Shown piece after piece: positions 1 to 64,000 of a stretch of DNA of 64,000 nt. The notes under the pieces are model-generated. The model had not been told where the DNA came from and made no database searches. It was given only the letters and a program-made list of their open reading frames with translations. The stretch is taken from the NCBI GenBank assembly GCA_033439255.1, contig CM065891.1, forward strand, positions 1,860,001 through 1,924,000. The letters run 5' to 3'. How positions within the stretch are numbered: the first letter of the stretch is position 1; each line of letters begins with the position of its first letter. This stretch comes from Hericium rajendrae. Lineage: Eukaryota; Basidiomycota; Agaricomycetes; Russulales; Hericiaceae. A program made the position numbers and the translations under genes.

Positions 1-530
1 GGAGTGAAAGCCATAAGCGCATGAACAGGCGCTGCAATGGACATCCTCGAGCTGAAACTTCAAACAGCTGTTTACAAATCCATAGGCCCCCCTCGGCAGA
101 AGTTGATAGATATCGCAGCGTACGTCGGACATTCAACATACAGGTGGAGCTTGATTCTAGCTCGCACCTGGCCAACCGGTGGCAACGGCAGCACGGCAGA
201 AGGAGCGGGGCATGATCTGGCACGGTCGTAAGCGATTTCCGACCTTCGCCGACTCAAACACGATCTCTGTACCTTACATTTTCGGGAAGGCCTATCGATT
301 TGTAAACGGCTGGAAAGAAACAGTCCATGCCGAAAGTCTGAAACCAATGTGACTTACTCGGGTCACATGCGCACCAATTGTGTAAGCGGAAACCAGAATT
401 CCCTTATATGTATCGGCGGACATCAAAAATGCCGGCGCCGTCCGCGAACCCAAATTTTATCTTACTCACCGTGGTCTTTGTCGAGGCCACTACACTCGCT
501 TTCTAACTTTCCCTCAACCTTCATATCGCA
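1..530. other. 5' flank of eIF3c, no gene seen
   Basis: No open frame here looks like a protein. The short frames lack splice-linked continuation and have no recognisable motif. The last 100 bases before the eIF3c start codon at 531 are pyrimidine-rich, as is common for basidiomycete promoters, and presumably hold its core promoter. Nothing more specific can be supported. Confidence 0.5.
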
Positions 531-3468
531 ATGTCGCGCTTTTTCAGACAGGCAGGCGACTCGGACTCTGATTCTGAAGAATCTGAGGAGGAGCTCATGA
601 CCAGCGAAGATGAGGACGCTGCTGCACCCAAAGCCGTTGCGCCCGCTGCAAAACCCGCTATGTCACGATTCCTGAAGGGGGCAGGATCGGAATCCAGCCC
701 TTCGTCTGAAGAGGAAGAGGAACCGAGCGAGGAAGAAGAGGAGGAAGAGGAGGGAAAAGAGACGAAGAAGAAATCAAGGTTCCTGCGCGCCGAAAGTGAG
801 GGCGAGGAGAGCGATGAAGAAGTGAAGCGAGTTGTAAAGAGTGCGAGGGATAAAAGGTTGGATGAAATGGAGGCCGCAGGGAAGGTTATGGACAACGCGC
901 TCAAAATCAATGACTGGGTAGCGATCTCAAATGGTGAGTTCCTTCACTATGCCGTGAACAAATCTCACGAAGATTGCTTTCAGAGTTCGATAAACTCGTA
1001 CGTCTCGTACAGCGACAACAAAATGTGTCGGAACCTGTTCCCCCGTTCTTTGTCCGGACGTTGGTTTCCCTAGAGTTATCTCTCAACACTGCTTTGTCGA
1101 AAGAGAAAGAAGCGAAGAAGAAGATGAACGCGAGCAATGCTCGCGCTCTCACCGCTATGAAGCAGAAAGTCAAGAAGAGCTTGAAGGAGTACGAGAGAGA
1201 GGCAAAGCTTTTCCAAGAGGTTCGTCTTCTATGCGTGCCGTTGTGTCTTGATACAGAACTCAGGCTGTTATTGCAGGATCCAGCACGATTCGAGCGAGAG
1301 TATGCTATCGCTGCTCCTGTGGAAGCCGCACCAGCCCAAAAGAAAAAGAAGATCCTGGCAGAGGATGAAGAGGCCGTGGAAGAATTCACCACCGTCGGGA
1401 AGGGCGGCAAAGGCATGCAATTCACCGCTGACGGCATATTTAAAAACCTCCAGCTTGTGCAGGCAGCACGGGGCAAGAAAGTACGCCACTCGCATATCGT
1501 ATAGCTCATCTCGCTGACTATCTTTCAGAGTACCGACCGTGTCGATCAGATGCGAATTCTCGAAAAGCTTCTACAAGTTGCTGAAACCCCCTACCAGAGA
1601 ATCCGTGTCTTGTTGGCCCTGATTTCGGCTCGCTTCGATTACAATTCCTCCATCACGTCTCACATGCCCGTCGATCTGTGGACGTCAGCGCAGCGCGAAA
1701 TCGATCAGCTTATAGCTATCGTGATTGCGGACTCATCTTACAGCATTCAAGAAACGACTGAAGACTATGACGAATACATGGAACGTTCGCCAAGCGAGCA
1801 GGCAGACGGCGTTCTCCGTATTCGCGGTAGCATCATCAGCTTCGTGGAGCGCCTTGATGACGAGTTCACGAAGAGTCTGCAGAACCTCGATCCTCATGGT
1901 ACGGAATATGTTGATCGATTGAAGGACGAGAAGAGTCTTTATTGTACGATATGCCGGGCTCAAGCACTTTACGAGAGGACGCAACAATCAGAACCCCTTG
2001 GCCGCGTCATTATGAGACGTCTGGAACATATCTACTCCAAGGTAGCGTTCAATCCGTTTGTTGATCCTCATCCACTGTTGCTCATATACTTGGCAGCCCG
2101 ACGCTGTGTTGTTAGCGTTGGAGGCTGCAACGTCGGATATTCCGACTGCCATTTCTCTTGGCAGTCAGTCCTCCCCCTCTGACCTCATCCGTGCTCTTTG
2201 CGTCCATTTATATCAATCTGGAAATACCCTTCTTCGTACGCGTGCTGTTCTCAGCCATATCTACCATTATGCTCTTCAAAACGACTTCTACACTGCCCGT
2301 GATATGCTTTTGATGTCGCACCTTCAGGAAACGATCTACTCGGCGGACGTTGCTACTCAGATTCTCTACAACCGGAGTATCGTTCAGCTCGGACTTTGCG
2401 CATTCCGTTGTGGACTTATCCGAGAGGCTCAGGCGACATTACAAGACATATTCACTACGCAAAGGGTGAAGGAGCTCTTGGCGCAGGGTGTCCATCAACA
2501 GCGATTCCAGACGTTGAGTGTGGAACAGGAGAAGGCGGAAAAGCAGCGCCAATTGCCATTCCATATGCACATCAACACGGAACTCCTGGAGGCTGCCTTT
2601 CTTGTGTCTAGCATGTTGGTCGAGATTCCTCTACTTGCTAGCATTGATTCGGAGGAGCAAAAGCGGAAAGCGATCTCAAAACCTTTCCGGCGTCTTTTGG
2701 ATTTTGCTGAGCGACAAGTATTTACCGGCCCTCCGGAAAGTACTCGGGACCATATCATGCAGGCCAGCAAGGCACTTCAGAACGGGCAGTGGGAACAATG
2801 CCGCGATCTCATTCAAGGTATCAAGATCTGGGATCTCATGCCAGAATCGGCTTTGGTGAAAGAAATGCTCGCTAGGTGGGTTTTTCTGTCGTGCTTTGAC
2901 CTCTGCTTTACTTAGCAATTGATTCTGTATAGACGCATCCAAGAAGAGGGTCTCCGCACTTATTTGTTCACCTACGCCCCGCATTACAGGACCCTATCGC
3001 TGTCGCTTCTGTCACGAACGTTCTCGTTGCCACTGCGAAGCGTGACTTCCATCGTGTCCAAAATGATTTGGAACGAGGAGCTCCCTGCTTCATTAGATCA
3101 GGCCGCTGGCGTTGTTGTGTTCAACCGTGTCGAGTTCACGCGTGTCCAACAGCTCGCATTGACTTTGGCTGACAAGGTGGGTGCTCTGGTGGACCAGAAT
3201 GAGAAATCTCTAGACTTCCGTCTGGGTGGAAGTTCTGGTTGGGGTGACCGAGATGGTGGTGCGAAGGGCGATAAACGAACTGAGCAAACGCAGGAGCGGA
3301 GAGGTCGTGGCGAACGCACAAGGGGATCAGGCACGCGTGGTATGTGTTATCTCAAATTCCTTGCGCTCAAACGCTCTAACCGTTTACTTGGGGACAGGTG
3401 CGCGAGGAAGAGGGTCTCGCTTCGCTCAAGGTTTAGGAAATCAAATGTCAGCATCACGAGCGCGGTGA
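531..3468 (+). CDS. NIP1: eukaryotic translation initiation factor 3 subunit C (eIF3c / Nip1)
   Basis: Core scaffold subunit of eIF3, which loads the 43S pre-initiation complex in the cytoplasm. Proposed exons: 531-933, 984-1219, 1277-1480, 1529-2041, 2097-2875, 2933-3339, 3398-3468. They sum to 2613 nt (870 aa), close to the usual family length, and every junction has GT..AG. The N-terminus starts MSRFFRQAGDSDSDSEE and is strongly acidic, with a second MSRFLKGAG repeat, as in other fungal eIF3c. The middle holds the conserved PYQRIRVLLALISARFDY block. A PCI domain lies at about residues 600-780, and the tail is RG-rich, ending at 3468. The intron at 1220-1276 is 57 nt, in frame and without a stop, so it could be missed; removing it restores the expected FQE-DPARFERE alignment. 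It converges with eIF2B-gamma, 157 bp downstream. Confidence 0.95.
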
Positions 3469-3625
3469 ACGAGTTGTTACCCTCATACTTACATGTATTG
3501 TCTTAGTCTGTTGTTCTCAAAGTATTGTATGGTATTTGTTTCAGCTTACGCTGTCTGATACAATTGTGATTGCTGCTCTATTCGTAACATGCACGGATTG
3601 CAAAATAATACTTAGAGTATCTAGT

Positions 3626-5555
3626 TCATTCTTCGTTGCTCGACTTCGTTTCAGCAGATTCGTCCATCTCATCCGCTTCGTCGTCATGAGACGCGGCAGC
3701 CCAATCAGAGACTTCTAATTTTTCATGTTTAAACGTGCCTAAATCATACGAGTCAGTTGCGCGTGAGATGCACGATAGAATCGAAACTTACCCCCGGCGT
3801 CCACCTCATATCCAGCTTGGGTGACGCAGCGCGTGAGCTCTGCTCTGGCACCGACTTTGGTATTCATCCCCAGAATACAACCATCGAGTTTGACCCTATG
3901 TAAAATTATTCTAGTACCAACGATGCCACCCAATACGACGACGTACCCATCACTGATAACACAATGGTCGAATACAACACAGCCTGTGATACGCACGGAT
4001 CTGCCAATAACACAATGCTTCCCAATCACCGAATGTTTTATACTTGTGCGCTCTCCGATCTGTGTCGACTGTCCAACCATGGAATCGTTGGATATCTGTG
4101 ATTTGGGATCGATTAAAATACGATTTTCCGGGTCCGTTGGAAGGCTCCAGTTTGCTTCATTTAGGAACTGCGAAAGGAGTTCAGCGTAGTCATATGTTGT
4201 TAATGCATCACACATACCTGGCGATTTAAGTCCAGGAAAGTCTGCAAATTGTTTGCCCGTGCGGCAGGTCCTGTTTCATGTATTACAATTCCGACTCGTA
4301 GAAAAATAGGCGAGTGAGATTTATCCCTCGAGGCTCCAATAGGAGAAGATGGAACAGAAAGGGGGCCTGGCTTGTGAAGTGGAGAGTCATTCTCTTCCAT
4401 TGCGGAAATATTCGACAAGTCCGTCAACGCCGCGCCAGAATAGAGCAATGAGTGTCGGAGGGCCAGCGCGTGTGGACCATTGGTGGACGAAGAAGAAAAC
4501 ACTGTATTAACATGAGCTTGGGTAGCCAAAGTGGACCGTCCACCCTTACCTTGCCCATACTTCGAATACTTTTGACACTGCAGTTTGCATAGCCAAGGGA
4601 TGAATTCTTCACGGAAGGACTCGAAGGATACTCTTCGCTGAAGAACCTCAAGAATTGACTTGGAGCAAACATAGATATGAGAGTCCTGGTAGCGAGAAGA
4701 GAGATGGGACTTTGGGTATCTTAATTACAGCCGCAATACTCAGTATAAGGACAAATTCGACTTGACAAAAGCGCACCTGCGAAGGACAGACATCTTCAAT
4801 TCCAATTCATCTCCATTCTTATCCACTTCGTCTGGAGTATCTACATAAAGCAACGTCCCCGTGTGCTCGTTCCATATGATAGGAGTCACGCCGTTGGTAT
4901 GGCTCCATTCCTCAGGGAAAACGTTCTTTTCGCTGCGTTGGGGCTCAAACCAGCAGGAAGTAACGACTGCACTATCTGACACCGTGTCGCTGCGAAACTT
5001 GTTGATAATCGCCGTTAAATGCAGGGCTGGCGGAGGTATGAAATCGCATGGAAGAATGATGAAATCCCGGTCGATTCGATGGCTGAATTGTCTGAGTATG
5101 GCGCACGTTCCTAATGCAAATTCGTCCGATTCTTCGTACGCTTGAAGGTCAATACTCAAGGAAGGGTACGAGGAAGATGAGATGTCCGAATGTATATGGT
5201 GAGATATTGAAGCACGGTGAACGGCCGGGCATATGAGAAGGACATCTAAGAAGGCAAAAGATGAACTCAGGACAAAATAATGTAATGCAATCAACAAATA
5301 CGCTCACCAACTATGCCAGACTGCTCAAGCCAAGTCAATGGATAATCTATCATCGGTCTATTCGCTATCGGCAGGAGTGCCTTTGGGCATGATTCATCGC
5401 CATAGGCATTTGTCAAAGGAACGAGCCTTGTAGCATCGTCAACGAGAGATCGGATGGATGTGGCCGGGTTCAACTTACCCGCTTCCGAATCCAGCGAGAA
5501 CAACAGCAAGGAATTCAGAAGGGACAAATTTTGACGGAGAGTCCTCGAAATCCAT
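3626..5555 (-). CDS. GCD1: translation initiation factor eIF2B subunit gamma
   Basis: Part of the eIF2B guanine-nucleotide exchange factor that recycles eIF2-GDP. Minus-strand exons from the start: 5555-5479, 5426-5308, 5245-4777, 4719-4550, 4501-4218, 4167-3792, 3738-3626; 1608 nt, 535 aa, with all phases closing. The N-terminal half is a nucleotidyltransferase-like fold: MDFEDSPSKFVPSEFLAVVL, then the LVPLTNAYGDE and CPKALLPIANRPM signature around residues 30-55. The C-terminal part (about 390-480) is a left-handed beta-helix of hexapeptide repeats (I-V-G-x-x steps such as IGERTSI, IGKHCVI). The acidic tail ends near residue 535. Intron lengths are 48-62 nt. The exact acceptor at 4502 is the least certain junction. 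Confidence 0.93.
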
Positions 5556-5968
5556 ATTTTTGAAAGAGCTCGTGCAGAAGCGCAAGCTGTCTGAAGAAAT
5601 GCCGGACTTCATTTACGACTTATACTTTCCCGCCCCAAAAAGGCAAGCATCACTGACTCCCAGTTTTGTAACTGTTTCGTAGCACTGTCCCTAGCACGTC
5701 CCTGGCACGTCCCGTCAGTGTTCAGCCCAGCTAAGCAACGGTGCCTCACTTGAAAACAGCAGGATAGAAATTCGCCAACACTTTACACTCAAAACTTGTG
5801 AATGAACGTTGAACACCGAGGAAACATTAACAGGATAATTTTTCGAAACGATATAGATATCAAATATCATCAGTCTTTCACCGAAAGTTGAGTCCACTGA
5901 ATCCATAAAACTCCTGATGATTGGCTGCGTCTGCTGCTACTAACCACCCACGGCATCCTATGAATATC
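5556..5968. other. intergenic: eIF2B-gamma promoter and 3' end of the upstream gene
   Basis: About 410 bp between two minus-strand genes. It must contain the eIF2B-gamma promoter. No coding exon, TATA box or repeat could be supported. Confidence 0.4.
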
Positions 5969-6647
5969 TCACGAACTTTTCCCGGTATTCTGCAATCTCC
6001 GAATGAGAGCGCTATGTCAGGGACTTACGGTAAGATTCAAAGCTATGACGTGTTGGAACTGGTGCTTACCCTTCACCTAACCACATCGACAACAAACCAA
6101 TTATTGTCGCTGGTAGAATCTTTCTCTCCCAATGTGGTCTACCGCGTGTAATGTACGCAAAGTAACCGACGGTGCCTAACAGACTGATGTTCGCTAAACC
6201 CACCACAATGTCAGGCACCGCCTTGGGTAAGAAGCTAGTATTGTAGGCTTACCAACTGCGAGTAAACCACCAGCAACCGAAGAGGTGAAGATTGGGATGC
6301 CGAATACTCGTTCAAACCAAGTTCTATGTCCCCCCTGATTGTCTGAGCTCTTTTTCTGCGACACAGGTCGCGTTGCTTCATCGGGAAAGCTAAGCTGGTC
6401 GCCGAGTTGGGAAGTGACAGTGGATGGATGTTCTTTGAAATCAGTCGGAACAACATTGACTTTAGAGGTATCATCAACGATCGCCGGAGGAGGTGTTGTC
6501 TGGGTTGTCAGGAGGGAGGGATTGGGGTGCGGCTATAGAGTAGAACAATGCCTGTGAGTTGAAATCTTTAGGATGCCGATTGAAATGCAGATGTACCTGT
6601 TCAGACGGTGGCGGCGCATTGTGGGATGCGACGGAAGCGTAAGACAT
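5969..6647 (-). CDS. small two-helix membrane protein, possibly OM14-like
   Basis: Not firmly recognised. Exons from the start: 6647-6597, 6532-6253, 6193-6070, 6011-5969; 498 nt, 165 aa, phases closing. The protein begins MSYASVASHNAPPPSEQ, then has a hydrophilic stretch of about 90 residues. A hydrophobic segment (FTSSVAGGLLAVANISLLG, continuing to YFAYI) and a second one (ILPATIIGLLSMWL) follow, and the tail is short and basic. A soluble N-terminus with C-terminal helices resembles fungal mitochondrial outer-membrane OM14-type proteins; that comparison is from memory and weak. The last junction (donor 6069, acceptor 6012) was chosen for the better donor and in-frame stop; a nearby donor would alter the final 15 residues. 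Confidence 0.6.
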
Positions 6648-6889
6648 GGCGAGAGTATTGGAACTTAGCAGAGACCGGGACGAGACGGAGTAGACTCTTT
6701 ATAGCGCGAGCGACAGCGTACAATCTCGTATCACGGTAGATCCTGACGTCATGCGCCTCGTCCAGCTACGTCATACCCCATGGCCTTAAGCATGATAGTA
6801 ACTTCGAACTGTACTTACAATAATTACTAGGTATACGTCAGATGCGATACTTCCTGCAAACAAACCCATGATGGTTTCCTCAATATCCT

Positions 6890-9800
6890 TTAAAATACAT
6901 CTCCCGAGTAGGGACAGTCTGCCGCTGTGTGGCCGTGGCCTTCGCAGTCCACGCAGAAGAGAGTGGTCGTGTCAGAATCATTATCCGCGTCGGCACCTTC
7001 CCCTTTCAGGACGTCGCACGTGAAAATATCATGTCCCGGTTGTTCGCAGATTTCGCATACATCTTGGGGTGTATGGCCACCGTCTGAATTGCTAGGCGGC
7101 AGAGAAACTCGTAACGGCTCGTTGATATGAATGATCTCCGCCGCGCCTTTGGATGATTTCTTGTGACCACGGCTCAATTTGTCCTTTAATCGGTCGATCT
7201 CTTGCTCGAGCTCATCCTACATGTAATTCAGTCATGAAGCCGAATAGATCGCTTTTGATTGGACCCACTTCGTGGTATATCTGGGGGATATATGTAAGTC
7301 TGCTGCCAGCTCGAAGGATATGATTCACTGCCCTACCTTGGATTCAATCAAGCTTTCGAGCTCGCTTACTTCTTTATGGAGCTGAATGGCGTTGTCTAGC
7401 TGTTGCGAAATACCAACAAGTCGATCACTCACGTCATGAATTGTTCTTGCGTTTTGCATCTCCGTCTCGGTTTGCTTTTTGCGAAGACGGTCGAGCTCCA
7501 TCTGAAACGTCCATGTAAAATTTGTGGCATTAGATACCCAGGACAAAACATTTTCTTACCTCATATTCCTTTCGCGCATCGCGAAGATCCTGCGGCGCCT
7601 CGTTAAAATCTTGTCTCGGACTCACAAGGCTCTTCTCAGCATTGTTCTCGAGCATACGCATTTCCTTGAAACAGCCTCAACCGATAGTCATGAAACCATG
7701 TCTAATATGGTGCTTACCCGCCGAAGTTGCTCTGTTTCCGACAAAAGTATCTTATTCTCAGACTCCAGGAGCTTATTCTGCTGTGCAGCGGCGGTATTTT
7801 CCTTCTGCAGCTCTTGTACGATGTGTCTACAAATGCGCGTGAGATTCGACACCGACACTCAGAGCGTAGTAGAAGATCAACACTCACTTCAACCCAGCCA
7901 TCTCCTCGCGGACGCCAGCCATACTGATCTCGGCCTTTTCACCGTTGAATCGTTGCTTGAGCTCATCCAGTGCCGTAGTTACCTTGAGATAGTCAAGCCG
8001 CGATTGTTCAAGTTCCGAAGTGGCCAATCCATTGGCTGTCTTCAGTTCTTCTATCAATCGTTTCAGCTCGACAGTTTCTTCAGCGAACCGCGCTCTATCG
8101 TTTGAGGCTCGCTGAACGAGATCCGCAAGTTTTCCAGACGATTCGGATGAATGATTTGAGGTGATGCTTTCAAGATCCTATCTCGGACAAACCATAGAAA
8201 GAGACCAGAGCAATTTGTTCAGTATCGTGACTGCATTCCAGTGAAAAGTACGCACTGCTATTTCAGATCGCAATGTCTCGACTTCGGCGCGAGCGTTTTC
8301 TAGAGCCACAGTGCTTTCGCGAAGCGCTTCTTCTATCTCTTCAACTCGGCTGCGCGCTTGGACTTCTGCCTTCAAGGTGCGTTCCATTTCAGCCTGACTG
8401 TCATTGAGTTGTTTCTTCAAGCTCTCCTCTTTATCTTTATGCCTCTTCAGTTTGTCCTGTGTCAGCGTTTCTTCCTTGTCCGCTGCAGTTCGCACCTCCT
8501 CAAGCATGTCTTCGAGATTAGTCACCTTCATTTGAAGGTGTCGTATTTGATCTCTCAGTGCTTCATTCTCGATTTGCATGGCAGAAGAAGCTGCTTGAGC
8601 AGCTCGCATGGGTGACAGCGGCAGAGATTGTCCACGAATCTGCTCCTGTAAAACTGCTAAGGCGTCCTCCAGTTCATAACGGCGCGCCTCAGCTGTGCTC
8701 AGTCTTTCCTCGTAGAGAGCAATCGTTTCCTGATTGCTCTGTAAATACGCGACAAAGACAGAGTAAAGCATAGGCACCTGTCCTGCTTGACGCAACTCAT
8801 TGACCTGTCCTCCAAGTTCCTTGCGTTCTTCTTCAAGGTCCGAATAGGCCTTCTGGACTCGCGCCTCTAGAAGAGAGATCTCGGAGTCTTTGGCTTTCAA
8901 TATCGCGTTATTCTCCGTCTCCACACCTTCTTTCAATTCGATCGCCTCCTTCAAATTCTTGACCAGCGCTTCTTTGTCCTCGAATTTGGATTGGAGATCT
9001 CGAGCGCGGGCCTCGCCATCACTGCGGACCTTTTCGATGTCAATCAGCATGTTGCTGACGCTTCGCTCTAAAGCTTCCATCTTCGAGGTTCGTTCGTCCA
9101 ACGTGCGTTCAGCTGTTTTATTGGAGCTTTCGAGCTCAGCAATGCGGGAGAGTGCGCGTTCATTCTCTGCACGCAGGCTATCGATGCGTACAATGTCCTG
9201 GTGTTCTTTGGACCGCATTTCATCAAGCATGGTCTTCAGCTGTCCATTCTCGGATGACAATGCGATCGCCGTGCTATGCGAACTTGCAAGTGTATCCTCA
9301 GCGGCCAGCCTAGTCTGAGAAGCTTCGCAAAATAGGTCAGCATCAGCTGCGGGACTTGCAGCTGCCGAAGGCGTTTTCCCTGACAAGAGTTGCGAGATTT
9401 TGTCTTGTAGTAATTGACTGTTTGATGCCAGATCGGAAATAAAGGGATGATGAGGGGAAGAGCTGCCCTCTCCTCGATCCTCGTCGAGCAAAGCACGTTG
9501 CGCCGCTGAGGCGGAAATGGGAGAAGCTGGGGGAGGCATGGCGACTGCAGATGGAACACGGCCGCGATTCTGACCGGGCGTTGTCGAAGGTAGTCCGATA
9601 CCCACACTGGGTAAGCGGGTTGTTGTTCCTGCTCGAGGTGTTTTGTTGGATGGTGATGTCAGAGATGTGAAGTGAGATTGACTGGAGGATGCAACTCCGC
9701 GTCGAGTAGGACTATCGGGAACCTGTCCCGCGGAGGGACTTGCACCATCCCGCGAATGTAACTGCTTGGCTGTAAGTCCGACATAGCGAGAGGCACGGGA

Positions 9801-10928
9801 GCCGGGGGTAAAGTGAGAATACGCGTCATTCGGGCTTCGCGTAAGGATAGTATGCGTCGCAGAGGGTGTCACGACTCTCGATCGTGTGCCATTTGTCGGG
9901 GTGGTCAAGGCGCGCGGCACAGAGGCTCGGCTATCACTTCGTCTTGCGGTATGAGGCGTGATACGGCCGGCTGAAGTCGACGCGCTGGGGGTGATACGGC
10001 CAGCTGAAGTCGAGGTACTCGGGGTGATACGACCTGATAGGGAAGGGGTAGCATATCCAAACGATGACGCTACGGAAGATGGTCTGGAAATAGCCCCAAT
10101 GCCCACGGTCGGTGGGGAAATCTTGGCCATGGCCACGAAGACGCCACATTTGGGCGGACAGGTGAAATACATTTTGCTGAAGCAGAGTCGTCAGCAGAAC
10201 TAGACGACGCCTTGAATCCAAACTCGACGCTCCCAGTGAAAAGGCACGCGCACCAAGTCGAGCTTTGCTCATGGCAAAAGCCACATTGGCGGAGAGCTTC
10301 GTCTCATGTCGGGGATGCGTTCCACAATGAAATGCAGATTGAAAATATACACTCACCCATTCACCGTGCCGTCGTTCTTTCCCTTTCCAGCAAATCCCCC
10401 GCTCAGCTCAACGCCCGCCCATTCCCCGCTCTTTCCATCGATACTGCCCGAATATCTGAGTGTGCCCTCAAAACCCAGGCTCTCGATCCTCACATTGTCC
10501 CCAACATCGAATTTTCGATCCAGTCGACTGGAACTCCTTGTGAACACGTCCGATTGACGACTAGAAGGGCGAGCGACGGGTGTTTTGACGCGTGCATTGG
10601 TTAATTTAGATGGGTTTCCAACGATGAATGGCGAGTGTGATCGTGTTGTGTCAGTTACTGATCTTCTGCCTGAGCGCAGAAAAGATGAGGTTGTGTCGGA
10701 TAGTAAAGATGCGTCGGTGTTATCGGCGGTGCGGTGGTGGGCTGGGTCATTGGCTTTAATCGCGTCTGCAAAGGCACGCGACATCATGTCGTTCTCGGGC
10801 GCTGCTGGTGCATTATGAGAGGTAGAGATAGACCGGCCCCGACCAGGAGTTGGTATACCCGAGGCTTTGCTAGTGGGCGTCGGGCCCGGGATGCCAGATT
10901 GACGTGGCCTTACAGGTGTTGTAGACAT
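6890..10928 (-). CDS. CLIP-170-like CAP-Gly microtubule plus-end protein
   Basis: Cytoplasmic linker protein that binds microtubule plus ends and EB1/dynactin-type partners. Exons: 10928-10357, 10176-8778, 8729-8256, 8177-7888, 7826-7718, 7664-7560, 7501-7337, 7216-6890; 3441 nt, 1146 aa. The N-terminus is Ser/Pro/Arg-rich, starting MSTTPVRPRQSGIPG. A CAP-Gly domain at about 143-210 is split by the 180-nt first intron and contains GEWAGVELS and GKNDGTVNG. A long heptad coiled coil covers about 340-1035. Two C-terminal zinc knuckles follow: CEICEQPGHDIFTC near 1092 and CVDCEGHGHTAADC near 1126, the known CLIP-170 tail layout. The 48-nt intron at 8730-8777 lies in frame; its removal restores LRQAGQETIALYEERL. 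An upstream in-frame ATG at 10967 exists, but 10928 gives the usual N-terminus. Confidence 0.92.
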
Positions 10929-11472
10929 GCTCTTAGTTGAAATCAGCGGCAATAAACGATGTTGCAAAGAATGTTAGACTTCCGGACGTACCAGAGAAAA
11001 CGAGGTACAGTTTCGGTCAATACCTGGTCAATATACCATGTAACAGAGTACGTACTTTAGCTTCGCTACCCTCAAAGGCTCAAGGTCAATATTTTCCCGC
11101 GCGTCGCGTCGCGCCACAGCTTCGATACTTTGTGTACGTTCCCAAGGGTCTTTCTAACTTAGTATTTAGATCTTGTTTCGATATTTTTCGGTTTCGGCTT
11201 AACATCGTGCAAGGCGTCATCCACCCATCGCCACCCGCCTGTGTAACGCGAGCCAATGCAGGTGCCATTGATATCGAACCAACCCATACGTAAGCGCCAC
11301 AATACAGATACTAGACACAGATATCGCTTTTATGCGGAAGTCGAGACCAAGAAAAAATCTAACACATGGCGCATCTTGGTTTCGCAGTACAGATAAGAAA
11401 AGAATATCATCAGAATGAAACAACAGGTCCGGGAAGAGAACGAGTCAAAAGACGTCTACTGAGCATAATAAT
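10929..11472. other. intergenic: CLIP-170-like promoter
   Basis: 544 bp between two minus-strand genes. It is the promoter side of the CLIP-170-like gene and the 3' side of HAP2. No gene, repeat or clear control element seen. Confidence 0.4.
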
Positions 11473-12669
11473 CTAGGCACTGCCTGCAGAGCCGCTTTGT
11501 TCGCGACCATACATATGTCGGTGGTGATGCCGTGCATGAGCATGCGGATGGGGGACATGGTGCATCTGCATGGCCGAAAAGGGTGAACGGAGGACGCTGG
11601 GTTGGGCTATATTTGCCTGGGCATCGGCAAGAGCGGTGTTTATATAACTGGGAGGCTGAGCACCAGGAGACGCTAGGCTGTGGGCCATGGGACCGCCGAG
11701 GCGTTGGTGTGCATGTGCGTGCCCAGGTTGAGGCAATGGCTGCGTAAGATGCTGCTGTTCGGAGGAGAACAAGCTATGATTTGTGGCAGATGATGTGGGA
11801 GCGGGAGTGGAGGTTGGTGACAGCCCATGGTAAGCACTCATAAGATCAGCAGAAGACGTGCCCGTCTGAGGAAAGACAGGTGATTCAAGCCCTTGGGGAT
11901 TAGTCTCAGGGATAGCCATATGATGGTCGTCCTCTCCATCCTGCTCGATCGAGAGGCCCGCACCCTGATCATCTTGAGAAGACTTTTGGGCTGCTATTTC
12001 ATCTGCAGTGAGAAAGCGACCTCCCGGTCCGCGAGGGCGTCTCATGGCATGCTTATGGCGCGATTCATGTAGATAAGGCTAGAAGATGTTGAGTGGTGGA
12101 GGATGCTGAACGGGATAAGTGACGTACCTTTCGTTGTCTGGAAAGTCTATGCACTTCCTCGAGACGAGCCCTTGCGACGCGACGCTTGAGAATGCGATAG
12201 TACTGCTTTGCATTGACATAAAGGGGCTCGTCATCAACGGGAATATCGTCCTGCGATGCGGTTGCTGGAGGATCTAGGTGATGGATCTCAGGGTCTCGAG
12301 GAGATGGGGGTGGCATATATGGAGATGGGGAGGGGCGGGACGATGTATGGTTGGCAGAGGAGGGACCTGGAGAAGGGTTCCTAGAGGGCATGGTGGGCGG
12401 TGGACGCTGAGGGAAGAAATTAAAGACATGGCTTGAAAGATGCGACTGCTGATCTGGAAAGGGGGAGAATGTAAACGAAAAGGAGGAAGGAAGACCAGTG
12501 AGGGAAACGGACGGTTGAAAGCGTTGAGGGAAGGATCGAGGGAAAGCTGGTGCTGGGTTTGGTGGTGGTGGTGCAGATGGGTGGGATTAGAATTATGGTC
12601 GTGCTGCGAGTGGGTAAGATGGGGTAGACTGTAGCTCGAGGGGAACAGCTGATCGACAACGTCGTCCAT
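11473..12669 (-). CDS. HAP2: CCAAT-binding factor subunit HAP2 / NF-YA
   Basis: Sequence-specific subunit of the nuclear CCAAT-binding complex (HAP2/3/5). Exons: 12669-12513, 12453-12128, 12078-11473; 1089 nt, 362 aa. The N-terminus (MDDVVDQLFPSSYSLPHL) is rich in His and Gln. The conserved core spans about residues 127-185. It comprises the subunit-association helix EPLYVNAKQYYRILKRRVAR and, across the last intron, the DNA-binding part with PYLHESRHKHA and RRPRGPGGRF. The remainder is low-complexity Ser/Pro/His/Gln, typical of an activation region. The first intron has an unusual donor (GTCCGT), chosen because it gives a 55-nt intron that keeps the frame; the N-terminal joint is therefore less certain than the core. 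Confidence 0.93.
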
Positions 12670-12809
12670 GATTGGCGCAGCCTTTCCGACTCATCGTCAC
12701 CTCCAGCCGCAGGTCTTGTTGACCACCGCCAATATTCACTCACGTGACCCTCATATTCAGTCTCAGCCGCGTTCACTCGCGTCCTCCACGACTCGAGCCC
12801 CCACGTACC
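12670..12809. promoter_or_regulatory. shared HAP2 / Tho1 divergent promoter with two CCAAT boxes
   Basis: Only 140 bp separate the two start codons. A CCAAT box on the minus strand (ATTGG at 12671-12675) sits two bases upstream of the HAP2 ATG, and another on the plus strand at 12729-12733. CCAAT is the known target of the complex that HAP2 encodes, so autoregulation is possible. The first box is so close to the ATG that it would lie in the leader. Function is inferred. Confidence 0.45.
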
Positions 12810-13799
12810 ATGGAGTCCAAGCTGTGAGTCCCTCTCCGTCTCTCAATCCTTCCCCTCTCATATCTATCCAGTAAGGCCCTCAAGGTCGTCGACCTCAGAG
12901 ACATTCTCTCCCGCGCTTCCGTCCCTGTTCCTGCGAAGGCCACCAAGGCCGATCTCATCTCCAAGATCCTCGCCAGCCCTCCCGCCCTCAACGCCTACAC
13001 CGAGAAGTATTCTCCTCCCGCACCATCTGTCCCTAAAGATGCTCCCGTACGCCTTGCCTCTCGCTGTCTTTGGTCTGTGCTGACTCTTACTTTGCTGCTT
13101 CCCTAGTCTGCTCCTTCGGAACGGTCTGTCTGCGTCCGTCCTCGCTGTCTTCGTTTCTCACCGTTTCTCCTGGGCAGTATCGAGCCCAAAGCACCTAAGA
13201 ATGGTAATCAGATATTAGCGGAGGCTACCACTGCCTCCCTTGTATCGAAGGACAAGCCCTCGTCCTCGATAGTGCAACCTGTTCGTTTTTTTCCCTTCGT
13301 GTACATCTACCACGCTCATACTTTAGCCAAAGAAGTCATCGAAAGTATCCCCTACAGCACTTTCTGAATCCGTTTCACCGTCGCTCACCGCTCCCGATGA
13401 CGATCTTGAGAAGCGGAAAAGAAGGGCAGAGCGTTTCGGGATTCCTCTTGTAGAAGCCAAACCTGCAGCTACTACAAATCGCCCGACTCCTATAAAGGGG
13501 GTGTTAGATGTGCGCCTCTTTTCTCATGTATCCCCAGAGTGTCTTCATTCGTTCCCGCAGGACCCCAAAAAACTGAATGCTCGTGCGCAGCGGTTCGGAA
13601 TCAGCACTTCTGCCGATTCCAAGGACCCTGACAACAGTCGTAAGCGCCCAGCGCCCACGGAGGACGTCGATCCAGAGGAGCTGGAAAGAAGGAGGAAAAG
13701 AGCAGAGCGATTTGGCACTACTATCACCGTGAGCTTGTTCTGATATGTCTTGGATGATTGTCTCATTCGCAATGATAATCCAGGCATAACTGTGCACCT
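12810..13799 (+). CDS. THO1: SAP-domain mRNA export factor Tho1 / SARNP (CIP29)
   Basis: Small nuclear protein linked to the THO/TREX mRNA export pathway, binding nucleic acid and the DEAD-box helicase Sub2. Exons: 12810-12823, 12872-13046, 13107-13123, 13178-13280, 13327-13500, 13561-13728, 13794-13799; 657 nt, 218 aa. A SAP domain at about residues 5-39 reads LKVVDLRDILSRASVPVPAK. The C-terminal half carries the family's repeated (K/R)RAERFG-type motifs: RKRRAERFGIP, ARAQRFGIS and RKRAERFGTT. Three exons are tiny (14, 17 and 6 coding nt). The last adds only Ala and the stop, the usual blunt end after the RAERFG motif. Confidence 0.9.
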
Positions 13800-14880
13800 C
13801 AAAGCAGCGCTTTACTCTTACATATATCATTCTGCCGTCTATCGCTATTCCGTGACAATATGTCGTTTTATTGTACTCTCTTCGCGCCTTGTCTTACATG
13901 ATTTTCTCGAGGTCGCAGTGTCGCATTTGTCTCGAATCTAACGTTGTCTCAGTTGGTAACTTATCGACGTGAAGTGCACACCTGAGCCATGCAATTATGC
14001 GTCTCCAAAGCAAGTCGTGCTGTGGGCGTGGGAGGCAGACATAATGGACCACTGGCACTGGCCCGCAAAGATGGGTGATCGACTTGCTCAGCCGGACGCT
14101 TCGGTTTCGCGACATCGACAGGCTTCGCGTGGCGCAAATGTTCAAGTAAAGCCCTACAATTGGGTCTCATTTTGCGAGCCGACACTTGCAATAATCAGGC
14201 AAGCTGGAATCTTGCAAGAGGTTGAGGATCTAGAATGTCGAATGATAGGCTATGTCCACTGAGTCGAAAGGCCCTTGCAAGACGTGTCGCACGCGAGTTA
14301 CATCAGCAGACATTGAAGAGGAGCTCGACAACACGTCGATCTCGAAGTAAGGTTGGCTGCGGAGGGAGCAGAGCGCACAGGTCCCCCGATATGCCCGAGG
14401 TTCAAGTCTCGTACCAAACAATCCGAAAACGGGCGGACTTGCGCGAGTCGGCAGAAAATGGGCCGCATATCTCATGATTTAGATCCCGCTTTGTTGTGTA
14501 GTACCGTCACTTATCTTCAAGCCGTCACCGGTCGTCACCGGGTCACCGGCTGCACCTGAGTTGCACGGCTCTTCTTCGATGTACTCCTAGTCTGACATTA
14601 GGCATTAATGTGACTGTTCCGGCGTCGCCGATTAGGGTCATGCAGGGTCCTGCCTGACTCGTGTGTCTGAGGTCCGTGAATAGTGAATGCGCGACGAGAC
14701 GGGGAAGGTGCCAAGCCGCGAGCCGTGGCTGCGTACACCGCCGCATGCACTCAGGCTAGTATGCGTCTTGCACTTCCTTCCCTCTTCTTCGTCCACCTAT
14801 ATCTAAACCCTTCGTTTCATTGGTACGCTTTCATAAACTGAGATCAACCTGACGAGTTCTCCTTATTCAAGTTGTGCATT
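13800..14880. other. 1.1-kb intergenic stretch, no gene recognised
   Basis: Short frames on both strands do not join into a protein-like exon chain. A small cluster of CACCGG/CCGGTGAC motifs lies at about 14523-14550. The distal part presumably holds the promoter of the next gene, with TATATCT-like sequence near 14800. Nothing else supported. Confidence 0.4.
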
Positions 14881-16040
14881 ATGGCCCGGGGATTTTTTGG
14901 TGGTATCTGGTACTGGGTCTTGCAGCGACCTCGATTCTGTTGCTGCTTGCCTGTTCGCGCAGGTGTTATCGTCATGGCCTTCATCAACCTTGTGCTCTCT
15001 GCATTCTTGTCCATCATTGTTTGGTATGAAGTAGCCAGTGCGTATCGTATCGGATGCCTGGAAATCCTTTCAACTCATTCCCTCACAAAGGCACTCCCCA
15101 GCTCACCGGCAAGGAGCGTGGATCTTTCATTGCAGTGGGTGTAGTGGAAACATTACTCGCCCTTCTCTCCGTCCTCGGGTATGTCTCCCGCATCTGATTC
15201 ATTGTCTTCACTAATGTATTTCCAAGGTTTGTCGGTGCGATTGTTCGCAAAGTCACTTTCGTGGCGGCGTATTGCACTGCACTTTATATTCACTTCATAA
15301 TCAACCTCGGCGTCGCTGGCTATTTCTTAGCCCAGATTCTCCATGCTGCTCATTCCGACGCCGTTCAAGCCTGCAGAGATGCCATCCAAGATCCACAAGC
15401 ACAAGATCAGTGTCTAAACCTGCTTGGTGTTGCGAAAGGACTTTACGCAGCAATTGCTTCCATTTTACTCGTTTTTGAACTATGCAAGTGCAACTTTTGT
15501 AAATATCCACGATGGACTCAGCTCATCGCCTTGCGATATACAGACGGTGCCATCATGGCTACTCGATATGTTCACCAGGTTAGGTCGGAGAAGCACGACG
15601 CACGTCGACCCTTGCATATGCGAGGCGACAGCGACGTGCAACGACTCATTCCTCCAAGTTACACCGCATACAGCGATCCAGTCACCGGCACTACGCTGTA
15701 CGATCCATATGATGAAGAGCATACCCATTTGCGTCCTATGTCGACATCCTTGGATAACCGGGCATCGACTCTCAGCCATTACTCATATACCACTGGTGAC
15801 GAGACGGCCTTATTCGAGGCCCGTGACAAGCATTCCGAGATGTCCGATATGAATATCATGCGGTACACGGATGCAGAAAAGGGACACGAACGCCGGACAA
15901 ATGGAGTACCTGACACAGTGACTGTTGGTTCCAGTACACCGAGAACAGTGCAGGAGGAGGGTTCACTCACTACTTTAACTGGGTCTCACTACACTAAATT
16001 GGATGCTTATACTCCTGTACATAGTCGAGATCAGCTTTGA
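14881..16040 (+). CDS. four-helix membrane protein, tetraspanin-like topology, function unknown
   Basis: Exons: 14881-15037, 15091-15178, 15227-15483, 15544-16040; 999 nt, 332 aa, phases closing. The N-terminus MARGFFGGIWYWVLQ is followed by a CCC cluster. Helices lie at about 30-52, 58-82, 86-112 and 142-168. The loop between helices 3 and 4 is soluble and has two Cys (ACRDAIQDPQAQDQCLNLLG). The C-terminal 160 residues are hydrophilic and probably cytosolic, beginning RYVHQVRSEK. The third intron has a GC donor (CTAT|GCAAGT) and is 60 nt in frame without a stop. Splicing it gives FELYGAIMATRYVHQ, the form I would expect for fungal relatives. No function can be assigned. Confidence 0.8.
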
Positions 16041-16688
16041 TAAATTCTGGGGCCTAGCTTCATACTTCTATATATTTCTGTGTACTTCCTTCGCAAGAAC
16101 AGTCAGTTCCTACGTCGGGATCTTAGCTAAATTAGCAGCACGTCAAGGGATTCGACGGAATGTGGCTGCATAATGGGGGCTTCTGGAGTTTGGTCCAAGT
16201 AACAAGAAGGTTGCCCACGTTTGCCTGCATACATCATGCCACCTGCAACAACTCTATGTAGGTAACTTACGATATGATCAATGCTGGTATTGCATAGTTT
16301 AGTTCCGAGAACGTTTGTGCTGCACAATGGCTACTTGATGGCTACGCGAGATGGCGAGGACTAGGCTTGAAACCTTGTTAGTAAGATTTGCTATTTGATA
16401 TAAGCAGATCGCCGTCTTCACCATGCACAATCTATGTTACATGTTACATTCCCGCCCGCCCGATAGCGCTCCCACAATGCTCACCAACAAGATTGCCTGA
16501 GAACCTTGCTACAAGTGATGTATCGATGTCGACTTGATCAATTCAATACCCGCACCAGCTATAGGCAGAGCGTACACATGGTCAAACAGCACGGCCCCGA
16601 GCGCTCGGTTCCATAACAATTGAATTAGCACTGTACTATCGCATTCTACTCTGTTTCGCTTTCTCTGCGATACACTGTCCTTTATGTC
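16041..16688. other. intergenic, no gene recognised
   Basis: About 650 bp with stop-rich frames on both strands and no repeat. It presumably carries the 3' end of the membrane-protein gene and the promoter of the DUF1746 gene. Confidence 0.4.
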
Positions 16689-17580
16689 ATGCACATACAG
16701 CATCACGCGCAAAGGAAACACATCATCTATGCTGTCAGTGGCGGTTTATGGAACAAGAGTGGATGCAATGCTGACGTCCCATAGCTCGAGATATTGCTCT
16801 ACCAACTGCATGTCCTATCCCATCTTCTATCGCCCTCCATCTTGGCGCTCGTTACGAGGACTGCCTCACAGTTCCAGCTTTCCAAACCACGCGACATCGA
16901 ATCCAAACGAACACTGCGATTTTGGGTCGCCCTCATTTTACTGTTCAACTTCGGCAGTGTGTGGATGCACGCGACCCGAGACGCGACGGAGCACAGGGCA
17001 GTCATTCTAGACTTCGTCGGCAGCTGTATGACTCTTCTCTCTTCTGCTTTACATGGATAGGAGACTGATGCTGATGAATGTCTCAGCTTTCAGGCCGTCA
17101 AGATGGCAGCTATTAAACCTTGACTTCACCATCGTACTGCTTTCCATTCTTCTTACCGCCATCGCCTACGAAACGTCTTGCCAGCTTGAATCGTCCCAGA
17201 GTACTGACGCTCTTGCATCTATACCCATGAGTCTTGACGGGTCTCCTATCGTCGTCACCAGCGTTTCCTCGTCTGTATCCCCAAGTCTCGTCATTGACGT
17301 GCGCTTATCTGCACTTGTGAGACACCTGCGCAGTCCGTCACCACAAGAGGCAGCAAGGGCAGTAGAAGATGACAGTTCCTTACTACCTTTACCCAATACG
17401 ACTGTGATTCCATTCAGTAGGAGGCTGAGGATGCTGATGCAGATACCTGACGAAGATCGAAGGCATGAGATCGAGGCCGAGGGCGGAATACAGAGGAGTG
17501 GACAGGCTGGAGAAGGGTCCTTTGAAGGAAATACAGGTTACAGGAGGTTACCAGGAGCTATAGACACGGATTTTAGGTGA
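16689..17580 (+). CDS. DUF1746 protein (Dsc4-like membrane subunit candidate)
   Basis: Exons: 16689-16733, 16785-17025, 17087-17580; 780 nt, 259 aa, phases closing. The spliced N-terminus reads HAQRKHIIYA then LEILLYQLHVLSHLLSPSIL, the conserved start of the fungal DUF1746 family. Next come RPS-type loops and hydrophobic segments (TLRFWVALILLFNFGSVW near 55-75; LDFTIVLLSILLTAIAYE near 105-125). In fission yeast a DUF1746-type protein is Dsc4 of the Golgi Dsc E3 ligase complex, so a membrane ubiquitin-ligase role is possible but unproven here. The C-terminal half is hydrophilic. The first exon is short, so the start could lie slightly elsewhere. Confidence 0.78.
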
Positions 17581-18014
17581 TGATTAAGACGTACGGTTGA
17601 TACATCTATGTATTACACCTCAAGAATCTGCGATCGTAACTACTAGTTGCTTTCGAAAGCTAGCGATTAAATAATGCAAGTGGGTACTAATCGTATACGG
17701 ACTCCATTATGCGGTCACGGCAAATACATGCGCGAATCGACATACTACAGTAATATCGAGGATAAAGTAGTTTATTCTTCCATCGACAGCAATTATTAGA
17801 CAAAGCAAGAGTGTTCTCCGAGCTTAAGATTCACGGTGCCTAAACGTAGCTTCAAGCTGCTTCGAGTCCGAATGCGATGCATGACGCACTATAGTAAGGA
17901 CTGGGCGTGGGTGGTCACCTGTGGTCACGTACCTTACCGGTACCGGTACCACTTAGAGCGACACCACCACATCGCGTCCTGCTTTCGTCCTCCTGAGTAC
18001 TTCCTGAGCCAGCA
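17581..18014. other. intergenic: CSF1 promoter region
   Basis: 434 bp. A GGTACC/ACCGGT-rich patch lies at about 17930-17950 and a GTGGTCAC pair at about 17910-17925. These could be promoter elements; no factor can be named. Confidence 0.35.
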
Positions 18015-21000
18015 ATGCTGCACTGGCTTTTTCTCATCGTCACTGTCCTTCTGGTCTTCGCTCTCCTTTCTTATCTCTTCTTTTGGAATCGTGTAATAGG
18101 TTTTTTAATCACTGTTACTCTCAGAGTAATTTACTGGAACCAAGGAGGTTCTAGTATATGGGTCGAATTAGGTATTTTTTATGTTTCTTCCGTCTCAAGC
18201 CTCCTCTCACATGAACGTTATCAGGCGCCGTCCATTTCTCGTTGCTCGCAGGCAGAGTCCTGTTCAAGAACGTTTGCTATCATTCCAGCAATCAAACCAT
18301 CAATATTATAAAAGGCCAAATCAGCTGGCGTTATTGGATACGGTTCCCTGCATTCGAAGAAGAGTTATACTCGTCTGTAACTGATGAAGGCAACGCTGAT
18401 CGTATGTTATCACAACTATCTTTCTCTAAAACTTCTTCGCCACTTACAAGCTATTCAGACAAACGACGTCCTTCATCATGCCGTATTCAGGCATCCATCG
18501 AAGGGTTCGAATGGTTCTTGTATAACAGGACGCCAGCGTTTGATAGCATAATTTCTGCTGCGAAGGAAAGCACATCGCAAACCCGGAGACATGACCGCAG
18601 CCAAAGTACGGAGAGAATGTCTTCGGAGCCAGTCCTTACCAAGGCGTCTGGTGGTGCGGAGTGTAAGTGATTAAAGATATTTCAATGTACGCAGTGGACT
18701 GATTTTTCTATATCGGCAGCTCCTCTTTTTTCGCCTCTTCCCCGATCTGCGACTATTCCGGTCACAGCTACTCGTTTATTACGATCAATCTTGGATTGGT
18801 TTACGAATCAATTGCCCAACCTGGACCCCAAATCTCTTCTTCCGGTAGGCTTTGAAGGGACGAGAGGTGCCATATTATGTGGCAACGGATCCACACGTTC
18901 TATTCTCGTGGCAGACTTCAATCACGCAATTGGTACATTCGGTATCATCCCTGTGAGCAAAATGTGTGGATCTATGAGTGTTGGAATAATGACCATCATA
19001 TAGGCTAGATCGAGATATGATCTCTACAAGCAGACCTTAAAAATCACGTTCGATGATGCATCCATTCGTCTGACTGATAATGATCTGTACCTTGGCCCTA
19101 TGGCATACACAGGCGCCGAGCTGCATGATAACATCGGAAGGTCAGTACCTTGTTGGTCAGGCATGCGAAAGAACTGATTGACGGCATTTGGATCTAGTTT
19201 TTTTCACGGGATCCATGACTTATCATTTCTTTCATTCATGAAATTGTGGAAATCAGCTATGGTTGAAAACATCTTGCGCGGCTTCCAACAGTCTGTGAAG
19301 TCCCGACGAGTTGCTTCCGCGCCATCTTCGACCTTTCGGATGCGTAAGAAGGTTAAGAGTACGGAACTTCCAGACGTCAATTCCTCCGAGACCGAATATG
19401 CAATAGAACGCAAGGTCCTCGAAGCTCCGAGTCTCGAGTTGTCCTATTATGCAGATGTACTTGGTTTGGTGCCAGTCGACCAGGAGATGCTGGAATGCGA
19501 GGGTTGGGACGTAGGCAATGGGGATTTTGAACCGGAATGGGGCATTGACATCGTCGTTCACGGTGGCTTTGTAAAGTACGGTCCTTGGGCAGATCGCCAG
19601 CGGTCAGTATTTTTGTCCGTCATCATTGATTGCCATCCAAATTTCTGGACCAACAGGGCAGAGCTACAACAGGTCTTTTTCCCTTCTTCGTATCGAGATA
19701 CTCAACCCACAACATATCTGAAACCCGGCGATAGACGGATGTGGACCGCCCTTCATATGTTTATAGAGTTGAGGAATGGAACCACTCTATATATGCCGTT
19801 CCGCGAGGTATCTAAGGTATGATTTTGGCACAGCCGTTAATGATTTTGGCGCAGGCCATCAAAGCCGAAATATGCTGATTCTTCTTCAGGATTGGCTATG
19901 GGATGGTCAAACAGATGTGCCTCGACCAAAGAAACGTGAACCGGCGTCTTTCAGCATCAAAGCTGGCGATGATTCCACTATTCGCTATATAATGCCAATC
20001 GTCGCTGGCGTCCAAGGTTTTGAGCCGCTGCTTGATGTTCATCTCGGTTCTGCAGCTATCTCGTCCAGTCTCAATGACATTCGCTTGCTAACCACTGAAT
20101 CATGTCAAGTATGTTGTTTTCTTTGTTTTTCACCTGCGTGGCATTCATTGACATGTCATGCAACAGATTAGCTGTAAACCAAGTTCGCCCTTGAAATGGA
20201 AAGGTAATCGCGCATGGACGTTTGCGGCCACTCTGCGTCAGCCTGTGTTCTACCTTCTCAGGGATCATATCAACATGCTAGCAGATCTGGGAAAGGATTG
20301 GACTTCAGGACCTGCTAGCAACTATCTGACATGGGCCCCCACCGAATACGTTATCAATTTTGACATGCAAAATTATGAGGTCAATACTTATGTCAACGAT
20401 CACAATATCATTGACAAGCCGTTAATCAGGGATGAAAATGGTCGGTTCATGTCTCGGTTTCCTGATTTGTGCAACTCTGATTCTTCGTTAATTATAGCTT
20501 TACTCACCATTGCTGGTGCCCTGCTCCGTTGTGAAGTTTTGATTCCCATTCAAAGTTTTCGCCCTGCGTCTACAACAATTACGTTCTTTGTGGATGCACC
20601 CAATGTCCACCTCCACCTAAGTTTACCTCGTTGGAACACTCACAGTCCTCAAGCGACAGAACCAACAACACATCTCAGCTCCATAGGCGTGATTCTGCTG
20701 AAAGGATCTTATCGCTACTTCTCGCAGGTCAGAGATGATAATATTGAACAGCTGAAGCTTAATGTCCATGTAAGTCTGTTGCCTTGACCGACGTTGTGTT
20801 TATAACGTGATCCCCGTGCCTTCAGAGCAGAGATGCTGTCTTCAAGTGCCTCGGCTGGTCCATTCGACACTTCATGATATTCCGTGATAATTACTTCGGC
20901 AATTTTACTCAATTCTCCACTCTGGAGGAATACCTTCAGAAGCGTCGGAAGGGTCAGCCTGTTGGAGATCCAATCGATCAGAAATATCGACCTGGAAAAG

Positions 21001-24000
21001 TCAGTATTTGTCTATGCGGGTGGAATTCCATTGTCCTCATCCTTGTGCCCAGACAAACCATATGCAGGTCGAGTTGAATATTGATTTGGATCGAGCGCTT
21101 CTATATTTTCCAGCTGGCGTACCTGGTTACGAAACGTATAACCCTCTATTCAATCAATGTCCTCAGGATGTCGATCTTGGTGCCTGTGCCATGCTCAGAA
21201 TGCAAGACTTTCAGTTACAGTTGAGGAGCCATGATTATCTAATGGGTAAGCTTTTCCATGTCAAAGCTGTCATAAGCTTATTCTCTCATCAAGAAATGAG
21301 TCTGAACATTGGCCTCGCCCATGTGAATACCGAGCTAAGTTGTACGGAGAGGAGTATCTTCGAGAATTTATCATGGTCATTTGAGGAGACGATCATAGTT
21401 GATAGTAGGTGTTGCGTATTCGTTTGCGTTCAATACTGATCTGGCATAGGTCTCGACATCATTGCTCATAGGTTATTTGGCCCTCGACCACGTACATCAA
21501 CTTACGTATGTATTTGGGAAATTGCTGTCGGCAAGGTTCGCGGTTTATTATCAATCGCGGAGGCTAGAGTCCTTAGAGCGGCGTTCAATGCATTTTTCGT
21601 GAATTATCGCGACGTACTCAATGCTCCCGCGGCAGAATTTGCTTTACCTGCGGATCCAGATAGTCAGTCATATCTCTGCAATCGTTTTCAGTTGAAGTCT
21701 CATGGTTTTATAGTTACGTTCTTGAACGTCAACGTTCTGTCCCTCGATATTGGCTGTTCAGCAACTCTTGTGGCGATCCAGACTTGCTTACCTCAAGGCC
21801 TTCAATTCAAAAGCAGTAATTTGGCCGGAAACCGTTACAGGAGAGTGACATCTATAAAGGCACCTAGCATTTTGGTACAGTGTCTACAGAAAAGTGACAG
21901 CCGACGCTGGCTGGAGTTGGGCAGCTACGAGATGGACCTAGCGCTAGACATATATGCACGTCCACTTGAATGGCTGCAGTCTAGTGTCGAGCAAGCCGAA
22001 TTCATCAATGCACTAGATGCTCTAACCTGTCGGGCGAGATCCTTATTTTCTGACATGAAAAGAAGCAATCTCGGTGCGTTCTGATCATCAGAAATCCTCG
22101 AATGCTTCTGAAACCATGACAGGTGAATTGTGGATGACCAGTCTTCGATTACCACGCAAACGCGTCCAAGGCAGGATGAATCGAGCTTTTGGGGCGAGCA
22201 TCCATCCAGATGATCAAGTTGGAAATGTGAAGCGGACCCCGTTTTCATACGGTCAACGACATACATCGGATTCCGACAGTGACGATGATTCTATGCGTGT
22301 AGATCGTGGTCCTCGTCCCGTGTCAGTATAATCCCTCTATTCATGACTCGCGTGTTGACCCGTCTTGGCCATTTCTAGTCACTCCAGACCCATATCACCA
22401 CTACTGTTGAATCGTGGAAAAGAGGACATATTTTGTAGCAATGAATCAGAGGTACCACAACTTTCGGATGTAAGTCTTCTTGGCCCGATTGGCGGCAGGC
22501 CTCCGCTCACTTTGCCACAGCCTCAGGAATGTCATACTCAGAGAGATCAAGATCAAGGTCAAGATACTGATCAGTCTGAAAATGATCTGTATGAAAAGTG
22601 CACCAGACACTACATCCTCCAGAAACCCAGGAGGCCATCACTCTGGAGCGATCCTCCCTTCCTTCTACTTCAGGTGCTTGTGATGTTTCATTTAAAAAAT
22701 CCATCTAATTAAAATTTTTGGAGGATCCGACTAGCAGTCACATAAACATCCAAGCAGACCAACATCGGCTACCCAGTGAAGACAACTCTCATGGACAATA
22801 TGTTGTCCAGGCAGCACCAGAGGAAGACGATGTAATCTGTGCTCGGCTGATCACTCGCTCTGTCCGTATTGGAGCTACGCCTATGATGCCTTCCGCCATC
22901 GTTCGGCTGTTTGAAGACAGTCCGGAGTCTGTGAGTGTTACTATGACGACGCTGCGTCAAAGTAGAGTCTAATGCAGATGTTTCTAAGTCTATGAGTTCG
23001 GAACTGCGGCTGGACGCTGCCATGGCTGATCATATTCAAGTGTTTTCTGAACCTTATGGAGAAGACACGACTTTCGTCATCGACTCGGAGATCTGTTCAT
23101 TCCATCTGCAATCACTCCAGGTATTGGATTCGTCGTATCCGGCAGACCACACTCAGCCGCAAATGACTACTGTTGACGTCCGGGCTACTGGCCTTCGCTT
23201 TACGGGAAAACTCGCCGATGCAACACGACGCTCGGCGTCCCTGTCATTGGCTCATCTCCGGCTTGCTCTTTGTCCTACGCATTTGCACTCCGGGCTCTAT
23301 CGGATGAATCCTGTCTTTACTGCGGCAATGACTGATGTCAATGCATCGGCCGTTTCGAGGGAACTTGGCATGTCATGGGATTCTCTTGATATGGATTTGT
23401 GTCACTCGGCTCCTCGCTATTTTCTAGGAACCATTCCTTGTTTTGTGGCCGCTGTAGTAAATGCTTCAGAAGCCCTTAGACGAGAAACTCATCACAATCT
23501 GCTTCGCGCTCAATGGCGTGTACGTCAGGTTCTGCAATGGTCTGGTGAACATTCTGTGGTGTACCCCTTGTCAACAATCCAGCCTTCGTACCTGATTCAG
23601 ACGGGCCAGCCACATGAGCTACGGGACGATACTACCTTCAAAGTTCTCTTCTATCTCCGAAACTGCCTTCGCTTCCTTGGGCCAGCCGAACGCCAGGCAT
23701 TGCGGAGTGCAGAATTTGACAGCCATGCACCGATATCTCCAGACGAAATTGCCAACCTTCTAGAAGATCAGATAACTAACCTTGCTGCCGATGCGGACAT
23801 CACACTTCTTTCCGAAGACAGCATATTATCCAAATTGTTTCCTCAGAAGAAACCGGCTAGCCTTGCAAAATCTTTTGGTGCATCTGACCAGCATCTCGAC
23901 AGCCTATCTATTTGTTTTGGCCGTTTTCAAGCACACTTATGGGATGCATCTCATATATCACCTTCTTTCATTGTGCTCGGGAGTTTCAAGCTATCTGTGT

Positions 24001-27000
24001 TTTCTCACAAACATGAGTTGATTCTTTCCGCCGCAGTGAAGAAAGATGTGGCTGCTGCGCGGGACAAAGCTCGTCAGAAATTCGACCGGATTATGATATC
24101 CATATCTTCGGGCAAGATAGAAGTCTTTGTTGTACCCCAGATCATTCATTTTGCCGAGGATCTCTTCGCCGCGGACCAACAACTTCGTCACAATCCCGTT
24201 TGGACCACGCTTTCACATTCGGCACCACCATCCGATCTATCGGCTTTGGTTCATACTACTCATCTTGACGTTTCGCTGCTCGTCCAGAACTTCTTAATCC
24301 GAGTTGCAGCTGAGAAATTACTCATTGATTTCAATGTTGCAGGCGCAAGAGGAATTCTGTCGACAATGGGCCGAGGACAACCTTTAGTTCAAAGCCTGCA
24401 AGACTTACCTGCAAGTCTGTTCTGTCGGGCACATACAGTATCTTTCAGGGCCTATGATCTACCTGTGAAAGGCCTTGCAAATGGTCAGAACGCGTTAGCG
24501 TCCGTTGTTCTTCACCACATCAGATTCCACTTGGTTATCCGACGCGAGGTCGTTTTGAGCACAACTTCACGCTCTGTTCTTGCTGCAGAGACCCTTGTCC
24601 TGGAAGTGCCCCGGAGCGCCATACGCCTATGGCGCTTCGTTGAAGAATGGAGATCTGAATTTGTACCTGCTGTGGAGGTAGCAATGCGAGTGCTAATGCC
24701 CAAAGCCACATCTGCGTCCCCGATATCCTCAAGTGATCTCCCGGTTAATCATCCGCAGAGAAAGTCGCCAACGATTCATTTCCAAGCCTCTCTTCAGTCC
24801 TTCCAAACACGGTTACACGTCATGTCTGGCACCTGGCTCTACTGGGAGATGGTGAATATTATCATGTATCTGCGGTTCACAGTTTCCAGCTCTCGCAAGC
24901 TGAGTCGATCTCTTGGCTGTCAATGGGCTGCCCAAACTGCGGACATATACTCAAGTAGTGGGGATACTGGTTTGCCCATGGTGGAACAGTTACACATGGA
25001 TCTCCCATCTCTAACATTAACTGGAAAGTACGAGAGCCGAGGAATCGATGCTCTCGTATCTATCGGACTTTTCCATGTAACCGTCAAGCCGTCGTATTGG
25101 GACACATTACTCTCCGTTCAACAGAAATTTGGACAAGACTTCAATGATTTGATTCTATTCATCGGGCGCGCTCAGATGAATAGACCATCTTCGTCACAAA
25201 GAATCCATGCGATTGCTCTGCATAGTGGATTGCTCAAGATGAAGGGATTTTGCGTGGGGTTGGAGGGGCACTCATCTACTTCGTATCTTGAATGTCAGGA
25301 TATCAATGGCGGCTTTGGTAGTGACGGCGGTCTCTGGTATATCAATATCACGGGACTGGCCCTATCTCTCGCCCCTCATACACAGCGAAGTCCAGGCATT
25401 ATCACGTTCAGTGGAAACCACCGCTCGGCATTCGTAATCATTGATTGCCAGATGAAAGTGGACAGTCGAAGCCACGGGATGAAGACGGTGAATGTGGGCG
25501 TGACGAAGATTCATGCGGTGATGCAGCCCAGTTCCATCGGTGAGATTGGTGATTTTCTGGACCATTTGCAGGTACGTACTCGCACTTATGGATTACTTAA
25601 TTTCTCACTTATGAAGTGTAGTCCGAAGTCTTGTTAAGGGAAGAAGAACGCGCTCGCCAATTAGAGGGCTTCAAAGAAAAAACAAGGCGCCTTATGCAGA
25701 CATTCGAAGTCAAGAGCAAAGACCGGAACGGTGATGATGCAATGTCTTGGCTGACTGACTATGCCATCACATTCACAGCAAGGAATATCGGCGCTGCTTT
25801 CCCATTAGCTTTGGGTCATGGTCTCGAGCACTCTCGGGTCAGATCAGACGGCCATGGAGCTACTCGAGCATTTTTATTCTCCATCCGGTCTTTAACATTT
25901 GGAACGGAGCGTAGCGTGGGAAGAGCCGTAATGCAGAGGTTTTCTTTCCAGTTTGTCGATCGGTAAGCGCTTGATCTGTGGCCGTCTTATATTACTGATC
26001 GTCTTTAGTTTTCGTCAATCAACGCCTGCTGATTTTTCAGGGGAAAATCACGAGTCAAGAAATCGATTGATTTATCCTGAAATGACTGCATGGTTGCGCT
26101 TGGACAGGTCCTCCAAGTCTCGCCGCTTCCGCATAGGAGCAAATGTCAGCGGATTCATTCTGCATCTTGATCCATCCATTCCGGATCATATATTCTCTCT
26201 TGTGGATGTCTATCGCCAGGGTAAGGAACGAGTTGACAGGCTTACAGCAAATTATCCACGGCATATGAGTGACATACGATTTACGGAAGCGCCAGAGGAC
26301 GAAGGAACCAAGTCCTTGCCAACCTCACACGCCCTGGTCTCATTGGTATTTTATAGTGGACATGTTCACCTCCATCACGATTCGCCATTCGAACGAACAA
26401 ATACGGTCTACCGGCATGCAAATGACCAGACATCCAGCCAAAACACAGAGACGTTCAATCTACCTATGGTCTCTGTATGGGGAGAATTTCGCGCCGCATC
26501 AGGATCGTGGAAACGGACAAACGCAAAGGAACGGGTTGCCTCCCACCTTGCATTCAAGAGTACTGTGCATTCAAGCGAGAACACTCTGCGGCCAACGCTC
26601 CTACCATTCGTCTCCGAGTTGGTCAACAGGATAGAAAAGAGAATGAAGAAGACTGGCCGAGGCCTGCCTACCTCTGACTCCATGCCTGCAGTCTCTGTGG
26701 AACCGCATTTTGAACCATCTTCCAGCATCGAGATTAGTTTTGCCCTGCGGATAGATCAGTCAAAACTATGTCTAACATGCCAGCCAGATGTCAATGTCCT
26801 CGCGGGCATCTATTGGAACAGTGGTGGCTTTGTTATCAATATATCTCCTGGTGCTCGCCAGATGTCTTTCATGGGCAACGTGGGCGGTCTCTCCATCGGC
26901 ATCAAACACGGTTTTCTTAGCGAAGACTGTATTCGGCTAGATGCCCGAGATCTGGTGTTCGCAGTTACTTTCACGAAATTTGCCCAAGACCAGGGGCATT

Positions 27001-29031
27001 CTGCTGGTTCCGTCTCCATCGTCCTTGACACGGAGGTCTCTGGAGGTGTTCATTTCTCGCGCCTTCAAGATGTGCTTTGCTTCAAGGCCGTTTGGTTGGA
27101 TCACATCCCAATTCTAAATGGTACATCCGCTGCTTCTTTTGTTCAGGCGGATACAACATCTTTGGCTCCTAGTGCCAGTATACCAAAACAGACGCTCGTG
27201 AACGCTCTTCTTGTTCGAGTGCGACGTGTTGAACTCGATATCGATCTCGGACAATCTATCAGCGCTGTTAAACTCGACTTGCAGAATGTTTCTTTCCGAA
27301 CCAAGCTGGGTGAGGTGTCTGACGAGCTTTACTTCAGTATCTTCGACTTCCACGTCGATGCTATTGGGAACATATCGGGGAAGGCCCATGTTCCCAATTT
27401 TGCGTTTCAATCTCATCGTCGCAAGGATATTCTGGCTAGCGCGGTCGTTCCTTCCTCTGCTCCAGTGACTATGTTGGACTTGTCCATGACTAGCGGTACT
27501 ATATACATCAGAGTTGACTCCGATTATCAGCGCATCTTACAGATTTGGTACGTCTAATTTTCGATCTCCAGGATTCTTATCCTGAACATACTGTAGTGCT
27601 GGGCCACTCCATGTCGTCGTATTCGACGATTGGTCAGAACTGTCTTCTGGCATAATGAAATCAAATCAACACCTCCGACTGTCATTCTCCGTCTCGGGGT
27701 CCAATCTTACTGCCATTGGGACCGTTGGGACAATACCGAAGTTGGTATCTTATGTATCCAAGTTCAAGTCGAATCTTGATATCCAGCGAGAAGGCGCAAG
27801 TCGCGAATCCCAAGCCTTCAGAGTGGCACGTTCTCCGAACCCAGGCAATCCCCTGTCATCTGTTGCCCAAGCCATGATCCAATCGGCGCGGGCCAGGCTC
27901 AGGGAACCGGAGGCTCCATTGACGTATGTCATTCGACAAGAGATGCGCATGTCACTCCAAAGCATCCGCCTTGTGGTTTTCCCTCGTACAATGCTTGACA
28001 TTGAGGTAGCTCATTTCGCTGCTCGTGATGTTCGCGCGCAACTCGATCGAATCCTTCAATCGGAATTCCTTCCTGTGCAGAGAACATTACATTTGGCCTT
28101 TGCCTCCATGACTACCTCAAAATATAGCCAACTCAATCAGTCGTCAATGCAACCCTCTTTCGATCAAGGTTTTGGAGAGAAGAGTGGTCTGGACGACCTT
28201 TTGCAGAACGCGTCAGAGGCGATTATCTTCGATTTACCATCGATGGACATGCTGATGAAGAGTGAAGAAATCGGAAAAGAGAGCGGCACTGTCCTCAAAT
28301 ACGATTTCATCAGCAGATTCGTCAGAAGGGAAGGCCTGAAGGATCAAGAAGATATCTTCATCACCCTCAATGTCTCACTCTATTCATGGCTGACCATCCT
28401 GCGCAAGAATTTGACGAGAGAACTTAATCAAGTGCAAGGTGGCATGGATCGACGTCCTGTTGTGGCTACTGCCGCAACATCTCCGACATCTCGGAAGAAG
28501 ACCTCGGATTCTCTATATGCAGAGTTGACTCCTGATGTAGTCTCAGGAGTTCAGTCTCGACCTGATACTCCGCCTGATAGGGGATTGTTGTCGGCTGACG
28601 TTAATCCCTTCTCAACATCCAATGAAGTTGTTCCGGAGAGTATGGATGCAAGTAATAGTCTTGATCCTATTGCTGTGCCGCCAGTGTTGTCATCGGATAC
28701 CGAAGAACATAACTTTGGTCAAGCATCTGCCGTCCACGATGCTCAACCTCCAATAGCTTCTACGTCTTCTACAACCTCCGCAAATGGGCCTTCCAAGTCA
28801 TTAGGTATTGTCTATCAGGCTGGAGAGCGACGGATTGAGAGATTGAACATGCGACAACTTGGCGAGGCCACGCCAGACGTTATGCATCCCTTTTTCATGA
28901 AGAAAGCAGGTTTCAGCTTGGAGGATTCCCTTCCACAATATGTACATGAATACGCAACACTGCCCATCGATGAGATCACACGTCTTCTCCTCAATTTATA
29001 TAGTAAACAGTTAAGAGATGATCATACTTGA
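18015..29031 (+). CDS. CSF1: Csf1 / BLTP1-family bridge-like lipid transfer protein
   Basis: Very large hydrophobic-groove protein of the VPS13-like bridge family, predicted to move lipids between ER and other membranes. About 20 exons with short introns. The first are 18015-18171, 18225-18401, 18459-18662, 18720-18952, 19004-19140, 19198-19602, 19657-19816, 19890-20108, 20167-20440, 20498-20769, then one from 20826; frames close at each. The largest exon runs about 22992-25572, and the stop is at 29031. I estimate 3,200-3,400 aa, somewhat longer than yeast Csf1. An N-terminal transmembrane helix (residues 3-30, MLHWLFLIVTVLLVFALLSY) is followed by the family marks VHFSLLAGRVLFKN, YHSSNQTINIIKGQISWRYW and HGGFVKYGPWADRQR. 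A Ser/Asp-rich disordered insert lies at about 22200-22980; its exon borders are uncertain. No other gene overlaps it. Confidence 0.92.
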
Positions 29032-29800
29032 CGAGCCATGCAATGACTCAATATATATTTAGTAGTCATTCCTCAGATAGACTTTGATAGGATTATACAT
29101 TTTTTTTTCATAATATCTAGTTTCTAACTGTGATTAATGTTTGTCAGCTGGTGTTTTTCCAGTAATTCTAGAAAATTTGAAATTTCTTGAATATTATAAA
29201 CAAAGTTGTAAAGTCATCTGAAAATTTTAAATTTTATATAGTCAGAAGGCAAAGTATGTGTACTATAAAAGATTTATAGAGGCTATGTGATTTGTTTATA
29301 TAGTTATATAGAGCTATAAATGATATGGTGGCTATCATAAAAAAAAGAGCAAAATATATAGAACTATATACTTATAGAAGGGTCCTATGAGTACTACAGA
29401 TGTCTTATAAGCAGCTATGTCAGCTATAATCATTATGATTAGTAGTCAAACACTATCATTGTCAAGTTGAAATTTATTATTTTATTAAATATAGTAGTAT
29501 ACCTAAGGATAGAATAAGGTAAGATAATTCCAGAGACAGATAGTGTACAGTCCATATACTATATCTATCATATTATATAAAATGAAATTATTATAATATA
29601 AAGGAACATTGTCAAACATAACAGTAAGACAGTTGAAGATTATATACAAGTGACATATCTAATAAACTGCTTGAGTTTTTGCTCTCAAATTTAATAGATT
29701 TAAAATAGTCATGATTAAAATGTGCACTTTAATTTGAGCTAATTATTGGTGCTTGCCTAGATTGTCTAAGCTTTTGCTCCTTGCAAGCTGATTCATTGCA
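29032..29800. other. AT-rich spacer after CSF1
   Basis: Strongly AT-rich with no coding frame. It marks the edge between the gene-dense part and the repeat landscape. Poly-T and TATATA runs are present; no defined element could be delimited. Confidence 0.5.
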
Positions 29801-29812
29801 AGCTAATCTCCA

Positions 29813-30500
29813 CATCTGAGAAATCTGTTTTATACATAGCTGCAGGTTAAATTATAAGTGCTATCATAGAGCTATTAGAGCTATGAAGTTTGCTTATCTA
29901 GCTATATAGAGCTATAAGAGCTATCATAGCCTACATAGCAGATAGTGTGACATTCAGCCTGTAGTCTGATATATATAGGGCTATTATGATTAACAAGGTG
30001 TACTATAGCTACTATGATCCCTATGATTACTACTGCAAGTCAGATAAGCATCAAATATTAAAAGTCAAAATTTATTATATGAAATTGTAATAAATCTACT
30101 ACAATACATATGTAAGCTAGTCGAGCTACTGTGTAGGACACAGGATGCAGAGGGCATACAAGTCACCATAGAGGGTGCAGATACAGGTGCACAAAAGATA
30201 GCATGAGCATACAAAAGGTGGCATGACATGCACAAATGCCAGCACAGAGGGTACAGGGGTAGGCATAGACCATGCATACATCTGAAAAATTTGCCAGTGG
30301 TACATAGCTCTATAAAGTCTACATAGATCTCCTAGCTTCATAGTATCGCCCTTTATTGTACAGCCCACATAGCCAAAGGGAGATGCTATGTAGTGCTATG
30401 AAGCTCAAAGGTGATGCTATGGAGTGCTATGGAGTGCTATCATAGCTATGAGAGCTGACTATGTAGCTATGATAGTATGACTAGCTATGAAAGCTATCAG
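29813..30500. repeat. AGCTAT-rich repeat, copy 1
   Basis: Degenerate head-to-tail AGCTATRAGAGCTATATAG words. The left end reads CATCTGAGAAATCTGTTTT at 29813, and the same end occurs at 38996. The inverted form (CAGATTTTTCAGATG) ends at 37846, and a related end (TCTCAGATG) is near 46321-46329. The later part (about 30120-30280) holds ACAGGTGCA/CATGCA-rich sequence related to 37850-38340. Behaves like a dispersed non-coding repeat family with defined ends. Confidence 0.6.
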
Positions 30501-30523
30501 TATCTATTAAAGCTATAAAGCTT

Positions 30524-30640
30524 ATGTGTCTTACATATCCTATATTCAATATGTGTCTCCTACAATCTATGTATAATATATGTCTCACATATCCTACATT
30601 CAATATGTGTCTCATATATCTTATATTTAATATGTAGACC
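30524..30640. repeat. short tandem repeat, about 3 units of TCTCACATATCCTACATTC type
   Basis: Three or four degenerate copies of a 30-40 bp AT-rich word (ATATGTGTCTC...ATTCAAT) in direct order. No coding potential. Confidence 0.5.
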
Positions 30641-30779
30641 TGATATATATATTAAAGCAATAAAATTTATTAGAACTTTAAATCTTTTCTACAATTATAT
30701 CAAAATTAATAACATATGATCACACAAATAAAAAGTATTTCAATTTATCAAGATTATATTAATATCACAAACACTACTA

Positions 30780-30975
30780 CTAACTAAAAAAGCAAAAATG
30801 TAAGTAAGAAAATAAAAAGATAAGATAAGGTAATACAAGAAGATATAAGATAAGATAAGAAGATAAGATAAGTAAAAGAATATAAGATAAGAGAATATAA
30901 GTAAGAGAATATAAGAAACTCAGTAAGAAAAGATAAGAAAACATTAGTCTTAGAAGATAAAGATAACACATAAGA
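30780..30975. repeat. GATAAG-rich simple repeat, left copy
   Basis: Irregular array of AGATAAG and AATATAAG words. A related array in the opposite orientation (CTTATC words) lies at 45735-45830. Both are accompanied by an AAAAAGCGAAA motif, at about 30990 here and, on the other strand, near 45730. Confidence 0.6.
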
Positions 30976-31609
30976 ACTTACCAAAGTAACAAAAAAGCGA
31001 AATCCAAAAGACTAACTTAAGACATTAGTATTAGTATAAGCATGAGAGACCAACAATTGAAAGATTACCTTAAAGATAGCAACAACGAGCAAGAAATAAT
31101 AATGAGCGAGCAAAAGACAACGACGAGCAAGCAAAGGATGTCACGAAGGTGTCGACGTGGCAAGAGATAATGGGGGTTAAAGAGCAAGAGGCAACGCGCA
31201 TCGCGTGAGCTTTATATAGGAATCCCAGCTTTGCCCAGAATTTGTGGCTGCTGGGCGCTTGCCGAGCATCGCATCGAGACTAGGCGCCAGACTTCACTAG
31301 ATGGACTTGGCTCGCTGTGAGCTTTATGTACAGTAGATACTTATCTTGCTCATTCATTTGAATTGTATATACAATTTGTAGCTACGTTGTTTTTCTCTCA
31401 ATTGACATGATTTTTTCTGATTTGTAGTGGCTCGAGGAACGTAGCTTCGCTCGTTCGGTGGCTGAAGCACTGAAACGTGCATCGAAGTTCGTCTCTCGCT
31501 GTCTCCACCACATCCACTCTCCACTCTCGTCCCTCCATCCTCCTACTCTCCCTCTGACTCATCAAACCGCATGCCGAAGGGACTCGGGCAGATGTAGAGG
31601 GCCTCGAAG

Positions 31610-31685
31610 GTGAGTAAAAAAAATTTCTATTTTATTTATTCGTGCTAACGTCGAGAGTATCACTTGTTCGAGCGATACTCTCGAC
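31610..31685 (+). other. donor / branch-point / hairpin module A
   Basis: CGAAG|GTGAGTAA at 31610 is followed by an AT-rich 35 nt, CGTGCTAAC (branch-point-like, 31645-31649), and a hairpin. Its arms are GTCGAGAGTATC (31650-31661) and GATACTCTCGAC (31674-31685). The order matches modules B-G. A conserved AGGG...GGGC...GAGGGCC-type block precedes the donor. A GC-rich island follows directly. Confidence 0.6.
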
Positions 31686-31689
31686 TTCT

Positions 31690-32008
31690 TTTGTCCTTCT
31701 GCACCCCCACTCCCTCTCGTGTCCTACTGCCATCCCTCCTACATCACTCCATGCTCCTTCGATCTCGCCGCCTTGCCACCACGTCACTAGCGCCCAGCAT
31801 GCTGCCTCCAATGACCACAACGACCACTGCGACCTGAGACGGGCATGCCAGCACACGCACATCTTGCGTCGTGCATGGCTCTGTCCACCTGTGCGACTGC
31901 CCAGTCTGCCCGTGCGATTGCCCAGTCTGCCTGTGCACAGGCCTGCACATTGCGCACGGGCCCGCAGTAACCCAGGGACTCGCACACGGGCGAGGTGTCC
32001 CAGTAGGT
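31690..32008. other. GC-rich island, left part
   Basis: C-rich on the plus strand, with repeated TGC(A/C)CAC and GCACGGGCCCGC-type words, sharply bounded from the AT-rich flanks. Long frames are open on both strands but encode only low-complexity His/Arg/Pro/Cys. The inverted-repeat element starting at 32009 appears to split this island from the similar one at 36687-37460. Confidence 0.5.
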
Positions 32009-32510
32009 GGTTTTAAAACCCTTCCGGTAACTGCCACAAAGTGGGTTACAAAACCTCTGGTAACATTTTGGCTGTAGTTTAAAAACTCCTCCGGTAAGGT
32101 TGTCAGGAGAATTGTGGCTAATCTGATGATCCGATTTAGATGTTCTATATATAGCTGTCATCGTATTGATGAGTAGAATATGAATCTGATGCCTGTCAGC
32201 TTATATAATCAGAGGTAATTTCTCAATTTGGTAATTATATAATATATATATTATTCTGCTCGGAATTATGAGCTGAGCTCAAATCTGATGTCCAAATTGT
32301 TATGGAAGCATCATCAATTTCCAAATTTGGCAATTATACAATATATATATCATTTTGCTTCATTTTTTGAGCTGATTCTGAATCTGATAGTTATATGATG
32401 ATGTAAGCATTATAAATTTCTAAAATTAGCAATTATATAATATATATATCATTTTGCTCCATTTTATGAGCTGAATTCAAATCTGACACTTGTGAACTGG
32501 TATACATTAT

Positions 32511-32660
32511 TACGATTCCTTAGAATCGTTTACTCTATACCGGCTTTTCCTATCGAAAACGACACCAAAACGATGACCATCCCCATTTGGCAGTTGGCTT
32601 ATATAATCACAAGTCAACAATCTGACGAGTTTGCAGGTTCAATTCCAGTTCAACCTTGAA
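32511..32660 (+). repeat. SINE-like element with hairpin head, copy 1
   Basis: The head ACGATTC-CTTA-GAATCGT (32512-32529) is a perfect 7-bp-stem hairpin followed by TTTACTCTA. About 70 bp on are TGGCAGTTGG (box-A-like) and GGTTCAATTCC (box-B-like, near 32635), spaced as in a tRNA-derived RNA polymerase III promoter. No clean cloverleaf forms. Related copies lie at 32739-32822 and 47121-47285. Confidence 0.45.
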
Positions 32661-32738
32661 TTCTTTTCTTTCATTTTACAATCAACATATCTCACTGTTA
32701 CTGTTCACAATCATTATATAGAACATTTATATCTCATT

Positions 32739-32822
32739 ATGATTTCTTGGAATCATTTACTCTAACTAATTTCTCATATAAAGTGAGGTTATAAGTTTGA
32801 TTCTGCCAATTGCCATTCTTAT
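32739..32822 (+). repeat. SINE-like element, shortened copy 2
   Basis: Head ATGATTTCTTGGAATCAT (32739-32756) then TTTACTCTAAC, a shortened middle, and AAGTTTGATTCTGCCA in place of the box-B region. The hairpin head keeps pairing although bases differ from copies 1 and 3 (C-G changed to T-A). Confidence 0.45.
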
Positions 32823-33197
32823 AATTTTGGATATTTCTTAGAGATGTTCAGTCTTTCAAATCTAACTAAATCATTGTAAGACTATATGCATATTTAAATC
32901 AATGCTAGTCATATTAGGACCAGAAGTTCTCAGTATGAAAAAGTGCAAACTTGTTACAAGATAGTGAATAAATGTACTTCATAGTAAAGTCTGTATCTTT
33001 TTATTGATGTAAGTGAGTGTGATATATGGTAATATAATGAGAGCAAATTTTACCTCCTCAGAACATTTGTTTTCATAACAATAGGTCCAGAAATGACTGA
33101 GATATGAGCAAATCACTTCAAAAGATATCCTTGAGAAGGAGATCATAGTGATTGCATTGTAGTGGAGCAATGAGTGGTGCTATTTACACGCTAAAGA

Positions 33198-33235
33198 TAC
33201 CGTTGGAAAGGTCTGATTTGCACCTTTCCAACGGC
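33198..33235. repeat. small palindrome CCGTTGGAAAGGT / ACCTTTCCAACGG
   Basis: Perfect 13-bp arms separated by about 8 bases, inside the composite insertion. Role unknown; one of several isolated hairpins here. Confidence 0.5.
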
Positions 33236-33489
33236 ATATTATACAAGACGATCGGATAAGTATTGAGAAAACGCGGTAGTGATTACTGAAGGGTTGGTAT
33301 TAGAGGTAGGGGCAAACTTGTTGAGGCCATATCTTTTTATCGACTCATCCAATTGTAGTGTACCTAGTGTTGTTGAAAAGGTATAATGGAGATCTTTCTG
33401 ACGCAATCAAGGGACCGATGATATCTCCAGTACTTAAGGAGGTACACTCGAATTATCACAAAACCTCCTATTTGCCTATTTTCAAGGTC

Positions 33490-33589
33490 TTACATAATCC
33501 GCAGCACGGGCAAAATGACATACTCCCGTCCCATGACATCATGAGGGGGACGGGAGTACGTCATTTTGCCCGTGCTGCGGATTACATAA
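33490..33589. mobile_element. 84-bp foldback MITE with 8-bp TTACATAA duplication
   Basis: Inverted arms start CCGCAGCACGGGC and run through AAATGAC and ACTCCCGTCC (element about 33498-33581) around a short loop. TTACATAA occurs directly on both sides (33490-33497 and 33582-33589). An 8-bp duplication is typical of hAT-type elements. A second copy lies at 54667-54748. Confidence 0.7.
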
Positions 33590-33901
33590 GCAATTTATAA
33601 GCAGGAAAAAATCGAAAAAATCATTCAAGTCTAGGGCAAATCATCAGATCATCTGAGAATAGACACATACTGAGTAGTATAAAAAATCAGTAAAAATCGT
33701 GTTAATATGGCCATTGATAGTACTATTTAGAAACACTTGAGTTTATGTTTATAGCTAGAGAATTGACAGAGATATAGCCAAATTACTGATTCAGACCCCT
33801 AGAAGGCAAAAATAAAATCAATCTAGACAACATACAACAGTTGACAGACCTTCAAAGGCCACACTTATGTACTTCATAAATGTAAACACAATTAATGAGA
33901 A

Positions 33902-33947
33902 GTCACGTGCAACAGCGAGCCTGACCGAGCTCGCTGTTGCACGTGAC
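33902..33947. repeat. 46-bp palindrome, copy 1
   Basis: 19-bp perfect arms (GTCACGTGCAACAGCGAGC, 33902-33920, and its complement, 33929-33947) around CTGACCGA. A near copy at 53097-53142 has a different but still paired base in the arm and a similar loop (CCGACCG). Confidence 0.65.
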
Positions 33948-34109
33948 CATTATTTTGTCATTAGTTCAACTCTTGCTGGTAGCAAAGTTTAAAAATAAGA
34001 GATAAGTGTAAAACAATATACTTTGAAGATGGAGATCTTTGCAGTATGACAATACTAGTATATTCAATTCTCTGTTATCTTATTAATTCTGTGAGCATAA
34101 CACTACAAA

Positions 34110-34510
34110 CATCAGGAACCTCCAAAACTTTCTGATGGATCCTTCAGAGTCTGATCAACTGCAAGATCTGATTCAGCTGCAGGCTCTAATTAGAGGACAA
34201 TTTTTGATCAGAGATTTTATATTTTGAAGTCAATAACTATTGGCAGATATAGTAGTCATCCAACTTTAATCATTGGATGCAACAAAGTTTTCAATATCTA
34301 AAATTTATATGAATCTGATCAGTTCTGATCAGTCTGCAAGCATTCTGCATTGATACTTTTTTGAATCTTGAGGTCAAATATTCTGCAGCTAGCTGAGAGT
34401 AGCTGATGCTGTCTGAGAGTGTCTGATGTGTCTGATGCAACTGCTGCAGATCATGCAGACACTGTCAGATGCCTCGCAGGTCAAACAGAAAGTTTTGAAG
34501 GTTCCTGATG
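34110..34510 (-). mobile_element. 401-bp MITE, copy 1
   Basis: Ends CATCAGGAACC...GGTTCCTGATG. It is the reverse complement of the copy at 51419-51819, with the same length and only scattered differences by eye. The terminal inverted repeats are about 20 bp. Flanks here are AA rather than TA. No coding capacity; many TCTGA/TCAGA words. Confidence 0.75.
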
Positions 34511-35960
34511 AAGTTAGAACAATTTAAAAGGAATCGTATTGCCGTGCAGAGCATCGGCCCTCTTCCCCCAAGTAAAATATAGTAGTTTGTACTAGAATAA
34601 CTTTATATACTTTTTGATCAACTATTTCTCAAAGTGAGTTTGAACATAATATGCATTGAGTCATCTGAACTTGGTTTGAGGTTATTATATTCATATTATG
34701 CTATATAATTGTATAAATCAGTATATGTCAAATATCTTTTTTTTGCATTTGAGAAGGTGTTTAGCAATATGATAGATCAGATGCAGATTTTCAAACCTTT
34801 CCAACAGTATTATTTTTATGTCAATCGGATCAAAACTAGCTGAGATATTTACAAATTTTTATTTTATATAAAGCATTTGGTCCAGTATTTTGCAGTTTGC
34901 AAGTGACCTATGATAGCTATAGCAGTCAAACCACTTGTGCACTACTCACATGATATTGTGTTACAATTTAGAGCAGATGTCACTTTTTTTACATGTCACT
35001 CATTATCTTGTTAGTCATATAGACTTAACGTCAATGCAAAGTCAAGATATTTGATAGTTGAGAAGCAATGTGTTCAGAAATGCACATATGCACACCAACC
35101 CAACCCAACACCAATAACAACTATTGAACTGGTTTTACTTTAAAATCTAGATCTGAACATATAAAGTTGATGACAGATGATGATAATGGAAAAAATCCTA
35201 TGCTTGAATTGTAGCACAATATCATGTGAGTAATGTACAAGTGGTTTGACTGCTATAGCTATCATAGGTCACTTGCAAACTGCAAAATACTGGACCAAAT
35301 GCTTTATATAAAATAAAAATTTGTAAATATCTCAGCTAGTTTTGATCCGATTGACATAAAAATAATACTGTTGGAAAGGTTTGAAAATCTGCATCTGATC
35401 TATCATATTGCTAAACACCTTCTCAAATGCAAAAAAAAGATATTTGACATATACTGATTTATACAATTATATAGCATAATATGAATATAATAACCTCAAA
35501 CCAAGTTCAGATGACTCAATGCATATTATGTTCAAACTCACTTTGAGAAATAGTTGATCAAAAAGTATATAAAGTTATTCTAGTACAAACTACTATATTT
35601 TATAATGTATACCAGTTCACAAGTGTCAGATTTGAATTCAGCTCATAAAATGGAGCAAAATGATATATATATTATATAATTGCTAATTTTAGAAATTTAT
35701 AATGCTTACATCATCATATAACTATCAGATTCAGAATCAGCTCAAAAAATGAAGCAAAATGATATATATATTGTATAATTGCCAAATTTGGAAATTGATG
35801 ATGCTTCCATAACAATTTGGACATCAGATTTGAGCTCAGCTCATAATTCCGAGCAGAATAATATATATATTATATAATTACCAAATTGAGAAATTACCTC
35901 TGATTATATAAGCTAACAGGTATCAGATTCATATTCTACTCATCAATACGATGACAGCTA

Positions 35961-36541
35961 CATCAGGAAGGTTGACAACTTTCTGATTGACCTGACAATT
36001 TCTAACCCTACTGACAGCTCTTGATTGACCTGATCCACCTGAAAGCAATCTTAACAGGCAAATATCTGATCAAACTTTTACATTTAAGTGAAAACATTTA
36101 TTGTCAGATATATAAGTTTGTAATCTCTAACTAATAGATATAACAAAATTTCTGATATCTGAAATTTTCTAAATCTGAGAGTGTCTGATCTGAGAATTTT
36201 TTCAAATCTGGAGGTCAAATATCTGAAAATTATCTGCAACTGTCTGAGAGCATCTGATGGTGTCTGACACTGTCTGATCCATCTGATTGATATTTGACCT
36301 CCAGATTTGAAATCAGACACTCTCAGATTTTCAAAAATTTTAGATATCAAAGATTTTGATATATCTATTAGTTAGAGATTAAAAACTTATATATCTGACA
36401 ATAAATGTCTTTTCTTGAATGTAAAAGTCTGATCAGATATTTGCTTCTCAAGATTGCTTTCAGGTGGATCAGGTCAATCAGAAGCTGTCAGTAGGGTTAA
36501 AAATTGTCAGGTCAATCAGAAAGTTGTCAACCTTCCTGATG
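35961..36541. mobile_element. 581-bp TA-flanked MITE with long inverted repeats
   Basis: Ends CATCAGGAAGGTTGAC...GTCAACCTTCCTGATG, flanked by TA on both sides (35959-35960, 36542-36543). Comparison with the undisturbed left arm (GCTATATATAGAAC) shows that TA was duplicated at insertion. The terminal inverted repeats exceed 200 bp, so it is almost a pure foldback. It shares the CATCAGGAA end with the 401-bp family. Confidence 0.8.
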
Positions 36542-36686
36542 TATATATGGAACATCTAAATCGGATCACCAGATTAGCCACAATTCTTCTGACAACCTTA
36601 CCGGAGGAGTTTTTAAACTACAGCCAAAATGTTACCAGAGGTTTTGTAACCCACTTTGTGGCAGTTACCGGAGGGGTTTCAAAACC

Positions 36687-37460
36687 AGGTACAGGGTCTG
36701 ATGCACGGGCCCATGACAACCTGGTGCTCGCGCACGTTCCCTGTCCCTCACGCATGGATCCGCCGCCCCCCGCCCAATGCCCCACGCACGGGCCCGCTGC
36801 CACGTCACCCACACGCAGGCCTAACACATCGCGCATCAGCCCGCATCAGCCCAGTGCCTTGTGGCACAGGGGTTCGTGACAGCCGACGTTTCGTGCCAGG
36901 CCCCTACGCCTCATGCATGGGCCCGCCGCTCTTGACCTTCACCCGTGCCCTCTGCACGCCTCGCCTTCCTGCATGCAGGCCTACCACGTCATGCATGAGT
37001 CCGCGGCAACCCAAGACACTTCGCGCATGGGCCCGCCGTCGCCGACGCTTCGCCCATGTGCCCTGCGTGCCTCGCATCTCCCGCATGCAGGCATGATGCA
37101 GCACGCACAAGCCTGCAGTGACCTACTGTCTCACCTACGGGTCCGCAGCAGCCCAACTCCTTGCGCACGGGCCTGCCGCCCCCGATGCCTCATGCGCGCC
37201 TTCCGTGTCTCACGCACGGGCCCTATGCCTCGCCTACAGGCATGCCGCCTCAAGTACGGACGTCACTGCCCTGCGCTTCCTGTGCACACACTTGCTGCAC
37301 CTCGTGCACATGCACGCCCTGTCGCGCATGGTGCCGGCCAGCACGGGCACTCCCAATGCATGGGTCCAGGTCTCGTGCTGCCTTCCCGTGCCATGCATGC
37401 ATGCCCGCATCAGCTCCGCCTGTGTGCCCAAACATGCCCGCCTTCGACAATGTTTGAATG
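36687..37460. other. GC-rich island, right part
   Basis: Contains GCAYGGGCCYGCCG-type words at roughly 36705, 36794, 36915, 37026, 37157 and 37214, at spacings of 60-130 bp. Frames on both strands are open but low-complexity. Probably continuous with 31690-32008 before the foldback element entered. Confidence 0.5.
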
Positions 37461-37589
37461 CCTACTTAGTTTCTAATTACCTAACCTCTAGTTTGGTAGA
37501 ATTAGTTGTAGAACTAGTTAATGTATATCATCCTAGAGTGCACAATATAAATATCTTGAACTCAGGCATCTGACCTTGGGATGTTCTAG

Positions 37590-37846
37590 CCCTAAGATAT
37601 CTTTGAGATCTAGATATGCCATGATAGGAATCATAGCATTGATAGCAACCTTATGATATTACATAGCTGCCATAGCTGCTACTGGTAACTACATAGCTCT
37701 ATATATCCTCCATCAACAGCTATGAAAGCTATGGTAGATCTTATAGAGCTATATAGCTATGCTGTCAAAGTACATAGGGCTCATAGCACTATCATAAGAG
37801 TTATATTGTTGGCTGAGAGCTATGTAGAAAACAGATTTTTCAGATG
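37590..37846 (-). repeat. AGCTAT-rich repeat, copy 2 (inverted)
   Basis: Same words as copy 1, ending AAAACAGATTTTTCAGATG at 37846, the reverse complement of the copy 1 start. Confidence 0.55.
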
Positions 37847-38176
37847 TAGCATACATGGCTCATGCATGGCAAGCTGGATCGTGTGTAGCTGCATGCAGGT
37901 GGTCATGCCCACAAATGGGGTCTGGGCTGCCATGCACATGCACAGGTTGCATACATGCACATGGGATATTGTGCATGTATGTAGAGCATCTGGAGGGCAC
38001 GGAGTGTTGAGCAGGTGTGTGCATGGGAGCACGTACATATGCAAGGTGTTGTAAGTGAGTGGCATTGAGTGTGAATGCAGAGCATCGTGCATGCATTGTT
38101 GTGGGATGGAGTCTTGTGGTGCCATCATGCACTAACATCTGTGTGCATGCAGAGGTGAGGCTGAGCACATGTAGGG

Positions 38177-38260
38177 GATGTTGGGCATGCACAGGAGATG
38201 TTGGGCATGCATGGAGGATGTTGGGCATGCATGGGGGATGTTGGGCATGCATAGGTGTCA
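38177..38260 (+). repeat. 20-bp tandem repeat, 4 units
   Basis: TTGGGCATGCATGGRGGATG repeated at 38181, 38201, 38221 and 38241 with an exact 20-bp period. It sits in a TGCATG-rich segment (37850-38340). Confidence 0.75.
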
Positions 38261-38429
38261 AGCATGTGCGAGAGGCCTGGAGCAAGCATGCAAGACATTC
38301 TGCATGTGCGTGAAGCACTGTATGGTGCATTGTGCATAGTTGTTGTATGCCTATGATAGCTATGGTAGCTATAATAGCTTATGCCTTATGCTATGACAGC
38401 TATGATAAGCTATGATAGCTTTGTATAGT

Positions 38430-38990
38430 TTACTCTCTGCCTTCTTCTCTGCCATCAAGGCATCGTGTCGGTCATGTGCTCCAGCAGCCCCATCACATGT
38501 TCACTTCCTCACATGACCTGGGGCTATCCTTCACCCATGCCCTTGTTCCTCTTTGGGACATCCTATTGTTCTCCCTCCCATTGTTCTCCTTTTGGCCACC
38601 ATTGTTCTCACTCTATTGTTCGACCCATTATGGTGTTCATTGTTCTTTTCCCATTGTCGTCCCAGTACTTATAGGCTCCCTGTCGCTCGCCTATTTCCCT
38701 AGATTGTCCATTTCGTCTGTACCATACTGTACCTCCAATACAGGTCACTGCACTGCTAGTCGCTCTCTGCTCTCTCGCTCTCATCATCGCTGGTGACTTG
38801 GGTGGTTCTCTGCTGTCTACAACCGAGTCTTGACACCTGGACAATCTCTCATACATCTGCCTCACCTCCCTACTATTGCCCATCATACCTCTCTTCTTTG
38901 AACCCTTCACTGCCAACATCTTCACCGTATCTCGACATCCATTCCATCAACCTCATCTCCCCTTCCCCATCGCCAACACCATCAAGGGCA
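38430..38990. other. pyrimidine-rich non-coding segment
   Basis: CT-rich plus strand with repeated ATTGTTCTCC/CCCATTGTTCT words around 38565-38660. No protein-like frame. It lies between two AGCTAT repeats. Confidence 0.4.
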
Positions 38991-38995
38991 GTGCA

Positions 38996-39250
38996 CATCT
39001 GAGAAATCTGTTTTTTATATAGCAGCAAGTCCTATTATGGGCCCTATCAGAGAGCTATGAGAGCTATGAACTTGGACTACTCAGCTATGTGGAGCTATGG
39101 GGCCTATGATAGCCTCTATAGCATGAAGTGTTAAATACATAGTGTGCCATAGCCTTCATAGCCAGGACTGTCATGTACATAGGGCTATGATATTTACTAA
39201 GGGAGACTATGGATACTATGGCTACTACAGTCCTTATGGTAAGGCACCTA
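38996..39250 (+). repeat. AGCTAT-rich repeat, copy 3
   Basis: Starts CATCTGAGAAATCTGTTTTTTATATAG and can be aligned by eye with copy 1 through GGGCTATGAT...GACTATGGATACTATGGCTACTAC. Confidence 0.6.
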
Positions 39251-39339
39251 GGCAATCAAGACATTAGGTCAAAATTTTCTTATAATAAATTGTAGACTAC
39301 TACAGGCAAGGACAAGGCTACGAGATCTAACACTAAACT

Positions 39340-40309
39340 ACTCAGTAAGTACAGGCCCTGAGCAGACCTCGCATCCCGCACAGCAACGACGTGGCAACGG
39401 CACAGCTGAGGCATGCGGTGGTCGCCACACAGGCGCGGGGGTCATGTCGGGACGTGTGGGTAGGCACACGTTGTCGGGCGTGCGAGGGTTGACGAGCGCT
39501 GGCGTGCCCTTGCGTACGCCGTGCGGGACTTGCCCACCACCGTTTGGTCGTGCGTGGCCGTGCGCAAGCTCGCGAGGCCGCGCGACTACGCACGCTCATG
39601 TGCGAGAACTGGCGCAGACGTGGTTCACGCACTGTCCGGGCACATGAGGGTGCGTGCGCAGTCGGGGTCTCGCGCGGCCGCGCGCATGTTCGCGTGGGTG
39701 GGCGGGCGGGCGCAGTAGGGAGGGCGGGCGGGCACAGTCGGGGAGCTCGGTCATCGCGTGCGCCGTGCGCGCGATAGCGGGACCGAGCATAGTTGCGCAC
39801 TGGCGTGCGGGAGTGCATGCACACGCTGCAGAGGCCGTCCGGGGCGTGCACATGCAGCCGGGACCTCATGCCGGCTTGCGCTTGTGCGTGGCCATGGCGT
39901 ACTCGCGTGGACGTGGGTGGTGAAGGCATGGATGTGTGTGGCGAGGGTGTGGACGTAAGTGGTGAGGGCGTGGATGCGCTGGCGGGCACAGCCAGGTGTC
40001 GTGGCCGCCAGCACGTTGCTGACGAGGCGGGAGTGCTGCTGCACGGCTCTGGTGAGATAGTGGGCGCGCAGGGCCTGTTGAGGGCGTGCGAGGTCGTAGG
40101 TGGATCCGTGCAGAGGGCGCGGGAGGCCGGGCGAGCGGTATGGTTGCGCCTCGTTTCCATGGCGACGGGACACGACGACGCGGACGCGGACGGCGTTATC
40201 GGAGGGATGGGGCCACAGCGGGCTCGTGGACGTCGGCGGGCTCGCGGATATCGGCGCGGGGTGTCGAAGGCGATAGGGGCGCGGTGCGCGGAGTTGCGAG
40301 AAAGCAAGC
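39340..40309. other. GC-rich island
   Basis: Almost 1 kb of CG-rich sequence with CGCGCG, GTGCGTG and GGCGTGGATG words, open in several frames on both strands. The predicted peptides are Arg/Ala/Pro/His-rich with no motif. It directly abuts hairpin module B on its upstream side. Confidence 0.5.
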
Positions 40310-40390
40310 GCGAGTATCGCTCGTTACACGAACGATACTCGCTTTGTTAGTACGAGAAGACAATGAAAGAATCCTTTTACTTATCTGTTA
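40310..40390 (-). other. donor / branch-point / hairpin module B
   Basis: Minus strand: ACAGATAAGTAAAAGG (degenerate donor, AT in place of GT), GTACTAAC (branch-point-like, 40345-40352), then a hairpin with arms GCGAGTATCG / CGATACTCGC (40310-40342). Preceded on the minus strand by GCTTCAAGGGTCGGGAGGGC, similar to the block before the other modules. Confidence 0.5.
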
Positions 40391-40779
40391 ACCCTCACTA
40401 GCCCATATAATAGCCCTCCCGACCCTTGAAGCATGCCATGAGGAGAGAGGAGAGGAGAGTGGAGAGGTAGCTCGAGACGAAGAGAAGACGAAGGAGTGTA
40501 GGCACAAGTCGCGCGACTTCTGCTTAGCCACAGCATTCGACTCGCGCGCTCGACAGTTCCGACTCTAACAAATCAAATCAAATCTTATTAATTCTGTAAA
40601 AAAGGTAGAATATACAAAGAGTCGGTATAAATACAATGAAAGAGGTAGCTATGTATCTACTGTACAATACGCTCGGAAGTATTGCAATCCACTGAGTGGA
40701 ATCTAACGGCCAGCCTCTGGCACGATGCCCGGCAATGCCCGGCCCGGTCTCGGCAAGCTACATTTGATGCTCCGCTGGC

Positions 40780-41055
40780 CACGTCTATATAAGACATGCA
40801 CGACGCGCTTCCCCTCTCTCCTTTCTACCACTACCATCTCCCATCTTTTGTCGCTCTCTTTTGTCTCGTCGCTCTCTCTTGTCTCGTCGCTCTCTCTTGT
40901 CTCGTCGCTCTCTCTTGTCTCGTCGCTCTCTCTTTTCTTGCTTCAACTTTGTGATGTTCGGTAAGTCATTATGTTGTCGTTATATTGTTTCATTGTTCAC
41001 TTATTATAATGTCCTTTGTAGACTTCTATACTTTTGCTTTTATGTTCTTAGAGGT
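40780..41055 (+). promoter_or_regulatory. TATA box, 18-bp leader repeats and possible leader intron
   Basis: TCTATATAAG at about 40785 is followed by a pyrimidine-rich stretch and four to five units of CGCTCTCTCTTGTCTCGT (18 bp, 40845-40935). Then comes TTCG|GTAAGTC...TTTGTAG|AC, which looks like an intron of about 60 nt. This is the layout of a promoter with a 5' leader, but no coding exon follows. Part of the upstream flank (TGTACAGTAGATAC motif) recurs in the opposite orientation near 31327. Confidence 0.4.
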
Positions 41056-41059
41056 AAGT

Positions 41060-42350
41060 CTTATTCCTGTTTATATATTTATCTTGTGTACTAATTTGTT
41101 GACTTGCATTCATCAGTAAACCTGTATTTTTCTGATTTGTATCTGACTTTGTCTGATCTGGTCTGATTCTGTCTGTTTCAGATGATCAGACAATCAGACC
41201 AGTTAGACGGGTCCCTATCGTCAAGTGTCTTTTAGACAAAAGTGTCTAATTTTAGATAGAAGTCTAGGTCTCAGAGACATTATCTGAAGTGAGATGTTGT
41301 CTAAAGTCAGACATTATCTGAATTCAGAATTTCTCTAGCTTTAGATTTTATCTGAAAGTCAGAGTCTGTCTGAAAAGCAGATTTTCTCTGATATTTCTCT
41401 TGTTTGTATATAAAGCCAGATATTGTCTGAATATTAGATTTTGTCTTAAGTTAGATTTAATCTGGAGTCAGAGTTTAATCTGACCATCAGACATATTATA
41501 ATCTCAGACATTGTGTTTGATTTCAGAAGCAGATCTGAAGTCAGATGTAAATCAGATGACTTCAAATCAGATCAGATAAACATCAGAACAACATTCAGAC
41601 TAGATTAAATTATTCATGATACTGATATTAGAGCTAAGCTAGACTAAGAACATAATACGATGCGCCATAGAGATAACAGACAAATCATATAATTAAATAA
41701 CAAAGAAAAAGGGATCCTACCGTTAATCACTGTATGATGCAGACTTGCAGCACAGGCCCAACACTGGTCTCAAAGAGCTCTAAGTGAGAAGTCAGTTAAC
41801 CATAAGCAGGCATGAGGTCAGGATAACGGAGATATAAAACATGCACCTATGCAGGATACAAAATGAAAGCATACATGTCCTACATGCACATGATCAACAT
41901 AAGTAACTGAAGGCCAGAAACGCAGTTAACCCTCTTTATTGGTACATGAGAATAAAAACTGGCAGATTTTACTCACATTGATACTGCTATGGCTAAAGCC
42001 TAGTCACATTCGAGGAAAAGGGAGGAATGCACATGGACGCATGCTGCAATGGCTTTCGGCTCGTTGTCGTTGGCCCATGAGCGTGCTCTTGAAGACGTCG
42101 GGCACACAATGTGCTATCGATGCCATGCGCAGGATATTGATGGCATCTGCAGCTTACTGCGTGGCACATGCCGTGCATGATGTGGACATGGTGCAGAGGC
42201 AATGAGGGCCAAGCACGCACGGGTGAGGGTATGTGCATGGGGTTGGTCGCAGTTGCTCTCTTAATTAGTACGAAAGACATAACGAAAGTATGATTTACTT
42301 ACCTCTGAGCCTCGAGGGAGCGAGGGAGATTTGGAACGGGCAGGACTGAA
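41060..42350. other. AT-rich, TCTGA-rich segment without a gene
   Basis: Dense TCTGA/TCAGA words from 41120 to 41600, then mixed sequence. Short open frames at 41940-42280 (both strands) have no recognisable motif. Confidence 0.4.
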
Positions 42351-42355
42351 GTGAA

Positions 42356-42428
42356 GAGTATCGACTCGTTATCGAGCGATACCCTTATGGTTAGTACGAG
42401 AAGATGACAAAAATAGAGCTTGCTCACT
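42356..42428 (-). other. donor / branch-point / hairpin module C
   Basis: Minus strand: CAAGTGAGCAAG, GTACTAACC, then an imperfect hairpin GGGTATCG...CGATACTC around CTCGATAACGAG. Preceded by CATCAAGGCTCGGTGAGGC, similar to module B. Confidence 0.5.
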
Positions 42429-42763
42429 TGTTACCCTCTCATTTACTGCCTCACCGAGCCTTGATGCGCGTGGTTGACGAGAGAACCGAGGAAACAGAAG
42501 GAGAGAGCACGAGGGAATGGGCTATGAGGGAGGGAGACGACAAGTTGAAGTTCAACGACACGTTGAAGTCAATGCGCGTTCCCGGGGATTGCCGATCGGG
42601 GATTGCCGACCGGGCCGGTGGCTGCCACTGCCAGATGCGTGTTGCACGTTCAAGTCAAAATTTCCTGCTCCTCACCTCAATATCGCTTCGTTCCTGGAGA
42701 TTTGAAGGCCAGAGGGACGATTTGAAGAGTGTCGGGGCTAGATGGAGGCCATAGGAGCATCAG

Positions 42764-42841
42764 GTGAGTAACCTTTATTGTTATTCTTCTGTCTATCGTG
42801 CTAATTTGGGGAGTACTGCTCGCTATCGAGCAGTACTCTCC
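42764..42841 (+). other. donor / branch-point / hairpin module D
   Basis: CATCAG|GTGAGTAAC, CGTGCTAAT and a hairpin, GGGGAGTACTGCTCG with its complement, at 42808-42841. The block before the donor (TTTGAAGAGTGTCGGGGCTA then GATGGAGGCC) recurs before modules E and F. Confidence 0.65.
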
Positions 42842-43200
42842 GTTTTCTCGTTTGCATCAACACCCCCACCCCGTCCGTCGCGTGTCTCGTGCCCCGTGCC
42901 CCACACCCTGTACACCGCTTCTCCCGTACCCCATTCCCGACTCGTGCCCCGCCTCTCCCTCGCGCTCCACCCCACGCCCGATGCATCCGCACGACCCCGC
43001 AGCAACGCATACTACCCCGCATGGACCCACACGCCTCCAGATGGATGCGCACAGCCCAGCCATCTCGCACACGGGCTCGCACGGGCCTACGCAGCACCCA
43101 CATTTCTATGTGGTCAGCCCGTTCGTGCACGGTCCTGTTATCGCATGCGGGGCCCCTCTGTGTCGTGCACGAACCTGCAAGGACGCGCAAGGCTCCGCAC
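42842..43200. other. GC-rich island between modules D and E
   Basis: C-rich sequence (CCCCGTGCCCCACACCC-type) open in all plus frames. No protein motif; treated as non-coding. Confidence 0.4.
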
Positions 43201-43258
43201 GGATGTAAGGGATGATTTGACAGGTGGTGGGCCTTGCTGGAGGCCAAGGGATTATCAA

Positions 43259-43336
43259 GTAAGTAAATATCTCCATTATTATATTGTCTATCGTGTTAAG
43301 TTGGGGAGTATTGCTCGTTATCGAGCAGTACTCCCC
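43259..43336 (+). other. donor / branch-point / hairpin module E
   Basis: TATCAA|GTAAGTAA, CGTGTTAAG in the branch-point position, and hairpin GGGGAGTATTGCTCG...CGAGCAGTACTCCCC (43303-43336). The preceding block GGGATGATTTGACAGG and GGAGGCCAAGGG matches modules D and F. Confidence 0.65.
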
Positions 43337-43688
43337 GTTTCTCGTCTGCATCAACATCCCCACTCCATTCATCGTGTCTCTCATGCCTGTGGCGCGCAAG
43401 TTGTCTCCCCCATGCCCTGTGGCCCGCGCCTGCCTCGCCCCTCTGCTCCATGCCTAGCACGACCCCCGCATGTCCCCACCTTCTTGTGCATGACTCCAGG
43501 CAGATGGCACCGCGCATGCTCCGCCCCTCCGTCCTCCGCCCATCACGACTTCCGCACACCTTCGCCATCTCGTGCATGGCCCCACACGACCCCGTACGAC
43601 CCCGCACGAACGCAGGTTCTTGCGGTCTTGCGTGCACACCCACACATCGTTAGTACCTTTCTCTATGTCTTTCTGCTCGTCTGCTGCC

Positions 43689-43985
43689 CGCGCAGGCTGT
43701 GGGGTCCGAATCGAAGACGTTTCGGGCCCTACAGGTGCGCGGGCCTTCGCTTATCGTGTCTACCTGCCCGCGCAGGCTGTCGGGTCCGAAACGTTTTCGT
43801 TTCGGGCCCTGCAGATGCGCGGGCCTTTGAGTTTCGTATTTGCGTGCCCGCGCAGGCTGCGGGGTCCGATACGTTTTCGTTTCGGGCCCTGTAGGTGCGC
43901 GGGTCTTCGATTTTCGTGTCTACCTGGCCGCAAAGGCTGGGGGGTTCGAAACATTTGTGTTTCGGACCCTACAGGTGCGCGCGGA
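43689..43985 (+). repeat. 80-bp tandem repeat, 3.7 units
   Basis: Units start at exactly 43689, 43769, 43849 and 43929 (CGCGCAGGCTG, then GGGTCCGAAACG...CGTTTCGG...CCC, then GGTGCGCGGG). Each unit holds an internal hairpin (GGTCCGAAACG / CGTTTCGGGCCC) that is kept although loop bases vary. It leads directly into module F. Confidence 0.85.
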
Positions 43986-44035
43986 GGGACGTTTCGAAGG
44001 GTGGAGGGGCTTTTTTTAGGCCAAAGGATCACAAG

Positions 44036-44113
44036 GTAAGTAAAACAGACTACTATCTAACTGTCTCTCGTGCTAATTTGGGGAGTACAGCTCATTATCG
44101 AGCTGTACTCCAC
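44036..44113 (+). other. donor / branch-point / hairpin module F
   Basis: ACAAG|GTAAGTAA, CGTGCTAAT, hairpin GGGGAGTACAGCTC / GAGCTGTACTCCAC (44080-44113). Relative to module D one stem pair (T-A) is flipped to A-T, so pairing is preserved. Confidence 0.65.
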
Positions 44114-44699
44114 GTTTTGTGTTCTATCTCAAGATCGTCGTCGTCGCCACCCTCTTTCTCATCCGTGCGCCCTGCCTACCACCTCTCCCATGCTGCATAT
44201 CCAGTACATGCCCCAGCCCTCTCGTGTCCTATGTCCCTTGCCCTGTGCATGCCCTGGATGTCTCTGCGTGCTCCGGCCTCTCTCTTGCACCCTTCGCCGT
44301 CTCATGAATGACCTCGCACAGTATCCATGCCTTATGTGTGGTCATGCATGGTCACGTATGGCCTTGCTGTTGCCCACATGACTGTGTCTTACATGGCATA
44401 TATGCTTCTTGCATGGCTTGGCCATTGCACATGCAGACCCACTCTGATATGATGGATCCACTACTTGGCTTCATATATTCTTGTAGTTACTTAATTAAAG
44501 AATGAAATAATGCAGGCCACATAGTTTTTGTGACTGCTATGGCTTATCTTATAGATGTCAGTCTGAGTCTGAGCTCAAGACCAAGTTTGATCTTAAGTTG
44601 AAGTCCACTTCTCAAGTCTCAACTCTGAGTTTGACAGTTCAAATTCAAGTTCAAGTTCAAGTCTGATTTCTGATGAAGAGAAAGATATATGTCAATAAT

Positions 44700-45540
44700 C
44701 AAGAGGCAGATGCCTTGATATATTAAAGATAAATATGATAATGTTCAATGTCTGATATATCTGAAAAGTACTGGATAACAGAGACCTCTCTGACTTATCT
44801 GAAAAATAGTGACTGTGTCTAAACAACATTGATTGTCTGATAAAATTAATAACATCTGATAAATCTAAATTTACAATGTCTGAAGTGTCTAAAATACACC
44901 TGATGATAGGAACCTATCTAATTGTATCTAAAATATTGTACTTGTCTGAGAATTTCCCATTATCTAACAAGATTCTTAGGTCTGACAAATATTAGAAGTC
45001 TGATATATCTGAAATGTACTTGATGATAGGAACTTGTCTAATTGTATCTGAATAACATTGTTTATCTGATAAAAGCAACAGCATCTGATGAATGCAAAAT
45101 GTCTAAAGTATCTATAATACACTTGATAATAGAGATTCATCTGATTGTATCTGAAAAGTTGTAATTGTCTGAGAAGTTCTTTGTTATCTGAGAAGTTTAC
45201 TTATATCTAACAGATATCAGAAGTCTAGAGTGTCTGAAATATACTTGACGATAGGGACCCATCTAATTATGTCTAAATAACATTGTTTGTCTGATAAAAG
45301 CAATGACATCTGATAAATGCAAAATGTCTAAAGTGTCTAAAATACACTTGATGATAGAGCTCCATCTAGTTATATCTAAAAAGTTATAATTGTCTAATAA
45401 GTTTCCTATCATCTGACAAGTTTACTTATATCTGACAAATATTGAAAGTCTGAAGTGTCTAAAATATACTTGATGATAAAGACCTGTCTAATTGTATCTG
45501 AAACATAGCAATTGTCTGAGGTTTTAGTGAATGTCTGACA
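44700..45540 (+). repeat. dimeric tandem array, about 225-bp higher-order unit
   Basis: The anchor TGATGATAG recurs at 44901, 45021, 45124, 45246, 45349 and 45471, giving spacings of 120, 103, 122, 103 and 122 bp: an alternating A/B dimer of about 225 bp. A weaker unit begins near 44771. AT-rich, TCTGA-rich, non-coding; satellite-like structure. Confidence 0.8.
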
Positions 45541-45734
45541 AGATTAGCTATGTCTAGTAGATTTTTAAACATCTGATAAGTCTGATATTTGTCTAATTTT
45601 ACAAAATGATCTACACACTATTTTATTCATATGTGAATCAGAGAAATGGACCTATCCAGATATCTCAGACAAGAGTCAGACAGTCAGATCAGTCAGAAGA
45701 TTGCCCTTTTGCTGATGTTGTAGATTATTTTCGC

Positions 45735-45830
45735 TTTTTCTTATCTTTGAAGTAAGCTTTATCTTATCTTATCTTATCTTTGTTATCTTATCTAACATGT
45801 ATCTTATCTTATCTTTTTATCTCTTCTGAG
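45735..45830. repeat. CTTATC-rich simple repeat, right copy
   Basis: Repeated TATCTTATCT words, the reverse complement of the array at 30780-30975, with a similar GCTTTTTC-type neighbour. The two may be diverged inverted ends of one old structure. Confidence 0.55.
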
Positions 45831-46129
45831 AAGTATCTTTTATCTTGAGTGTTGATCTCTATAGTATATCATAGATATGTAGTAATCTTTGTAGCTTTGT
45901 ATTAAATGTATTACAAGTAAAAATATAAAATGAAATGCTTTTTGATTTTCGATATTTTCATTATTGAAATATGATGAAATAATGAAATTAATGATATATT
46001 TTTATATGTGAATAAGCTTTTAGCATTCATAAGTAGTATATAAGACAGAGGTGATATAGAGTGGATAGTAATCTTACTAGCTAGGCATGATATAATAATA
46101 GAGATATGCTGTATAGCTGATATAGCTGT

Positions 46130-46330
46130 GATAGTCACCATATACTATAGCAGCTATGATAGCTATGATAGCTACTGTCTTATGCTATGATAGCTATGAG
46201 AGCTATGATAGCTCTATATAGATTACCTCACTACTATGGAGGAGCTATGTAGAAAAGAGGACTCCTATGGCCCTATCAGAGCTATATAAGCTACATAGTG
46301 TCATATATCACTGGTCCTTTTCTCAGATGC
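46130..46330 (-). repeat. AGCTAT-rich repeat, copy 4 (inverted)
   Basis: AGCTATGATAGCTATGAGAGC words ending TTTCTCAGATG at 46329, the inverted end seen at 29813 and 38996. Confidence 0.5.
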
Positions 46331-46349
46331 ACTCATTCCCCTCCTCTGC

Positions 46350-46985
46350 TATTGTGCTGTGAAGCATTGGGAAGCCGAAGGAGTTTGGTTTCGATTGAGA
46401 TCGTGGAAACCACGCACAGGTGCTATCTCCATTGCCTTATACATTCAAATTCGAGTTGCTTTTGATGTTGACTTGCAAGAATTCACGTTTGGTGCCTCGG
46501 ACATTGCCTACCACTGTCGCCAACCCAACCGAGGATCCCCTGTGAGCATCCTGCCATCGACCTCGTTCCCCTTTTGCACACTAGGTTTCTTCACCCCAGA
46601 ACCCTCGCCTGAGCCTGTGTGGGCCAGAGAACGCCTCGGCCACTGATTCCTCAGAACCCTGTACTCCACCACCTTGTACCCTCGTGCCCTTGGACGTTGT
46701 CCAGTTGTGGCAGACTTCCTGTAGGTTGTCACCATTGATTCCACTGACCCCCACTTCCAGACCACTGCACCCTTCCCACTTGGGATCTTCGAGTCCCTTG
46801 GGGATTACCACGTTTACACCCTTGCTGGCATTGCCCGGATCCACTTTTCTCACCAAGATGCTGCCACCTGCCAGTGGTACTTCGCTGAGCACAAAGACTT
46901 CCCCTACCTCGAACTCGTTGACTTCGACGTTGCCAGAGAGGAACACCACCGCCTACACCCAGCCACTGCCACTCCACCACTTCCC
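46350..46985. other. possible gene fragment, unrecognised
   Basis: Balanced base composition unlike its surroundings, with frames open on the plus strand (46359-46646) and minus strand (46949-46581). The minus frame begins MVFLSGNVEVNEFEVGEVF and looks more protein-like, but no motif, splice chain or family was recognised. Could be a relic of a captured gene or transposon. Confidence 0.3.
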
Positions 46986-46997
46986 ACCGTTGCTCCT

Positions 46998-47120
46998 CCT
47001 AGTGAATGGCATGGGTATGGGTAACCCACAGTGGGTCATGGGTATGGGTGTTATGGGTATGGGTATGGGTCAGCCTTATGCAACCCATGAAAAACCCATA
47101 CCCATACCATGGGTCATGGG
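46998..47120. repeat. ATGGGT hexamer repeats in both orientations
   Basis: ATGGGT(A) words (GGGTATGGGTATGGGT) followed by the inverted ACCCATACCCAT, forming an imperfect hairpin. A SINE-like copy starts at its edge (47121). Confidence 0.6.
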
Positions 47121-47285
47121 TTTTTACGATTCCTTAGAATCGTTTACTCTAACCCGCTTTTCAACTCAAAAAAGATGACACCCAGCCAATGTAATGCCTT
47201 TTATGGTAATAATTTCTCACACCTAAAATATAAAGATAAGGTTGTAGGTTCGATTCCACCATCTGTCATTTGTTTTCGCTTTTCT
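47121..47285 (+). repeat. SINE-like element with hairpin head, copy 3
   Basis: ACGATTCCTTAGAATCGT (47126-47143), TTTACTCTAACC, then GGTTCGATTCC (box-B-like, about 47250) and a T-rich end. The T-arm does not pair perfectly, so it is not called a tRNA gene. Confidence 0.5.
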
Positions 47286-47735
47286 TACTGAGCACGATAC
47301 AGCTTTCAGTCATGCTTGATTATTTATAACCAAAGCTTGTAGAGAGATGTGTGCATCTGTATCAGTCATGATTGTAGACTATTGATAGGTAGTTCATGAT
47401 GAGCGACTCTTTCTGTATGCTTCTTGCTTTTAGGCACATTGGATGAGATATCCTCGGCCTTCAAGTTAGGGCTTAGCTCGTATGACTAGTCAACTGACTT
47501 TTTACATTTACACTCAGTCTCAAGTTTTTCTTGCATGATGATCTGTATGCCATGGCCTTCTTGCACTCTAGATAGCATCTATTAAAATGATATAGAGAAT
47601 ATTACAATAAATTTAGAGAACTAACTATATCGTGGATCTCTGCCCTCTTGTACTTTGCCTTAGTGAAAAATAAAAGAGAAGTCAATAAACTCTGCTATTG
47701 TGCCATACAATCATTTCTACTGTAGAGTAATGCCA
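47286..47735. other. 3' flank of the JmjC gene, nothing recognised
   Basis: 450 bp of AT-rich non-coding sequence downstream of the minus-strand JmjC gene. Confidence 0.35.
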
Positions 47736-50700
47736 CTACTTGTGACGAGTCTTCTTGGATGGCTGACTTGAATTCTCATCTGCCTCCTCATCTATACCCT
47801 TCCTCTTTTCCACCTCCTCTACTATCTTATCAGCACCAATAGTCTTCCACACCTTTATATTTTCTGCAAAGTGAGTCTCTATCCAGGGAGGACTCTGATA
47901 GCCATCAGGCTTCTTCCACACCGATTGTGATCCATCTCCAACATAGGGCTGCAGGCTTTCAGGAAGGTCCGCATTGGCATCAAGCCACCATCTGTTCATT
48001 TGGTCTTGCATCCTCAGTTTCTTGGTCCAGAAGGTCTCCAAGTCAGAGCAGAGAGAGGAAAATAATGAAGAAGAGGACATCTTGAGATCAACAGCCTCTA
48101 GGAGATCTGACCTCTTTTCAATCTGCTCCCTATAATAGATCCAAGCCTGAGCCACCTTTTTGCTGCTTTCAGTAAAGAATGCCAAGGGATTGGGTGAATT
48201 CTCATGACAGCCTTCACTGAGATAATGCATGATCATCTTTGTAAGAGCAAGTCCATTGATAGATCTGTGGGCTTGAATTGTAGCATCAGGTCGAGGTATA
48301 TTGTTCTTGACAACTGATAAGCTTGAAGCAAAGATGACGGCATGTGCAGCTGCTAAAAAGATGTGCATCCCTTGAACAGTTTTGATATTGGGATACTCAG
48401 CTACAATATACTTAGAGAGGATAATACAAATCAAATTGTAAGATAGAACTCACCACAAGGAGAGGGATGGTCCAACAGATGAGCCCACCAAGCCATGAAG
48501 TCAGCTAGTATAGGACGAACAGATGGATGAGAGGTGTTGTTGTGAATTGTTCCCACCATTTGAGAATGAATTTGTCCTAAGAAGCTACGATCCAAGCATG
48601 ACTGGGCATAGAAGTGACGCCCATAGACAAGGGTTGCCTCAACTCCATACACCCAGTGGGGAGTACAAGCACGCTGATATCTATAATAATGTCAGAAGTG
48701 AGAATTGAAAGTCACAAAGCAAATTATTTTTACTTACAAAGTTTGACCTGGCTGAAGAAGAATACCCTCCACATAATACTTATCCAGATCAAGATCAGAA
48801 AAGTTCTCAATGTCCAGATAGGTGTTCAAGTTGCCAATATTGTCTTTGCTTGAATCTTTGGGTGTTAGCAAAATCCAGAGCTTGGTGCCAACTAGTGGCT
48901 TTGAAGCTGTAGCTAAGCCATCTGTGTCTTCATGAAAATCTGATATGGATCCCTTGGTTGCTGCAGTGGCCCAGGATAGATCTGTTGTTGGCCTATTATG
49001 ATTCTTAGGTCGGAGGATAGCTTCAAAGTGTCGCAGCACAAGTTCATGAGTAGCTAAAGCACTTGATATCTCCAAGTCAATATGATAAATAAGCACACAT
49101 AAATTTATAATCATACCTGAAGTTGGGCATTTCTGCCAAAGGTTCTGGACAAGGATTATCCAATCCATTTAAGACCTTGCCATCATACTGGACATGCAAA
49201 TCTTCTGCAAGCAGTTCTGGATCCATGCCTGCTTGAAGAATATCACGACGTGTGCCTTTCCTCAGCTGTGCCTGTGCTTTTTGTCCAGATCTATGAGCCA
49301 TGTCTGTCATATAAGCATTTGTTAGTACCTGTCCTATGATATAAGTATGATCTTACCCTGAATCTCAATGATCTGATCCAGATCACCCAATCTTTCCATA
49401 GATTCCTCATTCCAACCCCATCTTCTAGAACTAGGCTGACCATGTACCAAGATATGCCTGTAAGAGAAGATATCTTGAATGATAGAGGTGTCTAGCTCTG
49501 CAAAACTATCACAGGACGTGACATAGACTGCAGAACCAGTATTTCTGTCAGAATGTTCATGTTGCTTGGCAGATTCTTGACACATGCGTGGCTTTCCATT
49601 AGGCTGCAAGCTAGATTCAAGAGCTGTTTTTAACTTGTTGCCTAACTTGATCTGAAAGTCATCCTATTAAATGATATGTATCAGAATCTCAGTGCAAATA
49701 TATATATACTGATCTCTCACCTCATTCTCCATGATAACAGGTTTGTAGGAAATATGAACTATATCATTACTCTTTGCACAATATGCAGGAAGCATGATAG
49801 GCTCAGAATGCAGCTGATCAAAATTAGACAAGTTAGTCATAGAAATCTTCACATAAATTTAGCATTTTTACCTTAGCAGGTTTGTTATCCAATGCAGGTA
49901 TTTCCTAAAACAAGATTAGTTCTTTATATGCATCCAAAGATATTGATATGAGAAGCTTACTGATGGTATAGCCAGCTGAAAGGGTAGTGTGTTCACCTTA
50001 GTTTTGAGTTCCTCAATGGCCTCCCTACGTGCACCAGTACCTTCCTTTCTGCCTTCCATATTTCTGATAAACCTGTTAGGGTCTACCTCAGCTTGGATTT
50101 CTTGCTGTCTCTTCTTTTCCTTCTCTTCTTTTTCTCTCTTCTCCTTCTCCTTCTCTTCTTTCTCTCTCTTCTCTTTTTCCTTCTTCTCCTTCTCCCTCTT
50201 CTCCTTCTCCCTCTTCTCCTTTTCCTTTTTCTCCTCCTTCTTCTCCTTCTCCTTTTCTTTCTTTTCCTTCTCCTTCTTTTCCTTCTCCTTTCTCTCTTTT
50301 TCTTTTTTCTGCTTTGCTTCTGCTGCTCCTCATCTTCCTCATCTTCAGACTCTATGTAAACTGGTTTTTTCACCTCTTTCTTCCGCCTTAATGACTTTTT
50401 TGTTTTAGCTAAAATATATTCATATTAGATTATAGATTATCAAGCCAAGAATCAATTGATTTTTTTTACTTACCTTGATCAATGCTACTTTCATCATCCT
50501 CATCCTCATCCTCATCCTCTTCATCACCTGCACACATTTGAATTGATTGATTAGATTAAATATATAACAAATAATGACTTACTTGATTTGCTTTGCCAAC
50601 TTTCCACAAGGTCTCGCACAATTGTATTTGGATTTACCTTGCTAGGGTTAAGTCCAGCTACAATTGCTGCCACAGTCTGTTGGTGATCTTCTGACAAACT

Positions 50701-52925
50701 CTGAACCAATTGTTGAGTTTCTGCATTGAGAACAACATTTATTTCCAATTGATCTTCATCTTGATCATTAGATGCAGCATTATCAGACTGCTCTTCTGCT
50801 CGTCCTAAAAATATATTAGTAAAAACCAATTTACAAGTGATGTTCAAAATTTCTACCATATCCAGGCTCTTGGAACCAGCTACTCTCATCAGCCACCTCT
50901 GCCTTCTGAGAAAAATGGACTTTCCAAAAGGAAAGAAGTTGAGGTACATGCATGCTAGCAGGTGCACCCCGTGCAATAGCAAACAGAGTGATCCATATCA
51001 TCTGTTCAAACTTGATCAGATTTGGTGCTCGCTGAACATTGCCTAAAAGAATGAAGACCTAGAACATATGCATATAAAATTGTTAACAGATAAAATGATA
51101 TAGATATATTAAACATACCTGTAGATATACAGCACGACTGAAAGCATCTGTATACAATGATCGTCCCAAGAATAGCACAATTGGAGAGAGTGATAGGCAA
51201 AGGAGAATAGGCGATAGAAATTTAGGACGTCTGAGAGTTTCTATTTTTGCAATGTCTTCATCCGATAAGTTTGCATCTCTATAGCAAGATCACGGTCAGA
51301 ACAAATAATAAATTAAGCATAAATACTATGACTCACATAAAAAGCTTTTTCCAAAATGTATCCTCATCTGTGATAAATATAGCTGTCTGAAGTAAGATTA
51401 TTAATTTGTCAAGACATACATCAGGAACCTTCAAAACTTTCTGTTTGACCTGCGAGGCATCTGACAGTGTCTGCATGATCTGCAGCAGTTGCATCAGACA
51501 CATCAGACACTCTCAGACAGCATCAGCTACTCTCAGCTAGCTGCAGAATATTTGACCTCAAGATTCAAAAAAGTATCAATGCAGAATGCTTGCAGACTGA
51601 TCAGAACTGATCAGATTCATATAAATTTTAGATATTGAAAACTTTGTTGCATCTAATGATTAGAGTTGGATGACTACTATATCTGCCAATAGTTATTAAC
51701 TTCAAAATATAAAATCTCTGATCAGAAATTGTCCTCTAATTAGAGCCTGCAGCTGAATCAGGTCTTGCAGTTGATCAGACTCTGCAGGATCCATCAGAAA
51801 GTTTTGAAGGTTCCTGATGTACAACATTTGAGCTTTATTACCTTCATCATGGCTTGTAGACCAGCAGCTGCCACTTCAAAGTGCTGAATTATAGAAAAAA
51901 CTAGATTGTCTTTGTCTTTCTTCACCACACCCCACACAAGTGCACTTGTGATCTTGGCCGCAGCTTCATCATCCCAGGTTGTAGAAGTCCAGTAGCTTTC
52001 AAGCACTTTACTAGGTGTAAGAATGATACTGTCACTTGATGTAGTGGCCTCTGTCCCTAAAAGGAGCAATTGGTCCGGGTCTTTATGAAATGCATGGTAT
52101 GCCTTCTCCATAATACTAGGCCATGACTTCAGATCTTCCACAACCTTGGATATATCAGATCACTGAGTAAAGAATGAAAAAGTAACCACATACCCCTTTG
52201 AGAATACCTGCCTTCTGCACAAGCTGCTTATATGCACTAACTTGAGGCAGATGTAATTGCTTGTGGCCTCGAGCAGGTGACAGATCATAAATCTTGCAGA
52301 TGACATCTACAATCTGATAGCGAGCAATGATGTTGGTAATCAGAGGAAGATGATTGGAACCAATATTAAGAACGGCATGAAAAATAGCTTGGCAGTCCTG
52401 CTCATTGTTTAGATTTTGACCGCCTTCGACCAGGAGCTTCCACAGGTTTCCTTTCTGAGGAGGAGGCAAATCATAGAACTGTTCCTTTCCCCAGTCATCC
52501 ATATGAGTCAGAAATTTCTAGAATATATTTAATACACAACATCGGAACTCGAATAAAGAGTACAACATTACCTCATACACGTCCAACAACTTGTCTTCGA
52601 CAATCTGATCTGCCAGAACTAAAGCCTTCAAGTCCTCTTTGGTTGGAGGATTGACATGCCTCCGCTGCAAGAGGGTCTTGAGTGTGAAGATGGTCAAGAT
52701 ATCACCATTGAACCAAGGCAATGCTTGGAGCAACTTTGCTTCTTGTCTGAAATCCACATTCTCAGCTTGTGCCTTATTTACAGTCTCTGAGACCAGTGGA
52801 GGTTTGGTTTTAGCAAACTCTTTGGCTGGTATCCAGCTGACAAAGCATCAGTAAAATCAGATAGCAGATCAAGAATGAGTTTAGGGGTCATACCTGAAAT
52901 CTGGCTGTGCTGACTTGGAAGCCAT
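47736..52925 (-). CDS. JmjC-domain protein with conserved unknown N-terminal region
   Basis: Multi-exon gene (about 15 exons, roughly 1,250-1,350 aa). It starts at 52925 (MASKSAQPDF), with first exons 52925-52894 and 52836-52572; the stop is at 47736. The N-terminal third is a conserved-looking alpha-helical region of unknown family (ALPWFNGDILTIFTLKTLLQ). The middle is acidic (DEDEDEDDESS), followed by about 90 residues of Lys/Arg/Glu repeats. The C-terminal part holds a JmjC fold. FHED, with its metal His codon at 48934-48932, is followed by GTKLWILLTP, ILLQPGQTLYQ, and TPHWVYGVEATLVYGRHFYA, with the distal His codon at 48658-48656. HxD...H is the Fe(II) set of JmjC hydroxylases/demethylases. 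The end is basic (SQPSKKTRHK). Substrate unknown; nuclear location inferred. One intron (51387-51840) carries a MITE. Confidence 0.75.
51419..51819 (+). mobile_element. 401-bp MITE, copy 2, inside an intron of the JmjC gene
   Basis: Ends CATCAGGAACC...GGTTCCTGATG with TA on both sides (51417-51418, 51820-51821). The host intron runs 51387-51840 (454 nt); removing the element and one TA leaves 51 nt, the normal intron size here. Donor (AAG|GTAATA) and acceptor (CTTCAG) are intact, so the gene is probably still expressed. Confidence 0.85.
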
Positions 52926-53096
52926 GATTGTGAAGATTAGATGAGGTCTACAGAAGGTTAGATGCACCATTAACATAGGACAAGAGAGAGTGGAAGCTTA
53001 CCTTGTCTGTAGCAGAGATGACAGCAGAGAGCAAGAGAGGTGTGGCAGCAATAAGGCCGGGTGGCTGAAAGCCAACATGATCACATGACATCTTTG

Positions 53097-53142
53097 ATCA
53101 TGTGCGACAGCGAGCCCGACCGTCCTCGCTGTCGCACGTGAT
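53097..53142. repeat. 46-bp palindrome, copy 2, upstream of the JmjC gene
   Basis: GTGCGACAGCGAG (53102-53114) and CTCGCTGTCGCAC (53125-53137) around CCCGACCGTC. Paired change GAC/GTC versus AAC/GTT in the copy at 33902. About 170 bp upstream of the JmjC start codon, so it could be a promoter element. Confidence 0.6.
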
Positions 53143-53254
53143 CCCTCAGAATTGCGAGAAAAAAAAAAGAAACAAATTTTATTTAAAGTGTCTAATATAC
53201 AATACGATAACTGTGCTACGTAGTTTATAATTAGATTGAAACGTACAGACTCGA

Positions 53255-54245
53255 AATCGAGACCAAACGGTCACGATTTCGAGCTGCACGACGTGTGGGG
53301 CATACCCACACCAGCATCAGAAGTCTGACCCAAAATCACGACCAAACGGTCGCAATTTTGGGCCAGCATGACGTGTGGGTACTACCCACACGCCCTGGAT
53401 GCAAACCCTCTCGTACAGGGCTAGAAACGTCACCGAACGGTGACGTTTCCAGTCCTGCACCATGCAGAACAAGTCCGGGTCGTATGGACCCAAAATGGCG
53501 GCAAACGGCCGCAATTTTGGGTCCATATGACGTGTGGGTGCTACCCACACGCCCCGGACACAAAGCAACTCGTACAGGACTAGAAACGTCACCGAACGGT
53601 GACGTTTCTATCCCTGTACCATGGAGAACAAGTCTGGGTCGTACGGACCCAAAATCGCGACCAAACGGTCGCGATTTAGGGTCTGTACGACATGTGGGTG
53701 TTACCCACACGTCCCGGACATGAACCTGTCGCACAGGGCTAGAAACGTCACCGAACGGTGACGTTTCTGGCCCTGCACGGCATGCGGGAGCTACCCGCAC
53801 CGTGCACAAGAAGTCCGGGTCGTACAGACCCAAAAACGCGACCAAACGGTCGCGATTTAGGGCCTGTACGACGTGTGGGTGCTACCCACACGCCCTGGAC
53901 ATGAAACGTGTCGTGCACAGCCAGAAACGTCACCGAACGGTGACGTTTCTGGCCCTGCACGGCATGCGGGAGCTACCCGCACCGTGCACAAGAAGTCTGG
54001 GTCGTACAGACCCAAAAACACGACCAAACGGTCGCAATTTAGGGCCTGTACGACGTGTGGGTGCTACCCACACGCCCTGGACACGAAACGTGTCGTGCAC
54101 AGCCAGAAACGTCACCAAAAGGTGATGTTTCTGGCCCTGCACGGCATGCGGGAGCTACCCGCACCGTGCAGAACCTGACCCGGGTCATACAGATGCAGAA
54201 ACGTCGCCGTTTGGCGACGTTTCTGCATCTGTATGATGTGGAAGG
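53255..54245. repeat. tandem array of palindromes between two dioxygenase-like genes
   Basis: Units anchored on CACCGAACGGTG at 53431, 53590, 53749, 53931 and 54113 (CACCAAAAGGTG in the last) are 159, 159, 182 and 182 bp. Each unit strings together hairpins CGCGACCAAACGGTCGCG, GTGTGGGTGCTACCCACAC and AAACGTCACCGAACGGTGAC plus its complement. The longer units add a 23-bp hairpin, GCGGGAGCTACCCGC. A final variant hairpin (AAACGTCGCCGTTTGGCGAC) is at about 54196. Confidence 0.85.
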
Positions 54246-54461
54246 TCTACGCACCTTACGCAGCTGGCAAAACGCCAGCTGCAACTGCCCTGGGCAGTGC
54301 TCAAAGCCCCGGGGCCGGAAGTGAGGCCGTTGGGCCGGAACGGAGCACGGTCGAGCCATTCGCGAGGTCGTTGGACCTCAATCAGGCCGTTGGGCCCGGC
54401 GCGCGAGCCCCGGGGGGCAATGGATGAGGTCGGAGGGAGGGGGGAGGGATGGGATTCAAAC
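54246..54461. other. GC-rich hairpin-rich spacer
   Basis: Contains GCAGCTGGC-AAAAC-GCCAGCTGC (about 54259-54281) and repeated GGCCGTTGGGCC / GAGGTCGTTGGACCTC short palindromes. No coding frame of interest. Confidence 0.5.
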
Positions 54462-54540
54462 GAGCACCAACTCGCTCGAAACGAGCGAGTTGGTGCTCAT
54501 CATTAGTAAATAGATTGAAATGAGAAGTTTTATTACTTAC
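54462..54540 (-). other. donor / branch-point / hairpin module G
   Basis: Minus strand: CTCCG|GTAAGTAAT, TTTACTAATG, then hairpin GAGCACCAACTCGCTCG with its complement (54462-54498). The stem sequence differs greatly from modules A-F yet pairs over 17 bp. Upstream on the minus strand is GAGTTGGGGCTTGGTGGAA and GTCGGGAGGG, like the block of module D. Its downstream direction points to the JmjC gene. Confidence 0.6.
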
Positions 54541-54666
54541 CGGAGTGCTCCGCAAACCCTCCCGACATTCCACCAAGCCCCAACTCTGCGAGAAGAACGA
54601 GTACTTACCAGAGAAAGAGCAAGAGAGAGGACTTGCGCTGGAAATCACGATCGGGCCTTACGTAAT

Positions 54667-54748
54667 CCGCAGCACGGGCGAAATGACGTACTGCCGTCCC
54701 CCTGGTGATGTCATGGGACGGGAGTATGTCATTTCGCCCGTGCTGCAG
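54667..54748. mobile_element. 82-bp foldback MITE, copy 2
   Basis: Arms CCGCAGCACGGGCGAAATGAC and complement around a CTGGTGATGTCAT loop, matching the element at 33498-33581. The right end reads CTGCAG rather than CTGCGG, and no clear target duplication remains. Confidence 0.6.
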
Positions 54749-54859
54749 ACGCTGCGGGCGCTTAGCGGGCGCTTGCTGCCAGGCTCCTTACTTCTTCCCG
54801 TCATCTCGACAACAGTGCTCAAATCTCGTCTTCTTCGTGGTTTTCTTTAGCGGTGAGTC

Positions 54860-55392
54860 TAATTATTCTTATAATCTTTGTATAGATGTATAAAATGGCT
54901 AAAATAAATCATAACACCTACTATCTTTAGCAATCCGAGTGTGGATTGTCAATTCACCGGCATTTTGAGTACTTTTGGTATACTGTCGGAGCTGAGTGCT
55001 TCCTTTTAGCTGTTTATCTTGATAGTAAGCTATATTTTCCTTATATCATATGTATATGTATATGCTAATGTTATTATAGACAGAGGTCTCAATAGCAAAG
55101 AGTCGACCCCTAACATTGGTGGCATCTTTGGAGCTTTTTGTGGGGTTTGAGCAGTTCGGTCAGTTCGGTACGCGGTAGGTACTTCTTTTTAAGTGATTCT
55201 TTTTGGAGTGAATCTAATTGGTCTATCCATATGGGCCTAAAGCTAAAGATAGAGCAATAAATAGCTACTTTTCAACAACAACAATAAAAATATTTCAATT
55301 TGACATTTTTAGTGCTTTTTTCTATAGTAAGTCAACTTCTCTCATATTGTTTGCAAGTACTAGGATTGATATAAATTATAATAAATATAGTT
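54860..55392. other. 5' flank of the 2OG-dioxygenase-like gene
   Basis: AT-rich with several GTGAGT/GTAAGC donor-like and TTATAG acceptor-like sites, so it may contain non-coding leader exons. No coding exon was recognised. Confidence 0.35.
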
Positions 55393-58300
55393 ATGACTTC
55401 TCAAACTCTACCACATGATCTAAAATCATTACAATTACATGGTCGAGATTCTGAACTTCCTCCTATTGGCATACGGCCAGATCATCCTCTGCATGCAAAG
55501 AACTTTTTGAATAGCGACGATCCTTTGTACAATACATTCAAGGATGGTACAACATATGTGTGCATAGTGGATACAAGTTCAGCAGGCAAGCAGAAAAATG
55601 CAGAGTATGCAGCTCGGGTTGGAGTACCTCGGGGTACCTTGAGAGAGATGAAAGACAAATTTGGTGAGTATTTTGCTCACATTTTTATACAGCTACTAAT
55701 AGAAATAATATTTGTCAGGCTTGATTCAGTTGAATTCTGGTGACATGGTGTTTGTACGATCGCAACAAGATGGAGATGTGACAGGCAAGAAGGATCTTTT
55801 TCAGGGAACCATGATAGCAGGGTATGTTGTTTAAACTTTTTAGCTTGGTATCACTATACTAATTCAAGAACTTTATGTGATAGAAAATTTTTCTCTTCAG
55901 AAAAAATGGAGCATTTGCAACAGGCATTGGAAAATGCTCTTGGAGAAGAGGAGGAGAGTACAGCATCAATGCCTATTTGGGATTCAGATTCTAAAACATT
56001 AATGGGTGGTACTGCTTTTGAGCGTACTGGTATCTTGCCAGACAAATCCGGTAGAACATATCAGATTGGACCAACCCATCAAAAGCCACCACATCTTTTT
56101 GCGCCTTCAAAAAATGGCAAGTTAGAGAAAGGTGGAGAGTTGACAGATGCACAGAAGATGTCTAAAGAACTATTGGATGTAGGTTTATAAGATCTTTCTG
56201 ATATCAATTTGGCTAAAGCTGTATAGGCAACTACTGGCTTGTTTTCAGAGGGCTATAAATGCTTGCCAGGCATACAAAATTATGTTCAGTCTTTTGCAGA
56301 CTTGCATCCTTTTCCCAAAATTGGATCGTCAGACAATTTTATGACCCAGGCCATGCAAGTAAATATCTCAAATGCCACTACTTCTGAAGCAGGTTAGTAA
56401 AATTAAAATGAATATAACAAAGATTCAAAACTAATATCTACATAGATGTGGATCTTGCATCTATCCTTGGTCATTATGGTGGCAAACATAAAGATGGATA
56501 TGATGCCCTTGGAGCTTTTACTGCTATGGTTTCTCATTCCAAGTATCCTAAAAATGGATATGATCCTGGTCGCTTTCACTTGCTAGAGCTTGGTGTTTTC
56601 ATCGTGCTAGAGGATACTTTGGCTTGTTATTTTTCAGGCTTGCTTATGCATGGTGGTACTTCTCCAAAGGCTCCTTTAGGAACATCAACATCGGCCTTGA
56701 AGACTACAGTTCGCCTCAATGCTATTGGTTATCCAAATGATATCTTGTATGATATGAAAGGCATCTTACCTTTGTGCGCTTGGTCCTCAAAATCATCAAA
56801 GGAAGGCTTTTTACCTTTAGGTCCTGAGGTTAGATATTAGTGAGTTCTACTTGTAATATTAAAGCTATATATATTGATTTATCTTTGTAAATGTAGTCCA
56901 GAGGATAGAAGTGACACTACAGATAATCCCGTCAATGCTGGCAAGGGTAGCTGGGCTAGAGATGGACACATCATCATGCAGCCTGACTCCTTACTTGATT
57001 TTATTGTACGACATCTTCTGTTGTTGTGTATTTTCATATGTGCACAGATCTGGCCCAAGCTTCAAGTTTGTTGTTCTTACTTGATTATTTTGTTGATTAT
57101 TGATATTTCACTCTATAGGTTCAAATTGATGTTGACAAGTTTGTCTCTGCTTTTAGCATCAAATCAGCAGATTCAAATTCATCTCATCGATATGTTGCAA
57201 AAACTTGGGCTCTAGCACCTGGTCAAGTTGCAGTGCATATCAATAACATTGATACTATTCCTATCACTGTGGTTCCATCTGCTACAAATGGCCAAGAAGT
57301 GGTAGAAGATCCAAGACATCCTGTCCTGAAAAGATGGAAAGAATGGTTAATTCAAAACTACAATCTTATGCCCAGCAATTACAAGTCTTTCCCAAAGCTA
57401 TTCATTGATCCAGATAATCCATTAGAGTCTCAGGTGTTAGGTGGTAGTTATTTGGGAGGTGTGTTTACATTTTTTTGATATAAAAGAGATTCAACTAAAT
57501 TATCTTTTATATAGGAAAGACAAAGGCCTATACAAGATCTAAGCCAGGTAGTAATTAACTTATGGTGTATTAGCTAAGACTAATTGCTCAACATTGTATC
57601 TTTGTAATAGCAAAACTACGCAAACCTAAGCACTTTTCTGTTGGCAGTTTGAAAACACGTTCCAACATAAACAAGAAAATACGATCGGTAGCAGATGCAA
57701 TTATTTCTCCATATAAGCAAAAAACATCAGACAAAGGAAAGAAAAGGACCAGAGAAGATGACAATGAAGAAGGAATACGAAGAAGCAAGAGATTGTGCCA
57801 TAGGGTGAATTATGCATGTTAGTTTTTAACAATTACATATAACATAATTATTACATACTGAGCATAGTATGAGATCAGATGAAGACCAAGATGAAGATGA
57901 AGAAATGAGAGATGCTTCAGATGAAGATCAGTGGCAAGATGAAGATGAACAACATGATGATGAAGAACAGAAAAATGAAGATGAACAAGAAGAGGAGAAC
58001 AGTGCTGATCAAGTACAAAAAAGCCTTGCAAATGTGGAGAAGACCCTATCTTGGAGCCAAGAGTGCTTTAAAGATATGCTTTCCTCAAAAGAATCTGATG
58101 ATAGAGATGGTATTCCACTTTCTTCTATTTTACGATGGAAAGGTATGGAGAATTTTTTTTTTAGTTAACAATATGAGTCTAACATCAAGAGCAGAATACT
58201 TTTCAGTAGAATCACTCAAAAATGACTTGAAAGCACTCTCTACTCATAGGAACTCCATTCCTGCATCCTCCTCTAGTTATGTTGTGGGGCCATCTACACA

Positions 58301-60130
58301 TATCAGCCTCAGCAACATGGCAACAGCTATTAAAAAATGCACTCCTGGATGTCTGGATCCTTTGCCTTCAGTTCAGAAAGGCCTACAAAACATTTCTGAT
58401 CTTCTTCATAACATTGCACTTCAATCTCTAGACACTCGTTGCAATCAATTTATAGTCATGATGTCTCATATGACAGCATGGCTATGGATTGATCATATTG
58501 CAAGCTACTATGCAGATCAAGTCTTGAATGTCCATGCTGAGGATGAAGAAAACTGGATTGTGAAGCTTGGGCGAATATTGTTGGCTGCTGCTAATGCAAC
58601 TAATTCATGCAATATCACTCTGACACCATCCCATTTTACTTCAAATCTTTCTACTGTGCCCAGTGTTATTTGTCTCCCACCTTGTCGCAATGATCTCAGC
58701 TCTGTTGACTTTAGCCCTCGAAAACAGTTTCTTCACCAATCTTTACGAATGGCTTTAGGACAATGGTTAAATCCTGATCAAACCGTCTCTCCTCATGCTG
58801 TTGCTCAAGCAGTATTTGTACAGAATTTAGTCTCTATTGCAGGTATGTTTATATATCAATAGTAATATTTTATAATATCTCATCATGATAAACAGGGATA
58901 GAGATTCTTTACTTGGAAAAGACTTTTGTTCTCTTCTGTGGATTTAGTTCAATGGTGGCAAAGAAAAAGCTACGGCGCTCCGTATCTCAAGATGATTTAC
59001 AACATTTTTTAACTTGGCTATCTCATCATGCTATTGTCATACCAGACACCGAGGAGCATAAACTTCTGATGTCCATCAATGATGTTTGTGATCAATATTC
59101 CGGTTTCAACAAAGATGCTCGTAAACATATTGAGACCTTGCCAATTCCCTCTACTGCTAGTCAGTCTGAAGAGAGACATTCCCCTTCACCACATCCTCCT
59201 CTATTTTCTCATCCTCCACTTGGCTACACAAAATGTTTAAAGTTTCTGCATGCAGCTGTATTCTTCCTGAATAGATGTTCCTTGGAGAATGAGCTGTCCT
59301 TTACAGGTGATCTAGAATGTGCACCTCCAGAACATCATGCCCTCCTTACAAAAATGGCTACACGACTTGACCATTATCTTCCCTTTCGTCAGCGTGCACC
59401 AAGCCTTGTGAGGATGAGAGAAGATGATACTCCTTTTTCGCCAACAAATGTTCACTCTCAAGCTGGATTTTTCAGTGCTCTGATCTTCCGTGGCATCACT
59501 TATGGTTGCCAGTTTGTCTTGGATCAGAAAGCCATGTTTTCAGACCTAGAAGACTGGTCAGCCTGTTATGACAGCCTTAAATCCAATAAATCCTCAAATT
59601 ATTTCTGCGACACCACAGCTTATGGTTGTCCAACCCAGCGTAGCGTTGAACATGCAGAGAAATATTGGAGGGCAGCAAACATAGAATGGAAGAATTTGGT
59701 GGAAAGAACAGCACATTGCTCCTTTGCAGCATTTTACAAGTGCATCAAAAACAAAAAGTCCAAAACAAATGAAGTCATGTTCTATGGCTTTGGACCACTT
59801 GTGGCTTATCTTCTCACTGCAGACTATGCTTATACAGATGTCATTGATATGCCATCAGAGTATGATATGGGTGAACTTATATCAGAGATCCAAGCAGGAG
59901 CACTGAAAGGCCTAGCAAAATTACAATTGATCCATCCTAAGGAGAAAAACAAGATGGTCATCAAAGATGCATTTGTTTTGCTATTTCATTTTCTAGATGC
60001 ACAGCTGACTATAGAAGAGAAAGAGAAGATGGTGTTTGATCCTATTATGCTAGAACATACTTTATGTAAAGTATCTCGACTGTGGAACTTTGGGTTAGAG
60101 CAGTTGGTAAGATGTCTTATATATTTATAA
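55393..60130 (+). CDS. large protein with a TET/JBP-like Fe(II)/2-oxoglutarate dioxygenase pattern
   Basis: About 12 exons, roughly 1,250 aa; start MTSQTLPHDLKSLQLHG. Within the exon from about 56446, HKD (His 56487, Asp 56493) is followed by GRFHLLELGVFIVLEDT, SGLLMHGG (His 56649) and TTVRLNAIG (Arg 56712). This is the order of metal ligands, beta-helix strand and 2-oxoglutarate-binding Arg in TET/JBP-type dioxygenases. That exon ends near 56838 with a join to YPEDRSDTTDNP. A basic then very acidic linker follows (KKRTREDDNEE; DEDQDEDEEM). A conserved-looking C-terminal half of unknown family (about 58170-60110) contains WLWIDHIASYYADQ. It is divergent from the JmjC gene. If the family call is right, it would oxidise 5-methylcytosine or a related base. 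The 3' end is uncertain: splicing at 60108 would stop at about 60165. Confidence 0.6.
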
Positions 60131-60253
60131 GTGATCAACTCTGATTTGATCTGTCTTATAGTAACTCGTGACAGATGGATGGAATGAAATATTGAATAGG
60201 TATCCTGTGTACAGACAATCCAAAAAAAACACTTCACGACAAACAATATTGAT

Positions 60254-61504
60254 CTACGCAGAACTAGAATCTTGCATAAAGGTGTCCTCTAAGCCTTCTA
60301 CAACCATGCTCTTTGTCTTCTTCACCTCTCTTGACATAGCGTCAACTGAGACCACATATCCAATGCGCCTTTTCAATACCTTTGGAGGAGATGCCTTCTT
60401 CTGAAACTCAATAGAGTATGCTTGCATATCATAGGCCTAGTAACAATCTATCTGTAAGTGTCATCTATACAAAGATACAAACAAATTTACCTCTTGCAAT
60501 TGACGATCAAGAATAGCTACAGATCGCAACTTGCATGCCATCTGATACAACCCTTTTTTTCCAGACAGAGGTACCGTAACAAAAGACACTTGCACCTGAA
60601 CAATCTGACCAGGTCGAATGATAGCTGGATCAATGGTGATATAGTGATAATCAGAAGATCTAGAGGTTTTAACATTAGTAAAATACAATGCAAGAGTCAG
60701 CATAGAGTTGACGTACGTGCTGTTCCACTTTCTTTCATAGTACTCAACCTTATTATCATCAAGATGAGCACCTGCAGTAGATGTGGCCAGTAGCAAGAGG
60801 CCTTGTGGATCCACGACGTCCCCAAAGGGTACAGGACTTGAGCTGTTGACAAGTGAGAGAGGAGTGACGTAACGGTTGGCAAAGCTAAGGCTTGCATGAC
60901 TCTCAACTTGATCAGGAACCCATGGTCTGAGACCCTTCACAGAATAGATGCTATCTATGAGACGATGGATAGCTGCAACACTGGCAACTGATTGATCAAA
61001 GAGAGGAGATCCTATTCCTAGTAGGCGAACGCTCTGTTTCGCCCAAATGATCTTCGTAGGTAGACTGTCATATGTTTTTAAGCAAAGAGAAAGACGACAA
61101 AAGCAGATAATAACACACCTGTTGCGATCCAAAATTGGTGGCAAGTCATAGTCTAACAAGACACCTTGTCCTTCCCAGACGGCTTCCTCCATCTCTGCAT
61201 CAAGATCCGAGTTTCGCAACACAACCTTTGCAGATCCATCTACGGCTTTATGTGCGACATAGTTCTCTCTCAAGAACTTCATCTAACAAAGCTAGTTAGC
61301 TGAATCCCAACAATAGTAAGGTATGAATACGCACATCAGACATATTGCTGAGTTGAAGATGACGTGGTAACTGCTTTACAGCATCATCACTGATCTTCAT
61401 AAGATGTGCTCCTACATATTCATTCGACAAACCATACAGAGACAAAACACTAATCACTTACGGCAATCTGGCTTGTCTAAAAACTCAATCAAAGGTAGAG
61501 ACAT
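60254..61504 (-). CDS. conserved-looking protein of unknown function
   Basis: Starts MSLPLIEFLDKPDC at 61504. Several exons; one intron (about 61130-61075) joins LDRN to SLPTKIIWAKQ. The last exon, 60436-60254, follows the acceptor TTACTAG and adds AYDMQAYSIEFQKKASPPK up to the stop; an unspliced reading would end earlier with VNLFVSLYR. About 420 aa. No catalytic motif seen. The segment RPGQIVQVQVSFVTVPL followed by LRSVAILD alternates like a beta-barrel and is the most conserved-looking part. It converges with the 2OG-dioxygenase-like gene. I recall similar unannotated proteins recurring in agaricomycete genomes, but cannot name a family. Confidence 0.6.
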
Positions 61505-61858
61505 CTTAAATGATGTGTAGAACGTATGGATAATGAAAGCAATCCTTAGAGGGGGAAAAAGAAGAAAGATAGGATAGGACGGCAGAACTGCAAAGGATAG
61601 ACCGGAGCATTCAAAATTACGATGTGGTCTGATTCTGACTCTGTTTTTTCTATTGGTCAGCATTAACAACAAGATCATCTAGATTCATAGCAGCACAATC
61701 CGATCTATGTTCTTTGTGAATGTAGTAAGGTGCAGGCTTATTTTCAAATGTATCAAGATTACGATCCAACAATTTCAATTTTAATGATCCTCCGTGATCC
61801 AGGTTTCTTGGTGTCATCTCCGCTTCCGCTTAAGTCCGGTCAAGGCTTGGCTACTCGG
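61505..61858. other. intergenic: promoter of the 61504 gene
   Basis: About 350 bp without coding potential. It presumably holds the minus-strand promoter and borders the 224-bp repeats. Confidence 0.35.
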
Positions 61859-62390
61859 AAGATCTCGCTTAGAACATATTGCTTCTGAATCAACGGTCCA
61901 TGGCTTCATGTTATGCCTAGCACTTTGCTCACTGCTTCTTTCAATCGCTCTCTTGGAATTTCATTGCTGGTTGTCACTCTTCCGGTCCAATGGGCATCTT
62001 GTGTTTTATGTTTGTTCCGAAGCTTCAGGTCCCATGATACGTGTCATCATTCCTCAAGCTGGCTAAATGTTCAGCTACTTTGCAGATCTCGCTTAGAACA
62101 TATTGCTTCCGAATCAACCGTCAACAGTTTCATGCTATGCCTAGCACTTTGCCCCCTGCTTCTTTCAATTGCTCTCTTGGAATTTCATTGCGAGTTGTCA
62201 CTCTTCCGATCCAATAGGCATCCTGTGTTTTATGTTTGTTCCAAAGCTTCAGGTCCAATGGTACGTGTCATTTTTTCTTAAGCTCGCTTAAGGCTCAGCT
62301 ACTTTGCAGATCTTACCTAGAACATATTGCTTCCGAATCAACCATCAGGGTTTTATGTTATGCCTAACACTTTGTTGTCCAGTTGAAATT
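61859..62390 (+). repeat. 224-bp direct repeat, 2.4 units
   Basis: Units start at 61861, 62085 and 62309 (GATCTCGCTTAGAACATATT), an exact 224-bp period. The first two are highly similar; the third breaks off after about 80 bp (GCCTAACACTTTGTTGTCC). Open frames inside are repeat translations and not considered genes. The array lies 500-1000 bp upstream of the next gene. Confidence 0.85.
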
Positions 62391-62740
62391 CTATATTTTA
62401 CATTTCCAATGTCGGCTACAAACATCCTAGGAACATACGTGTTTTTACCGTACTTCGGGCCAACGCTGAAGCATTTTGTTGATCTCAGGTTCCGATTTTC
62501 TTGTTCATCTTGCTCTGCATCTTGCTAATTCTTATTTGTTTTGGATATTCAGTTACTACTTGACATGTCACTATACCCCAAAGATCTGTCAGACCGATTT
62601 GATAGGTGACTACACAAATTCAGATGTAAGCACGCTTTCTATCATAATATCTCCAATTGCATCATTCATCGGTGCATTCACAAAGTATGACTTGAGGTCT
62701 AAGTCAGATTTACACCTGCCCTAAACTCCTATCCTCATTT

Positions 62741-62748
62741 TATATAAG
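62741..62748 (+). promoter_or_regulatory. TATA box
   Basis: TATATAAG 127 bp upstream of the start codon at 62868, in a position fitting a transcription start near 62770. Confidence 0.55.
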
Positions 62749-62867
62749 AAGAGAGCAGTTCAATCACTTTGCCTCAGCATTTGCTACCCTACTGTTCTTT
62801 TGCATCTTTGCCGACACTTCATTTGTTATTGCACGTCTATTATCCTCTTCTTATACCTTTTTTCATC

Positions 62868-64000
62868 ATGAATACTCGGTCTCGCAGCAACAAGGACAAG
62901 GTCCTTGCTCTTCCTTCCACCCCTGTTCGTAAGCCCAAGATGACCGTTCAACCTTCGGCTCCCAAGGGACTCAGCCGGACGTCATCTCTGGCTAGCTCAC
63001 TAGGTTCTATGAACTCGTATGTCTTTATTTTGTGCAATTATATGATTGGGCTAATGCCATTGACAGTAGAAAGAGAGCTTTGGAAGAGCCAGTGTTCGAG
63101 TCCGATGAAGAGTACACTTATCTTTTTGGAATTTTGTTTCATACTTTTCTGACTATTTTGTGCGTAGGCCAGAGTTGCAGACTCCATTGACTTCACGTTT
63201 TAAACAGATGGCTAAAGCAGATCGGTGAGTTTTTTTTATCTTTTACTGTTTAGATATGCATTAACATAAGAATAAGAGAGCCTCTCCGCTTACGCAAAAC
63301 ATCAGAAACGACTAACAATAATGGGACTGCTTCTGCCCCGAAGAAACAGAAGATAAATGAGAAGTACTTATATGTTTTTTTTCTCATACATTTGCTTTCT
63401 TGATATTGTTGTTTTTGCAGAAAAGAGCATACTTTGATATCGGATGATGAGTACGTGATTTTATTGCATTCTCCACATGCATAGTCCAAGCTTGCTTAGC
63501 TTTACAATTGTACTTGGCAGTCCATTTTCGATTAAGGAGGTTAATCCTCAGAAGACGTATGTCGTACAGTTTTATCTGTAGAATGATTGCTGATTTGCCT
63601 ACACATTATAGATCAAAGGATGTCTTTCTAGATGACGAAGCTGCTGACACTACAGATGCAATGGTTTCTGATGACGTGCAGAAGAGCACAGATGAAAACA
63701 AAGAGAATCAAGACAACATTGACTTGGACATGATGGACGACAATCTGTATGTTATTGTCACATCTATTGGAATACTAAATCATTCTTCTTTCAGAATTCC
63801 AGAGGGCTGCAATGTCACCATTGCTACGTTGATTGATCCCCTTATGACAATGTTTTACAAACAACTTCCCCCTCTAAAGTACGCTTGATTTTTGTTGTAA
63901 GCTTTTCAGAATGACTTACGACTCTTTTTCTTATAGCACGTCTACTAGTCTGATTGGTGGCAGTGTAGATGTCATGACCTACGCAGTTAGTCGTCTGACA
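62868..64000 (+). CDS. hydrophilic, probably nuclear protein, 3' end outside the window
   Basis: Starts MNTRSRSNKDKVLALPSTP. Many small exons split by introns of about 50 nt; joins such as TC|T at about 63015/63066 and CG|...at 63222 keep the frame. The N-terminal part is basic (KPKMTVQP, KRALEEPVFESDE, KKQKINEK), then acidic (DDEAADTTDAMVSDDVQ). A more ordered part begins near 63800 (GCNVTIATLIDPLMTMFYKQ). The gene runs off the right edge, so its domain content is unknown. No family recognised. Confidence 0.6.

Follow-up and report, generated by a model that had tools for sequence, protein, structure and literature searches.

A JmjC-like gene and a putative dioxygenase gene are probable cargo of a Helitron2-type transposon in Hericium rajendrae

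Results

We analysed a 64,000-nucleotide stretch of contig CM065891.1 from the basidiomycete Hericium rajendrae (hereafter the window), whose right-hand part carries two divergent, intron-rich genes. Hand-made splice models place a JmjC-like gene of 17 exons and 16 introns on the minus strand (47736..52925) and a TET-like gene of 13 exons and 12 introns, encoding 1356 aa, on the plus strand (55393..60130). Two unknown genes follow, one on the minus strand with approximate ends at 60254..61515 (open frame 60461-61282) and one on the plus strand, seen as open frames from 62868 to 64000 and continuing past the window, the matching part of which is present in the copy L073. The former matches no Pfam family, and its best PDB match (E 0.018, a dihydropyrimidinase-related protein) was taken as chance; an RPA-like identity for this gene at 60.3-61.5 kb likewise found no support in Pfam or PDB. 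The window contains no tRNA or Rfam matches, an NCBIfam search returned none, and no relatives were found in viral contigs. A preliminary description of the locus had named this gene arrangement and the motifs HxD...H, in a JmjC context, and HKD...MHGG...R, and our models bear both out, the former as HED...K...H and the latter in the plus-strand gene.

The predicted JmjC-like protein runs from an N-terminal domain through an acidic and poly-Lys linker to a JmjC-like core and a C-terminal region. The core exons (48454..49061, minus strand) encode HED, the Fe site, the K of GTKLW and the distal H of HWVYG, and thus hold a metal site HxD/E...H and a cofactor K in JmjC order. These residues (H44, D46, K61 and H117) are invariant in 6/6 aligned relatives with identity down to 43%, an alignment from which a decayed relative with Y instead of the distal H (L084) was excluded. 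Profile searches were less telling: the JmjC family PF02373 has eight matches in the genome and none at these loci, and among the six members scanned only the 57% relative matched (E 0.01, 16.7 bits against a cut-off of 24). In a PDB profile search with the core, KDM7 JmjC chains were the three best of five matches, at E values of 0.27-0.34 that are not significant, and hhalign gave no significance for JmjC or TET homology, the reversed control scoring similarly. By its residues, membership of the minus-strand gene in the JmjC group is plausible.

The N-terminal part and the core recur together in relatives, which rules out a split of the minus-strand sequence into one gene at 50.5-52.9 kb and another at 47.7-50.4 kb and assigns the exons at 50.5-52.9 kb to the JmjC-like gene. 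A dN/dS of 0.165 between the window and L009 (319 codons) indicates that the coding sequence is under purifying selection; recent copies, which differ by few changes, give higher values (0.25-0.61). The gene is also found in diverged Helitron subfamilies at ~30-57% identity. In the window copy, the poly-Lys stretch differs in length by 1 base, which breaks a frame that is intact there in other copies. Intron 4 is interrupted by an insertion of ~0.4 kb (51413..51821) whose terminal inverted repeats measure 32 bp; further copies of this insertion lie at window positions 34109-34510 and twice in L070.

The TET-like gene has copies at 15 genome loci, and no copy was detected in the diverged JmjC subfamily. 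The donor of the intron that joins its second half, from ~57868, is weak, so that this half may be a gene of its own. The motifs HKD and MHGG, whose histidines are encoded at 56487 and 56649, fall together with an R further downstream in a single exon (56446..56839, plus strand), giving the HxD...H...R layout of Fe(II)/2OG dioxygenases, which is common to 2OG enzymes in general. The spacing within this layout is 54/21, with 54 from HxD to H, compared with 50/9 in L086 and L087, two Tet_JBP proteins that this genome also encodes. Tet_JBP (PF12851) has 46 matches in the genome, none of them at these loci, and the 38 Tet_JBP genes above cut-off sit elsewhere. Thus neither of the families to which the preliminary description had pointed, JmjC and Tet_JBP, is recovered here by its profile. 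The exon matches no Pfam family (the best match is unrelated, E 0.2), and no PDB relative of the domain was found. Of 1000 shuffles, 66-69 scored as high as the best alignments with the two Tet_JBP proteins and 683 as high as that with a third 2OG protein; both Tet_JBP alignments put distal H on distal H. At the places of Gly331 and Asp337 of CcTET (AG type), HKDGYDALGAFT has D and T, and the HxE that is the hallmark of the PE type is absent from the exon, whose motif is HKD. From the HxD...H...R layout, we consider the gene to encode a putative Fe(II)/2OG dioxygenase; oxidation of DNA by it is a prediction.

Comparison with other parts of the genome places both genes inside a larger mobile unit. 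Copies on C11 and C12 match the window from a sharp boundary at 47124/47125, with unrelated flanks, and the window part of the element (47125..64000, plus strand) includes the 5' end and amounts to the left two thirds of the whole, the 3' end lying beyond the right edge. Thus the preliminary description was right about the genes of a cluster at 47736..64000 but not about its limits: 47736 is the stop codon of the JmjC-like gene, the mobile unit starts at 47125, and it does not end within the window. A copy at C12:1.44M matches window positions 57792-64000 at 99.3% and then extends for ~9.1 kb with Helitron Rep/helicase sequence. Both ends are present in six other genome copies of 25.1-32.5 kb, each with JmjC, TET-like and RepHel genes, and the element has spread as multiple copies through the genome.

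The window copy's own RepHel gene would fall beyond the right edge, and the gene is known from other copies. Pieces of the C12:1.44M copy match DUF6570 (E 1.9e-42), Helitron_like_N (3.5e-28) and PIF1 (8.5e-22), which is the combination of Rep and PIF1-type helicase expected of Helitron2. The frame is broken in this copy, and a copy on C11 has an open frame of 2305 aa. No AP endonuclease, a trait of Helentrons in the narrow sense, was among the Pfam matches of the RepHel pieces scanned. The tail of RepHel is putatively cysteine-protease-like by its motifs; Pfam and PDB searches gave no support for such a protease.

The ends agree with the Helitron2 assignment. The element starts with TACGATTCC and finishes with AAGGAATCGT...CCCAAG(T). 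Its 5' terminus carries a hairpin (47125..47151, plus strand), and the first ten bases after the T, ACGATTCCTT, recur as their reverse complement close to the 3' end, giving the asymmetric terminal inverted repeats typical of Helitron2. In seven of eight right ends examined, AAGGAATCGT stands ~35 bases inside the 3' end (once with one substitution); it is absent from the eighth, that of the C5:1.32M copy (L078), whose right end was not found at the expected place. The 5' end pattern occurs at 274 genome places with at most one mismatch, and the 3' end pattern at 171, with no occurrence of either control (a reversed pattern for the 5' end). The 5' hairpin folds as DNA at -5.8 kcal/mol, which none of 200 shuffles equalled, and the 3' hairpin fold is weak (equalled by 24/200). 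TT precedes ACG in 15/15 distinct flanks, as expected for insertion at T without a long target duplication, also a Helitron2 trait. The C11 copy provides one nested filled/empty site, at window position 59070, ambiguous by one T. One further copy, L037, invites comparison with FoHelis elements, some copies of which have multiple 5' termini (PMC5148889).

JmjC, TET-like and RepHel genes are co-located in a fixed order and orientation. The JmjC N-terminus lies divergently 4-6 kb upstream at 11/15 TET loci, RepHel lies downstream at 11/15, and both are present at 8/15 (local-shift control means, 0.15 and 0.63). These counts use one row per locus; additional pieces of a gene already counted, RepHel hits under 86% and a 28%-identity hit at C10:100560 were left out. 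At the eight loci of the diverged JmjC subfamily, RepHel occurs in matching orientation at six, within a 65-kb limit picked after the distances were seen (control mean 0.83, with 0/5000 as high), and at one with strands flipped. The earlier suggestion that these genes travel together therefore holds for the JmjC and TET-like genes, which within this genome are neither single-copy nor scattered.

Between the two divergent genes lies a CpG-rich promoter region (53001..55000) with tandem palindromic units of 159 and 182 bp at 53327-54170. The palindrome folds at -12.2 kcal/mol and occurs 33 times in the genome; all 33 occurrences precede a TET start by no more than 5 kb, and 12/15 TET loci have it. 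CpG observed/expected is 0.99-1.16 in four 500-bp promoter bins versus 0.05-0.51 in bins of the JmjC gene; it is 0.19 and 0.27 in the two genes versus 0.87-1.08 in window positions 1-28000, and the right part of the C12 copy gives 0.22. CpG content is not an exclusive mark of the promoter, because the element at 60.5-64 kb is only mildly depleted (0.46-0.76) and one repeat-bearing bin elsewhere reaches 1.01. In decayed copies, transitions at CpG are in excess over the remaining C>T/G>A changes in 20/20 loci compared, which overlap in part (for example, L064/L066) or are near-identical (L051/L052). The excess gave Fisher p values of 5e-5 to 8e-12 on five loci, its polarity presuming that the window copy is closer to the ancestor. 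It looks as it would after methylation, and host C5-methyltransferase matches occur at four genome places.

Discussion

Our results point to a model in which the JmjC-like and TET-like genes are probably cargo of a ~26-kb Helitron2-type rolling-circle transposon, with a predicted anti-silencing role. The host would methylate the CpGs of the element and pack it into silent chromatin. A single CpG-rich palindromic-repeat promoter would drive both genes divergently. The dioxygenase would work at the level of DNA marks, and the targets of the JmjC protein would be marks on histones or elsewhere in chromatin; the promoter would thereby stay open, allowing transposition. The cargo enzymes, whose activities are predicted, may thus help the Helitron to escape fungal silencing marks. 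A more specific version, which we hold tentatively and at somewhat less than even weight, is a two-layer anti-silencing kit in which one gene erases or alters DNA methylation and the other removes a chromatin mark, while the promoter is kept free of methylation loss as the rest decays. In this version, the Helitron lineage would have had the JmjC gene as its general partner for longer, and the DNA dioxygenase would have joined one branch. Of the earlier proposal that the genes act on chromatin and DNA methylation, the anti-silencing role survives and fits the CpG evidence, whereas the 2OG domain fails the Tet_JBP profile.

That failure bears on a narrower reading, unlikely but of real weight, in which the transposon is correctly identified and the gene is not a TET/JBP enzyme: its 2OG domain has protein or RNA as its target, or creates a different base modification, the methylation link being incidental. 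The lack of a Tet_JBP match in a genome with 46, the lack of a PDB relative, the fraction of shuffles that reach the alignment scores and the missing HxE of distant PE-type TETs (Kojima 2025, PMC12730594, in its accessible text) all favour it. However, the distal histidines align at similar spacing, the CpG history supplies a substrate for a TET-like enzyme, and distant PE-type TETs are themselves invisible to HHpred (E 1.4), as reported there. Rather less likely is a JmjC-like protein that is non-catalytic and opposes heterochromatin non-enzymatically or has the transposase itself as its target. Its resemblance to known JmjC families is low, which agrees with this, as does the precedent of Epe1, described as a non-enzymatic anti-heterochromatin JmjC protein; against it, HxD, K and the distal H are invariant in all six aligned members (decayed L084 lying outside that alignment).

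It is improbable that both genes are mere passengers, captured by the Helitron and copied along without use to it. Helitrons are known to capture genes (PMC6431247, as far as accessible), and several copies have decayed; against this stand the purifying selection on the JmjC gene, its persistence across subfamilies and a promoter array exclusive to TET loci. Finally, the preliminary description had taken the locus for a free-standing accessory cassette, that is, host genes that lie by chance in repeat-rich DNA. Nothing beyond the view from the window alone favours this, and the sharp shared ends, the nested filled/empty site and the many copies with RepHel leave it with almost no probability; we reject it in favour of the Helitron2 cargo model. 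A KDZ transposon was also set aside, since RepHel and the termini account for the copies.

Among known systems, with the comparisons drawn from the accessible text of each source, TET-bearing Helitron2 elements are already published. The TET+ Helitron2 of Agaricus bisporus and the TET+ Helitron1 of rusts and Pezizales (Kojima 2025, PMC12730594) likewise join a fungal Helitron to a distant TET-like dioxygenase gene with a proposed anti-silencing role. The element described here differs in having HKD rather than the PE-type HxE and in the paired JmjC-like gene; JmjC or jumonji has 0 occurrences in that main text, and our searches of the openly licensed PMC literature turned up no JmjC partner in a Helitron. 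The proto-Helentron of Phytophthora infestans (PMC4067079) is also of Helitron2/Helentron type with a histone-modifying domain, but that domain (SET) is a methyltransferase, and no DNA dioxygenase is named for it there. FoHelis of Fusarium (PMC5148889), non-canonical and Helitron2-like, share the asymmetric terminal inverted repeats and the T at the 5' junction and have hairpins, of which the present element shows a strong one at its 5' end, but are ~6-7 kb long with no JmjC/TET-type cargo described. HELPO Helitrons of Pleurotus ostreatus (PMC4289320) are likewise from a basidiomycete and retain cargo genes of unknown function, whereas their ends are canonical (T[C/G]...CTRR), their length is 1.5-13.7 kb and no JmjC or TET cargo is described. 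At near 26 kb, the present element is large for a fungal Helitron, for which 6-7 kb is typical and 14 kb a large case (PMC6431247). KDZ transposons with TET/JBP genes (Iyer et al. 2014, via PMC12730594) also carry a dioxygenase, but have DDE transposases, and Tet_JBP genes in this genome occupy other places. DNA-dioxygenase transposons are known in fungi, and why they keep the dioxygenase is a question that this element makes testable: its dioxygenase and JmjC-like pair, the purifying selection on the JmjC gene across subfamilies and a CpG-rich promoter in a CpG-starved body offer a case in which a mobile element would oppose both silencing layers.

Results

Two divergent genes, JmjC-like and TET-like, form the cargo of a Helitron2-type element whose left boundary is sharp at 47124/47125, with unrelated flanks in the window and in copies on contigs C11 and C12. 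Across the 46.8-Mb genome (19 contigs, with the window at C14:1860001–1924000), a search allowing up to one mismatch located the element's 5′ end, TACGATTCCTTAGAATCGTTTACTCTA, at 274 places, and one allowing up to two located its 3′ end at 171; the controls, a reversed pattern in the case of the 5′ end, gave 0 matches. Among the matches listed, 7 of 10 exact 3′ ends fall at copies of JmjC, TET or RepHel, the Helitron Rep/helicase. Position 59070 of the window is the empty state of an insertion site that is filled, in a copy on C11, by a Helitron of like kind. Six copies with paired ends measure 25104, 25858, 26036, 26583, 31706 and 32520 bp, each with JmjC, TET-like and RepHel matches; these ends were paired by position and orientation, the intervening DNA was read in part, and two ends are placed by pattern position alone. 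Put together, the window part and the right-hand part of the copy at C12:1.44M (the C12 copy) amount to about 26.0 kb.

The three genes are also linked genome-wide. Counted exon by exon, there are 65 matches to the JmjC core query and 49 to the TET-like query, the latter merging by place into 15 TET loci. A JmjC N-terminus lies 4.1–5.7 kb upstream on the opposite strand at 11 of these, a RepHel exon (at least 86% identity) lies within 30 kb downstream on the same strand at 11, and both are present at 8. When TET loci were moved locally by 20–300 kb with random strand (5000 trials), the means were 0.15 for JmjC and 0.63 for RepHel, with maxima of 3 and 5. The window copy was read to 64000 only, so that its RepHel side lies outside the sequence compared.

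The JmjC-like gene (52925 to 47736, minus strand, 16 introns) and the TET-like gene (55393 to 60130, plus strand, 12 introns) were spliced by hand from sequence alone. Such intron-rich genes, together with the Tet_JBP content of the genome, suggest an agaricomycete. Because the joint at 57795–57867 has a weak donor, the second half of the TET-like model could be a separate gene. The JmjC frame of the window copy is broken, since its poly-Lys stretch spans 365 nt from anchor to anchor, as against 366 nt in three other copies and 327 nt, likewise divisible by three, in a fourth. This stretch is stop-free in the 327-nt copy and two 366-nt copies, with a stop in the remaining one; JmjC copies with an intact frame here thus exist elsewhere in the genome.

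In all 6 aligned JmjC relatives, HxD, K and the distal H are invariant; a decayed relative outside this alignment (L084) has Y in place of the distal H. The Pfam family PF02373 matched 8 genome places, none at the element loci, and one of the 6 members reached it at E 0.01, below the cut-off. The sole PDB match of the window core was a KDM7 homologue (E 0.28), the best three of 5 PDB matches of the JmjC profile were KDM7 chains (E 0.27–0.34), and hhalign comparisons with four of the genome's JmjC proteins yielded no hit. Between the window and B-type JmjC, dS was 0.86 and dN 0.14 (ratio 0.165; Nei–Gojobori, 319 codons); distant pairs are saturated, and recent decayed pairs gave 0.25–0.61 from few changes.

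The TET-like domain had no support in Pfam, NCBIfam or PDB, and the 46 Tet_JBP matches in the genome (38 above cut-off) all lie away from the element loci. Alignment to two of these Tet_JBP proteins placed H on H, a result matched by 66–69 of 1000 shuffles. On its right side, the C12 copy encodes DUF6570 (E 1.9e-42), Helitron_like_N (3.5e-28) and PIF1 (8.5e-22), spread over several frames, indicating that this copy is broken; a 2305-aa open RepHel frame is reported in a copy on C11. By its motifs, a C-terminal part of RepHel looks like a cysteine protease; Pfam and PDB searches gave no support for this likeness.

The JmjC gene has a CpG observed/expected ratio of 0.19, the TET-like gene one of 0.27, and the C12 copy, in its right part, one of 0.22. 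The ratio is 0.87–1.08 in the seven 4-kb bins of window 1–28000, 0.99–1.16 inside the element at 53001–55000 (four 500-bp bins), intermediate (0.46–0.76) in bins at 60501–64000, and 0.37 to 1.01 in the remaining repeat-rich bins. With the window as reference, all 20 loci compared, which overlap in part, have more C>T/G>A changes at CpG than at other sites; in a decayed copy these changes number 26/66 at CpG versus 83/1096 elsewhere (Fisher p 8e-12). Host C5-methyltransferase matches occur at 4 genome places. The palindrome AAACGTCACCGAACGGTGACGTTT of the promoter array is found at 33 places (at most one mismatch; control 0), all of them (33/33) no farther than 5 kb upstream of a TET start, covering 12 of 15 TET loci; it folds at −12.2 kcal/mol, and none of the shuffles was as good.

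B-type copies are 96.9–97.9% identical to the window on the TET side (five loci read) and 78.4–79.0% on the JmjC side (three loci read); left and right parts have thus been exchanged. A further JmjC subfamily shows 55–57% identity in the core and about 32% in the N-terminus. RepHel lies in matching orientation within 65 kb, a limit chosen once distances were seen, at 6 of its 8 loci (control mean 0.83; 0/5000 as high), and at 1 of 8 with strands flipped. Among the matches listed, which cover the 6 RepHel-linked loci except one on C12, the core sits 9.67–9.76 kb inside a 5′ terminus at four, with no terminus at that distance at a fifth (C5:1374654). No TET-like N-terminus was found in this subfamily.

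Several other features were observed. The Helitron family also has a short member of about 2.06 kb in the window, at 32511–34573; it is bounded by both ends and contains a further, degenerate 5′ end at 32738 as well as a repeat of 0.4 kb inserted at 34109–34510. This repeat is one instance of an element of roughly 0.4 kb, bearing terminal inverted repeats, that recurs within Helitron copies and next to them (also window 51413–51821; locus L070, 7523–7927 and 9071–9478). A 99-bp-unit tandem array occurs twice, inverted (32217–32486 and 35626–35895), and a CpG-rich palindromic array of 80-bp units lies outside the element at 43684–43981. At C4:1806500–1807400 (L080), the 3′ end of one copy adjoins the apparent 3′ end of a second, oppositely oriented copy. 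The first 100 of the 274 5′ ends cluster in a single region on several contigs (e.g. C5:1.03–1.65 Mb, C4:1.68–1.96 Mb) and near the C1 start; these clusters are possibly centromere-like and subtelomeric. At 2046–2912, the N-terminus of eIF-3c (E 1.4e-75), encoded by a conserved gene of the host, marks the left window part as ordinary genic DNA.

Discussion

Our results support, with moderate confidence, a JmjC-like product of the minus-strand gene, as judged from its predicted protein. The plus-strand gene has the layout of a 2OG-dioxygenase and may be called TET-like by analogy only. The CpG ratios, the substitution pattern and the host methyltransferase matches fit past CpG methylation of the element, and the promoter array may have normal CpG content either because it is protected from methylation or because it was amplified recently.

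In the model that we consider most likely, the shared promoter would drive both genes, and the predicted JmjC-like and TET-like products, through the enzyme functions and expression that we infer for them, would counter DNA methylation and silent chromatin on behalf of the element.

The copy at C12:1.20M has two 5′ termini 80 bases apart (positions 100 and 180 of locus L037), resembling the paired termini described for Fusarium Helitrons. Our literature search, in the parts seen of openly licensed PMC papers, found no JmjC gene in a Helitron. A TET-bearing Helitron2 has been described in Agaricus bisporus (PMC12730594), and a Phytophthora element carries a SET-domain gene (PMC4067079).
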